Source of the DNA: Flammeovirga pectinis
GTDB lineage: Bacteria; Bacteroidota; Bacteroidia; Cytophagales; Flammeovirgaceae
DNA length: 64,000 nucleotides
Assembly: GCF_003970675.1 (NCBI RefSeq)
Contig: NZ_CP034563.1
Location: forward strand, 997,501 to 1,061,500
Direction of reading: 5' to 3'
Shown here piece after piece: positions 1 to 64,000 of this stretch. Both the position numbers and the translations under genes were made by a program. Below the pieces are notes generated by a model. It searched no databases. It had not been told where the DNA came from and saw only the letters and a program-made list of their open reading frames with translations. The stretch's first letter is position 1, and every line of letters starts with the position of its first letter.

Positions 1-369
1 AAATCCGACCTGTCTAAATACACTGCAGCAGAAATCTTAAACTTAGATTATAAAGATTTTATCTTCGGAGATATCAAAATTGGTTTTGGTGTTTGCGAAA
101 GCTTATTAATTGATAAAGTTATTGCTAAGCAAGAAGAAATTAATGCAGCAATGATTGAAAATAAGAAAGGTGGTTACGATGCTATCTTCTTTGCATATGT
201 AGATTTGGTAACTAAGAACTCTGTAGTTGTTGGTGCTGATGATGCAGACTTTGCTGTTTTAGAAGAAGCATTTGGTGTTGCTAAAGGTGACTTAGGTGTT
301 ACTTTAGAAGGAAAAATTTCTCGTAAGAATGATTTTATTCCTCCGGTTTCTGAGCATTATAACGCTTAG
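1..369 (+). CDS. ppaC: Manganese-dependent inorganic pyrophosphatase, C-terminal part (5' end outside window)
   Basis: The open frame enters the window at base 1 and ends with TAG at 367-369, giving the last 122 residues. They match the DHHA2 domain of family II (Mn-dependent) pyrophosphatases: an early DLSKYTAAEIL stretch, then KIGFGVCE, then a near-terminal SRKNDFIPPV that corresponds to the family's RKKQ-x-x-PP substrate-binding tail. The enzyme hydrolyses pyrophosphate to phosphate in the cytoplasm. The catalytic DHH half lies upstream of the window, so its metal ligands cannot be checked. A strong terminator follows, so this is the last gene of its unit. Confidence 0.85.
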   Translation, partial: KSDLSKYTAAEILNLDYKDFIFGDIKIGFGVCESLLIDKVIAKQEEINAAMIENKKGGYDAIFFAYVDLVTKNSVVVGADDADFAVLEEAFGVAKGDLGVTLEGKISRKNDFIPPVSEHYNA

Positions 370-455
370 TTTTCAAAATTATAATTGATACTTGCAACTG
401 CTTTTATTCATTTATAGAATGAGATAAGTCTACATATCAATAAAAATATAATAAG

Positions 456-490
456 AAGGTTATCTTGTTTTGAACGAGATAACCTTTTTT
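456..490 (+). terminator. Rho-independent terminator after ppaC
   Basis: A perfect 10-bp stem (aaggttatct at 456-465 with agataacctt at 477-486) and an 11-nt loop run into a T tract. It lies about 90 bp after the pyrophosphatase stop codon. Confidence 0.8.
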
Positions 491-564
491 GTAGTTAATT
501 ATTTAGTAATGGTGTCATTTAGTGATTAAAACGATTATTAACTATCAATGAATTTACTTTTTAC

Positions 565-573
565 TATCTTCGC
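565..573 (+). promoter_or_regulatory. Possible Bacteroidota -7 element for rlmF
   Basis: TATCTTCGC at 565-573 resembles the Bacteroidota TAnnTTTG -7 box and lies 23 bp upstream of the rlmF ATG, after an intergenic terminator. One base differs from the consensus and no clear -33 TTTG is visible, so this is tentative. Confidence 0.35.
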
Positions 574-595
574 TAAAATTCAAAAAAAATAAAGA

Positions 596-1483
596 ATGCA
601 TCCTAATAATCTTCATATAGAGGGTTATGATTTTGAAAAATTGACAAAATCATATCCTAAGTTAAAAGACTTTGTAATAGATGGAAAGGCAGGGCGACCT
701 ACCATTTCATTTTCTAATCCTGAGGCAGTAAAAAGCTTAAATGCAGCATTACTTAAAGCCTATTACAAAGTAAATTATTGGGATATTCCTGAAGGATATT
801 TATGTCCGCCAATTCCTGGTAGAGCAGATTATCTATTAGCAATAGAAGATATTTTAGATACAACAACAGACCTAAAAGCAAGCATGATTAAAGGGCTTGA
901 TTTAGGAACTGGAGCAAACCTAATCTATCCTTTAATTGGTAAAGGAATGTTAGATTGGAGATTTGTAGGTACTGAAGTAGATGATGTAGCTATTGAAAAT
1001 GCTGTTAATCTAATTAAGAAAAATAAAATTAATCCAAAGGATATTTCTGTTCGTAAACAAGAAGATTCTAAACATATTTTAGAAGGTATTTTACGAAAAG
1101 AGGATCGTTTTGCATTCTGTATTTGTAACCCTCCTTTCCATAAAAGTGCGAAAGAAGCATTGGCAAGTTCTCAGCGTAAGGTGAGAAACTTAACTGGAAA
1201 GCGTACGAAGAAGCCAAAATTAAACTTTGGTGGACAAAGTACTGAACTTTGGTGTGAAGGTGGTGAATTGGCTTTTATCCATCAATTAATAGAAGAGAGT
1301 AAAGACTTTGGAGATCAAGTAATTTGGTTTACTACTTTAGTTTCTAAATCTTCTAATATGGGAGCTGTTCAAAAGTTTCTAAGAGGAGTGAAGCCTGCTG
1401 AATCTCATATTATAGACATGGGACAGGGGCAAAAGAAAAGCCGATTTGTAGCATGGACTTTCAATAAAGAGTTAAAGAAATAA
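596..1483 (+). CDS. rlmF: 23S rRNA (adenine(1618)-N6)-methyltransferase RlmF
   Basis: This 295-residue protein has the RlmF (YbiN) layout. The N-terminus opens with MHPNN, followed by a block ending YWDIPEGYLCPPIPGRADY, and then the SAM-binding motif LDLGTGANLIYPLIG. The N6-adenine methylase catalytic motif NPPF begins at N178. The C-terminus has GGELAFI and a lysine/arginine-rich end. Known family members methylate A1618 of 23S rRNA in the assembling ribosome. The length is normal and the ATG at 596 fits the conserved N-terminus. It stands alone between two terminators. Confidence 0.92.
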   Translation: MHPNNLHIEGYDFEKLTKSYPKLKDFVIDGKAGRPTISFSNPEAVKSLNAALLKAYYKVNYWDIPEGYLCPPIPGRADYLLAIEDILDTTTDLKASMIKGLDLGTGANLIYPLIGKGMLDWRFVGTEVDDVAIENAVNLIKKNKINPKDISVRKQEDSKHILEGILRKEDRFAFCICNPPFHKSAKEALASSQRKVRNLTGKRTKKPKLNFGGQSTELWCEGGELAFIHQLIEESKDFGDQVIWFTTLVSKSSNMGAVQKFLRGVKPAESHIIDMGQGQKKSRFVAWTFNKELKK

Positions 1484-1490
1484 ACTATAG

Positions 1491-1520
1491 AAAAGACAAA
1501 GTGTAAAAGCTTTGTCTTTT
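1491..1520 (+). terminator. Terminator between rlmF and the cytosine methyltransferase
   Basis: An 11-bp perfect stem (aaaagacaaag at 1491-1501 with ctttgtctttt at 1510-1520) has an 8-nt loop, and its right arm ends in T residues. It lies 8 bp after the rlmF stop, so the next gene probably has its own promoter. Confidence 0.75.
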
Positions 1521-1540
1521 TACTGACTACATTTTTACTA

Positions 1541-2518
1541 ATGCAAACAACCTCGCTTCAAGGATATACTTTTATAGATCTTTTTGCAGGGATAGGCGGT
1601 TTTCACCTTGCTTTATCCTCTTTAGGTGCTACATGCAAGTTTGCAGCAGAATGGGATGAAAAATGCCAAATTACTTATGAAACCAATTTTGGTATAAAAC
1701 CGGCTGGGGATCTTACAAAGATTGATGTAGCCGCTATTCCTATGCATGATATCTTGTGTGCAGGTTTTCCTTGTCAGGCTTTTTCTATTTCAGGTAGACA
1801 AAAAGGTTTTGAAGATACTAGAGGAACGTTGTTTTTTGATGTTGCCCGAATTATTGAGGCTAAGAAACCAAAGGTTGTTTTTTTAGAAAATGTTAGAAAT
1901 CTCATTCGTCACGATAAAGGAAATACACTTAAGGTAATAACAAAAACATTAGATAATTTAGGTTACGATGTAAGCTATAAATTATTAAATGCGAGAAACT
2001 TTAGTTTAGCTCAAAACCGAGAACGTATTTACATAGTAGCTATTAAAAAAGAGCTTGATCTAAACTTTGAATTTCCTAACGAATTAAATCAAAAAGTAGC
2101 TTTAGAAGATTTTCTTTTGAATAGCCCAAAAGATGGTAAAATTATTGAACGTGATGATATACGTTTTTATAAAGAACTTAAGGATTTTGATCAGTTAAAG
2201 AGAGATCAATTACCGAATAAACCAATACAAATTGGTAGAGTGAATAAGGGAGGACAAGGAGAACGTATCTATCATCCAAAAGGACATGCAATTACACTTT
2301 CGGCTTATGGTGGTGGAGTAGGTTCAAGAACAGGTTTGTATTTGATAAATGGCAAAGTACGTAAATTGTCGCCAAGAGAATGTGCTCGTTTACAGGGTTT
2401 TCCGGATAGCTTTATAATTACATCTAAAATGACAAATGCCTACCAACAGTTTGGTAATTCAGTAGCTGTAAATGTTATTCGAGAAGTGGCGAAATCAATT
2501 GCAAAAACTATATATTAA
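1541..2518 (+). CDS. DNA (cytosine-5-)-methyltransferase, HhaI-like, probably solitary
   Basis: All main motifs of C5 methyltransferases are present in order in 325 residues: motif I DLFAGIGG, motif IV GFPCQAFS with catalytic Cys78, motif VI ENV, motif VIII QNRERIYIV, and the C-terminal FGNSVAVNVI. The target-recognition region (GGQGERIY then AITLSAYGGG, ending in KLSPRECARLQGFPDS) closely follows what I recall of M.HhaI. It includes the counterparts of Gln237 and Arg240, here Gln239 and Arg242. By family knowledge this makes GCGC a plausible target, but that is inference. No restriction endonuclease gene lies on either side, so it is probably an orphan enzyme. Confidence 0.9.
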   Translation: MQTTSLQGYTFIDLFAGIGGFHLALSSLGATCKFAAEWDEKCQITYETNFGIKPAGDLTKIDVAAIPMHDILCAGFPCQAFSISGRQKGFEDTRGTLFFDVARIIEAKKPKVVFLENVRNLIRHDKGNTLKVITKTLDNLGYDVSYKLLNARNFSLAQNRERIYIVAIKKELDLNFEFPNELNQKVALEDFLLNSPKDGKIIERDDIRFYKELKDFDQLKRDQLPNKPIQIGRVNKGGQGERIYHPKGHAITLSAYGGGVGSRTGLYLINGKVRKLSPRECARLQGFPDSFIITSKMTNAYQQFGNSVAVNVIREVAKSIAKTIY

Positions 2519-2594
2519 CTAATATAATCTTGTAATATATTTTGATATTGTAGAGATAAGGTTGAAAATGAAATGATTCAATTTATATTCTATA

Positions 2595-3668
2595 ATGAAT
2601 AGAATTGTGTTACCAAACATAGGTCCGTTGAGAGGGTTTTTAGCTCTTTTTGTCGTCATATTCCATATTCCAGAATTATCCAAATCTTTAGAACTTCCTT
2701 ACTTTTCTGATTTATCTCTTTTCCATAAAGGAGAAGAAGCTGTATGGATGTTTTTTACTTTAAGTGGTTTTCTAATAATAAAGCAATTATACTTAGAGCA
2801 GAAGAAAGGAAAGGTAGAAATTAAGAAGTTCTATGCTCGAAGAATATTAAGAATTTACCCAGTGTATTATGTTGTTCTAATTTTTGGATTTACTTACTAC
2901 CACTTCTTGTTACCATTATTTGGTATCGATTACCATTTAAATTATTCTTTATGGGAGGGGATTGCATGGTGTGTTGGATTTCTACCAAATGTATTTAATG
3001 TTTTATATGCTCCGGGTGCTATATTATTAGTTTTATGGTCTATAGGCATAGAAGAACAATTTTATTTACTCATTGCTCCCTTAGCTCGTATTTCCACTTC
3101 AAAAACATTTATAATAGGTTTAATACTTTTTACTATTGTAAGTTTTATACTCTACTTTTTACCTAGTTTTAGCTTTCTAAGAACTTATTATTTTATTTAT
3201 TTTTATATGTCTTTTGGTGGCTTAATAGCAGTTTTAAATGTTGAAAACAAAATTCCATTCTTAGTTTTTAAAAATGGAATTATTAGAATATTTCTATACA
3301 TAGTATTCTTTATTTATTTTTTGACTGATGTTTTTAACTTCTCCTCAAATGTTTTATTACATCTTTTTAGCTTTCCTTTATTTGGATTATTTATCCTTAA
3401 TATTTCAAGTGAAAAAAGATTTATAGTGAATAACAAAGTATTGATTTATTTAGGAACGATATCTTATGGAATATATATGTACCATATGATCGCCTTAAAT
3501 TTTGTACTTTTTATAGTCCTTAAATCTACTTTTCTAAATACTTTAGATAGGGTATGGTTAATACTATTGATTAATATAAGTACCTTAGTTTTTACAATAG
3601 GTATTGCCCACTTATCATTTTATTATTTTGAAAAGCCAATAATAAATTTGAAAAAGTACTTTAAATAG
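2595..3668 (+). CDS. Membrane acyltransferase, acyltransferase-3 (OafA/YrhL-like) family
   Basis: This 357-residue polytopic protein has about ten hydrophobic segments. The N-terminal GPLRGFLALFVVIFHI carries the family's R-x-x-A-x-x-V-x-x-x-H catalytic His region. FFTLSGFLI and the basic FYARRILRIYPVYY follow, as in acyltransferase-3 enzymes that O-acylate sugars in the cytoplasmic membrane. It converges with the leftward polysaccharide block just downstream, so a role in acylating that polymer is possible but unproven. The gap to the convergent LruC gene is only 18 bp. Confidence 0.85.
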   Translation: MNRIVLPNIGPLRGFLALFVVIFHIPELSKSLELPYFSDLSLFHKGEEAVWMFFTLSGFLIIKQLYLEQKKGKVEIKKFYARRILRIYPVYYVVLIFGFTYYHFLLPLFGIDYHLNYSLWEGIAWCVGFLPNVFNVLYAPGAILLVLWSIGIEEQFYLLIAPLARISTSKTFIIGLILFTIVSFILYFLPSFSFLRTYYFIYFYMSFGGLIAVLNVENKIPFLVFKNGIIRIFLYIVFFIYFLTDVFNFSSNVLLHLFSFPLFGLFILNISSEKRFIVNNKVLIYLGTISYGIYMYHMIALNFVLFIVLKSTFLNTLDRVWLILLINISTLVFTIGIAHLSFYYFEKPIINLKKYFK

Positions 3669-3686
3669 AATGACTTATATTAAACT

Positions 3687-5669
3687 CTAATTGGTTGTGT
3701 CAATAATAATATTATCATTATTTCTATGGCCAGTATCATCATTAAACCAATCAGAGTCACTACTTCCACCAGAAGATGCAAAATTTGAGAATTGATTGTA
3801 TGTGTTTGTAATGTCTACACCATCTAAAGACGGGTGGAATAAATGTGGAATATGAATAGCCCAAGGGTGCCCATCTGAAGTTTTATATGTACCTACATCT
3901 TCTCCGCTACTTCTGTGGTTTGTATCAAATTTTGCAGTAGGGTTTTTACCTGCTAAATGTACCTCCAATGTTCTGTCTTTATTTATAAAAATGAATGGGT
4001 TAAACGGAATATCACTCAAATCTGCTTGCGGAATTGGATGTGCTGATAAATCAATTGAAATATTGATAGGGGCACTTTTTAATAGTGTTCCTGAATTTAC
4101 CGTCATCCCATAACTATTATCAAATACAATATATACAGGGGTGTCCGCACTATGGCCAGTTTCTAACCCTTTACTGTCAACAGTAATTAAACCTGTTGTA
4201 AGAAAAGAACCACTTACAGATGTAATAGAATCTGAATGTATAGGGAGCTGCACACCAAAACCAGAGGTTAATTCAGTTCCTTGAACGTATTTAAATATAT
4301 ATTCTGCTTCAATACTTACAACCTTATTTTCTGAATTAGAAATTAAATTCATTCTATAATTAATAATGATATCATTAAAGTCATAATCACCTACAGATGG
4401 ATATAAATCTTCGAATGCTAAACTAGAATAACCTATTTCGGAAGGAGAGTAGGTGTTATATGCTTTATTTGCATCGTTTGGGTATTTATCTAAATCATCT
4501 ATTACACCATCATTATCTGTGTCTACAGTGCTTAATTCAGAATTTAAACAATAATAGTTTCCTAAATCATGTACAATAAAAGAAAGATTTTTTACTTCTT
4601 GATAAGCACCATTACTTGGGTCCATCTTTATAATCTTAGAATATGTAGTTTCATTAGTTGTTATGTATAAATTATCAAATCGATCTACTGCTATACCTGT
4701 AGTTGTATACGGAAAGTTATCTGAACTGATTCTTGTGGCAGTACATGCTGTAGTATCACCATTAAAAGTATAGAGATACAAACCGCTAGAACTTACGTTA
4801 TATAATTTTCCGGTTGAAGTAAAAACTAAATCTCCACCAGCATTTTCTGTAGTATTAAAACCTGTAACAGTCATGGTTCTATAAATAGAATAATCGGATG
4901 TATTTACTATTCTTAATTTATTAGATGCACCTGCAAATAATCTCCCAGATTCGTTATGAAAAGCCATTTTAACATAATTCCATCCTACACTGCCATTTGT
5001 ACCTACTAAAGATGACGTTCCACTACTAATAATATATTTATACAATTTGTTAGTATTGTTGTAATAGATTATTCCACCTGTTTTATCTACTCCACAAGCA
5101 AAAGTTGAATGAGAAATATTACTACCTGCTTGAGTTGAAGAAAATGAATCATCTACATCAATAATATATACTTCGCTACTAGAATTTACACCATAAAATT
5201 GATCAGAGCAAACTGAATTTATTCTTGCATTACTACTTTCAATTAATCCAATATTTTTAGAAAAAGCATCGAAACCAATATAGACATTGTTAGATGATGA
5301 TTGAATTTTTTCTTCAAAAACAGACCCTTTGTAATACTTCTCAATCGTAAAAGTTTTTATATAACTAGGGACAGTTTTTATAAGGGTTAATTGTCCTTCA
5401 GCATTAGATAATCCCTCACCGATGACTACCTTTTCGCCACTAAACTCATGAGCATAAATTTTATAAGTTATTGCTTGACTTATATTTGTCGACGTAATAA
5501 TAAATGATAACTCTTTTGTAGTAGCGTAATTAAAATCTGTAGGGACTTTTGTATCTACTAAAGAATTAATATTTGAGTTATTTACCTGATTATCAATTAA
5601 TGTGTCGTCTTTAATTGACGTGCAATTTGTCAGGCAAAAAACAGCAATAATTAGTATTATATTATTCAT
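3687..5669 (-). CDS. LruC-domain lipoprotein with an inserted propeller-like region
   Basis: The 660-residue product starts with a lipoprotein signal (IILIIAVFCLTNC). An Ig/transthyretin-like segment follows to about residue 125, then a repetitive propeller-like region (about 130-380). Next comes a thrombospondin-type-3-like DTDNDGVIDDLD (about 384-397), and a C-terminal LruC domain (about 410-650) with FEDLYPSVGDYDFNDIIINY and a GFGVQLP block. LruC proteins are exported proteins common in Bacteroidota; their role is unknown. The gene overlaps the preceding lruC gene by 8 nt, which suggests translational coupling, and it ends the leftward polysaccharide operon. A structural or matrix-binding role at the cell surface is inference. 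Confidence 0.82.
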   Translation of the reverse strand: MNNIILIIAVFCLTNCTSIKDDTLIDNQVNNSNINSLVDTKVPTDFNYATTKELSFIITSTNISQAITYKIYAHEFSGEKVVIGEGLSNAEGQLTLIKTVPSYIKTFTIEKYYKGSVFEEKIQSSSNNVYIGFDAFSKNIGLIESSNARINSVCSDQFYGVNSSSEVYIIDVDDSFSSTQAGSNISHSTFACGVDKTGGIIYYNNTNKLYKYIISSGTSSLVGTNGSVGWNYVKMAFHNESGRLFAGASNKLRIVNTSDYSIYRTMTVTGFNTTENAGGDLVFTSTGKLYNVSSSGLYLYTFNGDTTACTATRISSDNFPYTTTGIAVDRFDNLYITTNETTYSKIIKMDPSNGAYQEVKNLSFIVHDLGNYYCLNSELSTVDTDNDGVIDDLDKYPNDANKAYNTYSPSEIGYSSLAFEDLYPSVGDYDFNDIIINYRMNLISNSENKVVSIEAEYIFKYVQGTELTSGFGVQLPIHSDSITSVSGSFLTTGLITVDSKGLETGHSADTPVYIVFDNSYGMTVNSGTLLKSAPINISIDLSAHPIPQADLSDIPFNPFIFINKDRTLEVHLAGKNPTAKFDTNHRSSGEDVGTYKTSDGHPWAIHIPHLFHPSLDGVDITNTYNQFSNFASSGGSSDSDWFNDDTGHRNNDNIIIDTTN

Positions 5670-6966
5670 TAATTATTAAATTTGAATAAATTTTATGATC
5701 ATCGATATCAATAAACCAATCCTTATCATTATTACCTTCAGAACTAACAAATTCACCAAAAACACTATAAGCATTCGTGATGTCAATTCCTTCTTGAGGA
5801 GGCGTAAATTGATGGGGTATATGTATGGCCCAAGGATGTCCGTTTTGTGTTTTAAAATCACCAACATCGTCGCCTAAACTGAGTAACTGTTTATTAAATT
5901 TTTGTGTAGGTTTCTTACCAGGAAGATGTACTTCATGTGATCTATCTTTATTTATAAAAATAAATGCATTGTAAGGGATGTCTTTATTTAAATCTGAAAA
6001 TGCAATGGGGTGATCGCTAATATTTATATTAATATATATGGTATCACTTTCTATTAGATCACCGTTTTCATTACCCATCTCGTAACTATTATCAAATACA
6101 ATTATTACGGGCTTATCAAGGTCATTATCACTTTCTAAGCCTTTGTTGTTTAATTGTATTTTTCCAGTAGTTAGAAACGAACCAGAAGCACTTTTTATTG
6201 AATCAGAATGAAACGGTAATTCAATACCAAATCCAGAAGTTTTTTCAGTTCCTATTAAATATTTAAATACAATTTTTGCTTCAATAAAGGTTACTAGATT
6301 AGAAGCATTGGTAATTAGATTGAATTGATAATTAATAATAAGGTCGTTAAAGTCATAATCTCCTTTTAGAGGATATAAATCTTCAAACGCAATTGACGAG
6401 AAATGTTGAGAAGAAGGGAAGTAATTATTAAATACTTTTTTTGGATGTTGATTAAATTCATCTAAAGTATCATCTATGCCATCATTATCAGCATCAGATA
6501 TACCTTTAATAGTATCTTGATTTAGTTTTCTATTTGAACTTGATTCGTCAAATGTTACGTAAGCAAAATTGCTAGTGAAATGAATCTCTTTAGAAGATAT
6601 CTCACCATTCAAATTTCTTTCTATGTATAATTTACTTATGTACTTAGGATAATTGAAATAATAATCTAACTGACCATTTGCATCAGATATTCCTTTACCA
6701 ATGAAAAATTTTTTATCATTATCATCAGTAATATAAACTGAAAATATTGATGGTGAAGAAATGTCTTCAGACTTAATTTTTAATTTTATTTGGTCAGTAG
6801 TTTCAAAATTAAAGCCTTTAGGGACTATAATATCCTCCACAGAGTTATTGATAGGATCTAAGTTTTCATTTAAAGTATTCTCATCAATAACATATGTACA
6901 ACTACAAAACAAAGCTGATAAAACTAACAATTGTAGTTTTATCAACTTTAAAATTATTTTTTTCAT
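5662..6966 (-). CDS. LruC-domain lipoprotein
   Basis: The 434-residue product has a lipoprotein signal ending LSALFCSC, a short N-terminal beta-domain, a type-3-repeat-like DADNDGIDDTLD at about residue 155, and an LruC domain from about residue 185. That domain includes FEDLYPLKGDYDFNDLIINY, GFGIELPFHSDSIKSASG and HPWAIHIPHQF. It is a clear paralogue of the next gene but lacks the propeller-like insert. It starts 11 bp after the sugar-transferase gene and overlaps its paralogue by 8 nt. Function is unknown; the Asp-rich motifs suggest calcium binding. Confidence 0.82.
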   Translation of the reverse strand: MKKIILKLIKLQLLVLSALFCSCTYVIDENTLNENLDPINNSVEDIIVPKGFNFETTDQIKLKIKSEDISSPSIFSVYITDDNDKKFFIGKGISDANGQLDYYFNYPKYISKLYIERNLNGEISSKEIHFTSNFAYVTFDESSSNRKLNQDTIKGISDADNDGIDDTLDEFNQHPKKVFNNYFPSSQHFSSIAFEDLYPLKGDYDFNDLIINYQFNLITNASNLVTFIEAKIVFKYLIGTEKTSGFGIELPFHSDSIKSASGSFLTTGKIQLNNKGLESDNDLDKPVIIVFDNSYEMGNENGDLIESDTIYININISDHPIAFSDLNKDIPYNAFIFINKDRSHEVHLPGKKPTQKFNKQLLSLGDDVGDFKTQNGHPWAIHIPHQFTPPQEGIDITNAYSVFGEFVSSEGNNDKDWFIDIDDHKIYSNLIINE

Positions 6967-6977
6967 ACATTAATTTT

Positions 6978-8144
6978 CTAAGCCTCTTCTTTCTGAATCA
7001 TTGCTGGGAAAGTTCTATATAAGAGGTTTAAATCTAATCTAAAAGTTCTTTTTTGGGCGTATTCAATATCTAGGTCAATACGTTGCTTTTCTGTCATAAA
7101 TGGTTGTTGAGATTTACTCACTTGCCATAGTCCTGTAATGCCTGCTGGACTGTTAAATCTTGCTATACTGTAGTCTTTAGTCAACATCTCTGCTTCATAA
7201 ACAGGTAGGGGTCTATTACCCACTAACGACATGTGACCAAGTAGAACATTAAAAAGTTGTGGTAACTCATCTAAACTTGTTTTTCTAATAAATGCACCAA
7301 CTTTTGTTACTCTTGGATCGTTTTCTAATTTGAAAAAAGTAGAACTTTCTTTATTCAATTTTAATTCTTTTTCACAGATAGAGTAGCCTTTATCACCATG
7401 TTTAAAATGTTTATTAAATACCTTCTCTTGATGTTTATTTAAGGCTTCATTGTATTTATTATCTCCTTTTAGTTCATTGATTAAATGATCGGCATTTAAT
7501 TTCATTGATCTGAATTTCAAGAAAGGAATAGGGCTATATTGTTGACCAATTCTTTTTGATATATAAAATATAGGTCCTCTTGATTCTAGGCGAATAGCGA
7601 CTCCAATGAGTATGAACAAAGGAGTTAACATAATAATTAACACAAATGATCCTACAATATCAAACACTCTTTTAGATGTATTATAGGTCTTCTTAATTTC
7701 ATGTGTTTTTTCCGGTTGTGGTAATTTTACTTCTTCTGTTTTTGGTTGAACATGAAAAGGTTGTACAAAGAATTTTTGGTATTTCTTTATAGTGTTATTA
7801 ACTCGAATAATTAACTCAGAAGGAGAGAAAGGTTTAACAATATAATCATCTACTCCGAGTTCTAGTACTTTAACTTTAATACTTGATGAATCTTCTCCTG
7901 ATAATGTAATTATTGGTATATTTTTAAATTTAATATCTTGATTGAGGTATTTGATAAAATCAATACCAGATTCATTAATTAAATTTAAATCAGTAATAAT
8001 TAAGTTAACAGCTTGGATTTTAAGAAAGGCTTTCGCTTCTCGTATTGTTCCAAAAGTATGTACTATATGTTCCTTTGATAAAAGGTTGCTGACAAAGTTC
8101 TGCATGAACTGATCATCATCAAGTAATAGTATGTTAATTTTCAT
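6978..8144 (-). CDS. Response-regulator receiver domain fused to an initiating sugar transferase
   Basis: In the 388-residue product, residues 1-120 form a complete receiver domain with an acidic pocket at D9-D11, phospho-acceptor D52 in IITDLNL, switch residue S82 and K104 in VKPF. After a linker, residues 155-388 are a bacterial sugar transferase (polyprenyl glycosylphosphotransferase). They comprise the FDIVGSF membrane segment, PIFYISKRIGQQ, FLKFRSM, the TSLDELPQLFNVL motif and AGITGLWQVS. Such enzymes transfer the first sugar phosphate to undecaprenyl phosphate to start polysaccharide repeat synthesis. The fusion suggests that phosphorylation could gate initiation. All receiver key residues are intact. 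No histidine kinase is nearby. Confidence 0.9.
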   Translation of the reverse strand: MKINILLLDDDQFMQNFVSNLLSKEHIVHTFGTIREAKAFLKIQAVNLIITDLNLINESGIDFIKYLNQDIKFKNIPIITLSGEDSSSIKVKVLELGVDDYIVKPFSPSELIIRVNNTIKKYQKFFVQPFHVQPKTEEVKLPQPEKTHEIKKTYNTSKRVFDIVGSFVLIIMLTPLFILIGVAIRLESRGPIFYISKRIGQQYSPIPFLKFRSMKLNADHLINELKGDNKYNEALNKHQEKVFNKHFKHGDKGYSICEKELKLNKESSTFFKLENDPRVTKVGAFIRKTSLDELPQLFNVLLGHMSLVGNRPLPVYEAEMLTKDYSIARFNSPAGITGLWQVSKSQQPFMTEKQRIDLDIEYAQKRTFRLDLNLLYRTFPAMIQKEEA

Positions 8145-8227
8145 AGTAAGTGATAATTGGGTAAATGTCTTTTCAAAATCAAAACATCTGTTAATTAAGA
8201 AAAGTTCATAATATCACAATTACATGA

Positions 8228-9319
8228 TTAATAATATTTATATGCGTTTAAAGTAGCAGCTATAGAAGCCTCTTTTGAATATTTTTTTACCCAATTAGTT
8301 CCCTCACTAATCAATTTTTTTAATGCTGTTTCATTATCAATATAATAAATGATTGCATCAGCTAATTCATTTGCATTATAATCTACTAGATGGCCACCGT
8401 CTCCAATTACTTCTGTTAAAGATCCTCCACAAGTACTTATAACAGGTACGCCAGCAGCCATAGCTTCTAGAGGAGTATAACCAAATCCTTCATATAAAGA
8501 GGTAAAGACAAAAAGGTCTGCACTATTGTAAAAGGTATTTATTTCGTTTTCTGGAAGATAACCCACAAATTTCACTGTAGTTAATTCAAGTGATTCAACT
8601 AGTTTAGGGTAACTTGTTCTTTCAGGGAATGCACCAGCAATTTTGACTTCGATGTTTGGATGAGTTTTTTGAACTATTTTAATAGCATTGATTAGCAGCG
8701 AGACATTTTTCCGTATACCTAATCCTCCAGTGTAGATAATAGTAAACTTCTCATTTTTAATTTGATTAATGAGTGGTTTAAATTTATCAAAATCTATATA
8801 TCCATAGCTAACATAGATGAGTTCTTCTGGGTAATTTGCATATTTAATAGTATCTTTTTTAGCATTTTCGGAAACAACTAAAAGAGGAACTCTTCTTTTT
8901 TTAAGTCGGTTGATCACCCATTTGTAATAGCCTACAAACCAATTCGAGGTTTCTTCTATATGTAATAAAGAAACATCGTGCATAGTCACAACAAGATTAT
9001 TGGGTAGGTAGGAACCAGAAAGACCAGAAATGAACCAATGCGCATGGATTAAATTACTTTTAGGAGTCTTTTTTAATTGTTGATAGATAAAATAAGGAAG
9101 AATGTAAGAATGCAAATCCTTAAAAGATCTATAGGGGATTTTCTTTATCCATTTTTCCTCATGATAATATGCATCGTTATGATCTTGTTTATATAATTTA
9201 AATAATTCTACATTATAATTAATAGCTCTCAATCCTTTTCCTAATTGATAGGAGTACCGTCCAATTCCTGAATCAAAATGTTGGCAAGAAACTAAAGTTA
9301 TATCTTTATTAGTCATCAT
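8228..9319 (-). CDS. Glycosyltransferase family 4
   Basis: This 363-residue GT-B enzyme has the N-terminal glycine motif SGIGRYSYQL and a C-terminal nucleotide-sugar domain with YTGGLGIRKN. Its E-x7-E signature is EGFGYTPLEAMAAGVPV. It is cytoplasmic and adds a sugar to the lipid-linked repeat unit; donor and linkage cannot be read from the sequence. Two ATG codons sit in tandem (9319 and 9316). The start overlaps the upstream polymerase gene stop by 4 nt. It resembles the rightward GT4 at 15076, sharing a Y-x-SF-x-x-L-x-x-YI-x-PYF segment, so the two are paralogues. Confidence 0.88.
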   Translation of the reverse strand: MMTNKDITLVSCQHFDSGIGRYSYQLGKGLRAINYNVELFKLYKQDHNDAYYHEEKWIKKIPYRSFKDLHSYILPYFIYQQLKKTPKSNLIHAHWFISGLSGSYLPNNLVVTMHDVSLLHIEETSNWFVGYYKWVINRLKKRRVPLLVVSENAKKDTIKYANYPEELIYVSYGYIDFDKFKPLINQIKNEKFTIIYTGGLGIRKNVSLLINAIKIVQKTHPNIEVKIAGAFPERTSYPKLVESLELTTVKFVGYLPENEINTFYNSADLFVFTSLYEGFGYTPLEAMAAGVPVISTCGGSLTEVIGDGGHLVDYNANELADAIIYYIDNETALKKLISEGTNWVKKYSKEASIAATLNAYKYY

Positions 9320-10863
9320 AATTTAAACCTTTTCTCATAATTTGCTCTTTTTATTTCTTTCATTTTAATGTGATCAAGTAGTTCATCATTTTCCTTCTTC
9401 TTTTTAGCATCATAATTTCCTTTATGGTAGTCTCTTATAAGTTGTAATGTTCTCATCATCAACGCTAAAAATATCCATATTATAATACTAAAAGGAAGGA
9501 TCCCATTTACATCTTGTACTTGTTCAACAACTAAAAAAGAGGCAAGAGATGCAAATAAGGTTAAGAATGTAACTTTAAGCTCATTATCTTTTAATAACCA
9601 TATTTTACTATACTTTAAAGAATATAAAATGAATGATACATAAATACTTAGATAAAAAATTAAGCCCAGAGGTCCTTCTTCAACTAATATTCTGATATGG
9701 CCAGAATCAGGGGCAAAATTAGCAAGCATAGTCCCAGGAGAAAATTTAGCACCCCAAACTCCTGTACTTCCAATACCTCCACCTAATGGGTGTTTCCAAA
9801 CCCAAGGGTAGATTGCTTTTCTATTTTCTTCTCGCTCATTATAAGACGTATCTTTACTTCCTGCAAACGTAGATTGAATTCTTTGGATATGATAATTATT
9901 GGAAGGGGTTATTACCAATAAGAAAAACAAAAAGCCTATTATTCCACCAACAATGTAAATTTTTACGTTTCCCCATGTAAGAACAACTAATGCTCCTGCA
10001 ATTACCAGGATAGCAATTCCTGATCTAGTGCCTGACCAAATTAATGCAGGAAGGCATATGCAAATACCTATAAATAATACTATTTTCCGACCCCAGTTAT
10101 AAGAGGTGGAAATAACAGCACTTATTACTATTACTATTGCCACTAACATCCCAAAATGTGCTGGTGATGATAATGTTCCAAATACTCTCCATCTACCAGA
10201 AATATAAACTAAGTGCTTTGCATCATTGGCATAAACCCACTCCATTTCGAAAGGGAAATAGCCGAATACGTTTTGAATATCGCCCCAAAAAGCACTAAAA
10301 AAACAAGAACATAATAAGAAAAATAGTAATGATTTTATATCAGAAATAGTACGAAAATAATAATAGGTAATAAAATAAAGAATTGGATATAATACATACG
10401 GTCGCATTACATAAAACCACGCTACTCTAGAACTTGCAAAAGGATTGGCAATCTGAAATATATTCCATACAACCCAAAGCAATAGTGGGGTTAATAGTGG
10501 TACATCAAACGTAGTTTTAAAGTCTTTCTCTTCACCACATTTATATAAATGCCCCAAAATTGTTAAAAGAATACCAAAGTCGAAAGACAAGCCAATAGGG
10601 AAGGGCAAGTTTAGTTTAAATGGAATACCAATAAAAATACTAAGCCCAATAAAGAAATAAATACTGAGCTTTATTCTTACAAAAAGTGAAAGTAAAAAAG
10701 GAATAGCAACAACAGCAATTGCAATAGCTAAACCAATTCCCCAATTTATTGTAAGACATAAATAACCAACAAAAAAACTAACACATACTAAAATAAGAAT
10801 ACCTAAAGGAGTAGATAGTCTGTATTTTACAAGGTCATTTAGTTGATTATTGAGGTAATTCAT
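9316..10863 (-). CDS. O-antigen polymerase/ligase-like membrane protein (Wzy/WaaL type)
   Basis: This 515-residue protein has about ten to twelve membrane segments and a long external loop. The Wzy_C-type region contains SGTRSGIAILVI, then a loop with HPLGGGIGSTG and a conserved-looking PDSGHIRILVEEGPLGLI, followed by two membrane helices and a charged cytoplasmic tail. The family polymerises undecaprenyl-linked repeats or ligates glycans. Its position between glycosyltransferases and a Wzz-like protein favours polymerase. It shares an overlapping TAATG with the upstream gene and overlaps the downstream GT4 by 4 nt. Confidence 0.82.
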   Translation of the reverse strand: MNYLNNQLNDLVKYRLSTPLGILILVCVSFFVGYLCLTINWGIGLAIAIAVVAIPFLLSLFVRIKLSIYFFIGLSIFIGIPFKLNLPFPIGLSFDFGILLTILGHLYKCGEEKDFKTTFDVPLLTPLLLWVVWNIFQIANPFASSRVAWFYVMRPYVLYPILYFITYYYFRTISDIKSLLFFLLCSCFFSAFWGDIQNVFGYFPFEMEWVYANDAKHLVYISGRWRVFGTLSSPAHFGMLVAIVIVISAVISTSYNWGRKIVLFIGICICLPALIWSGTRSGIAILVIAGALVVLTWGNVKIYIVGGIIGFLFFLLVITPSNNYHIQRIQSTFAGSKDTSYNEREENRKAIYPWVWKHPLGGGIGSTGVWGAKFSPGTMLANFAPDSGHIRILVEEGPLGLIFYLSIYVSFILYSLKYSKIWLLKDNELKVTFLTLFASLASFLVVEQVQDVNGILPFSIIIWIFLALMMRTLQLIRDYHKGNYDAKKKKENDELLDHIKMKEIKRANYEKRFKL

Positions 10864-12071
10864 TAATTGTTTCGTTCTGTATGAATAAAGATCCCGCTTA
10901 TTTTTTTATTGAAGATATTTGACAAGCTTCTAATGTTACTTAAGACTATTTGAGGAGCAATGAGTATAAAATTAAAGAACGTTTTTACTAGTTTTCTTTT
11001 AATTAAAAACACAGTTGTTCCAATAAATAATAGGGTTAGACTGATTAAAAAAAGGTAATATTGAGGAATAAATATACGTTCAATAAAAAAGAACAATGGG
11101 AGTAATAAATACACAATGCTTCTAGGTGGCCTGAATATCGAAATAGTATAATCTAATACTTCAATTCTACCTGTTTTAATGAACTTTGAAATTAACTTTT
11201 TTGAATAGGAAAATGCAGTTAAATATTGTTCTGCAAACCAACGTGTTCTTTGTTGTTTTAAAACTTTTATATCATCCGTTTTTTCTTCATAAACTAAAGC
11301 CAAATCTGTGTATGTACTTCTAATTTTTGAAGTACTATTAAGTAACCATTCTAAAAATAGATTTTTATCCATACCAGGATTTTTTAAATCCAAGTTTTCG
11401 ATGCCATTACTAAAAAATGTGCTATTGATAATAAAGGCACTTCCGGTTAGTTCAGGCATCCATTTAAAAGCTGATTTATAATTTCTTAGTGTAACATTAT
11501 TTAGCTCTTCTGATATTGCATCATAACTTGCAACTCCGTTTTTAAGAGAAAGGGGTAACCTTTTACCTTGAATATATTCATAACCATTTGCTCTAATTTT
11601 AGCTAATGTAGAAAAGAAATACTCATCAACAATATTGTCTTTATCTAATAATACAACATGTGTAAAATCTTCTTTTATTTTAATTGAAGTATTGATGTGT
11701 TTTAATGCTTGAACATATGTATTACCAAGTTTTGGGTCGAATGACTTTTCATCAAAGTCAATAGTATAATTAGCTATTGCTTTATCTCTTATCTCTTGAT
11801 TTGCTTCCTGAAAAAGGACATGTACTTTGAAGTCATTTTTAGGACTATATTTACTTATAGAATCTAAAACCTTTAGAAAAGTAGCATTGGGATTATAAGC
11901 TGGTATAACTATTAACCATCTATCATCTTTTATAGGTAAATTATTGCTGTACCTTGCTTTATATAATGACCCTACAATTAGTGTAATCATAAAATAAGTA
12001 CAGTATAATAATAAATATCCACCCAAAATAGTATAGAAAAATAGAAATAGATTCTCCATATTATTTACCAT
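10863..12071 (-). CDS. Membrane-associated glycosyltransferase family 2
   Basis: The 402-residue product has an N-terminal membrane helix and a GT-A domain starting WLIVIPAYNPN. An acidic LLDKDNIVD occupies the DxD position, and QQRTRWFAEQ matches the Q-x-x-R-W acceptor motif of processive GT2 enzymes. Two to three C-terminal helices follow, giving a cellulose/hyaluronan-synthase-like topology. Two starts are possible: the ATG at 12071 overlaps the upstream stop by 11 nt, and the in-frame ATG at 12059 would leave a 1-nt gap. The start at 12071 is kept only because it is the longer one. It probably extends the polysaccharide repeat. Confidence 0.82.
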   Translation of the reverse strand: MVNNMENLFLFFYTILGGYLLLYCTYFMITLIVGSLYKARYSNNLPIKDDRWLIVIPAYNPNATFLKVLDSISKYSPKNDFKVHVLFQEANQEIRDKAIANYTIDFDEKSFDPKLGNTYVQALKHINTSIKIKEDFTHVVLLDKDNIVDEYFFSTLAKIRANGYEYIQGKRLPLSLKNGVASYDAISEELNNVTLRNYKSAFKWMPELTGSAFIINSTFFSNGIENLDLKNPGMDKNLFLEWLLNSTSKIRSTYTDLALVYEEKTDDIKVLKQQRTRWFAEQYLTAFSYSKKLISKFIKTGRIEVLDYTISIFRPPRSIVYLLLPLFFFIERIFIPQYYLFLISLTLLFIGTTVFLIKRKLVKTFFNFILIAPQIVLSNIRSLSNIFNKKISGIFIHTERNN

Positions 12072-14220
12072 TAGAGGTTAAAATTCCACCAATAACATTA
12101 CAATGTGTATCCAACAAATAGCTTTGATTCTTTACATCAAGTTGATTAAAACTTTTGTGTAGTTCAAATACATAAAACGCTTCTGAAGACAAGTTTATCC
12201 ATTCCATCCATTCTGTCGAAATCCTTGAAGGGGGAGTGATAATGAAAATGTAATTATATGATGTTCTTAAATCCTTTAGTTTATTGAACCAGTCCTCTGG
12301 AAGAAGGTAATCATATGGAGATTTCTGTTCTTCAGATAAATTAATGATTGAACAGTCATTAATGGTATCAATATCATCAAGACTTTTATATTCTTCTTTA
12401 ATTTCTTGTTGTGATAAAGGCACATTCCAATCAGCATAAAAAAGTAACGTTTTTATGCCCGTTTGTAGGAGCATTTCTTTAATAATTAAAATTGTATTTA
12501 ATGTTATCGGGTTACTTCTAGCGTCAACAAATGAGATGATATTTGTATCTTCTTCTATACTTAGTATTGTTCTTCTTAAAAGTCTATAGTTATCTGTAGT
12601 AACTTGATTAATACTATTGTCTTTTTTTTCTTTTCTTTTAGCAAGTATTTTTTTAATAAAAGCAGGAATAAATATACTCCTTTCCTTATCAGGTTTTGGT
12701 TGAGTTATTGTACTAATTATCGGAATTAATGAATCTTTTTCAAATTGAAATGGGAGGTGATATTTGGGATCAAAAATTATTGTACTAGTAATAATTACAA
12801 TGAATAAAATCAACGACCCAATAAAAGAACCAATTACAATTAATGCTCTTTTAGATTTCTTGTGTTTGATAGGAAAGTTAGCACTTTCAACTATAAAGAA
12901 GTTATGCCCAGCATCGTCTTCAAGAATTTCTGCAAAATATTTTTTTTCTAATAGTGTTAAGTAATATTTTTCTTTCGTTTTTATCTGATGTTCCATTTTT
13001 TTGATATTTGAAATTATCTCAATAAAATGGTCAGATTGTTTTGATAGCTGATAAAGTTCTTGGTTCATCACCTTAATCATAGCTTCTTCTTTTACATAGT
13101 CAATTTGATCTTTTACATAATCATTGACCATTGTTTGCTTTGTTAAGCTAGGATCGTAAGTAGTATTAGAGATTGAACTTGATATACTTTTTTGAATATT
13201 TTTTTCAACACTCACAATCTTAATATTTAGCTTGTCCATATAATCTGTGGGTAACCTTTCTAGATTATAAGAATTGTATTCCTTTTCTTGTTGGAGCTTT
13301 CTTAAGGAGTCTTTTAAAACTATTATTTTACTATTTATTGACTCGTTTTCATTATTAAAACCAAAGTCTTTATTCTTATTTAATTTTTGTTCGATGTATG
13401 CAATTGATTCTTTTTTAGAAGCAAGATCTTTTCTAAGTTTGGCAACAGAGTTTTGTAATTCAATTCTTCTATCAATTAAATATTTTGTTGTTTCATCAAC
13501 ATCAATGACTTTCTTTTTCCTTTTATATTCTTTAAGCGAGTCAAGTAAAATATTAAGCTCTTTTTGTGTGCTATTACATGTGCCCTCTATACTTTTTCTT
13601 TTTTCTGAATAACGTTTTTGAATTTCATGACGGTACTCTCTAATCCAAGCATTTGTAATTGATTTCACAATAAATTTAGCTGCAATAGGGTTACTATCTT
13701 CTACTTTAACATCAATATATTTACTACTACTAATACGATTAATTGCAATTCTATTATTAATATCAGAAGTACTAAGATTATTGTATATAAGAATATTATT
13801 AATTGTGATATCAATTGGTCTTTGCATATCTAAAGAAGAGTAGCTTTCGATTAAGAATTTTGCTCTTCTTATAATTTCATCATCCTTAAATAAGTTATTT
13901 GCTGAATTGATATTGTAAAATTTATCTTTTCCAAGGCATGCTATAAGTATTTCAAGTTGAACTTGTTCTGTTACCCTTTTTATTCTTGCAATTTCTAATA
14001 AATCTGTAAACATTAAGCCAATTTCAAAAAGCTGTAACGATTTACTAGTAATTGATAAACTACCATCTGTTGTTAATTCAAATTGCATTTTAGCCTTAGA
14101 CTCATATACCTTAAACTCTCTCATGTTTAGATAAAGCACTAAGGAAGTAACTAATGGTATTCCCAACCATAAGTACCACCTTTTTAAGACACCTTTTATT
14201 ATGTAAAATAAATTCTCCAT
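12061..14220 (-). CDS. Wzz-like polysaccharide copolymerase with degenerate tyrosine-kinase-like domain
   Basis: The 719-residue product has a Wzz-type layout. A first membrane helix (about residues 15-31) precedes a large periplasmic region rich in coiled coil (about 200-440), and a second helix follows (about 456-482). The cytoplasmic C-terminal domain (about 545-719) follows the BY-kinase fold: NYRLLRRTI, a beta strand IISFVDA, then YNYIFIITPP and a final NVIGGILTSNG. However, the Walker A position reads DARSNPITLNT, with no GK[ST], and there is no C-terminal tyrosine cluster. The protein therefore probably controls chain length without kinase activity. It lies 2 bp downstream of the TolC-like gene. 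Confidence 0.85.
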   Translation of the reverse strand: MENLFYIIKGVLKRWYLWLGIPLVTSLVLYLNMREFKVYESKAKMQFELTTDGSLSITSKSLQLFEIGLMFTDLLEIARIKRVTEQVQLEILIACLGKDKFYNINSANNLFKDDEIIRRAKFLIESYSSLDMQRPIDITINNILIYNNLSTSDINNRIAINRISSSKYIDVKVEDSNPIAAKFIVKSITNAWIREYRHEIQKRYSEKRKSIEGTCNSTQKELNILLDSLKEYKRKKKVIDVDETTKYLIDRRIELQNSVAKLRKDLASKKESIAYIEQKLNKNKDFGFNNENESINSKIIVLKDSLRKLQQEKEYNSYNLERLPTDYMDKLNIKIVSVEKNIQKSISSSISNTTYDPSLTKQTMVNDYVKDQIDYVKEEAMIKVMNQELYQLSKQSDHFIEIISNIKKMEHQIKTKEKYYLTLLEKKYFAEILEDDAGHNFFIVESANFPIKHKKSKRALIVIGSFIGSLILFIVIITSTIIFDPKYHLPFQFEKDSLIPIISTITQPKPDKERSIFIPAFIKKILAKRKEKKDNSINQVTTDNYRLLRRTILSIEEDTNIISFVDARSNPITLNTILIIKEMLLQTGIKTLLFYADWNVPLSQQEIKEEYKSLDDIDTINDCSIINLSEEQKSPYDYLLPEDWFNKLKDLRTSYNYIFIITPPSRISTEWMEWINLSSEAFYVFELHKSFNQLDVKNQSYLLDTHCNVIGGILTSNGK

Positions 14221-14222
14221 AA

Positions 14223-14873
14223 TTATTCTGAAATCAACAATTCAAGCTCATGTTTTGCAAGTACTGCACCTACTTCTGCTTCTACTTTTTGAACTTGAGT
14301 TTCATGAAGTTTTTGTTCTAATAATAAATAATCTTCCATTTTAGCTTCACCTCTTAGTAATTTATCTTTTGTGATTTGAAGCATCTCTTTCTGGCTGTTT
14401 TCTTGTTCGGTTATAATTTTAAGTTTTTCTGTAGACTTAATATAATTAGTGTATATAGTGATGTATTCTCTTTCTACAATTTTCTGTTGATGTCTATACT
14501 CCATTTGTTTCTTGGTAATAAGATGCTGAGCTGCTTTCACTCTATTATTTAAAGAAGTAATGGTGAAAAGATCTATTGTTAATCCTAGACCAATATCAGA
14601 AAAAGCACTTACACTTGTAAGCGTATTATTAGTAGAATATTTAAACGTACTTACAGAAAAAGAAAATGAGGATAACCAACTCTTCTTCACAGTGACAAGG
14701 TTTTCATTTGCAATTAAAATTTCTGCATCCTTAGCCTTTAATAAATAGTTGTTTTCTAGGCCAATAGCTGACAATGAATCTATTTGAGAACTTACGTATA
14801 GTGGTCTTTTTTGAGCTTCTGCATAAAATGTGATAGTTAAAATGAAAAGAGAAATAGTGTATTTTAGGTTCAT
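14223..14873 (-). CDS. Half-length TolC-like outer-membrane factor
   Basis: The 216-residue product has a signal peptide (LFILTITFYAEAQ) followed by one TolC-type repeat. An amphipathic helix, two beta strands (WLSSFSFSVSTFKY and IGLGLTIDLFTI) and long helices with LITKKQMEYRHQQ and LLRGEAKMEDYLLLEQKL are visible. Typical TolC proteins are about 450 residues with two such repeats, so this is a single repeat, not an obvious truncation: start, stop and signal are intact. It is first in the leftward operon. It may form the outer-membrane exit for the polymer, since no Wza-type gene is present; that is inference. Confidence 0.75.
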   Translation of the reverse strand: MNLKYTISLFILTITFYAEAQKRPLYVSSQIDSLSAIGLENNYLLKAKDAEILIANENLVTVKKSWLSSFSFSVSTFKYSTNNTLTSVSAFSDIGLGLTIDLFTITSLNNRVKAAQHLITKKQMEYRHQQKIVEREYITIYTNYIKSTEKLKIITEQENSQKEMLQITKDKLLRGEAKMEDYLLLEQKLHETQVQKVEAEVGAVLAKHELELLISE

Positions 14874-15075
14874 GTTAATATCATTTGAATTATAATATAA
14901 AAAGAAGAATTCAGATAGTATTAGTACTGTTGTAATGTTTATATGCTTTTTATTGAATAGTACAATTTTAATAATTTATGCTGATTTGTAATATTTGATC
15001 AATAAGTAGTAATCTATTTATTTGTAGTGTTATGAGTAAAATTTGTTTTATATATTAAGTAAAACAAAATTTAAA
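14874..15075. promoter_or_regulatory. Divergent promoter region of the polysaccharide locus
   Basis: About 200 bp of very AT-rich DNA separate the first genes of the leftward and rightward polysaccharide blocks, so both promoters should lie here. TAATATTTG-like and TATTTATTTG-like sequences occur on the plus strand at about 14990-15025, but none fits TAnnTTTG exactly. I see no strong inverted repeat. Confidence 0.4.
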
Positions 15076-16152
15076 ATGATGTCAATTGAATGGCTATCTT
15101 GTGTAGAAAAAGGTTGTGGAATTGGCCAATATTCAGCAGCTATTTGTGAAGAACTATTTCACCAAAATATTTCGGTTAAATTACGTAGAAAAGGTGGTGA
15201 TGAACTTGATTTTGTGGAAGGATATAAGTATAAATCTTTTAGAAATTTAAAAGATTATATTGCTCCTTATTTTCTTAGCAAAAATTTACATACTGTAGAT
15301 AATAAACCAACGGTATGGCATGCTGATAATATAGATGCATTTACTGGTTTATTATGGAGTAAAAAATATAGTGATGCTCTTAAAGTAGTTACTATTCATG
15401 ATGTTATACCAAAAGCTACAAATCAATTGAATCTATTTCAAAATTATTATTACAATTATCAATTAAAAAATAGTATTGAAAAAAGTGATTTAATTATTAC
15501 GGTTTCAGAATTTTCTAAACAAGATATTATTAACCATACATCTGTAGAACCTCATAAAATTAAAGTAGTTTATAATGGTATAAATCATGATCTTTTAAAA
15601 CCTGTTTTTAATAAGAATAATCCAAAGTTTACAATAGCTTATTTAGGTGGTTTGGGAGCTGCTCATAAAAACGCGACAGCACTAATTGAAGTAGCTAATA
15701 TTTTAGAAAAAAGAGGGAGGGAATTTACAATGAAAATAGGAAGCGGAAATGCTCAATTGACAGCATTGCCAAGACTTGTACAAAAATATAATTTAAAGAA
15801 TATTGAGTTTGTTGGTTTTATAGAAGATAAATTGAAACCTCAGTTTTTAGGAGAAGCAGATTTATTTTTATTTACGTCAAAATACGAAGGATTTGGATTA
15901 CCTCCTTTAGAAGCAATGGCCTGTGGAACGGCTACTATTTCGACTCAAAATGCATCATTAAAAGAAGTTTTGGGAGATGGAGCGTTATTAACCTCCACAG
16001 ACCCAGAAGATATTGCCAATAAAGTTGAGTTATTAATGGATGATACTGCTCTTAGATTAGAATACCAAAATAAAGGTATTGAAAGAGCAAATCAGTTTTC
16101 GTGGAAAAAAGCTGTCATTCAATTGATGGATGAATACAAAAGATTAATGTAA
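15076..16152 (+). CDS. Glycosyltransferase family 4, first gene of the rightward operon
   Basis: The chosen ATG at 15076 gives 358 residues. An upstream in-frame TTG would add 11 residues (FYILSKTKFK) that look like read-through. The protein has a KGCGIGQYSAAI N-terminal motif, VVTIHDVIPKA, YLGGLGAAHKNA and the E-x7-E signature EGFGLPPLEAMACGTA near residue 271. It is a GT-B retaining glycosyltransferase adding a sugar to the lipid-linked repeat. It is paralogous to the GT4 at 8228-9319. Its stop shares a TAATG junction with the next gene. Confidence 0.87.
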   Translation: MMSIEWLSCVEKGCGIGQYSAAICEELFHQNISVKLRRKGGDELDFVEGYKYKSFRNLKDYIAPYFLSKNLHTVDNKPTVWHADNIDAFTGLLWSKKYSDALKVVTIHDVIPKATNQLNLFQNYYYNYQLKNSIEKSDLIITVSEFSKQDIINHTSVEPHKIKVVYNGINHDLLKPVFNKNNPKFTIAYLGGLGAAHKNATALIEVANILEKRGREFTMKIGSGNAQLTALPRLVQKYNLKNIEFVGFIEDKLKPQFLGEADLFLFTSKYEGFGLPPLEAMACGTATISTQNASLKEVLGDGALLTSTDPEDIANKVELLMDDTALRLEYQNKGIERANQFSWKKAVIQLMDEYKRLM

Positions 16153-16931
16153 TGAAGATTAATGTACCAGTTGATCGTTTTGATTTAAACATTGACCCAA
16201 ACTGGAAAGTCCTTGAGATTGGAGGTGGTCATAATCCACACCCAAGAGCAAACGTAATAGTTGATAAATACGACAATACCAATAATGGACACAGGGCAGG
16301 AGATATTGTTATTAGAGAAGGACAAGAATTCCATTTAGCAGATGGAGAGGACTTACCTTTTGATGACAACGCATTTGATTATGTAATTTGCTGTCATGTT
16401 CTTGAACATGTAGACAACCCTGTTAAATTTATTAGTGAAATGTGTAGAGTAGCTAAGATGGGGTATTTAGAAGTTCCCTCTTTAATGGGTGAATATCTGG
16501 TTCCAAAAGGAGCACATGAATGGGTGTTTTTATCAATTAATGATACAATTGTAGGAAAGAAGAAAGCAAGTATTAGAGGTTTGGGCGAAGGGATTGATTT
16601 TGGAGATTTCTTCTTGTATTATCTTTCAAGAGAATCAATAGCTTTTAAATTGCTCATTGCAACTTACCCCGACATTCTAACAGTTAGATATCAGTGGAAA
16701 GATTCTCTGCCAATAAAAATTGATTTATCCGAAGAAGAAGAAAACTATTTTACGAAAGCATGGTCTAAAGAGGAGATATTAAATCAATTTCCTAAAAGAT
16801 CTTCAAAGAAAGAATTAACCTTATTTTTTAATGCTTTTATTTTACTTTCGAAATCAATGATTAACAAAATTCTGAAAGGGTATAAACTGAGAAAACTAGA
16901 TGATTCAATTGGTTTAAATTCAAAAAAATAA
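16152..16931 (+). CDS. SAM-dependent methyltransferase (class I)
   Basis: The 259-residue product has the SAM-binding motif VLEIGGGHNPHP, an acidic strand end VIVDKYD, LADGEDLPFDDNAFDYV and the post-motif CCHVLEHVDNPVKFI, a standard type 11 methyltransferase core. The C-terminal third is specific to this protein, with acidic and basic helices. Placement inside a glycosyltransferase operon suggests that it methylates a sugar or caps a glycan chain. The start codon overlaps the previous stop by 1 nt, and the next gene begins directly after its stop. Confidence 0.82.
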   Translation: MKINVPVDRFDLNIDPNWKVLEIGGGHNPHPRANVIVDKYDNTNNGHRAGDIVIREGQEFHLADGEDLPFDDNAFDYVICCHVLEHVDNPVKFISEMCRVAKMGYLEVPSLMGEYLVPKGAHEWVFLSINDTIVGKKKASIRGLGEGIDFGDFFLYYLSRESIAFKLLIATYPDILTVRYQWKDSLPIKIDLSEEEENYFTKAWSKEEILNQFPKRSSKKELTLFFNAFILLSKSMINKILKGYKLRKLDDSIGLNSKK

Positions 16932-17828
16932 ATGGATATAAGTGTAATTGTTCCCACTCATAATAGAGAGAATCTAGTAATTCAGTTGGCCGAATCACTT
17001 AAAAGGCAAACAATTGATATTGCTAATTATGAAGTAATTTTTATTTGTGATGGCTGTGTTGATAACACTGTGTCTTTATTAAATGAATTATATGGCAACC
17101 TAATAAATTGGAGGATAGTTGGCATTGAGCAATCTGGTCCTGCAAAAGCTAGAAATACGGGAGCAGCTTTAGCTAATGGTAAATATTTAGCTTTTACAGA
17201 TGACGATTGCATTGCCAATACAAATTGGTTGGAATGTATAATTTCTGTATTTAATAAGGCTGAACCTTCAGTTATAGGGTTAGAGGGAATGACTTTTACA
17301 GATAAAAAAAATGTAACTCCATTAACTCATCAAATTGAGAATTTAAACGGAAACCCTGCAGTACCTACTTGTAATGCTGCTTTTAAAAAAGAAGCGTTTT
17401 TACAATTAGATGGTTTTGATGAATCTTTTCCATTTGCACATAATGAAGATGCAGATTTTGCTTGGAGAATGAAGGAAAGAGGTGAGATTTTATTTATAAG
17501 TGATATGGGAATTTATCACCCTCCAAGAAAAGAAAAGTTAAGTAAATTAAAGACTAGGATGAAAATTCTTGAGAGTGAATTTCATCTATACTATAAAAAT
17601 AAAGAGTTGTATAAAAAGTATAGAAATACATCTCCTTGGCGCACAATATATGTAGAAGTTTTTTTATATCATCAACTAAGAATGCTTAAGCATGTTCTTG
17701 GTTTTTTCTACAAACCTAAGTTATGTTTAGAGGGGATTGTACTCGTTTTTTCTTGGTGGATTAATTTAATAGAATTACTGCCATCATTTTTAAAAAAAGA
17801 TCACTATTACAAAAAATTATTTGCTTAA
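16932..17828 (+). CDS. Glycosyltransferase family 2
   Basis: The 298-residue GT-A enzyme begins ISVIVPTHNREN, with CDGCVDNT, SGPAKARNTGA and the metal-binding FTDDDC. NEDADFAWRMKERG supplies the second acidic motif. There is no signal peptide and at most one C-terminal hydrophobic stretch (VLVFSWWINLIELL), so it probably acts on the inner face of the membrane. It starts immediately after the methyltransferase stop and ends 3 bp before the next gene. Confidence 0.87.
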   Translation: MDISVIVPTHNRENLVIQLAESLKRQTIDIANYEVIFICDGCVDNTVSLLNELYGNLINWRIVGIEQSGPAKARNTGAALANGKYLAFTDDDCIANTNWLECIISVFNKAEPSVIGLEGMTFTDKKNVTPLTHQIENLNGNPAVPTCNAAFKKEAFLQLDGFDESFPFAHNEDADFAWRMKERGEILFISDMGIYHPPRKEKLSKLKTRMKILESEFHLYYKNKELYKKYRNTSPWRTIYVEVFLYHQLRMLKHVLGFFYKPKLCLEGIVLVFSWWINLIELLPSFLKKDHYYKKLFA

Positions 17829-17831
17829 AAT

Positions 17832-19016
17832 ATGCATAAAAACATTCCTATAGTAATGCAAGGTTTAACTCGGTATGATGCAGATTACGGAGCAACTTCT
17901 TTGTCTTTAGCAAAGGAATGGGCGAAAGAGCGATTAGTATTTTATATAGACCATCCTTTTACATACAAAGACAAATGGAGTGGAAATTATCAGGAAGATT
18001 TTAAACATAGAGAAGTAATATTTTCAAGTAAAGAACTGTTTTTAAGACCTTTTAATTCTCTTCCTAATTTTATTAATATTACACCTGCTGTTATGTTTCC
18101 TATTAATTTTTTAAATGATGGGTTACTATATCAGAAACTTAAAAAAGTGAACTTAAAGAAGATAATAAAGACACTCAATAAAGTTTTAAGTCACTTTAAT
18201 ATAAAAGAGATTATTTATATTAATTCTTTTAACCCTGTATATGATATCACTCAAATTGGTTTTAAAAATAAATTATCTGTTTATCATTGTGTTGATCTGA
18301 TTTCTGGTGAAAGGTACATTGCAAAGCATGGTATTAAAGCAGAAGAAGGTTGTGCAAAAAATGCAGATCAAGTAATAACAACTTCTGATCAATTAAAAGA
18401 AAATCTTCTTAATTTTAATAAAAATACAGAGGTTGTTTATAATGGTGCAGATTACATGCACTTTCAGAAAGAGGAATACATTCTCCCTAAAGAATATGAA
18501 ACAATCAACACAAAGAAGATAGTTGTCTATGTCGGAAATTTAGGACTTAGAATTGATTATAATTTAGTTGAACAAATTGCACTAGACAATAAAGAATTAA
18601 ATTTTGTGTTTATTGGACCAATAGACACAAGAGAGTTTAAAGGCGAGAAAGTAATGGCTTTGGATAATGTTTTCTTTTTAGGGAAAAAGAAAATTGAAGA
18701 GGTTCCGGATTATATTTACTATGCAGATTATTGTCTTATTCCTTTTGTAATAAATGAGCTAACTAAATGTATTTATCCTTTAAAAATCAATGAATATTTT
18801 AGTCTTGGTAAACCTGTTTTAACAACCCCTTTCACAGACTTGTCAAATTTTAAAAATTTGGTAATTCCTTTTACTTCAACATCTACTTTTAAAAACGGTA
18901 TTAATAAAGTAGTTGAATCTGATGATTCAATTGAAAAGCGAAAAGCTTTTGCAAAAAGTAACCGATGGGAGATAAAAGCCAAAGAGTTTCTTCAATATAT
19001 TGAACAAATGTTATGA
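17832..19016 (+). CDS. GT-B type glycosyltransferase
   Basis: The 394-residue product has a GT-B C-terminal half: KIVVYVGNLGLRIDYNLV, then NFVFIGPIDT, VFFLGKKKIEEVPDYI and KINEYFSLGKPVLTTPF, where the usual acidic signature is KINEYF. The N-terminal half includes VMQGLTRYDADYGATS and VYHCVDLISGE. This pattern resembles the TuaH-like group of glycosyltransferases, but I cannot assign a donor. It overlaps the next gene by 4 nt. Confidence 0.78.
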   Translation: MHKNIPIVMQGLTRYDADYGATSLSLAKEWAKERLVFYIDHPFTYKDKWSGNYQEDFKHREVIFSSKELFLRPFNSLPNFINITPAVMFPINFLNDGLLYQKLKKVNLKKIIKTLNKVLSHFNIKEIIYINSFNPVYDITQIGFKNKLSVYHCVDLISGERYIAKHGIKAEEGCAKNADQVITTSDQLKENLLNFNKNTEVVYNGADYMHFQKEEYILPKEYETINTKKIVVYVGNLGLRIDYNLVEQIALDNKELNFVFIGPIDTREFKGEKVMALDNVFFLGKKKIEEVPDYIYYADYCLIPFVINELTKCIYPLKINEYFSLGKPVLTTPFTDLSNFKNLVIPFTSTSTFKNGINKVVESDDSIEKRKAFAKSNRWEIKAKEFLQYIEQML

Positions 19017-19624
19017 AGAGAATAAAAGCATATTTACAGAATAATCCATCTATAAAAAAGATTATTCATTCCATGATAATAAGTAATTATAGACCTCGTT
19101 TTTGGGTGAGGTTACTTTGGAATCCTTTTGTTCATAAAATCGGAAAAGGAGTTGTAATTAGAGCTCAAGTAAGAAGGGATGTTTTACCTTTCAATAAGTT
19201 TGAAGTAGGAAATAAAACAATTATAGAAAGTTACTCTGTTATTAATAATGCTGTTGGTAATGTTACAATTGGTAAGGAGTGTGTAATTGGTTTTGGTAAT
19301 ACAATTATAGGACCTGTAGAAATTGAAGATGATGTTATCCTTGCTCAAAATGTAGTTATATCGGCATTAAATCATTTATACGAAGATGTTTCAAAACCGA
19401 TAGCGAAACAGGGCATAACTGTAAATAAAATTATTATTGGGAGTAACAGTTGGATTGCAGCAAATGTAAGTATTGTTGCTGGCGTGACAATCGGTAAACA
19501 TTGTGTAATTGGAGCTGGGACTGTGGTTACTAAATCAGTACCAGATTATCATATAGCAATAGGCAATCCTGCTCGGTTAATAAAGAAATATAATCATACA
19601 ACTGAAAAATGGGAAAAGATTTAA
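19013..19624 (+). CDS. Left-handed beta-helix (hexapeptide) acyltransferase
   Basis: The 203-residue product contains [LIV]-G-x4 hexapeptide turns (VGNVTIGKECVIGFGNTII, IIIGSNSWIAANVSIV, GVTIGKHCVIGAGTVV). It ends in SVPDYHIAIGNPARLIKK, typical of CatB/WbbJ-like O-acetyltransferases that use acetyl-CoA. The LNHLYED segment places a histidine near the expected active-site loop. It probably O-acetylates a sugar of the repeat unit. It overlaps the upstream gene by 4 nt and the next gene by 16 nt. Confidence 0.88.
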   Translation: MKRIKAYLQNNPSIKKIIHSMIISNYRPRFWVRLLWNPFVHKIGKGVVIRAQVRRDVLPFNKFEVGNKTIIESYSVINNAVGNVTIGKECVIGFGNTIIGPVEIEDDVILAQNVVISALNHLYEDVSKPIAKQGITVNKIIIGSNSWIAANVSIVAGVTIGKHCVIGAGTVVTKSVPDYHIAIGNPARLIKKYNHTTEKWEKI

Positions 19625-20538
19625 TCTCCATAATTACAGTAAATTATAAGAATAGAAAAATCACTGAGGAGTTCTTACACTCTATTGTAAAATTAGACAG
19701 AAATGATTTAGAAGTAATTGTTATAGATGTCGACCCTAGCTTCGATAACACCCAGCATTATAGAAAAATATTTTTTAACGTAATAGTTATACACATTGAG
19801 GAAAATATTGGATTTTCGGCTGCAAATAACCTTGGGATTGATATATCTACCGGATCTTTTTTGTATTTTACTAATAATGATACAGAGTTGACAATAACAA
19901 GTATTGATCCTCTTGTAACATTTTTAAAAAATAATGATGTAGGCTTTATTAGTCCAAAAATAAAATATTATGACAGTAAAAACATTATTCAATATGCAGG
20001 GTATACCAAAGTGAACGCTTTAACTGGTAGAAATACTACAATTGGAGAGTTTTGCCAAGATGAAAAAAAAGAGTTCTCAAAATCTTACGAAACTACCTAT
20101 ATACACGGTGCCGCAATGATGTGTAAAAAAGCATTAATTGAAGAAGTTGGTAAAATGCCTACAGAATACTTTTTATATTATGAAGAATTAGATTGGTCTT
20201 CTAAAAGTCATGAAGTAGGTAAAAAGAATTGGTACGTTGGTGCTGCAGAAATTTACCATAAAGAGTCTATGAGTGTAGGTAAGGAAAGTAGCTTAAAAGA
20301 ATATTTTATTATAAGAAATCGAATGATTTTTATGATTAAACACCAAAAACCACTCAAAGCGACACTATTTGTTCTGTATTGTAGTTGTATAGTTATACCT
20401 AAAAGATTAATTATTTTACTACTTAAAAGAAAACCTACAAAATTTATAAATGCACTTATTAATGGATATTTTGACGCATTAAAATTCTTCATCTTCAAAA
20501 AAAGACATATACCTAATAGAGGTCTCAAATTCTTATAA
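19609..20538 (+). CDS. Glycosyltransferase family 2 (rhamnosyltransferase-like)
   Basis: The 309-residue GT-A protein starts LISIITVNYKNRKIT, followed by HIEENIGFSAANNLGID, YFTNNDTEL (DxD-like NDTE) and THIHGAAMM-type acceptor motif YIHGAAMMCKK. EELDWSSKSHEVG is the second acidic site. The layout resembles WcaA/RfbF-like rhamnosyltransferases, though the sugar is not certain. The start overlaps the acetyltransferase by 16 nt, and a second ATG is not evident nearby. Confidence 0.84.
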   Translation: MGKDLISIITVNYKNRKITEEFLHSIVKLDRNDLEVIVIDVDPSFDNTQHYRKIFFNVIVIHIEENIGFSAANNLGIDISTGSFLYFTNNDTELTITSIDPLVTFLKNNDVGFISPKIKYYDSKNIIQYAGYTKVNALTGRNTTIGEFCQDEKKEFSKSYETTYIHGAAMMCKKALIEEVGKMPTEYFLYYEELDWSSKSHEVGKKNWYVGAAEIYHKESMSVGKESSLKEYFIIRNRMIFMIKHQKPLKATLFVLYCSCIVIPKRLIILLLKRKPTKFINALINGYFDALKFFIFKKRHIPNRGLKFL

Positions 20539-20586
20539 CCTGTTCATACTACGATACCCAAAACTAATTTTATTATCTTATTTTCT

Positions 20587-21759
20587 ATGTTTTACACTCT
20601 ACTAATATACATATTTTGGATTTTTATTTTCATCACCATTTATTCAGTAATTGGCTATGGCATTGTATTGTATGCATTAGTAAAGCTAAAGGAAAAATTC
20701 TACCCAAAAGCTATAATCTCAAGCATTGATACACCAAAAATTACAGTATTAATTCCATGTTTTAATGAAGCTACAATCTTAGCTGAAAAAATAGAAAACA
20801 CGTATAACGTAACATACCCAAAAGAGAAAATAACCGTAATAGTTGTTGCTGATGGGAGTACAGATAACTCTGAAAAAATAGTAGCTAACTATCCAAATGT
20901 TCAATTTTTACATGAGAAACGTAGAGCAGGAAAAGCAGCTGCAATTAATAGAGCAATCCAAAAAGTTACAACACCAATAACAATTTGTACAGATGCTAAT
21001 ACTCTCTTAAATAAAGATGCATTTATAGAATTAACAGAACGTTTTAGCGATAAAAAAACAGGTTGTGTTTGTGGCGAAAAAAGAATTTTGAAAGATGCAG
21101 ATGATCTGACATCTGCTAGCGAGGGGATGTATTGGAAATATGAATCTAAACTTAAAGAATGGGACGCTAGTTTAAGTTCAGTTATGGGTGGAGCAGGTGA
21201 ACTTATTGCATTTAGAACAGCACTATATCCGCAAATACCAGAAAATGTAATTTTAGACGATTTTTATATAACCATGAAAATCTTGATGAGTGGTTATAAA
21301 GTTGACTATGCACCTAATGCATATGCTTTAGAAGATGGCTCATTTAATATAAAAGAAGAAATGAAAAGAAAAGTACGAATTGCAGCTGGAGGTTTCCAGT
21401 TGATATTTATGCTTTTACCACTTCTTAATATCGTAAAGTATAAACATATATCATTTCAATATATATCACATAGAGTTTTGAGATGGTTAATTGTACCCTT
21501 TGCACTACCAATGCTATTTATAATAAATGGACTGTTGTGTTTTAAATTTGGAGGGATTTATACTTTTGCTTTTGCTGTACAGATCTTACTTTATTCGAGT
21601 GCAATATCTGTGCATTTTATCAGAAAATACTGGACTCCTTACAAAGTCATGATGTTGCCTTATTATTATGCAGTAATGAATTATTGTGCAATACTAGGTT
21701 TCATCAGGTTTGTGGTTGGTAATCAATCATCCGTATGGGAAAAATCAATTAGAAAATGA
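20587..21759 (+). CDS. Polytopic glycosyltransferase family 2 (BcsA/NodC-like)
   Basis: The 390-residue product has an N-terminal membrane helix pair and a GT-A domain with ITVLIPCFNEA, VVADGSTDNSEK, RAGKAAAINRAI, CTDANTLL (DxD site) and VMGGAGELIAFR. VILDDFYITM provides the catalytic-base region, and three to four C-terminal helices follow. The usual QxxRW appears only as KRKVRIAAGGFQ. The layout fits a cellulose/hyaluronan-synthase-like enzyme that may move sugar across the membrane. A 48-bp gap precedes it; it overlaps the following secreted-protein gene by 4 nt, tying glycan synthesis to the T9SS genes. Confidence 0.85.
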   Translation: MFYTLLIYIFWIFIFITIYSVIGYGIVLYALVKLKEKFYPKAIISSIDTPKITVLIPCFNEATILAEKIENTYNVTYPKEKITVIVVADGSTDNSEKIVANYPNVQFLHEKRRAGKAAAINRAIQKVTTPITICTDANTLLNKDAFIELTERFSDKKTGCVCGEKRILKDADDLTSASEGMYWKYESKLKEWDASLSSVMGGAGELIAFRTALYPQIPENVILDDFYITMKILMSGYKVDYAPNAYALEDGSFNIKEEMKRKVRIAAGGFQLIFMLLPLLNIVKYKHISFQYISHRVLRWLIVPFALPMLFIINGLLCFKFGGIYTFAFAVQILLYSSAISVHFIRKYWTPYKVMMLPYYYAVMNYCAILGFIRFVVGNQSSVWEKSIRK

Positions 21760-24299
21760 AAAAAAGTAAATATATAATCGTATTACTTGGAACCATTTTC
21801 TTAATGGGATTTGTAGTTCCTGCATTTGTTTATACCTACCAAACACTTGGTACATGGAGTACTAGTGGTAGGCCAAATTATATTCTATCACAAAAAATAA
21901 TATCTCTAGTAGAAAGAAATGGAGTTTCTGGAGCAATTACAGATTCAATAAATACAAAAGGGGAACGCTTTTTAGAAGATAATAATGTAAATATACTTGT
22001 AGTAGAAGAAGGAGAAGTGTTTATCACTTTAGTTTACGAAGATGCAGGCTGGTTTAATACATTAGGGTTTTATACATATCAATATACGGATATTCCAAAT
22101 TCACCTTCTGATGTATCTGATCCTGTAATTATTTTCCCAAATTTAGATTCGCCAAACGTTGTAGATTCTGGTATGAAAATTAGTTTAGGTACTTATCCTG
22201 CAGGTACTGTGATAGGATTCTTCTTGGTAGCAAAAGGGTGGAGTAATGGAATAATTGATGGTGATTATACTTTATATTCTAATTCTAATTTTAATGAAGG
22301 CATCACCCAAAATTCAAGGTATTCTCAGTTAACAGTAATCTTTGAAAATGACGATACAGATACGCATGATTTTGTTCTTGCAATAGAAGATAATGTAAAT
22401 ACACAAGACGGTGATTATGATTACAATGATGCCGTATTTTTCTTAGATGCCGACCCAGAATTATCAATTATACAATTTGATGGGTTAAATAATGATCCAA
22501 TTGTAGCAAGAGATTCTTTAATTTTTGTTCACCCAAATTATCTTACAGATTTTAATCTTAGACAGTTAGTTACAGATGATAATATTGACCTTGCCACTAT
22601 CACTATAGATACGGTTATAACAGCACAATCAAGTATACAGGTAGAGAGTAGTTTATTAAGAATAGAAACCCAACCAAATGATTCTGAGTATGACACAATA
22701 CGTTATACAGCTTGTGATAATGAATTTCCAAGAACTTGTGATAATGGTGTTTTAATTGTTGGAAAATTACCACCAAATGATCCACCTGTAGCTATACCGG
22801 TACAGAATTTAGAAATAACAAGTAATATTACAAATAACGGAATAGAGATCTCACAATTAGGATCAGACCCTAATGATAACCTTGAGAATGGAGAAATAAC
22901 AATTACTAATTTTCCTAAAAGTGCATTAAATGCTCGTATTGAAGATGGAAAATTACGAATTAATCCTCCAAATACATATTCGGGTATAGATACAATTAAT
23001 TTTAGAATTTGCGATGAAGGGTTCCCAATTTTATGTGATGAAGGGCAATTAGTTGTTCAATCAATAGAATCTAATACACCACCTATTGCTAATCCAGAAA
23101 CGATATATACTTACACAGGTGAGACGGTTTTAGTAGATATTTTAAGGAATGATAGGGCTTTTGAAGAATCTATAGATTTAAACGCCATTACTATTATTTC
23201 AGCACCTAGTTTAGATACTTGTGAGGTGAGAATTAGAAATGGAAAATTAGAACACACAGCTTCTGATTATGTATTGGGAGACTACTCTCTAGTATATCAA
23301 ATTTGTGATGAAAGTGAACCAGCTCTTTGTGATACTACAAGTGTTTATTTTCATATTTCTGATAGTATCGACCCAGATACAATAGTTAGTCAAAATAACC
23401 CTCCAACAGCTGTATTTAATAGAGTAAGAACATCATTTAATGTCCCTATTAATATTGATATCTTAAATAATGATTATGACTTAGATGGTAATTTAGACGT
23501 GGGATCAACCTACATAATTACGCAAGGTAGTGACGGAAATGGAGTATTAGATTTCTTTATAGAGCAAGGAGATTCTGTAGCTGTGATGACATACACACCA
23601 AATGAAAATTTTTCGGGTATTGATATTCTATCCTACAAGATTTTTGATGACGGCTACCCCCAACTCAGTGATAATGCACTGGTAATAATAGAGGTTGAAG
23701 GGGAAGAAAAAGAAGTTGTTTACAACAACGATAACATCTTACTCGATTCTACTGTTATAGATGTTGATGAAACCTTCTGTTTAAACATTCCAGAATTATT
23801 AGCTAGTAAAGGTATACAATGGGTAAACTTTGATACTGATATAATAGTAGACCCATCGATATTTGGTTCGGAAGCTTATATAGATTCATTGGATTTATGT
23901 TATACAGCAACTTCAAGTATCACAGAATCCAATAGAGATTATGTACATTATAAAGTATGTAATAATGGTACATGTATTAATGGGTTACTAATAATTACTA
24001 TTGATGAACCAATAATAATAACACCACCAGACATCATCTTTTTCAATGCATTTTCTCCAAATAAAGATGGGTTTAATGACTTGTTTATTATAGAAAATTT
24101 AAGGTCTTATCCAGATAATTCAGTTACGGTTTACAACAGATGGGGGCAAAAAGTATTTAGTGATGCTCCTTATAATAACGATTGGGAAGGAACAAATATA
24201 GATGGTCAACCATTACCAGATGGAACATATTATTATATAGCTTCTGTAAATAATGGTAATGATTTTTCATACAATGGTTATTTAATAATTAAAAGGTAG
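21756..24299 (+). CDS. Secreted DUF4114 / tandem Ig-like protein with T9SS type B sorting domain
   Basis: The 847-residue product starts with an N-terminal signal/anchor (IIVLLGTIFLMGFVVPAFV). A DUF4114-like domain (about 60-235) ends in DGDYDYNDAVFFLD at about residue 219. Several Ig/cadherin-like repeats (about 245-690) follow, three with a paired-Cys motif such as ICDEGFPILCDEG. The C-terminal domain (about 762-847) begins FFNAFSPNKDGFNDLF and includes VYNRWGQKVF, DWEG and LPDGTYYY, which is the CHU_C/gliding-motility type B T9SS sorting signal. It should be exported by the T9SS and held at the surface. The next gene is its likely PorP/SprF partner. Confidence 0.9.
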   Translation: MKKSKYIIVLLGTIFLMGFVVPAFVYTYQTLGTWSTSGRPNYILSQKIISLVERNGVSGAITDSINTKGERFLEDNNVNILVVEEGEVFITLVYEDAGWFNTLGFYTYQYTDIPNSPSDVSDPVIIFPNLDSPNVVDSGMKISLGTYPAGTVIGFFLVAKGWSNGIIDGDYTLYSNSNFNEGITQNSRYSQLTVIFENDDTDTHDFVLAIEDNVNTQDGDYDYNDAVFFLDADPELSIIQFDGLNNDPIVARDSLIFVHPNYLTDFNLRQLVTDDNIDLATITIDTVITAQSSIQVESSLLRIETQPNDSEYDTIRYTACDNEFPRTCDNGVLIVGKLPPNDPPVAIPVQNLEITSNITNNGIEISQLGSDPNDNLENGEITITNFPKSALNARIEDGKLRINPPNTYSGIDTINFRICDEGFPILCDEGQLVVQSIESNTPPIANPETIYTYTGETVLVDILRNDRAFEESIDLNAITIISAPSLDTCEVRIRNGKLEHTASDYVLGDYSLVYQICDESEPALCDTTSVYFHISDSIDPDTIVSQNNPPTAVFNRVRTSFNVPINIDILNNDYDLDGNLDVGSTYIITQGSDGNGVLDFFIEQGDSVAVMTYTPNENFSGIDILSYKIFDDGYPQLSDNALVIIEVEGEEKEVVYNNDNILLDSTVIDVDETFCLNIPELLASKGIQWVNFDTDIIVDPSIFGSEAYIDSLDLCYTATSSITESNRDYVHYKVCNNGTCINGLLIITIDEPIIITPPDIIFFNAFSPNKDGFNDLFIIENLRSYPDNSVTVYNRWGQKVFSDAPYNNDWEGTNIDGQPLPDGTYYYIASVNNGNDFSYNGYLIIKR

Positions 24300-24302
24300 A
24301 AG

Positions 24303-25220
24303 ATGAAAGTTATTAGTATCTATATAGCACTTCTATTTTTTACAAGTATTGCTTGTATGGGACAACAAATGCCCATGTTTTCGCAGTATGCCTATAATAC
24401 TTTAGCAATAAATCCTGCGATAGCAGGAACTAAAGATGGGGTAAATGCACTTATGCTTTATAGAAAACAATGGAGTGATTATGAAGGAGCACCAAGTACA
24501 ATTAACTTTTCTGCATCTTCTAATGTATCAAAAGGTAAGTTTGGTGTAGGAGTGAATTTTGTAAATGATAAAATTGGGATTTCTAATAATAATACGGTTC
24601 AAGGAGCTTTCTCTTATATTTTAGACCTTAATAATAACCTTAGATTATCTTTAGGAATGTACCTTTCTTTATTAAATTTTCAGCACGATTGGGGGGCATT
24701 AAGAGTGCAACAAACTTCTGATCCGTTGTTTGCAAATGGCAAAGAATCATTATTTAATTTTAATACAGGTTTTGGTGCTTATTTATACAACAAAAGATTT
24801 TATGTGAGTTTCTCAATACCCAATATTTTAGAAACAAAAATGTCTAATACATCAGAAAGTTATTATTTAAGGCATTATTTCTTGAAAGGAGGTGTACATT
24901 TTGATTTATCAAGATCAGTTGAATTTGTACCATCCGTTTTATTCAAATATGTAAAAAACAATAATATTCAAGGTGATATAACCGCTACTTTTATCTTTCA
25001 AAAAATGCTTTGGTTAGGAGTTTCTTATAGATCGGAAGATGGAATAGCCTTATTATCACAAGTTGTTTTAAAAGAACGTTTTAGAATTGGCTATGCATAT
25101 GATTATCCTCATACCGAAATACAAAAAGCAACATCAGGAACACATGAAATCCTTTTAGGAATTAGAATTAATAAAAAGTCTCCACCAAGTAACATTATTA
25201 CAAGTCCAAGATATTTCTAA
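24303..25220 (+). CDS. PorP/SprF family type IX secretion membrane protein
   Basis: The 305-residue product has a signal peptide (ALLFFTSIACMGQQ) and the hallmark start MPMFSQYAYNTLAINPAIAG, followed by YRKQWSDYEGAPST and a beta-barrel with alternating strands (FGVGVNFVNDKIG, LRLSLGMYLSL). PorP/SprF proteins sit in the outer membrane, and dedicated copies lie beside type B T9SS substrates, helping to export or anchor them. It starts 3 bp after the DUF4114 gene and ends 2 bp before the OmpA gene. Confidence 0.93.
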   Translation: MKVISIYIALLFFTSIACMGQQMPMFSQYAYNTLAINPAIAGTKDGVNALMLYRKQWSDYEGAPSTINFSASSNVSKGKFGVGVNFVNDKIGISNNNTVQGAFSYILDLNNNLRLSLGMYLSLLNFQHDWGALRVQQTSDPLFANGKESLFNFNTGFGAYLYNKRFYVSFSIPNILETKMSNTSESYYLRHYFLKGGVHFDLSRSVEFVPSVLFKYVKNNNIQGDITATFIFQKMLWLGVSYRSEDGIALLSQVVLKERFRIGYAYDYPHTEIQKATSGTHEILLGIRINKKSPPSNIITSPRYF

Positions 25221-25222
25221 AA

Positions 25223-27388
25223 ATGAAGTTATTCTTATTTATAAATATTTTTATCATTTGCTCTTTTTCTACTTTTGGACAAAAGCAAAAAACTTTTCTG
25301 GATAGAGCCAATAAGGCTTACGAAAGACAGGAGTTTGCACTTGCAATAGAAAATTTTGGAAATGTACATGCACTAGATCTAGTTTCTAGGTACAGGTTAG
25401 CGATGTCCAATCAGAAAATATTAAACTACAGTAAGGCGCTGACTATTTATAGAAGTATACTTGATAAACAATGGGAAGGTAAAGAAGATGTATATCTAAA
25501 TTATGGTTTAATGGCTAAAAATTTAGGCCAATACGGTAAAGCAGGTGATGCGTTTAAAAAATACCTTTTCAAGTATCCTCAAGATGCAGATGTGAGAGAT
25601 TTATACTTATCATGCCAGCAAGATTACTTAAATGAATTACAAAAAAATAAATATTCTGTTCAAGTAGAAAATGTGTTATTCAATTCTCCTGAAAGAGACA
25701 TGAGTCCATTGATCTTTGGAGAAGGTATAATTTATTCTTCAACCAGAAGAGATTTAAATGAAGGAGATGTTCATCATAGAGACGGTGATAATTTTTTAGA
25801 AATGTACCTGATCAATAAAGATGAAAATGGGATGTTTTCAAATTCTAATATAGTACATGAGCATATTGCTTCAAATTTTCATGTAGGCCCATCTACTTAT
25901 AACGAAAGCAAAAGCGAATTTTTCTTTACTGTAAATCTACCAAGACAATCGTTTAAAGATGATAAGCATCAGATTGTTCATCATTTACAGATTTATCAAT
26001 CAAAATACAATCCAGAGAAAAACACTTTTACTCGACCGTCTGAAATTAACCTCAATAAAAAAACGCATTCAATTGGTCACCCAACAATATCAGATGATGG
26101 TACCAAGTTGTATTTTATTTCAAACCAAGAAGGTACACATGGAGGTACAGATATTTTTGTATCTCATTTACAAGACGATGGAAATTGGGGTGAACCTGTT
26201 AATCTAGGCAATGTTATAAACACAACGGGTAATGAACTATTTCCATATTGGTATGACGATAACACATTGTATTTTTCATCAGATAGACATATTGGACTTG
26301 GTGGATTGGATATTTTTAAGGCTACAATGGAAAACGATAGTGTAACTAATATAGAAAATATAGGAGCACCATTTAATTCTTCAACAGATGATTTTAGTAT
26401 AGTTTTTAATAAAGGGAGTAGTGTAGTTGAAGGCTTTTTTACATCAAATCGTACTGGTGGAATTGGTTCTGATGATATCTATATGTTCAAACAAGAAGAG
26501 AAAGATTTTGTTGTTTTAGTAATAGATAGTCTAACAAGAGAACCTATAGAAAATGCTATTATTGAATGTTACGACAAACAGAAAATGGCAACACATAATT
26601 TTGTTACTAACACTACTGGATTTGTTCGTTTTAATGCAGAGCAAAAAAATCAGATAGAGTCTATAGCGGCCATGTCGTCTACTTATAAATACAAGGAGTT
26701 ACCTATTGCACAAATGGGTAGACAAGAGAATATTTATATTATTGAATTAGTAAAAGGAACAAACTTACAACTTATTGGTAATGTATACGATGCAGTTTCT
26801 TTAGAACGAATAAATAACTCAGAAGTCTTCCTTTATGATGGAGATTCTACTGTAATTAAAAGCATTGGTAATACGGTAGAAGGGCACTATGAAATTATAT
26901 TAAATAGATTACCAATAAATAATTTCTTAATCTCTAATGCAGAAGGTTATACCTCAGAAAATACAGTAATTGCTAACCCGAATCCTGATAAATTTGGTAT
27001 TATTCATCAAGACATTTATTTGAAAAAAGTTAGAAATGAAAACTTATTAAAAATAGAAAGTATTTATTATGAGTTCGATTCATCACGTTTAACTTCAAGT
27101 GCAATTACTAAATTAAGAAATGTATTATCATATTTGTCAAATAATGAGAATTCATTAGTAGAATTAAATGCACATTGTGATGTAAGGGGCTCTGAGAGAT
27201 ACAACGTTAAATTATCTTTGGATAGAGTACATGCCGCTATGTCGTTTTTAGTTGGTAAAGGAATTGATAAATCAAGAGTTCGAATTGATTATCATGGCGA
27301 GAGTATAACATATACAGATTGTATAGACTGTTCAGAAAATGAACATCAATTAAATAGAAGAACAGAAATTCGAATTATTAAGCCATAA
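25223..27388 (+). CDS. PorE-like TPR / beta-propeller / carboxypeptidase-regulatory / OmpA protein
   Basis: The 721-residue product has a signal peptide (FIICSFSTFGQ) and TPR-like helices (about 22-135). PD40 propeller blades (about 150-420) include SIGHPTISDDGTKLYFIS, GGTDIFVS and LYFSSDRHIGLGGLDIF. A carboxypeptidase-regulatory-like domain (about 430-590) follows, then an OmpA C-terminal domain (about 605-721) with YYEFDSSRL, HCDVRGSERYN and a final RRTEIRI. This order matches PorE of the T9SS, which links the outer-membrane complex to peptidoglycan. It is last in the rightward operon and converges with the flippase gene, with an 11-bp gap. Confidence 0.88.
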   Translation: MKLFLFINIFIICSFSTFGQKQKTFLDRANKAYERQEFALAIENFGNVHALDLVSRYRLAMSNQKILNYSKALTIYRSILDKQWEGKEDVYLNYGLMAKNLGQYGKAGDAFKKYLFKYPQDADVRDLYLSCQQDYLNELQKNKYSVQVENVLFNSPERDMSPLIFGEGIIYSSTRRDLNEGDVHHRDGDNFLEMYLINKDENGMFSNSNIVHEHIASNFHVGPSTYNESKSEFFFTVNLPRQSFKDDKHQIVHHLQIYQSKYNPEKNTFTRPSEINLNKKTHSIGHPTISDDGTKLYFISNQEGTHGGTDIFVSHLQDDGNWGEPVNLGNVINTTGNELFPYWYDDNTLYFSSDRHIGLGGLDIFKATMENDSVTNIENIGAPFNSSTDDFSIVFNKGSSVVEGFFTSNRTGGIGSDDIYMFKQEEKDFVVLVIDSLTREPIENAIIECYDKQKMATHNFVTNTTGFVRFNAEQKNQIESIAAMSSTYKYKELPIAQMGRQENIYIIELVKGTNLQLIGNVYDAVSLERINNSEVFLYDGDSTVIKSIGNTVEGHYEIILNRLPINNFLISNAEGYTSENTVIANPNPDKFGIIHQDIYLKKVRNENLLKIESIYYEFDSSRLTSSAITKLRNVLSYLSNNENSLVELNAHCDVRGSERYNVKLSLDRVHAAMSFLVGKGIDKSRVRIDYHGESITYTDCIDCSENEHQLNRRTEIRIIKP

Positions 27389-27399
27389 ACGAATTATTT

Positions 27400-28722
27400 T
27401 TATTTTGTCTGCCTTTTATTTATTACCATATCAATCACTCGTTTTAGCTGACTTTTCATACTATAAATCATTGAAAATAAATTTAGATTTTCATTTCTTT
27501 TAAAGTAGATAAATATTAAAACTGAACCAACTAATTCAGTAATTAGGCCAGGTAATACGGTGCCTATTTCCCCATAAAGTTCAACAAATACAATAGAAGT
27601 AATTATTAATAAGATACTATTAAAGATTACTATATTGGTACTGTACTGTGGTTTTCCTTTTGCATTTGTGTAGCTTGCAAAAAAGGAACCTAGAGGAGCA
27701 AACAAAGAACTAATAACCAATATAATCAATAGGTAAAATGAATCTGAATAAGTATTTCCATGTAGGAATGTTATGATTGGTTTAATAAAGATAATAAACC
27801 CTATAGATATTGGAGTAATGATAAGATATACCTGACTGAGTGTATCAATAAAAACTTCTTTCAATTTATCTAAACTTCCTTTTTCAAAAAGTTTTACTAT
27901 CCTAGGGTAAAAGATTAATTGAATTGAGTTTGATATAGATAAAATGATAACTAAATACCGTTGTGCCAATCCTAATAATGCTGTAATTTCTAGGGATAAA
28001 ATGCCAGCAGATAAGAATAAAGTCATTTTTGATGAAATAGTACCAAACAATGCTTTTAAAAATCCCTGCTTTGCATATAACATAATACTACTGAAAGTCT
28101 GTTTATTGATTGTACTCAAAATGATCTTCTTAAATGGGATAGTAAACAGAGAAAAACAGAATGAACTTAAATAAATACCAATTAAACAAAAGACCAATTC
28201 ATTAATGGATAGTTGGTACTCATGGACAAAGAAGAGACTAATTATTAATAGAGTAAGTGTAACACTATTAATTAGTACTGCTATATATATTGTCTTTTTA
28301 CTCTTATGAATATTCTCAACCCATTTTAAGAGGTTAATGCTTAACGAGAATAGGGGGTATACTATTAATAAACTTGATAAATTGGGAAACAGATCAATAA
28401 AGCCAATACTAGAGATTATAATCCCAATAAGAAGTTCGATTAATATAATTGCAATTAAAACCGTTTTATAAGTTTGATTGGCATCAATTATATTCTTTCC
28501 AGAAGAAAATTTTACCAAAGCAACATATACAACACCTTCTCTAATATTAATTGAGAAATTAAAAATTGAGAAAAATAAAAACCATAATCCAACATCTTCA
28601 GTAGAATACTCTCTAGTAATAAATAGAAGAAGTATATACCCAAAAAGAAGTTCACTAAATGTTAGAGAGTAGGTAATTACAAAAGGATATTTTGTAATAA
28701 TATTCTTGATGTGTCTGTTCAA
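27400..28722 (-). CDS. Polysaccharide repeat flippase (Wzx-like, MOP superfamily)
   Basis: The 440-residue protein has about twelve hydrophobic segments and few charged residues between them. The N-terminal LFGYILLLFITREYSTEDVG matches Wzx/MATE-type flippases, in which a helix is followed by a G/S-x-x-D-x-G turn. These proteins move undecaprenyl-linked repeats across the inner membrane. It is transcribed towards the PorE-like gene and probably has its own promoter near 28730-28800. It completes a Wzx/Wzy-type pathway with the polymerase and initiating transferase. Confidence 0.85.
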   Translation of the reverse strand: MNRHIKNIITKYPFVITYSLTFSELLFGYILLLFITREYSTEDVGLWFLFFSIFNFSINIREGVVYVALVKFSSGKNIIDANQTYKTVLIAIILIELLIGIIISSIGFIDLFPNLSSLLIVYPLFSLSINLLKWVENIHKSKKTIYIAVLINSVTLTLLIISLFFVHEYQLSINELVFCLIGIYLSSFCFSLFTIPFKKIILSTINKQTFSSIMLYAKQGFLKALFGTISSKMTLFLSAGILSLEITALLGLAQRYLVIILSISNSIQLIFYPRIVKLFEKGSLDKLKEVFIDTLSQVYLIITPISIGFIIFIKPIITFLHGNTYSDSFYLLIILVISSLFAPLGSFFASYTNAKGKPQYSTNIVIFNSILLIITSIVFVELYGEIGTVLPGLITELVGSVLIFIYFKRNENLNLFSMIYSMKSQLKRVIDMVINKRQTK

Positions 28723-28931
28723 ATTTAAAAATAGGTTAATGTTAATTTAAATTAATCAATTGGTAGACTCCATTCAATATATAGGTTGCAAATTGCAACT
28801 AAATATAACGATTATTATATATATTCTTTTAATGATTATTAATCAATGGCTAGGAGAAATGCTATTCTAATTATTGTTTATTATTTTTGATTAAATCAAT
28901 GATTACTAGTATCTACTATTCAATTATCACA

Positions 28932-29237
28932 ATGAAATTTCTATCACTTTACCTACTTTCAATTTGTATGCTTTTAGGCTCACTTTCTTGTTCTATGGCT
29001 GGAGCTAATGAAGGAGTAGAGCCTAAACCAAAAGTATTTATAGTTACAGAAAAATGGAAAGCAGATAAAATAGTTAAGAGTGTTACAAATGCATATCAAG
29101 CTGATATCACTATATCACCAAATAGCTGGGATTCTTCTGCTGATTGGATTTTAGTTGATCAACTGTACAAAGCCGACATGAAAATATTTCTAACCTCTAA
29201 AAGTTATGAGGCAGATTACTTAGTTTTCTTCAAATAA
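28932..29237 (+). CDS. Small DUF6150-like lipoprotein with A-D repeats
   Basis: The ATG at 28932 gives 101 residues with a lipoprotein signal (LLSICMLLGSLSC). An upstream in-frame TTG at 28887 would add 15 residues ahead of the signal and is rejected. The mature protein repeats an aromatic-x-A-D pattern (WKADKIV, YQADITI, YKADMKI, YEADYLV) alternating with beta-strand residues. This resembles what I recall of DUF6150, a family without known function. It is a single-gene unit. Confidence 0.7.
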   Translation: MKFLSLYLLSICMLLGSLSCSMAGANEGVEPKPKVFIVTEKWKADKIVKSVTNAYQADITISPNSWDSSADWILVDQLYKADMKIFLTSKSYEADYLVFFK

Positions 29238-29393
29238 TTATTAATTGACATTTGTTAGTAATTAATCCTCTAATTTATAAAACCTTGATATCTTAATCAA
29301 AATCAAAGGTTTATTAAAGTGTGTTAGATAACATTGTATAAACGACTGGTTTAAGTGTAAATTTTCCTTTTTTAATAATTCATTTTTTACAAT

Positions 29394-29401
29394 CATATTT
29401 G
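29394..29401 (+). promoter_or_regulatory. Candidate -7 element for the Tsx-like gene
   Basis: CATATTTG fits the Bacteroidota TAnnTTTG -7 box at seven of eight positions and lies 92 bp upstream of the ATG at 29494, implying a leader of roughly 85-90 nt. No known riboswitch is recognised in that leader. Confidence 0.35.
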
Positions 29402-29493
29402 CAGCGCAATGTTAGATGTATTGGCGATTACCATCTGCTTGCCCATTCGGAAAAATTCTGAATGATTTAAAAAACGTCCTACTTATAATTACA

Positions 29494-30317
29494 ATGGTTT
29501 CAAAGAAACTCTTACTACCTATCTTTTTGATGGTTAGCTTGTTGGCATCTCAAAATACACAAGCACAAAATTACTCAAGTACTTTTATTGAGTACGCATA
29601 CGGTTGGAATAATACTGACTACATGACGGGTACAAACCCAAAAAATGGGGAATGAATCTTTTTACATTAGACCATACTACTGTTACTAAATGGGGTGGTG
29701 TATATGGATTTGTAAACTTTATGGGAGCACCAGATGGTTTCTATACAACAGGTTTTTATAACGAGATTCCAGATGAGAGTGCTGGAAATTACAGATTGTA
29801 TTCTGAAGTATCTCCTTGGGTCAGTTTATCTGGTGTTACAGGTCAAGATTTTTCTTTTGGTCCTGTCGCAGATGTTTCTGTAGATGGTCAAATAAACTTT
29901 GGTAATGGTTACGCTGCTGGTTTAGCTGGTTTAGGCTTTACTTTTAAGGCACCTAAAGATGGCTTCTTAAAATTATCTGCTTATTGGAGAACTGATAATA
30001 TTAAAGAAAATGCAGTTCAATTTACAGGTGTATTTGATTTACCAATTTGGAGGAAAGCTGGTTTTAGAATTCAAGGATTCTTCGATCTTATTCCACAAGC
30101 TACAAATAGAGCGGCATTTGGTAGTACAGATCTTGGTGCTGATTTTATTTCTCAAACAAGATTTCTTTTTGATGTAGGTAGAAATACTATATTTAAGAAC
30201 GATGCTAACTCTAAGTTTGAAATTGGATGTGATATTTACATGCACTTCAATAAAGATTTAGCAGAGAATAACGCGAGTGCTTTTGTACCTCAACCATGTG
30301 TGCGTTTAACGTTCTAA
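29494..30317 (+). pseudogene. Tsx-like/DUF5020-like nucleoside outer-membrane porin, interrupted by a -1 frameshift
   Basis: The first frame (from ATG 29494) encodes a signal peptide (LLLPIFLMVSLLASQ) and the first strand (STFIEYAYGW), then stops with TGA at 29653-29655. The -1 frame continues with MNLFTLDHTTV, KWGGVYGFVNFMGAP and a run of beta strands to residue F at 30317, ending in an aromatic residue as outer-membrane barrels do. Neither part works alone: one has only the signal, the other only the barrel. The junction lies in a run of six A at 29640-29645. Likely causes are a sequencing error or a true mutation; recoding at A-AAA-AAT is possible. A nucleoside pore would fit the purine permease downstream. 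Confidence 0.72.
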
Positions 30318-30361
30318 TTCTATTTCCCCTAACATTATCAATCAAAATTTTAGGAATTGAA

Positions 30362-30390
30362 ATGTAAAATGATCGCCATTTATTTTACAT
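30362..30390. repeat. Inverted repeat upstream of the purine permease
   Basis: Two perfect 9-bp arms (atgtaaaat and attttacat) are separated by 11 bp and end 19 bp before the permease ATG. There is no T tract, so it is more likely an operator or leader hairpin than a terminator. Confidence 0.45.
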
Positions 30391-30409
30391 AAATTCAATA
30401 TATTACAAT

Positions 30410-31705
30410 ATGAATTTCTTAAACAAAGCTTTTAAGCTTGATCAACATAACACTACAGTAAGCAAAGAATTTATAGGTGGTCTAACAACTTTCCTAACTA
30501 TGGCTTACATCATCTTTGTTAACCCTGATATATTAAGTCAGACGGGTATGGACAAAGAAGCATTATTTACAGTTACTTTGTTAGCCAGTATTGTAGGTAC
30601 ATTATTAGCTGCTTTTTGGGGTAAAATGCCTTTTGCAATGGCTCCAGGAATGGGACTAAATGCGTTTTTTACATATACAATTGTAATGGGTGCAGGTGTT
30701 CCTTGGGAAACTGCATTGGGAATTGTATTTATATCTGGCGTTGCGTTTGTGGTTCTTACTTTTTTAGGAGTCAGAGAAAAGATTGCGAATGCTATTCCTT
30801 TGTCATTAAGAATTAGTGTAACAGCTGGTATTGGCTTGTTTATTACGTTTATTGGCATGAAAAACATGGGATTAATTGTTGATCACCCTGCAACATTAGT
30901 AACCTTAGGAAAGTTTACACCTCAGTTGATATTGGCAATGATAGGCTTTATTATTACAGCTTATTTAGAATATAAAAAAGTAACTGGCGGTATCTTAATC
31001 GGTATTTTGTTTATCACTTTATCAAGCATTTTGATGGGTTACGTTTCTTTACCATCAAGTTTAATAAGTACACCTCCATCAATAGAGCCTGTATTTATGA
31101 AATTAGACATTATGGGTGCTTTAAAGTTTGCATTTATTGGACCTATTTTTTCTTTCATGTTTGTTGATTTATTCGATTCATTGTCAACAATTATAGCATG
31201 TTCTAACCAAGCAGGTTTAACAAAGAAAGACGGTACAGTTCCTAACTTAGAAAAGATTTTAGAAGCAGATGCAGCAACAACGGTAGTTGGTGCAGTGTTG
31301 GGTACCTCTACAACAACAATATTTATAGAATCGGCTTCGGGCATTGCAAGTGGAGCACGTACAGGTTTAGCTTCTGTATTTACAGCGTTATTAATGGGTG
31401 GATGTTTATTTTTCTCTCCATTGGCTACAATAGTACCTTCTTACGCTACTGCACCTGCTTTACTTATGGTAGGAGTGTATATGTTCTCAAATATCAAACA
31501 GATTAAATTTGATAACATGTTAACATCAGTACCATCATTTCTTACAATTATAATGATGCCACTAACATATTCAATTTCTATGGGAATTACATTTGGGTTC
31601 TTATCGTATGTTATTTTGAATATCTTGGGAGGTAAAGCTAAAGAGTTACCTATAACAATGTATGTTATCGGCTTCTTTTCTTTAATCAATTTAATTGTTG
31701 GTTAG
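30410..31705 (+). CDS. NCS2 family purine permease (AzgA/PbuG-like)
   Basis: The 431-residue polytopic protein contains TFLTMAYIIFVNPDILS near the N-terminus, PFAMAPGMGLNAFFTYT and LGTSTTTIFIESASGIASG, all strong marks of AzgA-type adenine/hypoxanthine/guanine transporters. FMFVDLFDSLSTI adds another conserved helix. It imports purine bases across the inner membrane with protons. It follows the Tsx-like porin gene by 92 bp and is closed by a strong terminator, so the two may form a purine-uptake unit. Confidence 0.92.
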   Translation: MNFLNKAFKLDQHNTTVSKEFIGGLTTFLTMAYIIFVNPDILSQTGMDKEALFTVTLLASIVGTLLAAFWGKMPFAMAPGMGLNAFFTYTIVMGAGVPWETALGIVFISGVAFVVLTFLGVREKIANAIPLSLRISVTAGIGLFITFIGMKNMGLIVDHPATLVTLGKFTPQLILAMIGFIITAYLEYKKVTGGILIGILFITLSSILMGYVSLPSSLISTPPSIEPVFMKLDIMGALKFAFIGPIFSFMFVDLFDSLSTIIACSNQAGLTKKDGTVPNLEKILEADAATTVVGAVLGTSTTTIFIESASGIASGARTGLASVFTALLMGGCLFFSPLATIVPSYATAPALLMVGVYMFSNIKQIKFDNMLTSVPSFLTIIMMPLTYSISMGITFGFLSYVILNILGGKAKELPITMYVIGFFSLINLIVG

Positions 31706-31760
31706 AAGCAAGTGTTTATCATTTGATTTATTAGAACAACACTACTTATATATATATAAA

Positions 31761-31792
31761 AGAGTTATCCTTCGGGCTAGCTCTTTTTTTTT
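31761..31792 (+). terminator. Terminator with UUCG loop after the purine permease
   Basis: AGAGTTATCC (31761-31770) pairs with GGCTAGCTCT (31775-31784) around a TTCG tetraloop, with one mismatch and one wobble, and is followed by eight T. Confidence 0.85.
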
Positions 31793-31880
31793 GAATTACT
31801 AATATTAAACTTCAGGTGCCTATAATTTTGTGTATCTATCCTTAAATACATTTTAATATTATCAAAAAAGGACTATTTTA

Positions 31881-31892
31881 CATTTCGAAATG
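31881..31892. promoter_or_regulatory. 12-bp perfect palindrome upstream of the DUF5362-like gene
   Basis: CATTTCGAAATG is a perfect palindrome 28 bp before the ATG. It could be an operator, but such short AT-rich palindromes also occur by chance. Confidence 0.25.
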
Positions 31893-31919
31893 AATTATTT
31901 ACACTAACAATTTATCTTA

Positions 31920-32363
31920 ATGTCAACTTTTGAAGAAACTAACAGTGCTCCAAATCAAAATATTCATATTACAATAAATGCGTTTAACTATTTAAAAGAA
32001 GTACAAAAATGGACTTACTTCTTTTCAATTTTAGGGTTTATAGGCATTGGTGCTATACTAATTGCAGCAATTGTTATAGGTTTCACGGCACCAACAAAAT
32101 ATGCAGATCAATCAATTTTTGTTGTAATTGGATATATCATTATGTCAATTATTTATATCTTTCCCGTAAGGTACCTTTTTGGTTTTTCAAGAAAGCTTAA
32201 ACGTGCTTTATTATCAGAAGATGAGGAACAATTAGAATTGTCGTTTAAAAATTTAAAATCGCACTTTAAATTTGTAGGTGTGGTTACTATATTAATGATG
32301 TGTTTCTACGGTTTCATTTTTATAATTTCCTTATTAGGAGTTTTTCATGGTTTTTCTTTATAA
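31920..32363 (+). CDS. Small membrane protein, DUF5362-like
   Basis: The 147-residue product has a cytoplasmic N-terminus, then YLKEVQKWTYFFSILGFIGI leading into three hydrophobic segments (about 38-62, 72-92, 118-142). FGFSRKLKRALLSEDEEQLELSFKNLKSHFKF lies between the last two in pieces that match what I recall of DUF5362. No function is known. It ends 2 bp before the amidohydrolase start, so they are probably co-transcribed. Confidence 0.7.
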   Translation: MSTFEETNSAPNQNIHITINAFNYLKEVQKWTYFFSILGFIGIGAILIAAIVIGFTAPTKYADQSIFVVIGYIIMSIIYIFPVRYLFGFSRKLKRALLSEDEEQLELSFKNLKSHFKFVGVVTILMMCFYGFIFIISLLGVFHGFSL

Positions 32364-32365
32364 AT

Positions 32366-34021
32366 ATGTCTTTATTTCAACGTTATTCTTTTTATAAGTT
32401 ACTACTATTTCTAGGTATCTTTTTGATGTCTTGTGATCCGAATGGATTCAAAGAAAAAGCAGATCACATCTATTACAATGGACATGTGTATACAGTGGAT
32501 AATGACTTTACTACTGTAGAGGCATTTGCTGTAAAAGACGAAGAAATTTTAGCAGTAGGCACTACAATAGATATTCTTAAAAATTATACATCCAAAGATC
32601 AAGTTGATCTAAATGAGAAATTTATTTACCCAGGATTTATTGATGCCCATTCGCATTTCTTTTGGTTAGCAGAGGGTTTAAATAATGTTGACCTTTCTAA
32701 TACAAACTCATGGGAAGAAGTAATTAAAGTTTTAAAAGAAGAAAACAAAAAAACACCTAAAGATGTAATTATAGGCTATGGTTGGGATAACACAAAATGG
32801 ATCAATAAACGTTTTCCAACAAAAGGAGTATTAGATAAATATTTTAAGGATACTCCTGTAATATTATCAAGAATTGATGGACATGCAATGTGGGTAAATT
32901 CTAAAGTACTAGAATTAGCAGAAATCACAAACGAAACAGATGTTCAAGGAGGTGAAATTGTAAAATATAAAGGTGAACCCACCGGAATATTAGTGGATAA
33001 TGCAATGGAATTTGTTAATAATCTAGCTTTAGGTAAAGTAACAAGAGATGAAATCCCTTCGCTAATTTTAGAAGCACAAGATTCTTGTTTTAAAGTAGGA
33101 TTAACGGGCGTAAGTGATTTTGGTTATATAGAACACCCAACACTCATGTTATATGATTCTCTTTATAAAGAAGGGGAATTGAAAATACATAATTATGCTA
33201 TGTTAGATGCCTCTTTAGATGGTGTAGATTATATGTTATCAGAAAGTTATATTGAGAATGAAGAATTTCCTAGAGCAATAAAAATACGAGGTGATGGGGC
33301 ATTAGGCTCAAGAGGAGCATGTTTATTATCACCTTACAAGGATAAGAAAAATGCATTCGGGCAGATGGTGCTTACATCTGATAAAATAAGAGAGATTTCT
33401 AAAATAGCATTTGATAAAGAATTTCAAGTGTGCGTTCATGCAATAGGAGATTCTACGAATAGAGAAGTTTTAAAGATTTTTTCAGAATTATTAGAACATA
33501 ATAATGATAGAAGATGGAGAGTAGAACATGCTCAAATAGTTAATCCTGAAGATGTTTTTTATTTTAAAAATTATTCTATTATTCCATCTGTTCAACCAAC
33601 TCATGCAACATCAGATATGGATTTTGCCATTGACAGATTAGGGGAGAAAAGAATTCAACATTCATACACATTCCAAACTTTATTAAATCAAAATAATTGG
33701 TTGCCTTTAGGAACAGATTTCCCTGTAGAACCAATCAATCCTTTGTACACATTTTATGCTGCAGTGGCTAGAAAAGACAGAAATGGTTTACCAGAACAAG
33801 GATTTCAAATTAAAGAAGCTTTAACTAGGCAGCAAGCATTAAGAGGTATGACGAGTTGGGCTGCAAAAGCACAGTTTATGGAAGATAGAATTGGTAGTAT
33901 TGAAGAAGGTAAAGAAGCTGATTTTATTATTTTAGATCAAGATATTATGGAAATTGATATTAATAAGGTTCTTGAAGTTAAAGTTCTGAATACGTATATA
34001 AAAGGGAATAAAGTGTATTAA
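32366..34021 (+). CDS. Amidohydrolase family lipoprotein (YtcJ-like)
   Basis: The ATG at 32366 gives 551 residues starting with a lipoprotein signal (LLLFLGIFLMSC). A longer frame starting at 32300 overlaps the previous gene and is rejected. The metal-dependent hydrolase core is visible: GFIDAHSHFFWL with the HxH ligands, GYGWDNTKW, ISRIDGHAMWVNS in the form LSRIDGHAMWVNS, VHAIGDSTNREV, RVEHAQIV and GTDFPVEPINPLYTF. EGKEADFIILDQD closes the fold. YtcJ-like enzymes hydrolyse amide-type bonds with unknown substrates. It is anchored outside the cytoplasm, which is somewhat unusual for amidohydrolases but common in Bacteroidota. Confidence 0.88.
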   Translation: MSLFQRYSFYKLLLFLGIFLMSCDPNGFKEKADHIYYNGHVYTVDNDFTTVEAFAVKDEEILAVGTTIDILKNYTSKDQVDLNEKFIYPGFIDAHSHFFWLAEGLNNVDLSNTNSWEEVIKVLKEENKKTPKDVIIGYGWDNTKWINKRFPTKGVLDKYFKDTPVILSRIDGHAMWVNSKVLELAEITNETDVQGGEIVKYKGEPTGILVDNAMEFVNNLALGKVTRDEIPSLILEAQDSCFKVGLTGVSDFGYIEHPTLMLYDSLYKEGELKIHNYAMLDASLDGVDYMLSESYIENEEFPRAIKIRGDGALGSRGACLLSPYKDKKNAFGQMVLTSDKIREISKIAFDKEFQVCVHAIGDSTNREVLKIFSELLEHNNDRRWRVEHAQIVNPEDVFYFKNYSIIPSVQPTHATSDMDFAIDRLGEKRIQHSYTFQTLLNQNNWLPLGTDFPVEPINPLYTFYAAVARKDRNGLPEQGFQIKEALTRQQALRGMTSWAAKAQFMEDRIGSIEEGKEADFIILDQDIMEIDINKVLEVKVLNTYIKGNKVY

Positions 34022-34023
34022 AA

Positions 34024-34047
34024 AAGAACTCAACTAGGAGTTCTTTC
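34024..34047. terminator. Bidirectional terminator between convergent genes
   Basis: AAAGAACTC and GAGTTCTTT form a perfect 9-bp stem with a 6-nt loop, A-rich on the left and T-rich on the right, between convergent stop codons. Confidence 0.75.
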
Positions 34048-34051
34048 TTTA

Positions 34052-34654
34052 TTATTTTGTTTTGTACATAATACCTGCTTCAACCTCAGTATCTAGATAG
34101 TTTTCTGGAGGTGGAATTGGACAAGCATAACCTTCGGCATATGCACAATAAGGATTATAGGCTTTATTAAAGTCAATAATCATTGTATTTCCTTCAGGAA
34201 TACTAATTTCTATATATCTACCAGCACCGTATGTAGTTTTACTGTTTGTTTTATCCGTAAAAGGTAAGAACAAATAATCTTTGTATTGTTCCATCTTTCT
34301 TAAACGATGGCTTTGGTATACATACAGTTGGTACTCTTTACCTTTTAATGTAAACGTAATTTTACCGTATTTTTCGTAGGTAGGTTTACTAGTAGAAGAG
34401 GTTTCCATTTTAAATGGAATAGCATCGTTTATTCTTTCAAATTCAGCTTCAACTTTGTACGTTTCATCAATATTAAAGAAAGTATGTGCTTTAAATTTTA
34501 AACGGTCTTTTCTAGAAAGTGGACTCTCATCTTTATCTTTATATTCTGTATTTAATTCTTCCTGATAGGATTTAATTTCTTCAATATACGTTTGTGCGTA
34601 AATAAACGAACTAAAAAATAATAGAATTAGAACTGTGTTTAAAAATTTTGACAT
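34052..34654 (-). CDS. DUF1684 family exported protein
   Basis: The 200-residue product has a signal peptide (FLNTVLILLFFSSFIYAQ) and a SYQEELNTEYKDKDESPL start. LSRKDRLKF is followed by hydrophobic strands. The signature C-terminus is IDFNKAYNPYCAYAEGYACP, then PPPENYLDTEVEAG, the conserved tail of DUF1684. The family is widespread in Bacteroidota and of unknown function. It is a single gene, convergent with the amidohydrolase. Confidence 0.9.
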   Translation of the reverse strand: MSKFLNTVLILLFFSSFIYAQTYIEEIKSYQEELNTEYKDKDESPLSRKDRLKFKAHTFFNIDETYKVEAEFERINDAIPFKMETSSTSKPTYEKYGKITFTLKGKEYQLYVYQSHRLRKMEQYKDYLFLPFTDKTNSKTTYGAGRYIEISIPEGNTMIIDFNKAYNPYCAYAEGYACPIPPPENYLDTEVEAGIMYKTK

Positions 34655-34824
34655 CTATGTATATATTTTGATCTATTACGAAGTACTCTTTTTTTTAATT
34701 AGAATACAAGATTATCTATTTTAATAGTCTTAAAAACTAATCATAATCGTCACTATTTCATTAAATAGTTGCCAAATATTAAATCAAAAACTAATTTTAA
34801 ACTAATAATTAACTACTAAGTTGA

Positions 34825-35985
34825 ATGAACATAAAAACGATTAAAATAAAACCTATACTAATTGCACTCCTCTGTTTATTTCATCTAGAAATATTTGGAC
34901 AAGTTTCATCAGATACGCTAACTGATAAAAATGTAGTTGATAAGATTATAGATGTAATAACCTACGATGCAAAGAAGTTTACTACGGTTACCTATCCTAT
35001 GGCTGGTTATAGTGAACAAGAAGGATTTTCTATAGGTGTTATGCCCGTTTTTACATTTAAGGATAAGAAAGAAAAGGAGCATATTAAAAGACGTTTTTAT
35101 AGACCGACAACACTAATTCCTTCTGTTATGGTATCTACAAAAGGATTATTTAATGTTGATGCTAGTTTAGTAATGTTCGGGAAAGGAAGATTTAACATGT
35201 ATTTTACAGGTATATATCAATATGTACCTAATACTTTTTATGGGGTTAATAATTTAGCTCCAGCAGATACCTCACAATTTTTTAACAGGAGGTTTTCTAG
35301 TTTTGGAGAGGTTTCTTACGAGTTAACAGAGATTCTCTTTATAGGTATTCGTTATGATATTCAGCAGAACAAAATTGAAGATATACAAGGAGAAATTTTG
35401 AACGATAAAGTTTTAGGTTATGATGGTGGTTTTAGTTTAGGATTGGGGCCAATTTTTAAATTTGATACAAGAGATGATATTGTTTACCCAACAAAAGGAA
35501 GTTTATTAAAAGTTGCTGTAACTACTTATCCAGAGTTTTTTGCCAATGATTACAAGTTTTGGCATTTTTATACCGAGTTTTCTCATTTCTTTTCAGTTAA
35601 GAATGAAAAAAATATTATAGGATTATTTGGAGCATTTCACATGCAAAACGGAGATATTCCTTTTTATTATTTAAATCAGTTAGGTGGTTCTAAAAGACTA
35701 AGAAGTATTGCTCAACCCAATAGATTTATTGATAAAAACTACTACATGGCTCAAGTAGAATACAGAAGAGATATTTGGTGGAGATTAGGTGCTGTCTTAT
35801 TTGCTGGTGCAGGTAATGTATACGGGTCTAATGGTACAAATGCTTTTGAAGAAATAAAATATACTGTTGGGGCAGGATTACGATTTCAGTTAGTGGAAGA
35901 TATGCGCTTAAACTTTAGAATAGATTACGGTTTTGGTAATTACAATCAGAATGGACTTTGGTTAACTACTAGAGAGGCATTTTAG
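34825..35985 (+). CDS. BamA/TamA-like (Omp85) outer-membrane barrel without POTRA domains
   Basis: The 386-residue product has a signal peptide (ILIALLCLFHLEIFGQ) and then goes directly into beta strands. GLGPIFKFDTRDDIVYPTKG is the classic bacterial surface antigen (D15) motif, followed by FYLNQLGGSKRLRS (the lid/LGG motif), QVEYRRDIWWRLGAVLFAGAG and a C-terminal strand ending in F. No POTRA domain fits in the first 80 residues, so it is a short Omp85-type barrel. Its substrate is unknown. It has its own promoter region of about 170 bp. Confidence 0.87.
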   Translation: MNIKTIKIKPILIALLCLFHLEIFGQVSSDTLTDKNVVDKIIDVITYDAKKFTTVTYPMAGYSEQEGFSIGVMPVFTFKDKKEKEHIKRRFYRPTTLIPSVMVSTKGLFNVDASLVMFGKGRFNMYFTGIYQYVPNTFYGVNNLAPADTSQFFNRRFSSFGEVSYELTEILFIGIRYDIQQNKIEDIQGEILNDKVLGYDGGFSLGLGPIFKFDTRDDIVYPTKGSLLKVAVTTYPEFFANDYKFWHFYTEFSHFFSVKNEKNIIGLFGAFHMQNGDIPFYYLNQLGGSKRLRSIAQPNRFIDKNYYMAQVEYRRDIWWRLGAVLFAGAGNVYGSNGTNAFEEIKYTVGAGLRFQLVEDMRLNFRIDYGFGNYNQNGLWLTTREAF

Positions 35986-36200
35986 TATCACTGCCTAATA
36001 ATTGTTTATCAACTATATTTTTAATTCTGCAATCTATTAACTTGCGGAGTTAAATAATTAAAGTATAAACAACGACTTTGTTTATTCGTTGAAAATCAAC
36101 TAGTTTTTCACCTTAAAGCCCAGCCTTAGTCTGCCAAAATAGTTGTATAAGAGAATAAATAAAGGGGAAGGTCTCGTCTGTTTCAATTAAGTTTTATAAG
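35986..36200 (+). other. Leader region upstream of the MATE gene
   Basis: This 215-bp stretch is without a gene. It holds a GTTGAaaaTCAAC mini-hairpin near 36090 and a segment at about 36115-36175 that is richer in G+C than its surroundings (AAAGCCCAGCC, later GGGGAAGG). I could not fit it to any riboswitch I know. Confidence 0.3.
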
Positions 36201-37589
36201 ATGAAAATTCAATTGAAAAGACAATGGGAGAGTTATTCTCCACTTTTTTCTAGCATTCTAAAGTTAGGATGGCCCGTAATTTTAGCCCAAATGGGACAAA
36301 TTTCTGTAGGTATAGTTGATAACATGATTATTGGTCAACTAGGTAGAACACCTTTAGCGGCAGCATCATTTACCAACACAATTTTTAATGTAGTACTCCT
36401 TTTTGGAATGGGTTTTACATTTATTCTTACGCCAAAAATTGGAGAAGCGATTGGTTTAAATAATCCAAAGAAGGCAGTAGAAGCACTAAAAAATAGTTTT
36501 GTAGCAAACGTTTTAATTTGTATTGCATTATTACTAGTTTTAATTGTTTTAAATATTGGAATGCCTTATATGGGTCAACCTTCAGCAATTATCTCAGATA
36601 GTCAGAATTATTTATGGCTACTTGCTTTATCCTTAATTCCGCAAATAATATTTCTTACGTACAAACAATTCTTTGAAGGAGTAGGCGATACTAAAACAGG
36701 AATGAAAATTACACTACTGGGAAATGTAGTAAATATTATAGGCGATTTTATCTTTGTTTTCGGGTTATTCGGAGCACCAAAAATGGGTTTATTAGGTGCA
36801 GGTGTAGGTACTTTATTAGCCAGAATATTTATGGCTTTTGCAGCATATTGGATATTTACATATAGACAACTCTATTCAAAATATGCCGCATTACTTTCTG
36901 AAGTTAAAGTACAAACAGAAGAATTAAAGTTATTTTTTAAGAACGGTATTCCAATGGCGTTTCAGATGTTAATGGAGTCTAGTGCATTTAGTGTTTCTAC
37001 TTTAATGATGGGTTGGGTATCAGAAGTAGGTTTAGCCGCACATCAGGTTGCATTAAGTTTAAGTACTTTGGGGTATATGGTTTATCAAGGAATTGGTTCT
37101 GCAACTGGTATTTTGGTAAGTCAAGAATTTGGACAAAGAAATTTTAAGGAAGTAAATAGAATCACAAATGCTTCTTTAATAATTATAGTAGCCATGTCTA
37201 TAGGAGCAGTTATTTTCTTCTTAACAGGACGATCTTGGATGCCTTATTTATTTACACAGGATGAAGAGGTAATTCATTTTGTTAGAATATTTATCTTTTG
37301 GTTGGCAACCTATCAAACATTTGATGCCATAGAAATAGTATATGCAGGAGCATTAAGAGGATTACACGATTTTAAAGTACCAATGTGGTTAATTTTCTCT
37401 TCGTACTTTATTATAGCTATACCATTTTCTTATTTCTGTGCATTCCATTGGGGGCAAGGTGAAGCTGGTATTTGGATGGGCTTTCCATTAGGACTAGGTA
37501 TAATATGTATATTCTTTGTAAAAAGATTTAAAGATAGATTATCTTTTGTAGAGAAAAATCATATTCAACATTCAAAAAAAATTAGATAA
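36201..37589 (+). CDS. MATE family efflux transporter
   Basis: The 462-residue protein has twelve predicted membrane segments. Marks of the family are LKLGWPVILAQMGQISVGIVDN, the MIIGQLGRTPLAAASF turn, FEGVGDTKTGM after helix 4-5, and a second-half repeat with GLAAHQVALSLS. DinF/NorM-type MATE proteins expel cationic drugs with sodium or protons. The protein is of normal length and probably forms a unit of its own; the WYL regulator gene follows 81 bp later. Confidence 0.92.
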   Translation: MKIQLKRQWESYSPLFSSILKLGWPVILAQMGQISVGIVDNMIIGQLGRTPLAAASFTNTIFNVVLLFGMGFTFILTPKIGEAIGLNNPKKAVEALKNSFVANVLICIALLLVLIVLNIGMPYMGQPSAIISDSQNYLWLLALSLIPQIIFLTYKQFFEGVGDTKTGMKITLLGNVVNIIGDFIFVFGLFGAPKMGLLGAGVGTLLARIFMAFAAYWIFTYRQLYSKYAALLSEVKVQTEELKLFFKNGIPMAFQMLMESSAFSVSTLMMGWVSEVGLAAHQVALSLSTLGYMVYQGIGSATGILVSQEFGQRNFKEVNRITNASLIIIVAMSIGAVIFFLTGRSWMPYLFTQDEEVIHFVRIFIFWLATYQTFDAIEIVYAGALRGLHDFKVPMWLIFSSYFIIAIPFSYFCAFHWGQGEAGIWMGFPLGLGIICIFFVKRFKDRLSFVEKNHIQHSKKIR

Positions 37590-37670
37590 TATGAAGTGAT
37601 AATTTTTAGTGCAGAATATCTGCATTTAAATTATGAATTATTACTTTTAGGTATAAAATAAGTAATTAGT

Positions 37671-38678
37671 ATGCCGATTAATAAAAACGCTCAAATCAGA
37701 TATAATACTTTAGATAGATGTTTTCGTAACACAGGAAGAAAGTATTTTATAGAAGATTTAATTGATGAATGTAATATATCACTTTTCAATATAGATGAGA
37801 ACACATCTGGTATTCAGCGAAGACAGATTTTCGATGATATCAAATTTATGGAAAGTGAAGATGGTTATGGTATTGAGTTACAGAAAAAGCGGGAAGGAAG
37901 AAAAACCTATTATCGCTATGATGATACAAAATTCTCGATCGGTAATCAGCCAATTAATGAGAAAGAAGCCAATCAACTTAGATCTGCATTAATGGTTTTA
38001 AGTAGGTTTGAAGGACTTCCTCAATTTGAGTGGGTAAGAGAAATGAAAGCAAAATTGGAGCATACATTCCAATTGAAAGATATAGAAAAGGAGTTTATCA
38101 GTTTTGATTCCAATGTGGATCTAAAAGGATTGGAGTTCTTAAGTATTTTGTTTGATGCAATTTATTATCAAAAGGTTGTTAAAGTAGTATATAAGGGCTT
38201 TTTAGATAATGAAAGTAAGACTTTTGAAATCAGTCCTTATTTTCTAAAGCAATACAATAATAGGTGGTTTCTATTAGGTAAGGATGATCGTTTTCCTACA
38301 ATTACAAATATCGCGTTAGATAGAATTGTACAAGTAGAAGTGCTTAATAATATCTATATCCAAAATGCTTTTGTTGATTTTACAGACTATTTTGAAGATA
38401 TTATTGGGGTTACACGTAATGAATTAAGCTCTGAAGTCATCACTTTCTTTGTTGATAAAGTAAGGGCTGATTATGTAAAGACGAAGCCTATTCATGGTAC
38501 GCAGAAAAAACTTGAAGATACAGAAAAGGGTACTACTTTCTCGATTGATGTAATTCCGAATAAAGAATTGGAAACTCAATTGTTTGCTTTTGGTGATCAT
38601 CTTACTGTTATATCGCCAGAATCAGTACGTATATCAATGAAAGAAAGAGTAATTAATCTATTGGCTTCTTACCAATAA
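37671..38678 (+). CDS. WYL-domain transcriptional regulator
   Basis: The 335-residue product has an N-terminal region (about 1-85) with YNTLDRCFRN, RRQIFDDIKFMES and KKREGRKTYYRYDD, typical of the helix-turn-helix part of this family in Bacteroidota. The WYL domain (about 165-250) contains KVVYKGF, then ISPYFLKQYNNRWFLLG and NIALDRI. A WCX-like C-terminal extension follows. WYL proteins sense ligands or nucleic acids and often control DNA repair or defence genes; no such target lies nearby. A bidirectional terminator follows. Confidence 0.88.
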   Translation: MPINKNAQIRYNTLDRCFRNTGRKYFIEDLIDECNISLFNIDENTSGIQRRQIFDDIKFMESEDGYGIELQKKREGRKTYYRYDDTKFSIGNQPINEKEANQLRSALMVLSRFEGLPQFEWVREMKAKLEHTFQLKDIEKEFISFDSNVDLKGLEFLSILFDAIYYQKVVKVVYKGFLDNESKTFEISPYFLKQYNNRWFLLGKDDRFPTITNIALDRIVQVEVLNNIYIQNAFVDFTDYFEDIIGVTRNELSSEVITFFVDKVRADYVKTKPIHGTQKKLEDTEKGTTFSIDVIPNKELETQLFAFGDHLTVISPESVRISMKERVINLLASYQ

Positions 38679-38697
38679 TTTTGTAATCAATTTATAT

Positions 38698-38740
38698 AAA
38701 CGTTAGTGCTTGTTTTCGAATAAAGCACTAACGTTTTTTA
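38698..38740. terminator. Strong bidirectional terminator between the WYL and RND genes
   Basis: A perfect 14-bp stem (38698-38711 with 38723-38736) encloses an 11-nt loop. It has AAA on one flank and TTTTTT on the other, serving both convergent genes. Confidence 0.88.
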
Positions 38741-38742
38741 TT

Positions 38743-41700
38743 TTAATTACTTTCTAATCTTAATAAATTCCGAAGCTCGTATTCTTTCACAATCACATTG
38801 GAAGTAGCTTTTAAAATCAGCGTTTTAGTATCTAGATTTTTTTCTTGAGTATCTGCAAAATCTTTAAAACTAAGCATTCCATTTGTATACGCATCAGATT
38901 TAATTTTCAATTCTCTATTTCTAAATTCTAATGCTTTTTTAGCAGTTTTAAGTACTATAAGAGCGTTTTTTAATTCCTGAATTTTAGTATTTAATTCTTG
39001 ATTCACCTCTCGCTCATTTTCGTCTAATTGTATTTGAGCTTGTTGTAGTTGAATTTTAGAAATTTCTACATCTTTAGATTTCTTACCCCATTGTAAAATT
39101 GGCCAACTAAGCGTAGCACCAATTAAAACATTTGTTTGAGGAACCAATGGCACATTACCAAAGTAAAACCCTTGAGCCGTTAATGAAATATCTGGAATAT
39201 GCTGACGCTTATAATAGTTTAATCCAGCTTCAGCTTTTTCTATCATCAAGTTAGATTCTTTGACTTTGTAATTCTCTGCAACTAAAGTAGAATCATATAG
39301 TACTAAGTTGATAAGACTTTCGACACCTAGAGAATCATAGGTTACATTGGCTACATTCCAAATTGAATCCTGCGGAAAATTAAGTAAAGTATTTAGTTGT
39401 AACCTGTATTTCTCAGCATCAATTTCAGATTGTTTTAATTTCGACTCATGGTCTAAAAGATCTGCATTGAGTCCTAAGGCATAAACATCTAAAATTTCTC
39501 CTGCATCAACTCCAGATTGAACCTTCTCTAATTTTTGTGTAATAAGCTCAATCTGTTTGTTATACGCTTCTTTTTTTGCTTCTTCAATGGCAATACCAAC
39601 ATATAATTTTGAAACACCTTCTCTAATTTTATTTTCCGCTTCAAAATATTTATTTAAAACTAATTTCTGATCAATCTGCTTTACTTCACTTCCAGATTTA
39701 ATTTTAAATAATTGTGATATAGGCTGATAAACACCAACATTTGCAACACCAATAAATGAATTGTTTTCTGCCAGCGTAAACTCAGTTCCTAAACCAATAG
39801 GAGGGATACCCCCAATTACTGGTAACTCATTGATAGAAATTTCTACATCTGTTGTACGTTCCGTATGATAATACCAAAATATACCACCATCTAACATTAC
39901 TGTTGGAAGGTAATTAGCATTTACTTTATCTACTTCAATTTGTTTCTTTTTAGCTTCTAAAGTAATTAACTGAAGTTGTTGGTTATTCTCTTTTGCTTTA
40001 TCCACACATTGATCTAACGTAATAACATCTTGTGCTTTTGTAGGATTTGGTAATAAAAATAAAGCAAGTAGTACTGCACCACCTGTAATATGTTGTTTCA
40101 AAGCTGCTGTCTCCCCAAATTTCCAATAAAGAACAGGAATCGTTAGTAAAGTCATAAACATTGAGAATACTAAACCCACTGCCAAAACTGTTGCTAGTGG
40201 TGCCCACATTGGAGAACCAGAAATAATCATTGGCGTTACACCAATTGCAGCCGCCATTGTAGTTAAGAATATAGGTCTAATTCTACGTTTACCTGCTCCA
40301 ATAGCTGCTTCTTTAATGGTATGACCTTCTTTGATAACAAGTTCGTTTGCAAAATCAACAAGTATTATTGAATTTCTTACTGATACACCCACTAAACTAG
40401 CTAACCCAACAAAGGCTGTAAAACCAAATGGGTATCCTGAAAGTAAAAGACCAAAGAAAGCACCAAAAACACTTAAAGGAATTGCTGCAAGAACAATTGC
40501 TACCTGATTTAAGGTTTTAAATTGAATCAAAATAACTAAGAAAATAATAAAGACACAATACACAATTACTTTGTTCATCTCTTCAAAGGTTTCCCTCTGA
40601 CTTTCATCCTCTCCACCAAGTTCTAAAGTGTAACCTTCCGGTAGTTGATAACTATCAATAGCATCTCTTATAGAATTAATTATTTCTGAAGGCAGCACAT
40701 CACTTTTTGTCATAGATTGTACCGTTAATGTTTTAATACCATTTCTATGTTTAATGTTAGAAGGATACCATCTAGGATTTATTGTTGCAACTTCTACTAA
40801 AGGAACACTAGCGCCTGTTATTGAACTTGTAATATAAAAATTACGCATTGCACTAATCTCTTTCTCTTTAATATTTTCGTCTTGCATAATAATTGGTAAA
40901 GCAGTATTGCCTTCCCATAACGATCCAACTTTTAGCCCATTATAAGCAGCACTCAACTCACGCATAATTGTGGCATCTGTAATCCCAAGTTGGTTGGCTA
41001 CGTTTTTATTGGCTCTAATATCTAAACTTAATTGATTTTCAAAATTATCATCGGTTATATTATAAGAATAAGGAGACGCATTTAAGATGGCTTTCATGTC
41101 AACACCAATCTTTTTTATTGTTGTTAAATCCCTGCCTTTAATCCTTAATTCTACGGGTGCTTCATAAGGTGTACCTTGCTGCATTTTTTTCACTTGAATA
41201 TATGCAGTTGGAAAAGCCTTTGGAATTGTATTTTCAAGTTCAGCAACCCATTCATCTGTTGCTTCAACAGAAGTTGTATTTATTAAAATTTGAGATAAGT
41301 TTTGTTGCGGAAACTTAGACGCATAATTATAATAAAATCTAGGGGAGGATGTTCCCATAAAAGACGCGTAACTTTTTAGTTTATCATTACCTTTAATCTT
41401 TTGTTCTATGGCTAGTGTAATACTATCTGTATATGCTAAAGAAGCTCCTTCTTTTGTTCTGATTTCAATGACAAATTGATCTCGTTCTGCTGCAGGGAAT
41501 AACTTTTGTTTTAGTAGAAAATACAAACTTCCGCCTACTAAAAATGATAAAGTTGAAAATACAAAAAGTGTTTTAGGAAATTTAAAAGATGTATCTATCG
41601 CGTGGTCAAAAAATGCTTGTAGATAATCTAATAAATCCTTTTTACCATCAGCCTTCTTTTCAAATTTCTTCTTAATAAAGGTGTAGCAAAGGTAAGGTGT

Positions 41701-43146
41701 TAATAGCATTGCAATTAAATATGATGCATTAATAGCAATCGCTACTGTAATAGGCAATGAATGAATAAACTCTCCAACTGCTCCAGATAATGCAATTAAA
41801 GGTAAAAATGCACCTGCAATCGTTAAACCTGCAGTAAATACAGGTATTTTCAATTCATCTGCAGATCTCCATGCCGCTTCATAAGGAGGCATGTCTTCAT
41901 CCAATTTTTCAACATAATTATCTGCAATAACAATGGCATCATCCACTAACATACCCAATACTACAATCAGTGATGCAAGAGAAACTTGTTGTAATTGTAT
42001 GCCTAATCCATCCAATATACCAAATGTAAATGCAACTGTAACCGGTATGGCAAGTGTGGCAATTAATGCGACTCTAAAAGGCAATAAGAGAAGTATAACC
42101 ACAATAACAGAAACAATAGCGATAAAAAATTCTCGAATAAAATCGCTTATACTTTCGTCTACATTAGTTGGTTGGTTTACCACATTGTCAATTCTAATAT
42201 CCGAAGGTATTGTTTCTTTAAAAGATGAAATTACATCATCAACTTCATTACCAAAATCTACAATATTAAAACCATTTTGCATCTCCATAGATATCAAAAT
42301 AGATTCTACACCGTTTACTCTAATTTTCTGATCTTCTTCTGTATACCCTCTTTTTACTTCAGCAATATCTTTCACTCGAATTACCTGACCACTTGTACCT
42401 TTTGCAACTACTTGATTTTCGATATCTTTTTTAGTGCTAAAGTAATTACCACTTAAAAAGCCAAGTCTGTTATTATCAAACTTAATGTTACCATTGGGTA
42501 CTATACTATTTTCTGATCGGAGAGAAGCGTAAATTTGAGGTGTATAGATTTTATATTGACTAAGTTTTCTGTAATCAATATTGATATAATAGCACTCTTC
42601 TTTATTACCTAGTTTTTTAATTTTTGATAAAGACGGAATAGCCCTTAATCTATCTGCAAGTTGGTCTATATAACTCTTAATTTCTCTACTATCACGTTTA
42701 TCACTTTGAAAAGAGACAAGCAAAGCAATCGTATCACCAAAATCTGATTGAACAATTGGACCAATAACTCCGGAGGGGAGTTCTGCTAACTTAAGTAGTG
42801 CTAATTTATCTTGTAGTTTCGACCAAAAGACGTCTGCATTAGTAACAAAGTCTTGTAATTCTACAACTATATATAAAACACCTTCTCTAGAGTTAGAATA
42901 GGTTTTAGCTTTATTTACTTCTTCGTAACTAAAAAGTACATCTTCTATTTTAGATGTTACTTGTATTTCTACATCTCTACTGTTTGCTCCAGGAAATGCA
43001 GCCACAATTAAACCTTCTCTAATATTAAATTTGGGATCTTCTCTACGAGGCATATTCAATAAAGAATAGACCCCGTACATTACTATTAGGAATGTTATTG
43101 TTAATATAATCTGCTTATTATCTAAGGCTGATTTTACAATCGACAT
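38743..43146 (-). CDS. RND efflux pump fused to a TolC-type outer-membrane factor
   Basis: In this 1467-residue single frame, residues 1 to about 1015 form a complete RND inner-membrane pump. MPRREDPKF lies near the start, the helix-4 proton-relay pair D402-D403 is in GMLVDDAIV, and a helix-10 segment GVSVRNSIILVDFA has Arg where AcrB has Lys940. Residues about 1042-1467 form a TolC protein (ITLDQCVDKAKENNQQL start, two helix/strand repeats). The joint, about 1018-1041, contains GGAVLLALFLLPNPTKAQ, which looks like the TolC signal peptide kept as an extra helix. The TolC half would be periplasmic if that helix crosses the membrane. The adaptor gene lies 36 bp upstream. The substrate is unknown. 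Confidence 0.9.
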   Translation of the reverse strand: MSIVKSALDNKQIILTITFLIVMYGVYSLLNMPRREDPKFNIREGLIVAAFPGANSRDVEIQVTSKIEDVLFSYEEVNKAKTYSNSREGVLYIVVELQDFVTNADVFWSKLQDKLALLKLAELPSGVIGPIVQSDFGDTIALLVSFQSDKRDSREIKSYIDQLADRLRAIPSLSKIKKLGNKEECYYINIDYRKLSQYKIYTPQIYASLRSENSIVPNGNIKFDNNRLGFLSGNYFSTKKDIENQVVAKGTSGQVIRVKDIAEVKRGYTEEDQKIRVNGVESILISMEMQNGFNIVDFGNEVDDVISSFKETIPSDIRIDNVVNQPTNVDESISDFIREFFIAIVSVIVVILLLLPFRVALIATLAIPVTVAFTFGILDGLGIQLQQVSLASLIVVLGMLVDDAIVIADNYVEKLDEDMPPYEAAWRSADELKIPVFTAGLTIAGAFLPLIALSGAVGEFIHSLPITVAIAINASYLIAMLLTPYLCYTFIKKKFEKKADGKKDLLDYLQAFFDHAIDTSFKFPKTLFVFSTLSFLVGGSLYFLLKQKLFPAAERDQFVIEIRTKEGASLAYTDSITLAIEQKIKGNDKLKSYASFMGTSSPRFYYNYASKFPQQNLSQILINTTSVEATDEWVAELENTIPKAFPTAYIQVKKMQQGTPYEAPVELRIKGRDLTTIKKIGVDMKAILNASPYSYNITDDNFENQLSLDIRANKNVANQLGITDATIMRELSAAYNGLKVGSLWEGNTALPIIMQDENIKEKEISAMRNFYITSSITGASVPLVEVATINPRWYPSNIKHRNGIKTLTVQSMTKSDVLPSEIINSIRDAIDSYQLPEGYTLELGGEDESQRETFEEMNKVIVYCVFIIFLVILIQFKTLNQVAIVLAAIPLSVFGAFFGLLLSGYPFGFTAFVGLASLVGVSVRNSIILVDFANELVIKEGHTIKEAAIGAGKRRIRPIFLTTMAAAIGVTPMIISGSPMWAPLATVLAVGLVFSMFMTLLTIPVLYWKFGETAALKQHITGGAVLLALFLLPNPTKAQDVITLDQCVDKAKENNQQLQLITLEAKKKQIEVDKVNANYLPTVMLDGGIFWYYHTERTTDVEISINELPVIGGIPPIGLGTEFTLAENNSFIGVANVGVYQPISQLFKIKSGSEVKQIDQKLVLNKYFEAENKIREGVSKLYVGIAIEEAKKEAYNKQIELITQKLEKVQSGVDAGEILDVYALGLNADLLDHESKLKQSEIDAEKYRLQLNTLLNFPQDSIWNVANVTYDSLGVESLINLVLYDSTLVAENYKVKESNLMIEKAEAGLNYYKRQHIPDISLTAQGFYFGNVPLVPQTNVLIGATLSWPILQWGKKSKDVEISKIQLQQAQIQLDENEREVNQELNTKIQELKNALIVLKTAKKALEFRNRELKIKSDAYTNGMLSFKDFADTQEKNLDTKTLILKATSNVIVKEYELRNLLRLESN

Positions 43147-43182
43147 ATATTTTAGGTTAAATCTGTTCTGGGTGTTTTTTTA

Positions 43183-44202
43183 TTAGATGACTTTATTTCC
43201 ATCCATCAATTTTAAAGGAGGATTGATAATTAACTCATCATTATTAAATAGTCCTTTTACTATTATAATGTCGTTGCCAACTATATCACCTAAATAAACT
43301 CGTTGCTTTCTTGCAATATCATTTCTTTTGATAAAAACGTATTTCATTCCATCTATATCATTTATAATATGATCTAGAGGAACTTTAATAATATTCTCTG
43401 AGCTGTTTACATTAATTACAACAGTACAAAGCATTCCATCTTTAAAGAGATCTTTCTTATTGTCAATTAAAACATCTAACTGAAATGTTCTCGTCATTTT
43501 AGAAGCAGTAGGGTACACTTTGCTAACAGCACCATAAAGCGTATCGGAGGTAGCTTCAACAATAATTTTTGCTTCTTTTGTCAAATCAATTTTATTGATC
43601 TTGTTTTCTGGTACACCAACAGATGCATAGACTGTATTATTGTCGATAATACTAACAACCGGTTCGCCTTGTGATATTCCACCACCACTTTTAACCCAAA
43701 CTTTAGCTACTTTACCACTAATAGAAGAGACAAGCGTTGTGTACTTTAACTTATTTCTATAAATTTTATAATTAGACTCAGCTTGTTGTTGTAGGTAGAC
43801 AATCTTTTTATAATCAGCTTCTGCTAAACTACCTGCATCATACATTTTTTGTAACCTGCCTAGTTGATCGTTTGCTTCTTCTAATTTTGCTTTTGCAATC
43901 TTAACGGCTTCTCTATAATCAGCTTGATCAAGTTTTGCTATTACAGTGCCTTTTTTTACAGTCTGACCTTCTTTTACTTTTACAGCAATCAGTTTCCCAT
44001 CTACTAAAAAAGATAGATCATGTCGTCCTTCAGATTTTATATCACCTAATAGTTCTATGGTAGATTGAATTGTTTCTGTTGTTATTTTATTTGTTGTGAC
44101 TTTGTATTGCACAACCTCTTTTTGTTTCACTTCTTTTTTACAGCTAGTTATATAAAAAAGAGAACACAGTAATAAAAGTGTAGTTAATCGTATTTTGAAC
44201 AT
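43183..44202 (-). CDS. RND efflux periplasmic adaptor (membrane fusion protein), lipoprotein
   Basis: The 339-residue product has a lipoprotein signal (LLLCSLFYITSC). A lipoyl/barrel-hairpin core contains LIAVKVKEGQTVKKGTVIAKLDQ, a coiled-coil hairpin around KLEEANDQLGRLQKMYDAG, and SISGKVAKVWVKSGGGISQG. A beta-barrel and the membrane-proximal VPLDHIIND end the protein. It joins the pump to the outer-membrane channel. It is first in a two-gene operon with the pump-TolC fusion. Confidence 0.92.
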   Translation of the reverse strand: MFKIRLTTLLLLCSLFYITSCKKEVKQKEVVQYKVTTNKITTETIQSTIELLGDIKSEGRHDLSFLVDGKLIAVKVKEGQTVKKGTVIAKLDQADYREAVKIAKAKLEEANDQLGRLQKMYDAGSLAEADYKKIVYLQQQAESNYKIYRNKLKYTTLVSSISGKVAKVWVKSGGGISQGEPVVSIIDNNTVYASVGVPENKINKIDLTKEAKIIVEATSDTLYGAVSKVYPTASKMTRTFQLDVLIDNKKDLFKDGMLCTVVINVNSSENIIKVPLDHIINDIDGMKYVFIKRNDIARKQRVYLGDIVGNDIIIVKGLFNNDELIINPPLKLMDGNKVI

Positions 44203-44587
44203 AATTGATGAGTTATAATTTATTTGAATTTAATTTATTAATATATGTATTACAACCTTTTCGTTGGTAGTTTCTAGCGCAAAATTGATTTTGTTACTAT
44301 TCGAGTATGTTTTAAAAAAAACTTTGTAAGGAAAGTAGACTGTAACGACAAGACTGGGAATACAAATACACAAAACATTGTATAACAGCTATTTGTTTTG
44401 TGATGTTTAATAGATTAAATCATTTTCAAAAAATACGCTATCCAAAATATAAATTCACCATTATATTAAAACTAGATTTTCAATTCTTAAAAAACTTGAT
44501 TGATTGTAAACATGTCTTATCAGAGATATAATTATTCGAACATTTAATACATATTTGTTGCTGATTTAAGCCTAATATAAAAAAAGA
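44203..44587. promoter_or_regulatory. Divergent intergenic region with a 9-bp inverted repeat
   Basis: 385 bp separate the efflux operon from the small gene at 44588. CACAAAACA (44369-44377) and TGTTTTGTG (44394-44402) form perfect 9-bp arms 16 bp apart, a possible regulator site for the efflux genes. CATATTTG at 44550-44557 is a candidate -7 box for the rightward gene. No coding region is convincing. Confidence 0.4.
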
Positions 44588-44812
44588 ATGAACGGAAAAA
44601 TTAAATTAATTTTAGACAAGATTGCAGAGCAAGGAAAAGCGACTTTTTCTGTAGAATTTTTAATGAGTGATTTTGTAGATAAGGGTGAACAAGAAGATAC
44701 GCAAAGTATTGAAATGGATATGAGAAAGTGGTTAATACAATCGCAGCAAATATTTGGTTTTAAATATGAAACAGATCTTTACAATAAAGAATATACTTTT
44801 ACGAAAGCATAA
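44588..44812 (+). CDS. Hypothetical 74-residue protein
   Basis: I do not recognise this protein. It is soluble, with helical N- and C-parts (MNGKIKLILDKIAEQG, MDMRKWLIQSQQIFGFKYE) and an acidic centre. The start follows an A-rich stretch and a candidate promoter at 44550. It overlaps the tail of the convergent HD gene by 14 bp. Codon use looks like that of its neighbours, so it is probably real. Confidence 0.6.
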   Translation: MNGKIKLILDKIAEQGKATFSVEFLMSDFVDKGEQEDTQSIEMDMRKWLIQSQQIFGFKYETDLYNKEYTFTKA

Positions 44813-45350
44813 GTCTTTCTAGAATAGCTTTCATTTTATTTAAGCAAATATCTATTTGATTATTTCTTGAAGTCAAACGATTAGAAAAAATTGCATACAA
44901 AGAAGAGTAATACCATAATTGCTCTTTTTTTTGTGCATTAAATCTACTCCAAAAAGGCTCACCAATACTAGTATAATCTTTATCTATTGCTGTAATGTTA
45001 TCGAATTTATCAGCAAAAGCAACATACAAAGAAGAAAGAGGAGTTGTATTAAGTTCTTGAATAGTAATTTCTTTACGTGTTTTCCAAGGTAATGATTTAT
45101 TAGCTTCTGAATCATTTATTACGATAGAAGTAACCTCTTTACCAAAATGTCTTTCTAACTCTTCGGTTGTAGTAGCAGTATCTTCTAAAACATCATGTAA
45201 AATACCCGCAGTGATTACCTCATCTGTACAATCAAAATCACACAAGAGTTTCATCACATTCATTAAATGATACATATAAGGAATGTTCGTTCCTTTTCTA
45301 AATTGTCCGCTGTGTTTTTCAGCAGCAAATTGTATAGCTTTAAAAATCAT
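44799..45350 (-). CDS. HD-domain hydrolase, SpoT/MESH1-like
   Basis: The 183-residue product has AAEKHSGQFRKGTNIPYMYH (H28) and AGILHDVLEDT (H52-D53, E56-D57), then FADKFDN, the metal-binding set of the RelA/SpoT HD domain. It lacks synthetase, TGS and ACT domains, so it is a small stand-alone hydrolase like MESH1. A (p)ppGpp or related pyrophosphohydrolase activity is plausible but unproven. It lies 8 bp downstream of a small unknown gene and may form an operon with the tandem paralogues. Confidence 0.82.
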   Translation of the reverse strand: MIFKAIQFAAEKHSGQFRKGTNIPYMYHLMNVMKLLCDFDCTDEVITAGILHDVLEDTATTTEELERHFGKEVTSIVINDSEANKSLPWKTRKEITIQELNTTPLSSLYVAFADKFDNITAIDKDYTSIGEPFWSRFNAQKKEQLWYYSSLYAIFSNRLTSRNNQIDICLNKMKAILERLMLS

Positions 45351-45358
45351 GTATAAAC

Positions 45359-45769
45359 TTACAATTTAAGCCATTCAATAGCATCAAATTCTTTAGAAAA
45401 ATAGTGAGTTTTTAATAACCCTTCTAATTGTTCTGGGGTTATCATGTTGTAAAGGAGGTATTTTTGTAAGAAATCGTTAGAGACTATCCATGCTAACTTT
45501 TGAGTTTTAGCATTATGGAATACTTCTGCATATTGTACATTCATCCACCACTGTAAATCTTGAATAATTTCATGTTGTTGCTGATTGTTATCTATAATTA
45601 CTTTTTTAGGTTTTTTTGATGCAATTGTTTCAATCTGTGAAACAAAATTCTTTTTAAAGTCATTTTTGATAATTTGGCTATCAAGCTGAAAAATGACTTT
45701 TAGTATTTCTAGTTGATTATCCCATAAAATAGAATAACAACTACCTTCTGATAATTTTTGAGAATACAT
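45359..45769 (-). CDS. Unknown soluble protein, paralogue of the gene at 45787
   Basis: I do not recognise this 136-residue cytoplasmic protein. It shares a pattern with its upstream neighbour: a hydrophobic strand, VIIDN/LVDTQ-like strand end, Q-D-x-Q/W-W-x-N, KLAWIVSNDF and a terminal EAIEWL-like AIEWLKL. The alternating strand/helix layout recalls STAS-type folds, which is only a suggestion. It is 8 bp from the HD gene. Confidence 0.65.
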   Translation of the reverse strand: MYSQKLSEGSCYSILWDNQLEILKVIFQLDSQIIKNDFKKNFVSQIETIASKKPKKVIIDNNQQQHEIIQDLQWWMNVQYAEVFHNAKTQKLAWIVSNDFLQKYLLYNMITPEQLEGLLKTHYFSKEFDAIEWLKL

Positions 45770-45786
45770 GGTTAGTGGTTATTAGG

Positions 45787-46203
45787 TCATTCTATAAGAA
45801 GCCATTCTAATGCTTCTTCATTATTTGTGAAATGTTTCATTTTAAAAGGAGCAGCCTCTGTGGCATCATCCATAACTTGATCAAAAGAAACCTGAGCGAA
45901 AAAATCTTCAGATACAATCCAAGCCATTTTTTCTAGATTAATTTTGTCTACTATCTTAACAAATTTCTGATTAATCCAATCTTGTGTTTCAGGTACAACA
46001 TTATAATATGCATTCTGAGTATCAACAAGCATTCTAGTAGGAGCATATTTCTCTGTTGTCTCTAAATGAGTAACAACTACGGTTCTATAAAGTTCCTCGT
46101 CCATATCAATGGGTGTATTCCATTCCGTTTTTAAGATTTTATGGATTGGATTCCAGGAAAGTATATTATATTTTTCGTCACTAATTATTTCAAAGCTAAT
46201 CAT
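45787..46203 (-). CDS. Unknown soluble protein, paralogue of the gene at 45359
   Basis: The 138-residue protein has no signal or membrane segment. Shared blocks with the next gene are a TQDWINQKF-type helix, KMAWIVSEDFF, and EEALEWL at the C-terminus. A STAS/SpoIIAA-like fold is possible from the alternation of strands and helices. It is first in the leftward group with the HD hydrolase; three long inverted repeats lie upstream. Confidence 0.65.
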   Translation of the reverse strand: MISFEIISDEKYNILSWNPIHKILKTEWNTPIDMDEELYRTVVVTHLETTEKYAPTRMLVDTQNAYYNVVPETQDWINQKFVKIVDKINLEKMAWIVSEDFFAQVSFDQVMDDATEAAPFKMKHFTNNEEALEWLLIE

Positions 46204-46327
46204 AAAGTTTTTTCTATTTGTTACAATATAAAATAAGAATTTGAAGAATTAGTCTTATTCATACTATCGGTAAAGTAATTAGTGGAATAATTCTATGCGT
46301 TGTTATTAACAAAAAGAAATCGAAAAT

Positions 46328-46359
46328 CATATAAACTACCCCAAAGGGTAGTTTATATG
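46328..46359. repeat. Perfect 14-bp hairpin with CAAA loop
   Basis: CATATAAACTACCC (46328-46341) pairs perfectly with GGGTAGTTTATATG (46346-46359). Neither side has a T tract, so it is not a standard terminator. Confidence 0.6.
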
Positions 46360-46443
46360 TGATATAATCGGTGTAAGTTTGTATTAACAAAAATTAAAAA
46401 GATATTATCATTTTGATTTTTCTCATTGTTGAAATTTAATAGG

Positions 46444-46499
46444 AACATCTTATTAATACTATGATTCTTTACCCTTTTTCAAAGTATTAATAAGGTGTT
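46444..46499. repeat. Long imperfect hairpin (16 bp) with 22-nt loop
   Basis: CTTATTAATACT (46449-46460) is perfectly complementary to AGTATTAATAAG (46483-46494). Pairing extends outward over the next bases through a single wobble to 46444 and 46499. Confidence 0.55.
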
Positions 46500-46510
46500 T
46501 GCATATACAA

Positions 46511-46543
46511 AAACGGCTATCTAATTTATTTAGATAGCCGTTT
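46511..46543 (-). terminator. Terminator of the SDR gene
   Basis: A perfect 13-bp stem (aaacggctatcta with tagatagccgttt) and 7-nt loop lies 20 bp after the SDR stop codon. On the minus strand it is followed by a T run. With the two hairpins at 46328-46499 it fills most of the 361-bp gap between genes; nothing coding is seen there. Confidence 0.8.
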
Positions 46544-46564
46544 CTGTGTAAAGCCTTTTTTTAC

Positions 46565-48109
46565 CTACCAATCAATAGGGAAGTAATCTTTTAAGAACTT
46601 GCCAGACCAATGTTTTCCAGAGTTTATTCCGTCAATAAGAGGGTCTAAAACTCTAGCAGCACCATCTACAATATCTAAAGGAGGTTGGAAGTCGTGTTCT
46701 TCTTCTTTCTTTTTAGAAATTTGAGCCGGATCTTCATCAGTTACCCAACCAGTATCAACGGCATTCATGTAAATACCATCTTTTGCCAAAGTACTTGCAG
46801 AGGTATGCGTAAGCATATTTAATGCAGCCTTAGCCATATTTGTATGTGGGTGTCTATCTTCTTTATGGAAACGGTGGAATTTACCTTCCATTGCAGAAAC
46901 ATTAATAATATGCTTCTTACCTGTCTCATCTTTTTGCATTAGTTTACCTAAACGGTTACATAATACAAATGGAGCAATAGAATTTACCAACTGAACTTCT
47001 ACCATTTCAGGAGTTTCAATCTCACCAATTCTTAATCTCCAAGAGTTTGTTGTTCTTAAATCAACTTGCTGTAAATCAGCATCTAATTTACCTTCTGGGA
47101 AAACTTCCTTTGTAGCAATTGAATTATCAAAACTATAAGGAATCTGAGATAACTTAGCAGAAGCTCTAATACCAATACCTGGTTCAGAAGTAGACCATTT
47201 TACTGGTAATCTTCCGTTTTTAGCACTTTCACTACCTTGAGATAAATCAGACAGTTCGTTAAGACAATACTGATGTTCAGAAAGTAACGTTTGTGTATCA
47301 GCAGATAATGCTTCAAACGGCATTTCTTCACCTGCCATCATGTGTTCATAGAAACCTGAAGGTCTACGGACAGTTTGTGCAGCATTATTGATCAGAATAT
47401 CTAATCTACCGTATTTCTGTTCTATATAATTACAGAAAATCTCTACAGAAGGAATGTGTCTTAAATCCAATCCATGAATTTTTAGACGATGACCCCATTC
47501 TTTAAAGTCTTCTTCTTTGGCAAATCTATTTGCAGAATCTACTGGGAATCGGGTAGTAGCAACAACAGTTGCACCCGACCTAAGCATAATTAACGTAATG
47601 TGGTAACCAATCTTTAATCTAGAACCAGTTACTACAGCTACTTGACCAGTTAAGTCTGCACCTTGGAAACGTTTTGCGTAGTTAAAATCACCACAATCCG
47701 GACACATCTGATCATAGAAATGATGCAATTGTGTATATTCTGCTTTACAAACATAGCAGTTCCTTGGTTTTGTCAATTTTGGCATCTCCTTAGGTATATC
47801 AAGAGATTCCAATAATTTTGGAGCAACAAAAACTTGTGCTTCTCTAGCACTACGAATACCCGTTTCTTTACGAGCATGCTTGTTTCTTTCTTGTTCCTTA
47901 CGTTTTTGTGCTTTTCGTTTATCCTTTTTACGAGTTTCGTATTCTTCTTTGCTTGGTCGTGTTAAACGTCCCGCAGCTTTCATTAAAGCAATACGTTGCT
48001 GCTCAGGTAATTCAAAAAACTGATTTATATCGTCGAGTAATGTATTTATGGTAGAAACACACTTGTCTACCTCGCTACTACTTACTATTTGTTTGTCCTC
48101 TTCTTTCAT
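46565..48109 (-). CDS. Atypical SDR-fold protein with N-terminal zinc-ribbon-like motif
   Basis: The 514-residue product is longer than classical SDRs (about 250). Its N-terminal 100 residues are charged and helical ([20 protein letters not shown]). A CYVC...CPDC cluster (about 120-142) suggests zinc binding. The Rossmann core follows: [14 protein letters not shown] (instead of TGxxxGIG), LDLRH and [14 protein letters not shown] long insert precedes [10 protein letters not shown]. The catalytic YxxxK position reads TNMAK, so the tyrosine is missing. The C-terminus has [12 protein letters not shown]. It may be catalytically altered or a binding protein. I know no function for it. Confidence 0.8.
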
Positions 48110-48399
48110 AACTTTTGATAGATATGCAAAATTTGTCGCAATATACAGAATAGTTCGATGTGAAATCGTTAATAGTTTTTATAAATAGACTTTATTAATA
48201 ATCAATCAAAACCACCAACAATGGATCAATAAATACTTTTTTAAATACTCAAATTAGAAACAGATTTTCCTACTAGGATTTTGGTGATTAAAATTACTGA
48301 TTGAAATAGTATTTAATTCAACTAAATAAATTAGCTTAGTAGTGAATCATTTGTTTCAACAATAAACGTATTAAACTAGCTAATTTTTTGATCTAATTT
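48110..48399. other. Divergent intergenic region before the UbiA operon
   Basis: 290 bp of AT-rich DNA lie between the SDR gene and the UbiA gene and must hold promoters for both. A TTTTGC-like element on the minus strand near 48127-48136 could serve the SDR gene. I see no gene or strong hairpin. Confidence 0.3.
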
Positions 48400-49287
48400 A
48401 TGAGCAACCTTAAAAATACAATTACTCTTCTTCGTATTCCATTCTCAATCTATTTGATGCCAATTTACTTTTTTGCATTAAGTCAAACTAGTGTACTTAG
48501 CACTAATAAATCAATTTGGGTATTCCTTATTTTACATGTTTTAATATACCCTGCCAGTAATGGATACAATAGTTATATGGATAAGGACACTGAAAGTATT
48601 GGAGGTTTAGAAAAGCCACCAATGAGTACAAAACAATTGTATTGGGTGACATTAGGATTGGATATAATAGGTTTATGTACCTCTCTTCTGTTAGTAAACA
48701 CAGTATTTACAGGTTTATTACTTGTCTATATAGTAATGTCAAGGGCTTACAGTTCTAAACTGATTAGGTTAAAAAAATACCCGATTTTAGGTTTCCTTAC
48801 TGTATTTATATTTCAAGGGTTTTGGACTTTTTGGATGGTTTTTGAGGGTGTTCAATCAGGGAATCTACATTTCTTCTCTAGCTTTCTTCCTTATGCTGCA
48901 ATTGCTTCTAGTTTTATGATAGGAGGAGCCTATCCATTATCGCAGATATATCAGCATAAACAAGACGCAGAAAGTGGAGATAAAAGTATGAGTATGCTTT
49001 TAGGTATAAAAGGAACTTTCTATTTCGGGACAGTCATGTTTGCCATAGCTGGTTTACTACTTTACTATTATTTTAAAGAAACAACATTTGCACATTTTTA
49101 CGTTTTTGTCATTTCACTTTTTCCGTTAATTGTATGGTTTAATTTGTGGATGGCTAAAACATTGAAAAACAGAAGTGCGGCAAATTTTAAAAATCTAATG
49201 AGAATGAATAACACCTCTGCTTTATGTATGAATGGTTGTTACATACTCCTTACGGTTTTAAACCATACTGATCTTTTTCAGTTATAA
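48400..49287 (+). CDS. UbiA-family prenyltransferase
   Basis: The 295-residue protein has about eight membrane helices. The first Asp-rich motif is NGYNSYMDKDTE in the NxxxD position. The second is YQHKQDAESGDKSMSMLLG, matching the DxxxD-x-x-x-G-x-x-S-x-x-x-x-L-G pattern. These bind Mg-prenyl diphosphate so that the enzyme can prenylate an aromatic ring in the membrane. The start codon follows 290 bp of intergenic DNA and the next gene begins 14 bp after the stop, so it heads the operon with the polyketide synthase. Confidence 0.88.
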   Translation: MSNLKNTITLLRIPFSIYLMPIYFFALSQTSVLSTNKSIWVFLILHVLIYPASNGYNSYMDKDTESIGGLEKPPMSTKQLYWVTLGLDIIGLCTSLLLVNTVFTGLLLVYIVMSRAYSSKLIRLKKYPILGFLTVFIFQGFWTFWMVFEGVQSGNLHFFSSFLPYAAIASSFMIGGAYPLSQIYQHKQDAESGDKSMSMLLGIKGTFYFGTVMFAIAGLLLYYYFKETTFAHFYVFVISLFPLIVWFNLWMAKTLKNRSAANFKNLMRMNNTSALCMNGCYILLTVLNHTDLFQL

Positions 49288-49301
49288 GAGAAAAATAAAT
49301 A

Positions 49302-50351
49302 ATGACATACATACAAAATATAGCTACCTCGTCTCCAAAAAATAAACATTCACAGAGTGATTTATTGGCATTTATGCAGTCAAGTACTAGAGAAGGTATG
49401 CACAGGCAGCGAAAGTTATTGAATATTATATATAAAAATAGTGGAATAGATTATAGACATTCTGTAATTCCAGATTTATATAAATATTTCCTTAACACAA
49501 CAGTACCTAATGTAGAAGATAGAATGGATCTTTTTGAAAAAGAAGCATTACCATTGTCATTAGAAGCAATAGACAAGTGTATTACAAAAGAACAATTAAG
49601 TAAGATAACACACATTATTACTGTTTCTTGTACAGGAATATCTGCACCTGGTTTAGAGATAGATATTATTTCGGCATTGGGTTTATCTAATAAAATAGTA
49701 AGAACAGCAGTAAATTTTATGGGCTGTTATGCTGCATTCCATGGTTTAAGAATTGCAGACCAAATATGTAAATCAGATGAGAACGCTGAAGTGCTATTGG
49801 TAGATGTTGAATTATGTTCAATTCATTTTCAGAATGAGTTTGATGATGATAATATTTTAGCCAATTCTTTATTTGCAGATGGTGCCGCCGCAGTGCATTT
49901 ATCAGCAGAGAGAAATAAGAATTCTAAGTTTGAACTTATTGGGTTTGATTCAAGATTAGCTTTGTCGGGTAAAGCTGAAATGGCGTGGAAAATAACTCCT
50001 CTTGGCTTTAAAATGAAGTTAAGTAATTATGTTGCTGATATTATAAGAGATGATATTAAAGGCTTACTTGATGATGTAATTGAGGAAAGAAACTTAGATA
50101 GGAATAAGTTAAATTGGGCTTTTCATCCCGGAGGTGTAAAAATATTAAATACAATTGCTGCAGCTATTGGGGTTGATAAAAGTGAATTACAAACGTCTTA
50201 CGATATTCTTAAAGAAAATGGTAACATGTCTTCTGTAACAGTACTTTTTGTGTTAAAATCTTTGATAGATAAGAAAACTAAAGGGCCCATCTTTTCTGCT
50301 GGTTTTGGACCTGGATTAACAATGGAAGCTATGACATTAAATCAATTTTAA
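49302..50351 (+). CDS. Type III polyketide synthase (chalcone/alkylresorcinol-synthase-like)
   Basis: The 349-residue product has a complete catalytic triad in family positions: Cys142 in VNFMGCYAAFHGLR, His275 in WAFHPGGVKIL and Asn308 in ENGNMSSVTVLF. GFGPGLTMEAM near the end is the conserved GPGL loop. Type III synthases condense malonyl-CoA on an acyl-CoA starter to give phenolic or pyrone products. With UbiA upstream and a methyltransferase and flavoprotein downstream, the product is probably a prenylated, methylated phenol or quinone. The chain length of the starter is not predictable by eye. Confidence 0.93.
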   Translation: MTYIQNIATSSPKNKHSQSDLLAFMQSSTREGMHRQRKLLNIIYKNSGIDYRHSVIPDLYKYFLNTTVPNVEDRMDLFEKEALPLSLEAIDKCITKEQLSKITHIITVSCTGISAPGLEIDIISALGLSNKIVRTAVNFMGCYAAFHGLRIADQICKSDENAEVLLVDVELCSIHFQNEFDDDNILANSLFADGAAAVHLSAERNKNSKFELIGFDSRLALSGKAEMAWKITPLGFKMKLSNYVADIIRDDIKGLLDDVIEERNLDRNKLNWAFHPGGVKILNTIAAAIGVDKSELQTSYDILKENGNMSSVTVLFVLKSLIDKKTKGPIFSAGFGPGLTMEAMTLNQF

Positions 50352-50354
50352 ATT

Positions 50355-51050
50355 ATGGATTTAGGACAAAGGAGCAACCAATTAGAATTATTGGATAAAG
50401 ATGATATTCCTGCATCAGATTTATATAAAAATTTAAATGAATTACATACTATCAACTCATTATTGGGTGGTTATGAAGTTGTTTTAAAAGGTTTATCAAA
50501 ATTATTAAAAGACGATAGCCGAGTTTACAGAATTCTTGATATTGGTTCTGGAGGTGGTGATACTTTAAAAGAGATTTATAAACGATTTGGATCAAAATAT
50601 AAATTAGAATTAATAGGAGTTGACCTAAAGACAGAATGCATTGATTATGCTCGTAAAAATGTTGAAGGTTTACCTATCAAATTTATTCGTTCAGATTATA
50701 GAGATATTATTAATGGTGGAGATCAATTTGATATCATTATTACAAACTTGTTTTGCCACCACTTAGTTGATAAAGATCTGATATTTTTATTTAGTTGGAT
50801 GAAAAGGAATGCTGCTGTAGGTTGTGTTATAAACGATCTTCACAGACATAGTTTAGCCTATTATAGTATTAAATGGCTTACTACATTTTTTTCTAAATCA
50901 TATTTAGTAAAAAACGATGCGTGTTTGTCTGTAGCTAGAGGTTTTTCTCTTAAAGAAATTGAATATTATTTAGAAGCTGCCATGGTTAGGAGTTACTCTA
51001 TTGAATGGAAGTGGGCTTTTCGTTGGTTAATTATAATAGAAAATGAATAA
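50355..51050 (+). CDS. SAM-dependent methyltransferase of the type III PKS operon
   Basis: The 231-residue protein has motif I RILDIGSGGGDTLKEI, motif II LIGVDLKTECIDYA, and an ITNLFCHHLVD post-motif, a class I methyltransferase. HHLVD and a later NDLHRHSLAYYSIKW match groups that methylate phenolic lipids near a membrane. It begins 3 bp after the PKS and overlaps the flavoprotein gene by 8 nt, so coupled translation is likely. O- or C-methylation of the polyketide ring is inference from the operon. Confidence 0.85.
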   Translation: MDLGQRSNQLELLDKDDIPASDLYKNLNELHTINSLLGGYEVVLKGLSKLLKDDSRVYRILDIGSGGGDTLKEIYKRFGSKYKLELIGVDLKTECIDYARKNVEGLPIKFIRSDYRDIINGGDQFDIIITNLFCHHLVDKDLIFLFSWMKRNAAVGCVINDLHRHSLAYYSIKWLTTFFSKSYLVKNDACLSVARGFSLKEIEYYLEAAMVRSYSIEWKWAFRWLIIIENE

Positions 51051-52176
51051 TTCTTTTGATGTCATAGTAATTGGTGGTGGCCTAGGCGGCTTAACTTTAA
51101 GTATTCAATTAGCAGAATTGGGTTGGAAAGTTCAGTTAATTGAACAAAAAAGTTATCCAATGCATAGAGTATGTGGAGAATACGTTGCAGAAGAAGCTTG
51201 GGGTTTTCTTACTAGAATTGGTATAAATACAGCTTCACTTCATTTACCAATAATTGATAAATTGAAAGTGAGTGCAGTAAATGGTGAGTATTTAACTGCT
51301 AACTTAACTTCTGGAGGAAGAGGAATAAGTCGTTTTTTATTAGATGATCTACTTTATCAGAAAGCAATAGAGAAAGGGGTTAAAGTAATTACGAATACGA
51401 AAGTGTTAGGTGTTCAACAAATTTCGAAAAATTGGGATGTAGAAACAAAAGACACTATTTTTAAAGCTAAAGCAGTTATTGGTGCTTTTGGTAAAAGATC
51501 AAACCTAGATAAGTTTTTTAGGAGAAAATATCTAGAAGAAAATTTAACGAATACACGCTTAAAGAACTTTGTTGGAGTAAAGTATCACTTAAAAGGTGAA
51601 CTAGCATCTGATATTATAGAATTGCATAATTTTTCTGGTGGATACTGTGGAATATCAAAAGTAGAAAATGATATTATCTGTATGTGTTTCTTAGCAAAGG
51701 GAAGTTACCTAAAAGAGGCACATTCACTAGAAGAGATGGAACAAAAGTATCTTTCTGAAAATCCATTTCTAAATAAATACCTCAAGTATGAAAGGGTATG
51801 GGATAAACCATTAAGTATCGCTAAAGTAGATTTCTCTCAAAAATCTATTTCAGAAAATACAATTCCAATGTTAGGAGATGCCGCAGGTATAATTGCTCCA
51901 CTTTGTGGTAATGGTATGACAATGGCAATGCAAGCGTCTGTTTTCTTAACACCTTTAATGGATAGTTATTTAAAAGAAGAAATTTCTTGGGAACAGATGA
52001 CAGATATTTATCATAAAACGTGGCAAACAACTTTTGGCAAAAGACTATTTACAGGACGAGTAATTCAACGATTTTTTGGTAATTCTCTTACCACAAACCT
52101 ATTGATTAAGTTTTTGAATAATTCTTCTTATTTAACTAAAACATTAATTAAGAGTACTCACGGGGAGGTTTTCTAA
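51043..52176 (+). CDS. FAD-dependent oxidoreductase of the type III PKS operon
   Basis: The 377-residue product has the FAD-binding start DVIVIGGGLGGLTLSIQLAE followed by the acidic LIEQ. The geranylgeranyl-reductase/hydroxylase-like CGEYVAEEAW follows, with a mid GAFGKRSNLD and the second FAD motif MLGDAAGIIAPLCGNGMTMA. Such flavoproteins hydroxylate aromatic rings or reduce prenyl double bonds; both fit this operon. The C-terminus is short with a hydrophobic helix. It is last in the four-gene unit. Confidence 0.86.
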   Translation: MNNSFDVIVIGGGLGGLTLSIQLAELGWKVQLIEQKSYPMHRVCGEYVAEEAWGFLTRIGINTASLHLPIIDKLKVSAVNGEYLTANLTSGGRGISRFLLDDLLYQKAIEKGVKVITNTKVLGVQQISKNWDVETKDTIFKAKAVIGAFGKRSNLDKFFRRKYLEENLTNTRLKNFVGVKYHLKGELASDIIELHNFSGGYCGISKVENDIICMCFLAKGSYLKEAHSLEEMEQKYLSENPFLNKYLKYERVWDKPLSIAKVDFSQKSISENTIPMLGDAAGIIAPLCGNGMTMAMQASVFLTPLMDSYLKEEISWEQMTDIYHKTWQTTFGKRLFTGRVIQRFFGNSLTTNLLIKFLNNSSYLTKTLIKSTHGEVF

Positions 52177-52238
52177 TTTATTACTAGCACTTTTTATTTA
52201 AAAGTAGCATTTTTTTCATTGTTCAATTTAAGTGTTAT

Positions 52239-52258
52239 AGTGTACACTTATAATTTGT
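52239..52258 (+). promoter_or_regulatory. Palindrome overlapping a candidate promoter for the sulfatase cluster
   Basis: AGTGTACACT (52239-52248) is a perfect 10-bp palindrome directly followed by a TATAATTTG element resembling a -7 box, about 35 bp before the sulfatase ATG. A regulator site is possible. Confidence 0.35.
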
Positions 52259-52294
52259 GCAAATTCAAGAAATGATTTTTTGAATTAATGAATT

Positions 52295-53770
52295 ATGATG
52301 CTTCAATTAACCAATACAAAATATATTGTTCCGTTAGTAGTAATCTCGTTAAGTTGCCTTTTTGGTTTCTCAACTTTAGATGATACTATACCAAATAACA
52401 AAAGAAACAAGCCTAATGTTATTGTTATTATATGCGATGATTTAGGGTATCAAGATGTTGGCTTTAATGGTTGTAAAGATATACCTACTCCAAATATAGA
52501 TAAGATTGCAAACAATGGTGTAAAATTTACAAATGCTTATGTATCGTATTCTGTATGTGGACCATCAAGAGCTGGTTTTATTACAGGTAGATATCAGCAG
52601 CGTTTTGGCTTTGAAAGAAACCCTCAATATAAAACAGAGGACCCAAATATGGGATTACCTAAAACGGAAAGAACTATTGCGACTACACTTAAGGAAGTTG
52701 ACTACCATTCAGGTATAATTGGTAAGTGGCATTTAGGTGCACACAAAAGTAACCATCCGTTAAATCGAGGTTTTGATGAATTTTACGGTCACCTTGGTGG
52801 AGGGCATGCTTATTTTCCTGAGTTATTAACGATCAAAAATAGTTATGGAGCTGATTTAGAAGAACCGGATAGTTATAAAACATGGATTATGAAAAATCAT
52901 ACACCTGTTAAAACAGATAAATATCTTACTGATGCGTTCTCTGATCAAGCTACTGATTTTATTAAAAGAAATGGAAAATCAGAAGACCCTTTCTTTTTGT
53001 ATTTATCTTACAACGCTCCACACTCACCATTACAAGCATCAGAAAAATACTTAAAACGTTTTGAAAACATAAAGGACAAGAAACGTAAAACGTATGCTGC
53101 AATGGTAAGTGCTGTAGATGTTGGAATTGGACAGGTTTTAGAAGAATTAAAAAAACAAGGTATTGCAGAAAACACAATCATCTATTTCTTATCTGATAAT
53201 GGAGGACCAGAAACAAAAAATGCATCTAATAATGGTGTTTTAAAAGCAGGTAAAGGTTCTGTATACGAAGGTGGTTTTAGAGTACCTTTTGCAATGTGCT
53301 GGCCAGGAACTATTAAAGCAAATCAGACATTTAATAAAGCCATTAGTTCTCTTGATATATTTGCAACTGCAGTGGCTTTATCAAGTGCACCAATTGAAAA
53401 AGATAAACCTTTAGACGGCGTTAATCTTATACCTTTTGTAACAGGAAAAGACAATGGTTATCCTCATGAAGTTATTTACCTTAGAAAGTTTGATCAAGAA
53501 AAATATGCAGTTAGATATCAGGATTATAAATTAATTAGAAATCTAGCGGATAACAAAGATGTCTATGAACTCTATAATCTGTCAGCAGATATAAGTGAAA
53601 CAAAGAATATAAAAAACGAACTCCCAGATAAGGTACAACAAATTGAAGATTTAAGAATTTCTTGGGATGCAGAACTAATCGACCCCGTATTTATGGGTTT
53701 AATACACTCAGATTATTGGATGAGAATGCAAGAGAAGAAAAAGAAGAAAAAGAAGAAAAATTTAAAATAG
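52295..53770 (+). CDS. Exported sulfatase, S1 family (S1_19-like), with poly-lysine tail
   Basis: The 491-residue product has a signal peptide (YIVPLVVISLSCLFGF), the metal site VIIICDDLGYQDV in the form VIVIICDDLGYQD, and the formylglycine signature SVCGPSRAGFITGR with Cys88. GIIGKWHLGA, NRGFDEFYGHLGG and FLSDNGGPET follow. The run GRYQQRFGFE and LGGGHAYFPE resemble what I recall of S1_19 enzymes, some of which act on carrageenans; the substrate is inference. The C-terminus ends in eight lysines before NLK. Maturation needs a formylglycine-generating enzyme that is not in the window. Confidence 0.88.
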   Translation: MMLQLTNTKYIVPLVVISLSCLFGFSTLDDTIPNNKRNKPNVIVIICDDLGYQDVGFNGCKDIPTPNIDKIANNGVKFTNAYVSYSVCGPSRAGFITGRYQQRFGFERNPQYKTEDPNMGLPKTERTIATTLKEVDYHSGIIGKWHLGAHKSNHPLNRGFDEFYGHLGGGHAYFPELLTIKNSYGADLEEPDSYKTWIMKNHTPVKTDKYLTDAFSDQATDFIKRNGKSEDPFFLYLSYNAPHSPLQASEKYLKRFENIKDKKRKTYAAMVSAVDVGIGQVLEELKKQGIAENTIIYFLSDNGGPETKNASNNGVLKAGKGSVYEGGFRVPFAMCWPGTIKANQTFNKAISSLDIFATAVALSSAPIEKDKPLDGVNLIPFVTGKDNGYPHEVIYLRKFDQEKYAVRYQDYKLIRNLADNKDVYELYNLSADISETKNIKNELPDKVQQIEDLRISWDAELIDPVFMGLIHSDYWMRMQEKKKKKKKKNLK

Positions 53771-53938
53771 ATGTTCTTAGTTAGTTTGTGATGAATTGGT
53801 GTTGCTCTACATTTATTTATTACAAACTAACACTTGTAACATCAAACATTTAACTAAGTGCTACTTAATTATTTTTTTAGACTACTGCTAAATACTTACG
53901 CTCTTTGTATTTAGATAATGTATTAACAAAACAGATTT

Positions 53939-56900
53939 ATGAAACGAATTACTATTATTTTATTTATTGCTTTATTAAATGGTTCTCTAGCTATTGGGCA
54001 ATCTACTTTTTATGTAAGTAGCGAAGGAAATGACACCAATGCAGGAACACTAAACCAACCTTATGCTACAATAACAAAAGCAATAACAACTGCGGCGGAG
54101 AATGATATAATTCATTTGAGTGGTACGCTTACAGAAAATAACATTGCTATCACAAAATCATTAACTTTTACAGGTGATAATGCTTCAACATCTATAGTAC
54201 AGGCTCAAGAAAGTAAACCGTCTAACACTTTAGAAGAAGCTATTCTAAACAATAGAATATTTACTATTACTCAAAAAAATATTGAAGTAAAATTTCAACT
54301 TCTAACATTACGTTATGGCAATATTGTTGGTACTTATAATGAGGACCAAGAGAAATATAATTTTGCAGGAGGAGCAGCTATTTATAACAATAACAACACT
54401 TCTACAGTAGTTATAGAATACTGTAATTTCATAGACAATTATGCCTATGGTCAAGGTGGTGCATTAACAGCAAAAGGTCCTTTAACTATTAAAAATTCAG
54501 CATTTATTAATAATGTGGGTTTTCATTTTGGAGGTGCAATTTATTCTAATGGAAACACGAACGATGTATCTATTGAAAATAGCCTTTTTACAGGAAATGA
54601 ATCAGTATCTATGAACGGTAGTGCATTTGTTATGTCAGTAGGAAACTTAAATTTGAATAACAATACTATTGTTGATAATTATGCTGTAGGAAATAGAAAA
54701 GTGGAAGGTATTGAGCTTAAAAGTAGCTCAGCTGTAGATCAATCTGTTACGATTACGAATAACATAATCTATAACCCAACAAAAAGGTATGGTGATAATG
54801 ATGGAGGATTAGACATTTTAGTAAACAATGCTTTAAATGTCACTGCTCATCATAACATAATAAGTGCTACAGATGATGAAAATCTAATTGACGATACGAA
54901 TGTAGCAATTTCAAGTTTAGATGATTTAGCTTTCGGTGCTTTAACAGTGGATGAAACAACAGGCTTAATTTACCTGCCAATTTATGATATTAGTATTGCG
55001 TTGGACAAAGGTGATCCTGTTACAGGAACAGATTATGATGCTTTTAATACAGATAGAAAAACCAATGAAATTCCAGATTTAGGAGCGTTTGAATTTGGTC
55101 AGGATGTTGTTTTACCTCCTTCAATTAAAACAGGGGCATACCAAAATTATGCTGAGAATAGCGGATACTTAAAAATAGATATTATTGCTATTGATGCAGT
55201 AACTTATACAATTACTGGTGGAGACGATAAAGAACTTTTTTCTGTAAATTCAGAAGGTCATCTTTCTTTTATTAACCCACCTTCTTTAGATCAGGTAAAA
55301 GATAAGAATACAGATGGAGTTTATGAAGTTGATGTAACAGTAGAAGGAGCAAATTCAGGAGAAATTACTCAACGTTTTTATTTAGCAATTACACATGCAG
55401 AATTAAATGTAGTAATGATTGTCTTAGATGATTTAAATGATTACATCGGTATTATGGGTGGTAACATGCAAACAAAAACACCAAATATTGATAAACTTGC
55501 AGACGCTGGTATTCTATTTACGAATGCTCATAGTAATGCTCCACTTTGTGACCCATCAAGAGCTAGTTTTTTAAGTGGCATTTTACCTTCTACTTCAAAT
55601 CATTTTGGAACAGGAGCATCAAATTTTAAAAGTAATGAGACATTAATTAACTCTAAATTACTGTCTGAATATTTCCAAGAAAATGGTTATACTACTTATA
55701 AAACAGGTAAAATTACACACAGTGCTTCAGGAGAAAATAAATTCGGCTATGATTTTTATTTAGAAAATACACATGACTACGGACCTGTTGCTTTTAATGG
55801 TAAATCTGGTGTTCAACACCCAGATAATACACTAGAAATGGGAAAAGAAGGAGGAAGTTTAGATGGAACATTTGGACCTCTATCAAATATTCCTAATGTC
55901 CCTTATGTGTCTGATGTACTTCTTGGTTTTAATGGTTGGTATTCAACTACGTTAAAGGAAAAGTTTGAATATACTTCTGATGAAGAACGTTCAAAAATGC
56001 CTGATGAGAAAAGTGTTGAATGGATAGAACAACAAATCAAACAGTTAGATGAAAAAGACAGCAAAAACCCATTTATGATGTCAGTTGGTCTTATTCGTCC
56101 GCACTCACCATTTACAGTTCCTGATAAATATTTTGAACAATTTCCATTAGAGGATATTGAAATACCTGCATCAATATGGAACGATCTTGACGATACTTCA
56201 AATAAAGATGGTAGAGGACAGTCTATTTTTAATGCCTTAGAAAATCAGTATACAGATAGACAAGAAGGGATAAGACGTTACCTACAAGGTTATTTGGCAA
56301 GCATTGCTTTTGCAGACGAAATGGTTGGTAGAGTTGTTGATGCTGTAGAAAATAGTCAGTATGCAGAAAATACAGTTATTGTTCTTTTCTCAGATCATGG
56401 GTATAACATGGGAGAGAAGGATTATGCATGGAAAAACAATTTATGGGAACATGCAACAAGAGTTCCTTTAATTATAAAATCACCTCTACATAAAAGTACT
56501 GCTGGACAGAAATCTCATCAACCAGTATCTTTAGTAGATGTATATCCAACGTTAAAAGACCTTTGTTATTTGACGGGTGATAATAAGAAAAATGAAAAAG
56601 GAGCAGACTTAGATGGCCATAGTGTAAAGCCTTTCTTAGCTAACCCAATTGATGGAACATGGACTGGGGATGAAGTTGCCCTAACAAGTGTAGGTAACTG
56701 GTATTTTAGATATAAAGATTTCCATAATTACGCACTTAAATCAAAAAGATTTAGATACATTTCTAACTACGAACAAGGTGCTGAGTTATACGACCATAAT
56801 TTTGATAAAAATGAATGGTTTAATGTAATTGACGAACCTGCATACGCTGAAGTTAAAGAGGCTATGGAGAAAAAATTAAACGACATTTTATATAAAAATT

Positions 56901-58705
56901 TAGAAAGTGTAGATGAATTAAGTGATTTTTCTAACGTAATTGATCGTCATAATTTTGGTCCATCTACTTTACAATGGGGTAACTCTGTAACTGCAGACCC
57001 TAGTTTAATTGAAAGGGAAGCAGAAGGAGAAGCGTATATTACTTATGAGATGAATGATATACATAGTTTTTCTGTCGATTTTTGGAACACACTAAACGGT
57101 AGAGATTTAGAAGATAATGGTAAAATTGTTTGTTTATATTCAACAGATCAAGTTGAATGGGATACTTTAGTAATGAAACAATTTGTAGGTAATTATACTT
57201 GGGGAAATAACCTTGTAACATTTAGTTCTAATGCTTCTTTACCAGAAGAGATGAAATATCTTAAAATTTCTTTAGAAGGTAATGGTGTAGGTTTCGATAA
57301 AGGTAATCTAGGTAAAGTAAGGTTTTACAATGATAATAATGAGGTGTCACACTTAGGAATTGATGCTATCACTATTTCTGTAGATGAGTCTATTTTTGAA
57401 TTAGAAGAAGGACAATTAAAACCAAACGGACCCCTTTTACCTGAAGTTTCTGATGAATTTAATACCACAGACAAGTTTTATTCTAGAACAAATAATTTGA
57501 ATTTCACGAATGACAATGGTACTTCTTACAGAGGTGATAAGAACCGAATGTTCAGAAGTGATAATAATGCAGGAAGTATTGTTTATGAAATAAAAAACTT
57601 AGAACATTTTAAAATTAATGTCTGGGAAAATCACAAAAAGATTGCAAACACTGCATTAGATTTAGGCCTTATAGACCATGGAGTTAATGTTTATGTATCA
57701 GCAGATAATATTACATATACTAAAATAGAGACAAAACAAGCGTCTTTATATACTGATGACATTGTATATGAAAGTGGTGAAATAGATGAATGGAGACACA
57801 CACATGAATTTGCTGTTATTCCTGCAAATGCAATTCCTAACGATACAAAGTTTGTGAAAATTGAAATGATTGATACAAATGAAGAAAACAATTCTGGTTG
57901 GAATTTACAGGTTGGTGGGATCCATTTATACGCTAAGACTTCTGGAACTTCTATTAAATCAGAACAAACAATATCAATCACAGCTATAGAAGATAAAGTA
58001 ATTTCTGATGAAGCATTTACTATTGACGCCTCAACAACTTCAGGTCTTGCCTTAACTTATGCAATTGAAGGCCCTGCAACGATTGAAGGAAACAAAATTA
58101 CATTAACTGGTGAAACAGGTGAAGTAAAAGTTACAGTTACTCAAGCAGGAAATACGATGTATGAAGTAGCGTCAAAAACGGTTACTTTTAATGTAATTAC
58201 AGTAGATGATCCAGCAAAGATGGATCAAGTAATTACTATTTCACCTATAGGTGATCAAGTTGGTGTGCAAGTAATTAAAGTTTCTGCAACAACAACTTCT
58301 GGTTTAACTTTATCTTATGAAGTAGAAGGACCAGCGACGTTAAATAATAATACAATTACTTTATCAGGTGATGCAGGTGAAGTAACACTTACAGTAATAC
58401 AAGCAGGTAATGATAAATATAATGCTTCTTCTGCAAGTATTACATTCTCTGTTTCAAACGTAGACAGACCATTAGCGATAGAAGATAAATGGGCAAGTAA
58501 ATATGTGTTGTATCCTGTTCCTGCAGAACATACAATTTATATTAAAGGTGTAAAATCATCTACACCAATTGCAGTATACAATGTACTTGGGCAGTTTGAA
58601 TATTCTATTATTTCTAGTGGGAGAGTTGATGTTTCGCGTTTACCAGCTGGAGTTTATATAATGAGGATTAATAACGACGAATCTATAAGGTTCCAGAAAA
58701 AATAA
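53939..58705 (+). CDS. Giant beta-helix / cadherin-like / sulfatase / Ig-like protein with T9SS type A tail
   Basis: The 1588-residue product begins with a signal peptide (ILFIALLNGSLAIGQ). A right-handed parallel beta-helix (about 22-385) starts FYVSSEGNDTNAGTLNQPYA and ends IPDLGAFEFG. A cadherin-like domain (about 395-487) follows. The sulfatase (about 489-985) has MIVLDDLNDYIG, LCDPSRASFLSG with Cys537 and VLFSDHGYNMGEKDYAWKNN, an S1_7-like (iduronate-2-sulfatase-like) pattern. Two sugar-binding-like beta regions (about 1000-1330) are followed by two similar Ig-like repeats (about 1340-1425 and 1428-1515). The T9SS type A sorting domain YPVPAEHTIYIKGV...LPAGVYIMRI ends it. This is an anchored enzyme on a rigid spacer; substrate unknown. 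Confidence 0.9.
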   Translation: MKRITIILFIALLNGSLAIGQSTFYVSSEGNDTNAGTLNQPYATITKAITTAAENDIIHLSGTLTENNIAITKSLTFTGDNASTSIVQAQESKPSNTLEEAILNNRIFTITQKNIEVKFQLLTLRYGNIVGTYNEDQEKYNFAGGAAIYNNNNTSTVVIEYCNFIDNYAYGQGGALTAKGPLTIKNSAFINNVGFHFGGAIYSNGNTNDVSIENSLFTGNESVSMNGSAFVMSVGNLNLNNNTIVDNYAVGNRKVEGIELKSSSAVDQSVTITNNIIYNPTKRYGDNDGGLDILVNNALNVTAHHNIISATDDENLIDDTNVAISSLDDLAFGALTVDETTGLIYLPIYDISIALDKGDPVTGTDYDAFNTDRKTNEIPDLGAFEFGQDVVLPPSIKTGAYQNYAENSGYLKIDIIAIDAVTYTITGGDDKELFSVNSEGHLSFINPPSLDQVKDKNTDGVYEVDVTVEGANSGEITQRFYLAITHAELNVVMIVLDDLNDYIGIMGGNMQTKTPNIDKLADAGILFTNAHSNAPLCDPSRASFLSGILPSTSNHFGTGASNFKSNETLINSKLLSEYFQENGYTTYKTGKITHSASGENKFGYDFYLENTHDYGPVAFNGKSGVQHPDNTLEMGKEGGSLDGTFGPLSNIPNVPYVSDVLLGFNGWYSTTLKEKFEYTSDEERSKMPDEKSVEWIEQQIKQLDEKDSKNPFMMSVGLIRPHSPFTVPDKYFEQFPLEDIEIPASIWNDLDDTSNKDGRGQSIFNALENQYTDRQEGIRRYLQGYLASIAFADEMVGRVVDAVENSQYAENTVIVLFSDHGYNMGEKDYAWKNNLWEHATRVPLIIKSPLHKSTAGQKSHQPVSLVDVYPTLKDLCYLTGDNKKNEKGADLDGHSVKPFLANPIDGTWTGDEVALTSVGNWYFRYKDFHNYALKSKRFRYISNYEQGAELYDHNFDKNEWFNVIDEPAYAEVKEAMEKKLNDILYKNLESVDELSDFSNVIDRHNFGPSTLQWGNSVTADPSLIEREAEGEAYITYEMNDIHSFSVDFWNTLNGRDLEDNGKIVCLYSTDQVEWDTLVMKQFVGNYTWGNNLVTFSSNASLPEEMKYLKISLEGNGVGFDKGNLGKVRFYNDNNEVSHLGIDAITISVDESIFELEEGQLKPNGPLLPEVSDEFNTTDKFYSRTNNLNFTNDNGTSYRGDKNRMFRSDNNAGSIVYEIKNLEHFKINVWENHKKIANTALDLGLIDHGVNVYVSADNITYTKIETKQASLYTDDIVYESGEIDEWRHTHEFAVIPANAIPNDTKFVKIEMIDTNEENNSGWNLQVGGIHLYAKTSGTSIKSEQTISITAIEDKVISDEAFTIDASTTSGLALTYAIEGPATIEGNKITLTGETGEVKVTVTQAGNTMYEVASKTVTFNVITVDDPAKMDQVITISPIGDQVGVQVIKVSATTTSGLTLSYEVEGPATLNNNTITLSGDAGEVTLTVIQAGNDKYNASSASITFSVSNVDRPLAIEDKWASKYVLYPVPAEHTIYIKGVKSSTPIAVYNVLGQFEYSIISSGRVDVSRLPAGVYIMRINNDESIRFQKK

Positions 58706-58715
58706 TTTAAATAAC

Positions 58716-58753
58716 AAAGGGGTGAATATTCTGAGCAATATTCATCCTTTTTT
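58716..58753 (+). terminator. Terminator after the giant sulfatase gene
   Basis: AAAGGGGTGAATATT pairs with AATATTCATCCTTT with one bulge and one wobble around a short loop, followed by a run of T to 58753. Confidence 0.75.
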
Positions 58754-58838
58754 TTGCACAAATTTGCATAGCGTTTGATATACTCTTGATGGTATGTTAT
58801 TTTTATTACAAAGACTTTTTAAACTGAACGAAAGACAC

Positions 58839-60374
58839 ATGTTTGCAAGACCAATATATTTACTAATCCTTTTGTTACTGATTTTCACAAACAGTAATGC
58901 CAATCCTCCTGCAAAAAAGATCAAAACTACACCTCCAAATATTATCATATTCTTAGTAGATGATATGGGGTTAATGGATACCTCATTACCGTTTGCAGTA
59001 GATGGAAATGGGAATGCAATAGTCCATCCATTAAATCAGTTTTATAGAACACCAAACATGGAAATGTTGGCAACACAAGGCACTAAATTCACTAACTTTT
59101 ATGCACATAGTGTTTGTTCACCAACAAGAACTTCTTTAATGACAGGTCAAAATTCGGCTAGGCATAAAGTAACCAATTGGATTAAATCAGAAGAAAATAA
59201 CAAAACACCTTTTGGTCCAAAAGAATGGAATTGGAAGGGTTTAGATAAAGAAAACGTTACACTACCAAGAGTACTTCAAGCAAACGGATATAAAACTATT
59301 CATGTAGGGAAAGCTCATTTTGGACCTTATGGAAGCGAAGGGGAAGACCCTATTAATTTAGGTTTTGATGTAAATATAGCCGGGAGTTCAATTGGTCAAC
59401 CTGGTAGTTATTACGGTATGGAAGGTTTCGGACATATTGCCGGAAATAAAGCAAGAGCTGTACCCGGTTTAGAAAAATACCATAACAAAGATATTTTCTT
59501 AACAGAGGCATTAACCTTAGAAGCAAATGCGGCGATTTCTAAAGCAAAAGAAGAGAAAAAACCTTTCTTTTTATATATGTCACATTATGCTTTACATGCT
59601 CCTTTTAATCCTGATCCTAGATTTATAGATAACTATAAAGATGCTGGAATGAATGAGAGAACACAAGCTTATGCATCATTAGTAGAGGGAATGGATAAAT
59701 CTCTTGGTGATTTAATTGAACATGTAAAAAAATTAGGCTTAGGTGAAAATACAATTATTCTTTTTATGGGAGATAATGGTTCAGATGCACCTATTAAATT
59801 AATTGATAATTACGGGAGTTCTACACCATTTAAAGGTAAAAAAGGAAAACATTGGGATGGTGGAATGCGTGTGCCTTTTATTACATCGTGGGTAACTCCA
59901 AATCAAAAAAATAAAGGTCAGAGAAAAATACCAATTGGGAGTAATGCAACACAAAATCAAATTGGAACTGTAATAGATGTATTTTCAACGGTGTGTGAAA
60001 TTTCTTCAACAGAAATGCCGGAACAATATATTACAGATGGTTTTTCTTTAACAACTCAGTTTAATGGGAAAGAGAATAAGAAAAGAACAAATGAGTTTAT
60101 AAATCATTTTCCACACAAACATAGGTCTAGTTATTTTACTAGTTTTATTGATAACGATTGGAAAATAATTTACCATTATCAAATTAAAAAAGCACCAAAA
60201 TATGAATTGTACAACATTACCAATGACCCCTTCGAAACAACAAATTTAGCTGCTGACAATCCTTTAAAGCTAAATGAAATGATGGTGAAATTAGAAATTG
60301 AATTAACACAAATGGAGGCATTGTATCCAGAAAAGGGAGAAGAGATGTTAAGGTTAATTATTCCTCAACAATAG
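58839..60374 (+). CDS. Exported sulfatase, S1 family (S1_16-like)
   Basis: The ATG at 58839 gives 511 residues and places the signal peptide (IYLLILLLLIFTNSNA) at the N-terminus. An in-frame ATG at 58794 would add 15 residues and is less likely. IIIFLVDDMGLMDTS carries the calcium ligands, and SVCSPTRTSLMTGQ holds formylglycine Cys93. HVGKAHFGP and FMGDNGSDAP are further active-site blocks, and ARHKVTNWI follows the signature. I place it near S1_16 (galactosamine- or galactose-sulfate enzymes) with low certainty. It stands between two sulfatases on the same strand. Confidence 0.87.
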   Translation: MFARPIYLLILLLLIFTNSNANPPAKKIKTTPPNIIIFLVDDMGLMDTSLPFAVDGNGNAIVHPLNQFYRTPNMEMLATQGTKFTNFYAHSVCSPTRTSLMTGQNSARHKVTNWIKSEENNKTPFGPKEWNWKGLDKENVTLPRVLQANGYKTIHVGKAHFGPYGSEGEDPINLGFDVNIAGSSIGQPGSYYGMEGFGHIAGNKARAVPGLEKYHNKDIFLTEALTLEANAAISKAKEEKKPFFLYMSHYALHAPFNPDPRFIDNYKDAGMNERTQAYASLVEGMDKSLGDLIEHVKKLGLGENTIILFMGDNGSDAPIKLIDNYGSSTPFKGKKGKHWDGGMRVPFITSWVTPNQKNKGQRKIPIGSNATQNQIGTVIDVFSTVCEISSTEMPEQYITDGFSLTTQFNGKENKKRTNEFINHFPHKHRSSYFTSFIDNDWKIIYHYQIKKAPKYELYNITNDPFETTNLAADNPLKLNEMMVKLEIELTQMEALYPEKGEEMLRLIIPQQ

Positions 60375-60530
60375 TAGTATAAGCATACTTATTTAAGTAT
60401 TATAAACTCATATTAATTTAATTGATCAATTTTGTACTAGTGTTGAAAGAATGAGTGCTTATATCACTTTAATTAAATGTCTAGATTGCATTTATTAAAC
60501 AGCAATTCTATATTTTTTGATTTTACTGAC

Positions 60531-62126
60531 ATGAATAGATTACTTATTACTATCCTTTTTTGTTCCTTTGTTTTTGTTCATGATAACTATGCTCAAAAAA
60601 AGAAAGACAAACCAAATATCCTTTTTATAATGTGTGATGATCTAAATGATTATCAAGGAGTATTTGGTGGACATCCACAAGCTAAAACACCTAACATTGA
60701 TAAATTGGCTGAATCAGGTACTCGTTTTCTTAACGCACAATCTAATATTCCTGTTTGTCAACCTTCTAGAAATAGTTTATTTACCGGTGTATATCCTTCA
60801 GCATCATCTGATTTTGGTTGGATACCTCATTTCAAACAGAAAGTATTAAAGCACAATAAAACGTTTGTTCAGGTCTTAAAGGAAAATGGTTATTATACAT
60901 TGGCTTCTGGTAAATTAATGCATGCTAATGAAAAAGAAGTCTGGAATGAATGGGGACTTGATATTAAACATAATTATGGACCATTTTATTATAATGGCGA
61001 TAAATTAACTGCACATCCATCAGTACCTGCTCCATTTAATAAAATTGGACCAATTGATGGATCGTATGGTAGAATTTCTGAAATGCCTAATCATAATGGA
61101 GAAAGAGGTGTTCCTGGTTTAGTTGAAGGGTGGAACATGAAACCTGTTAAATACAACTCTGACAGTGATAGAGATTTATTATATGATGAAAAGCATGCTG
61201 AATGGGCAGTCAATAAATTTAAAGAATTAGCAAATAAGAAGAACGATAAACCGTTTTTTATGGGTGTTGGTTTTGTAAGACCTCATACGCCTCTACATGC
61301 CCCTGATAAATACTTTGATATGTTTCCTTTAGACGAATTAGAATTGGATAAATGGGTTGCAGACGATACAGAAGATATATTCTATCAAGAAATTTTTGGT
61401 ACAAAAGGAAAAGGATCTAGATATTATAGAGAATTATTAGCATCGTATGCTGGTGATAGAGAATTGGCTTTAAAAACATTTTTACAAGCATATTTAGCAT
61501 GTGTAGCTTTTGTTGATGATCAAATTGGTACTGTTCTAGAAGGTTTAGAAACTTCTGGCTTGGCAGACAATACTATTGTTATTTTCACTTCAGACCATGG
61601 GTGGCAAATGGGAGAAAAGGAGCTTCTATTTAAAAATACGGTTTACGAAGAAGCAACAAGAGTTCCTTACATTATTAGAGATCCTAAAGTGAAGAAAAAT
61701 CAAGTGGTATCACACCCTGTAAGTTTAATAGATCTTTACCCAACTGTTTTAGATTTTGCAGGTATTGAAGCATCTAATTTGAAAGCAGAAGGCGGTGCAG
61801 AATTAGGAGGATATAGTGTTATACCTTTCTTAGAAAATCCTAATACAATGAAATGGGAAGGACCTGAAGGAGCTTTAAGCGTGAAAGGTGTTTGGGGAGC
61901 TACATCAAAAAACTTTACAGTAAATGAGCAAAACTATTCTTATAGAACAGAAAAGTGGAGGTACATTCATTATACCGATGGAAAAGAAGAATTATACAAT
62001 CATGATGCTGATCCATATGAATGGAAAAATATAGCATCTGATAAGAAATATGCTAAAGTTAAATCTGATTTAAAAGCGCAGATGGAAAAAATTATTAAAG
62101 TAAAATTTAATGATATTGTAAATTAG
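60531..62126 (+). CDS. Exported sulfatase, S1 family (S1_7, iduronate-2-sulfatase-like)
   Basis: The ATG at 60531 is chosen because it starts a standard signal peptide (LLITILFCSFVFVHDNYAQ); the upstream in-frame ATG at 60477 would add 18 residues. The protein has 531 residues. FIMCDDLNDYQGVFGG and PVCQPSRNSLFTG (Cys76) are its signatures, with FTSDHGWQMGEKELLFKNT and GVGFVRPHTPLHAP. It closely resembles the sulfatase domain of the 1588-residue protein in motif order and in HPVSLIDLYPTVLDF, suggesting they share ancestry or substrate. Confidence 0.88.
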   Translation: MNRLLITILFCSFVFVHDNYAQKKKDKPNILFIMCDDLNDYQGVFGGHPQAKTPNIDKLAESGTRFLNAQSNIPVCQPSRNSLFTGVYPSASSDFGWIPHFKQKVLKHNKTFVQVLKENGYYTLASGKLMHANEKEVWNEWGLDIKHNYGPFYYNGDKLTAHPSVPAPFNKIGPIDGSYGRISEMPNHNGERGVPGLVEGWNMKPVKYNSDSDRDLLYDEKHAEWAVNKFKELANKKNDKPFFMGVGFVRPHTPLHAPDKYFDMFPLDELELDKWVADDTEDIFYQEIFGTKGKGSRYYRELLASYAGDRELALKTFLQAYLACVAFVDDQIGTVLEGLETSGLADNTIVIFTSDHGWQMGEKELLFKNTVYEEATRVPYIIRDPKVKKNQVVSHPVSLIDLYPTVLDFAGIEASNLKAEGGAELGGYSVIPFLENPNTMKWEGPEGALSVKGVWGATSKNFTVNEQNYSYRTEKWRYIHYTDGKEELYNHDADPYEWKNIASDKKYAKVKSDLKAQMEKIIKVKFNDIVN

Positions 62127-62151
62127 GATTCTTGATAAAAATCTATTTACT

Positions 62152-62185
62152 AGCTGTGGGTATTATAGTACCTGCAGCTTTTTTA
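62152..62185 (+). terminator. Terminator after the S1_7-like sulfatase
   Basis: AGCTGTGGGTA (62152-62162) pairs with TACCTGCAGCT (62169-62179), with mismatches in the middle, and is followed by six T. Confidence 0.75.
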
Positions 62186-62194
62186 ATGTCAAAA

Positions 62195-62383
62195 TTAAGG
62201 CTGTACAATTAAATTGTTTGATGGCAATACTGTTACTGTATCTAAATTAGAAGGAGACTCTTCTATAGTATCTTTTATCAATTGAATTTGTGTTGGATCT
62301 TTTGGTAAAATAGCTGGTGTTTGTGTACAAGAAATTAAACTTAATAAGAGGAGTATAGAAAGCAATAATGGTCTCATTATCAT
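62195..62383 (-). CDS. Small lipoprotein of unknown function
   Basis: Starting at the ATG at 62383 gives 62 residues with a lipoprotein signal (MRPLLLSILLLLSLISC). The next in-frame ATG is at 62377. A longer frame to 62470 lacks support, because its extra 29 residues precede the signal. The mature part is short and proline/threonine-rich. It lies within the sulfatase cluster on the opposite strand. I do not recognise it. Confidence 0.5.
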   Translation of the reverse strand: MIMRPLLLSILLLLSLISCTQTPAILPKDPTQIQLIKDTIEESPSNLDTVTVLPSNNLIVQP

Positions 62384-62806
62384 ATCGTTTAAATGAAAAA
62401 GAATGGTGGTTCTCTCAGTTGATATGGTGGTGGTCGCATGGAATTGATTTATATGCTTTTTCTTGGTCATGATTTACATACAAATCAACAGAATAGAGAC
62501 CTTAATTGATATAATATTGCTAGACTTATTAATTTCTTACAATGTAATTTATTGTCTCATATTCTAACTTTACAACAACTCCTTACTTAAAATAGTTTAC
62601 TTTGAGGATCATTTTATTCTTGTAATAAACGTGAATTGCTGTTTTTGCTACTTTAAACGCTATTTATGTACAGTGTTTATTTTTAATGATATGAAGACTG
62701 TTTCATATAAAAATGTTGTAATTGGTATAGAAACACACATTTGTATTGTTAAAAAAAAGGATTGACTATACTACCGACTAATCTATTTTTTTAGCATCTT
62801 TATTTC
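62384..62806. other. Intergenic region before the AraC gene
   Basis: 423 bp of AT-rich DNA contain no convincing gene or hairpin. Promoters for the small lipoprotein (leftward) and the AraC regulator (rightward) should lie here. A TTGACTATACTACCG stretch near 62762 and a TAGCATCTTT element just before the ATG are weak candidates. Confidence 0.3.
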
Positions 62807-63766
62807 ATGATTATATTAGAAGGTGATGAAAAAAATGCATTTAATTTCTTTTCACAACTCCAACAACAATACGGAGGCACATGGGATGGCGAAGAGTTAT
62901 TAATTGATAATGAAGATTTTGGTTTTGTGAACTCTGTGAGTTACAGTTTTCTAGGAAATATAAATATTGGTGTTACATCATTAAATCTAAAAAAAGGATT
63001 TATCTATAATAATAAGAACGGACAGGATGCAGATTTTATCGGTATTCGTATAGGTTTTACGGGTAAATTTGAGGCTGAAAATTCTTTAAATCATGCGAAT
63101 AGAGAATGCATATATATTTATAATGGCAATCAGGAGTTCTCAATAAAATCAGAAAAAGATTCCCCTTTAAAATGGGTGTTTATTCGGTTTCCTAAAGACA
63201 AATTTCATCTATTAGCAGATGATAGTGATACGGTGATTACTAAATTAATGGACAATAAAATGCCTTGGTTCTATTACAGTTCTTTATTGCCAGAAATTAA
63301 TGTTTTGGTAAATGATATATTTAATGTGATGCATCAAAAAGATATTCGAAGAGGTATATTTTTAGGAAAAGCCATTGAAATATTAACCATGTTTAAACGT
63401 GTTTTAGAAACCAATAATCAAAAACACATTGCTTTTAATATTCATCCTTCTGATATTAAAGAAATGGTTACGCTTAAAGACCACCTTTTAATAGATTATG
63501 CTGTTCAACCTAATCTTAAAACATTAAGTGAAGATGTGGGTATGAGTTTATCAAAATTGCATAGAACTTTTAAAAAAGTATATGGAATGCCTATTCTACA
63601 ATTTTTTAATAAACACAGAATAGAAGAAGCAGATAGATTAATAAGAAATACTGATAGGTCTTTTGTAGATATTAGTGATGCACTAGGTTATACGCACTTG
63701 TCGCACATGAGTAGAACTTATAAAAAACATTTTGGGTATTCACCTTCAGACGTAAAAAAGGTCTAG
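62807..63766 (+). CDS. AraC-family transcriptional regulator
   Basis: The 319-residue product has a C-terminal double helix-turn-helix (about 215-319): KTLSEDVGMSLSKLHRTFKK, FFNKHRIEEADRLIRN, then SDALGYTHLSHMSRTYKKHFGYSPSDVKK, the AraC/XylS signature. The N-terminal domain is mostly beta, with no membrane helix, so it is a soluble, ligand-sensing type rather than a hybrid two-component protein. It sits between convergent sulfatase units and is a good candidate to control them. A terminator overlaps its stop codon. Confidence 0.9.
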   Translation: MIILEGDEKNAFNFFSQLQQQYGGTWDGEELLIDNEDFGFVNSVSYSFLGNINIGVTSLNLKKGFIYNNKNGQDADFIGIRIGFTGKFEAENSLNHANRECIYIYNGNQEFSIKSEKDSPLKWVFIRFPKDKFHLLADDSDTVITKLMDNKMPWFYYSSLLPEINVLVNDIFNVMHQKDIRRGIFLGKAIEILTMFKRVLETNNQKHIAFNIHPSDIKEMVTLKDHLLIDYAVQPNLKTLSEDVGMSLSKLHRTFKKVYGMPILQFFNKHRIEEADRLIRNTDRSFVDISDALGYTHLSHMSRTYKKHFGYSPSDVKKV

Positions 63767-63784
63767 GAATACCCTAGACCTTTT
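63756..63784. terminator. Bidirectional terminator overlapping the araC stop codon
   Basis: AAAAGGTCTAGG (63756-63767) and CCTAGACCTTTT (63773-63784) form a perfect 12-bp stem with a 5-nt loop. It serves the AraC gene and the convergent sulfatase gene. Confidence 0.85.
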
Positions 63785-63808
63785 AACTTTAAGATTCTAT
63801 GAAAACTA

Positions 63809-64000
63809 TTATTTACTAGTTGCTGATATCTTGAAAGTATCAATCAAGTTTAACTCCACGTTATTTAAAATTCCTGTGTATTTAGAATTTTTTACGCTAT
63901 AGTTTTCTGTTACTGCTGTTCCAGAATCTCGACCAATATCAAGTGTTTCATCTAAAGAATATAAGTTAGGTAGTGTTTTTTCAATACGACCATTACCTGC
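63809..64000 (-). CDS. Arylsulfatase, C-terminal part (start outside window)
   Basis: Reading leftward from the window edge gives 63 codons and a TAA at 63809-63811. The sequence GNGRIEKTLPNLYSLDETLD followed by IGRDSGTAVTENY is the typical end of large arylsulfatases (AtsA-like, S1_4 group), where a C-terminal beta-sheet domain carries G-x-GRI-x-x-T-x-P, SLDET and DIG-x-D-x-G-T-x-V. The catalytic part is outside the window. It is the fifth sulfatase of this cluster. Confidence 0.82.
   Translation of the reverse strand, partial: AGNGRIEKTLPNLYSLDETLDIGRDSGTAVTENYSVKNSKYTGILNNVELNLIDTFKISATSK

Follow-up and report, generated by a model that had tools for sequence, protein, structure and literature searches.

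The locus examined here raises the question of why an operon for polysaccharide synthesis in the gliding marine bacterium Flammeovirga pectinis runs directly into genes for a type IX secretion system (T9SS) surface module, and what the protein made by the module may have to do with the polymer. In the window, that is, the whole 64,000-nucleotide stretch of DNA analyzed, ten ORFs follow one another head to tail on the plus strand at 15076-27388, all of them at the positions given in an earlier sequence-only reading. The tight array described there was borne out, with successive gaps of -1, 0, 3, -4, -16, 48, -4, 3 and 2 bp, the widest being 48 bp. Pfam/NCBIfam models also agreed with its gene content, namely five glycosyltransferases, a methyltransferase and an acetyltransferase followed by a triad of T9SS type B, PorP and PorE-like proteins:

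15076..16152, plus strand: GT4 glycosyltransferase
16152..16931, plus strand: SAM methyltransferase
16932..17828, plus strand: GT2 glycosyltransferase
17832..19016, plus strand: GT4 glycosyltransferase, TuaH-like
19013..19624, plus strand: hexapeptide-repeat acetyltransferase
19609..20538, plus strand: GT2 glycosyltransferase
20587..21759, plus strand: GT2 glycosyltransferase, PgaC/IcaA-like, sharing 4 bp with the T9SS gene
21756..24299, plus strand: T9SS type B surface protein, 847 aa, conserved in 9/9 Flammeovirga genomes
24303..25220, plus strand: PorP/SprF outer-membrane partner (TIGR03519 247.7 bits, cut-off 90.55)
25223..27388, plus strand: PorE-like protein with PD40 propeller and OmpA-type domain, both above Pfam cut-offs

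The glycan enzymes are joined to the triad by the 4-bp overlap of 20587-21759 with 21756-24299. Judging by the overlaps and the conserved order, the ten genes very probably constitute one coupled unit. The first ORF begins with ATG at 15076; an alternative TTG-started ORF opens at 15043.

The cluster is bigger than first described. The initial reading overlooked its second half, located on the minus strand at 3687-14873, as well as a Wzx-like gene at 27400-28722:

14223..14873, minus strand: TolC-like outer-membrane protein of half length (216 aa) with a single OEP repeat (PF02321 85 bits)
12061..14220, minus strand: candidate Wzc-like chain-length protein, labeled from its position and a sub-threshold GNVR match
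10863..12071, minus strand: GT2 glycosyltransferase (Pfam)
9316..10863, minus strand: Wzy-type polymerase (Wzy_C 43.7 bits, above cut-off)
8228..9319, minus strand: GT4 glycosyltransferase, whose counterpart lies directly 3' of the PorE-like gene in four relatives
6978..8144, minus strand: response-regulator receiver fused to a chain-initiating bacterial sugar transferase (Bac_transf 188.6 bits, above cut-off)
5662..6966, minus strand: LruC-type lipoprotein, DUF4842 and partial DUF4114 (DUF4114 20.8 bits, cut-off 27)
3687..5669, minus strand: LruC-type lipoprotein, DUF4842 and partial DUF4114 (DUF4114 24.0 bits, cut-off 27)
27400..28722, minus strand: candidate Wzx-like flippase, convergent with the operon (NF041503 27.7 bits, cut-off 300)

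The initiating transferase and the Wzy polymerase by which a Wzx/Wzy-type cluster was recognized are both present above their cut-offs. The candidate Wzc-like protein matched no family at E 0.001 (GNVR, PF13807, E 0.032, 14.6 bits versus a cut-off of 27.7), and its gene is kept within the conserved cluster order. The Wzx-like gene, without a Pfam match, is retained in six of the eight other Flammeovirga regions fetched. A Wza-type export protein was not found in the cluster, both PF02563 matches of the genome being on contig C1; the half-length TolC-like gene sits in its place. Both LruC-type proteins have a lipobox-like start, as read from their sequences, and the DUF4114 match of 3687..5669 rises from 24.0 bits as a protein to 27.3 bits in a six-frame search.

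The sequence-only reading had asked whether relatives share the gene order, and took a lack of such conservation as an argument against a functional link. All nine Flammeovirga genomes examined have the genes in the same succession (glycosyltransferase, T9SS protein, PorP, PorE), and the comparison of gene orders confirmed that this association exceeds chance. With starts taken from the longest ORF, the glycosyltransferase and T9SS genes overlap or lie 0-5 bp apart in every genome, followed by 3-8 bp between the T9SS and PorP genes and -1 to 3 bp between PorP and PorE. Excluding the closest pair, identities among these genomes are 34-40% for the T9SS protein and 58-72% for PorP. Two cluster layouts were distinguished, and the window genes that flank the cluster are mostly missing from the fetched stretches of the other layout. 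The statement that the triad ends the glycan operon holds in the window but not as a rule, since in 4/9 genomes the triad lies inside the operon, between two glycosyltransferase genes with junctions of 0 and -1 bp. A counterpart of the methyltransferase (16152..16931) is absent from the fetched regions of four collinear clusters. In the PorP tree, the nine Flammeovirga rows group together in a single supported clade, near which genome G017 falls; Flexithrix and locus L060 are on long branches with no supported place.

Promoters of the Bacteroidota type follow the pattern TTG-N17-23-TAnnTTTG, which matches at 21535-21568, upstream of the last three genes. Nine matches, two of them overlapping, were listed across both strands of the window. 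A separate promoter at this site is unlikely, the match being at chance level and not kept in the nearest relative, G005. Sigma-70 patterns are generally unsuited to Bacteroidota; both sigma-70 sites (64 versus 79.0) and terminator-like sites (2 versus 4.3) were rarer than in shuffled sequences. One sigma-70-like match (21750-21778, plus strand) straddles the T9SS start codon, with its second hexamer inside the gene. The scan found no terminator-like site at the last three junctions.

The 847-aa protein consists of a signal peptide-like start, a DUF4114 head, an Ig-like (Big_9) stalk and a CHU_C type B sorting domain, of which the two ends are assigned as follows:

21816..22484, plus strand: DUF4114 head, residues 21-243 (predicted fold and invariant site residues)
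24036..24296, plus strand: type B C-terminal sorting domain, residues 761-847 (PF13585 (CHU_C) 92.8 bits; TIGR04131 54.0, cut-off 35)

The sorting domain, the adjacent PorP/SprF gene and an SprA_N match for the T9SS translocon in the same genome are those of a T9SS type B substrate, and the protein is very probably exposed at the cell surface as such. Its head matches DUF4114 at 39.0 bits (Pfam cut-off 27). AF2 models of residues 21-262 (pLDDT 77.5 and 87.0) match LecB-family folds, giving a predicted LecB/PA-IIL fold, although plain Foldseek searches gave weak matches (best E 0.011 and 0.032) and, for the better model, unrelated folds interleave below rank 1. The sequence profile of the head against PDB was discarded as lectin evidence: LecB chains appeared only at E 0.84-1.6, outranked by SusD-like and ribosomal proteins. 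The site residues of the head are E211, D212, D220, D222, N224 and D225, and the pattern E-D...D-x-D-x-N-D that they form is invariant in 39/39 aligned domains. It parallels the calcium/sugar-site ligands E95-D96-D99-D101-N103-D104 reported for LecB (PMC8752737), with a longer loop (4-10 residues); this equivalence is one of pattern and order rather than of superposed atoms. The LecB site also includes the C-terminal Gly carboxylate of a neighbor, which cannot exist in an internal domain (21-243 of 847), and hence we call the head LecB-like and not a LecB. With this restriction, a LecB-like calcium lectin fold is highly probable on the predicted models. Among Flammeovirga spp., excluding the closest pair, identity reaches 43-53% in the head but 31-40% in the stalk, so that the head is the better conserved of the two.

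The PorP protein contains no cysteine in its mature chain or C-tail and thus lacks the Cys-X-Cys of SprF; among six other full-length PorPs of the genome, three have a single C-tail cysteine and none has Cys-X-Cys. Its neighbor scores 288 bits against the PorE equivalog model (cut-off 600) and is classified as PorE-like, with the propeller and a putatively peptidoglycan-binding OmpA-type domain. Similar sets have been described. In Porphyromonas gingivalis, the type B substrate PG1035 forms a complex with PorP and PorE for which a 'cap' role was speculated (PMC9143113), while F. johnsoniae Fjoh_3952 was reported in static foci, and substrate-PorP-PorE triads were proposed to be wall-anchored (PMC9143113, PMC12618676). 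The PG1035 complex and Fjoh_3952-3951-3950 share with the window triad the type B substrate, the PorP-like partner, the PorE-like, putatively peptidoglycan-binding protein and, as proposed here, surface anchoring. The window triad differs from them in its LecB-like head and in its location behind a glycosyltransferase gene in 9/9 genomes; the word polysaccharide as such is absent from the main texts of the two papers. The gliding adhesin pair SprB-SprF likewise combines a type B substrate with an adjoining PorP/SprF partner. However, the C-tail Cys-X-Cys by which SprF is reported to attach to the moving track (PMC12635249) is missing from the window PorP, and a PorE-like gene is present.

Substrate-PorP-PorE triads are common in themselves: among the best 80 of 292 PorP loci, a T9SS sorting-domain gene immediately precedes PorP in 75, and in 46 of them a PorE-like gene also follows immediately. 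As far as gene neighborhoods tell, the linkage to polysaccharide genes is confined to Flammeovirga, apart from a looser form in Flexithrix. After 21 of the 80 loci (<11 kb) were dropped, at least three polysaccharide-labeled genes were counted in 6/6 Flammeovirgaceae PorP loci versus 1/53 others (59 loci of at least 11 kb, with L090, L091 and L093 overlapping in one genome), using models built from this cluster's own genes that may miss distant glycosyltransferases. A general rule that PorP genes adjoin polysaccharide genes was therefore rejected. The single outside case, L060, has its glycosyltransferases on the opposite strand, and L083 and L115 contain one polysaccharide-labeled gene each. 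Eight regions around other PorP_SprF hits in the F. pectinis genome contain no labeled glycosyltransferase; one of these regions, L201, has a short Wzc-labeled ORF. PorP was found in 0/19 Wzc-like regions outside Flammeovirga and Flexithrix, but two of these regions (L170 and L174) encode a protein whose sorting domain is type B-like. Elsewhere in the class, 0/26 DUF4114 loci showed a T9SS fusion. Outside the family, DUF4114 occurs in polysaccharide clusters at 4/26 loci versus 1/53 PorP controls (Fisher p 0.038, a weak indication, being post hoc and with three of the four loci from one family; L253, where a contig edge lies beside a Wzy-labeled fragment, was left uncounted). G017 has the same lectin triad, and the 40 kb retrieved on and around that triad contain no labeled polysaccharide gene. 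The linked T9SS protein of Flexithrix has a different head, with no Pfam match at E 10; relatives of this head occur in 74/241 genomes of the order, so that it resembles a general-purpose T9SS head and was not accepted as independent lectin support.

We propose, with a probability of roughly one half, that this Wzx/Wzy-type exopolysaccharide cluster carries its own T9SS-delivered lectin tether, which holds its polymer on the cell surface. The plus-strand genes would be made as one coupled unit, and the 847-aa protein would be exported as a type B substrate and remain on its dedicated PorP, as the behavior of homologs suggests. The PorE-like protein would tie PorP to peptidoglycan, and the three proteins probably form a static anchor outside the gliding machinery, as the absence of the SprF C-tail cysteines from PorP suggests. 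On its Ig-like stalk, the head would bind the cluster's polymer and retain it at the surface or between cells; that its ligand is this polymer has an even chance. The earlier suggestion that the polymer is exported with, attached to, or bound by the secreted protein fits best in its last part, because of the LecB-like head, the invariant calcium/sugar-site pattern, and a kind of triad that was reported as static and proposed to be wall-anchored. Joint export is unlikely, since a polymerase and a TolC-like gene belong to the cluster itself.

The head ligand could also be a foreign glycan. The protein would then be an adhesin for algal polysaccharides or other cells, with the polysaccharide co-expressed for biofilm and unbound by the head, as LecB and an Acanthamoeba DUF4114 domain are reported to bind ligands on other cells (PMC11934332, PMC8752737). 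We regard this as a less likely alternative, which leaves unexplained both the triad's position between glycosyltransferase genes (0 and -1 bp junctions, 4/9 genomes) and the recurrence of DUF4114/LruC-type proteins in other polysaccharide clusters. Covalent attachment, in which the enzymes would make a glycan that is linked to the T9SS protein, or would supply T9SS proteins with an A-LPS-like anchor, has a precedent in the A-LPS-linked type A substrates of P. gingivalis (PMC9143113, PMC7468200). It is quite improbable here, because the sorting domain is type B, for which secretion is reportedly independent of PorU and PorV (PMC9143113), and the polymerase and TolC-like gene are in keeping with a polymer that is free or capsular.

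That one of the widespread T9SS triads came to lie behind a glycan operon by historical accident and stayed there by descent would agree with the abundance of triads (75 and 46 of the best 80 of 292 PorP loci) and with a linkage limited to Flammeovirga and its Flexithrix variant. But the order has outlasted two layouts and the deep divergence of the T9SS and PorP proteins while most flanking window genes are missing from the fetched regions of the other layout, and the glycosyltransferase-T9SS junction stayed at 0-5 bp or overlapping in 9/9 genomes, making an accident very unlikely. Least probable of all is a mainly structural cap for PorP/PorE in the secretion apparatus with an incidental lectin head, as the authors' speculation on PG1035 might suggest: the genome contains nine PorP_SprF hits and further PorE-like genes at L196 and L197, and the head outconserves the stalk with every site residue kept.

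Few systems are known for keeping secreted polysaccharide on Gram-negative cells. For a tether of the cluster's own polymer, the operon offers a candidate anchor, a lectin head and six mutable residues; if true, it would give PorE-linked type B substrates a biological role and allow DUF4114 to be tested as a module that binds exopolysaccharide. F. johnsoniae RemA is likewise a T9SS-exported surface lectin but a type A gliding adhesin, and to our knowledge it is encoded outside any EPS operon. RemA was reported to have a type A sorting domain (PMC12618676) and, when overexpressed, to make cells aggregate by way of galactose-containing EPS on their neighbors (PMC8481357). Wzi of E. coli group 1, an outer-membrane lectin described as underpinning Wzy-type capsule assembly (PMC3791409), is an integral outer-membrane protein, whereas the window has separate parts for barrel, stalk and predicted lectin head, the last of which would be exported by T9SS. 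Loci without Wzi-like proteins have been taken to suggest uncharacterized anchoring mechanisms, and the Caulobacter HfaABD proteins are described as a dedicated multiprotein complex by which the cell retains the polysaccharide that it makes (PMC6707917); they are unrelated to the window triad (CsgG-like HfaB, CsgA-like HfaA). Finally, the DUF4114 domain of Myxococcus xanthus PilY1.1, which is located on type IV pili and is not a T9SS protein, was proposed to bind the organism's own EPS via Ca2+, and DUF4114 was already likened to the PA-IIL, RS-IIL and BclA lectins in the same report (PMC9109919).

Genes for polysaccharide synthesis and for a type IX secretion (T9SS) surface module occupy both strands of the cluster, as follows:

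15076-27388, plus strand: predicted ten-gene operon; family scans assign the first seven products, in order, to GT4, methyltransferase, GT2, GT4, acetyltransferase, GT2 and PgaC-like GT2
21756-27388, plus strand: the last three operon genes (the triad), encoding a type B T9SS protein (DUF4114, Big_9 and CHU_C; TIGR04131), a PorP/SprF protein (TIGR03519) and a PorE-like protein (PD40 and OmpA; score under the PorE cut-off)
27400-28722, convergent with the operon: Wzx-like gene (family score below the cut-off)
14873 down to 3687, minus strand: half-length TolC-like protein (14223-14873), Wzc-like protein (labelled by its position in the cluster and a sub-threshold GNVR match), GT2, Wzy polymerase, GT4, receiver-domain-fused initiating transferase (6978-8144) and two LruC-type lipoproteins (5662-6966 and 3687-5669)

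All ten plus-strand ORFs claimed by the sequence-only reading are present, with junctions of -1, 0, 3, -4, -16, 48, -4, 3 and 2 bp in gene order, including a 4-bp overlap between the final glycosyltransferase and T9SS genes. However, these genes form only half of the cluster, the minus-strand genes having been left out.

Within Flammeovirga, the order GT2, T9SS protein, PorP, PorE proposed for checking in relatives is kept in all nine genomes. Five are arranged divergently, like the window, and the remaining four carry a single collinear run (TolC-like, Wzc-like, GT2, Wzy, initiating transferase, GT4, GT2, GT4, acetyltransferase, GT2, GT2, T9SS, PorP, PorE, GT4). Thus, the suggestion that the T9SS module closes a glycan operon applies to the window but not to the collinear genomes, where the triad is internal to the run and abuts its neighbours at 0 bp on the upstream side and -1 bp on the downstream side. 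Most window genes flanking the cluster are absent from the fetched regions of the other layout. Apart from the closest pair, the T9SS proteins are 34-40% and the PorPs 58-72% identical to their window counterparts. Between the window genome and its nearest relative (G005), dN/dS of the triad genes equals 0.03-0.04, indicating purifying selection, and is comparable in other cluster genes (0.03-0.16).

The substrate-PorP-PorE triad in general is common. Among the best 80 of 292 PorP loci, a gene with a T9SS sorting domain lies directly upstream of PorP in 75, and a PorE-like gene also follows directly downstream in 46. In contrast, polysaccharide genes were found beside PorP in 6/6 Flammeovirgaceae loci versus 1/53 others (loci of at least 11 kb; labels outside the window come from models made from the cluster's own genes). 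Of 241 genomes from the order, 82 matched the Wzc-like protein used as bait; in 19 regions, taken from 19 of the 72 matching genomes outside Flammeovirga and Flexithrix, no PorP occurred within the fetched stretch and two (L170, L174) had a type B-like sorting-domain gene. The head (DUF4114) profile matched 27 of 395 genomes of the class, own genome counted, and none of the best DUF4114 loci in the other 26 is a T9SS fusion. In one compared genome (G017), a DUF4114 triad is present and no gene in the 40 kb fetched around it carries a polysaccharide label; the polysaccharide cluster of this genome sits on a different contig. In Flexithrix, the run is initiating transferase, T9SS, PorP, PorE, TolC-like, Wzc-like, and the linked T9SS protein has a head other than DUF4114. 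Based on these surveys, a triad built into a polysaccharide cluster is characteristic of Flammeovirga, and Flexithrix has a less strict counterpart. Every component is already known, and the combination appears to be new: among the literature matches listed, we recognised no exopolysaccharide operon described as containing a T9SS type B-PorP-PorE triad.

Related arrangements were also noted. In F. aprica, another protein of the DUF4114-type B kind is encoded close to the cluster (L040:15128-17746), with no PorP gene immediately next to it. In a MAG labelled Chlorobiota (L133), a 3,060-aa ORF combining DUF4114-like and type B sorting domains is followed by PorP and PorE-like genes.

By operon logic, the ligand of the lectin-like head would be the polymer of its own cluster. 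This reading is supported by LruC-type proteins, which recur within or next to polysaccharide clusters both in the window and in three other genera of the family; in those genera their DUF4114 domain is complete, and the window's two proteins show a partial match. The same placement in 4/26 DUF4114 loci elsewhere in the class, versus 1/53 PorP controls, gives a weak class-wide association (Fisher p = 0.038, post hoc, loci non-independent). LruC-type genes lie near an initiating transferase in the window (3687-6966, minus strand), Flexithrix (L054:759-2750) and regions L165, L169, L258, L265 and L268. RemA is an earlier example of a T9SS lectin that acts on EPS (PMC8481357).

The TolC-like protein, adjoining the Wzc-like gene, has a single OEP repeat in 216 aa; its counterparts measure 216-223 aa in Flammeovirga, 233 in Flexithrix and 220-261 where labelled in other regions (among L165-L184). 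It may be the polymer's outer-membrane exit replacing Wza, needing extra subunits to assemble. The fusion of the initiating sugar transferase to a response-regulator receiver domain, represented in Flexithrix by two separate adjacent genes (L054:2789-4412), suggests that a phosphorelay may directly control the start of polymer synthesis.

In P. gingivalis, PorP and PorE occur in a complex with a type B protein, and the C-terminal domain of PorE binds peptidoglycan (PMC9143113). In F. johnsoniae, sorting-domain fusions of Fjoh_3952, whose operon includes a PorE-like gene, formed static foci only, while mobile substrates are without such a gene; wall anchoring of the Fjoh_3952 type is the authors' proposal (PMC12618676). 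SprF movement requires a C-tail Cys-X-Cys (PMC12635249); unlike SprF, the window PorP lacks these cysteines. Given the P. gingivalis complex, the static Fjoh_3952 foci and the missing tail cysteine, the module is proposed to act as a static lectin tether that links the polymer to peptidoglycan by way of PorP. A single C-tail Cys is found in three of the six other full-length PorPs of the genome. At two loci of this genome (L199 and L200), a gene for a PorP with a C-tail Cys is immediately followed by an ORF, of 2,571 and 2,538 aa respectively; these are candidate gliding adhesin pairs of the species.
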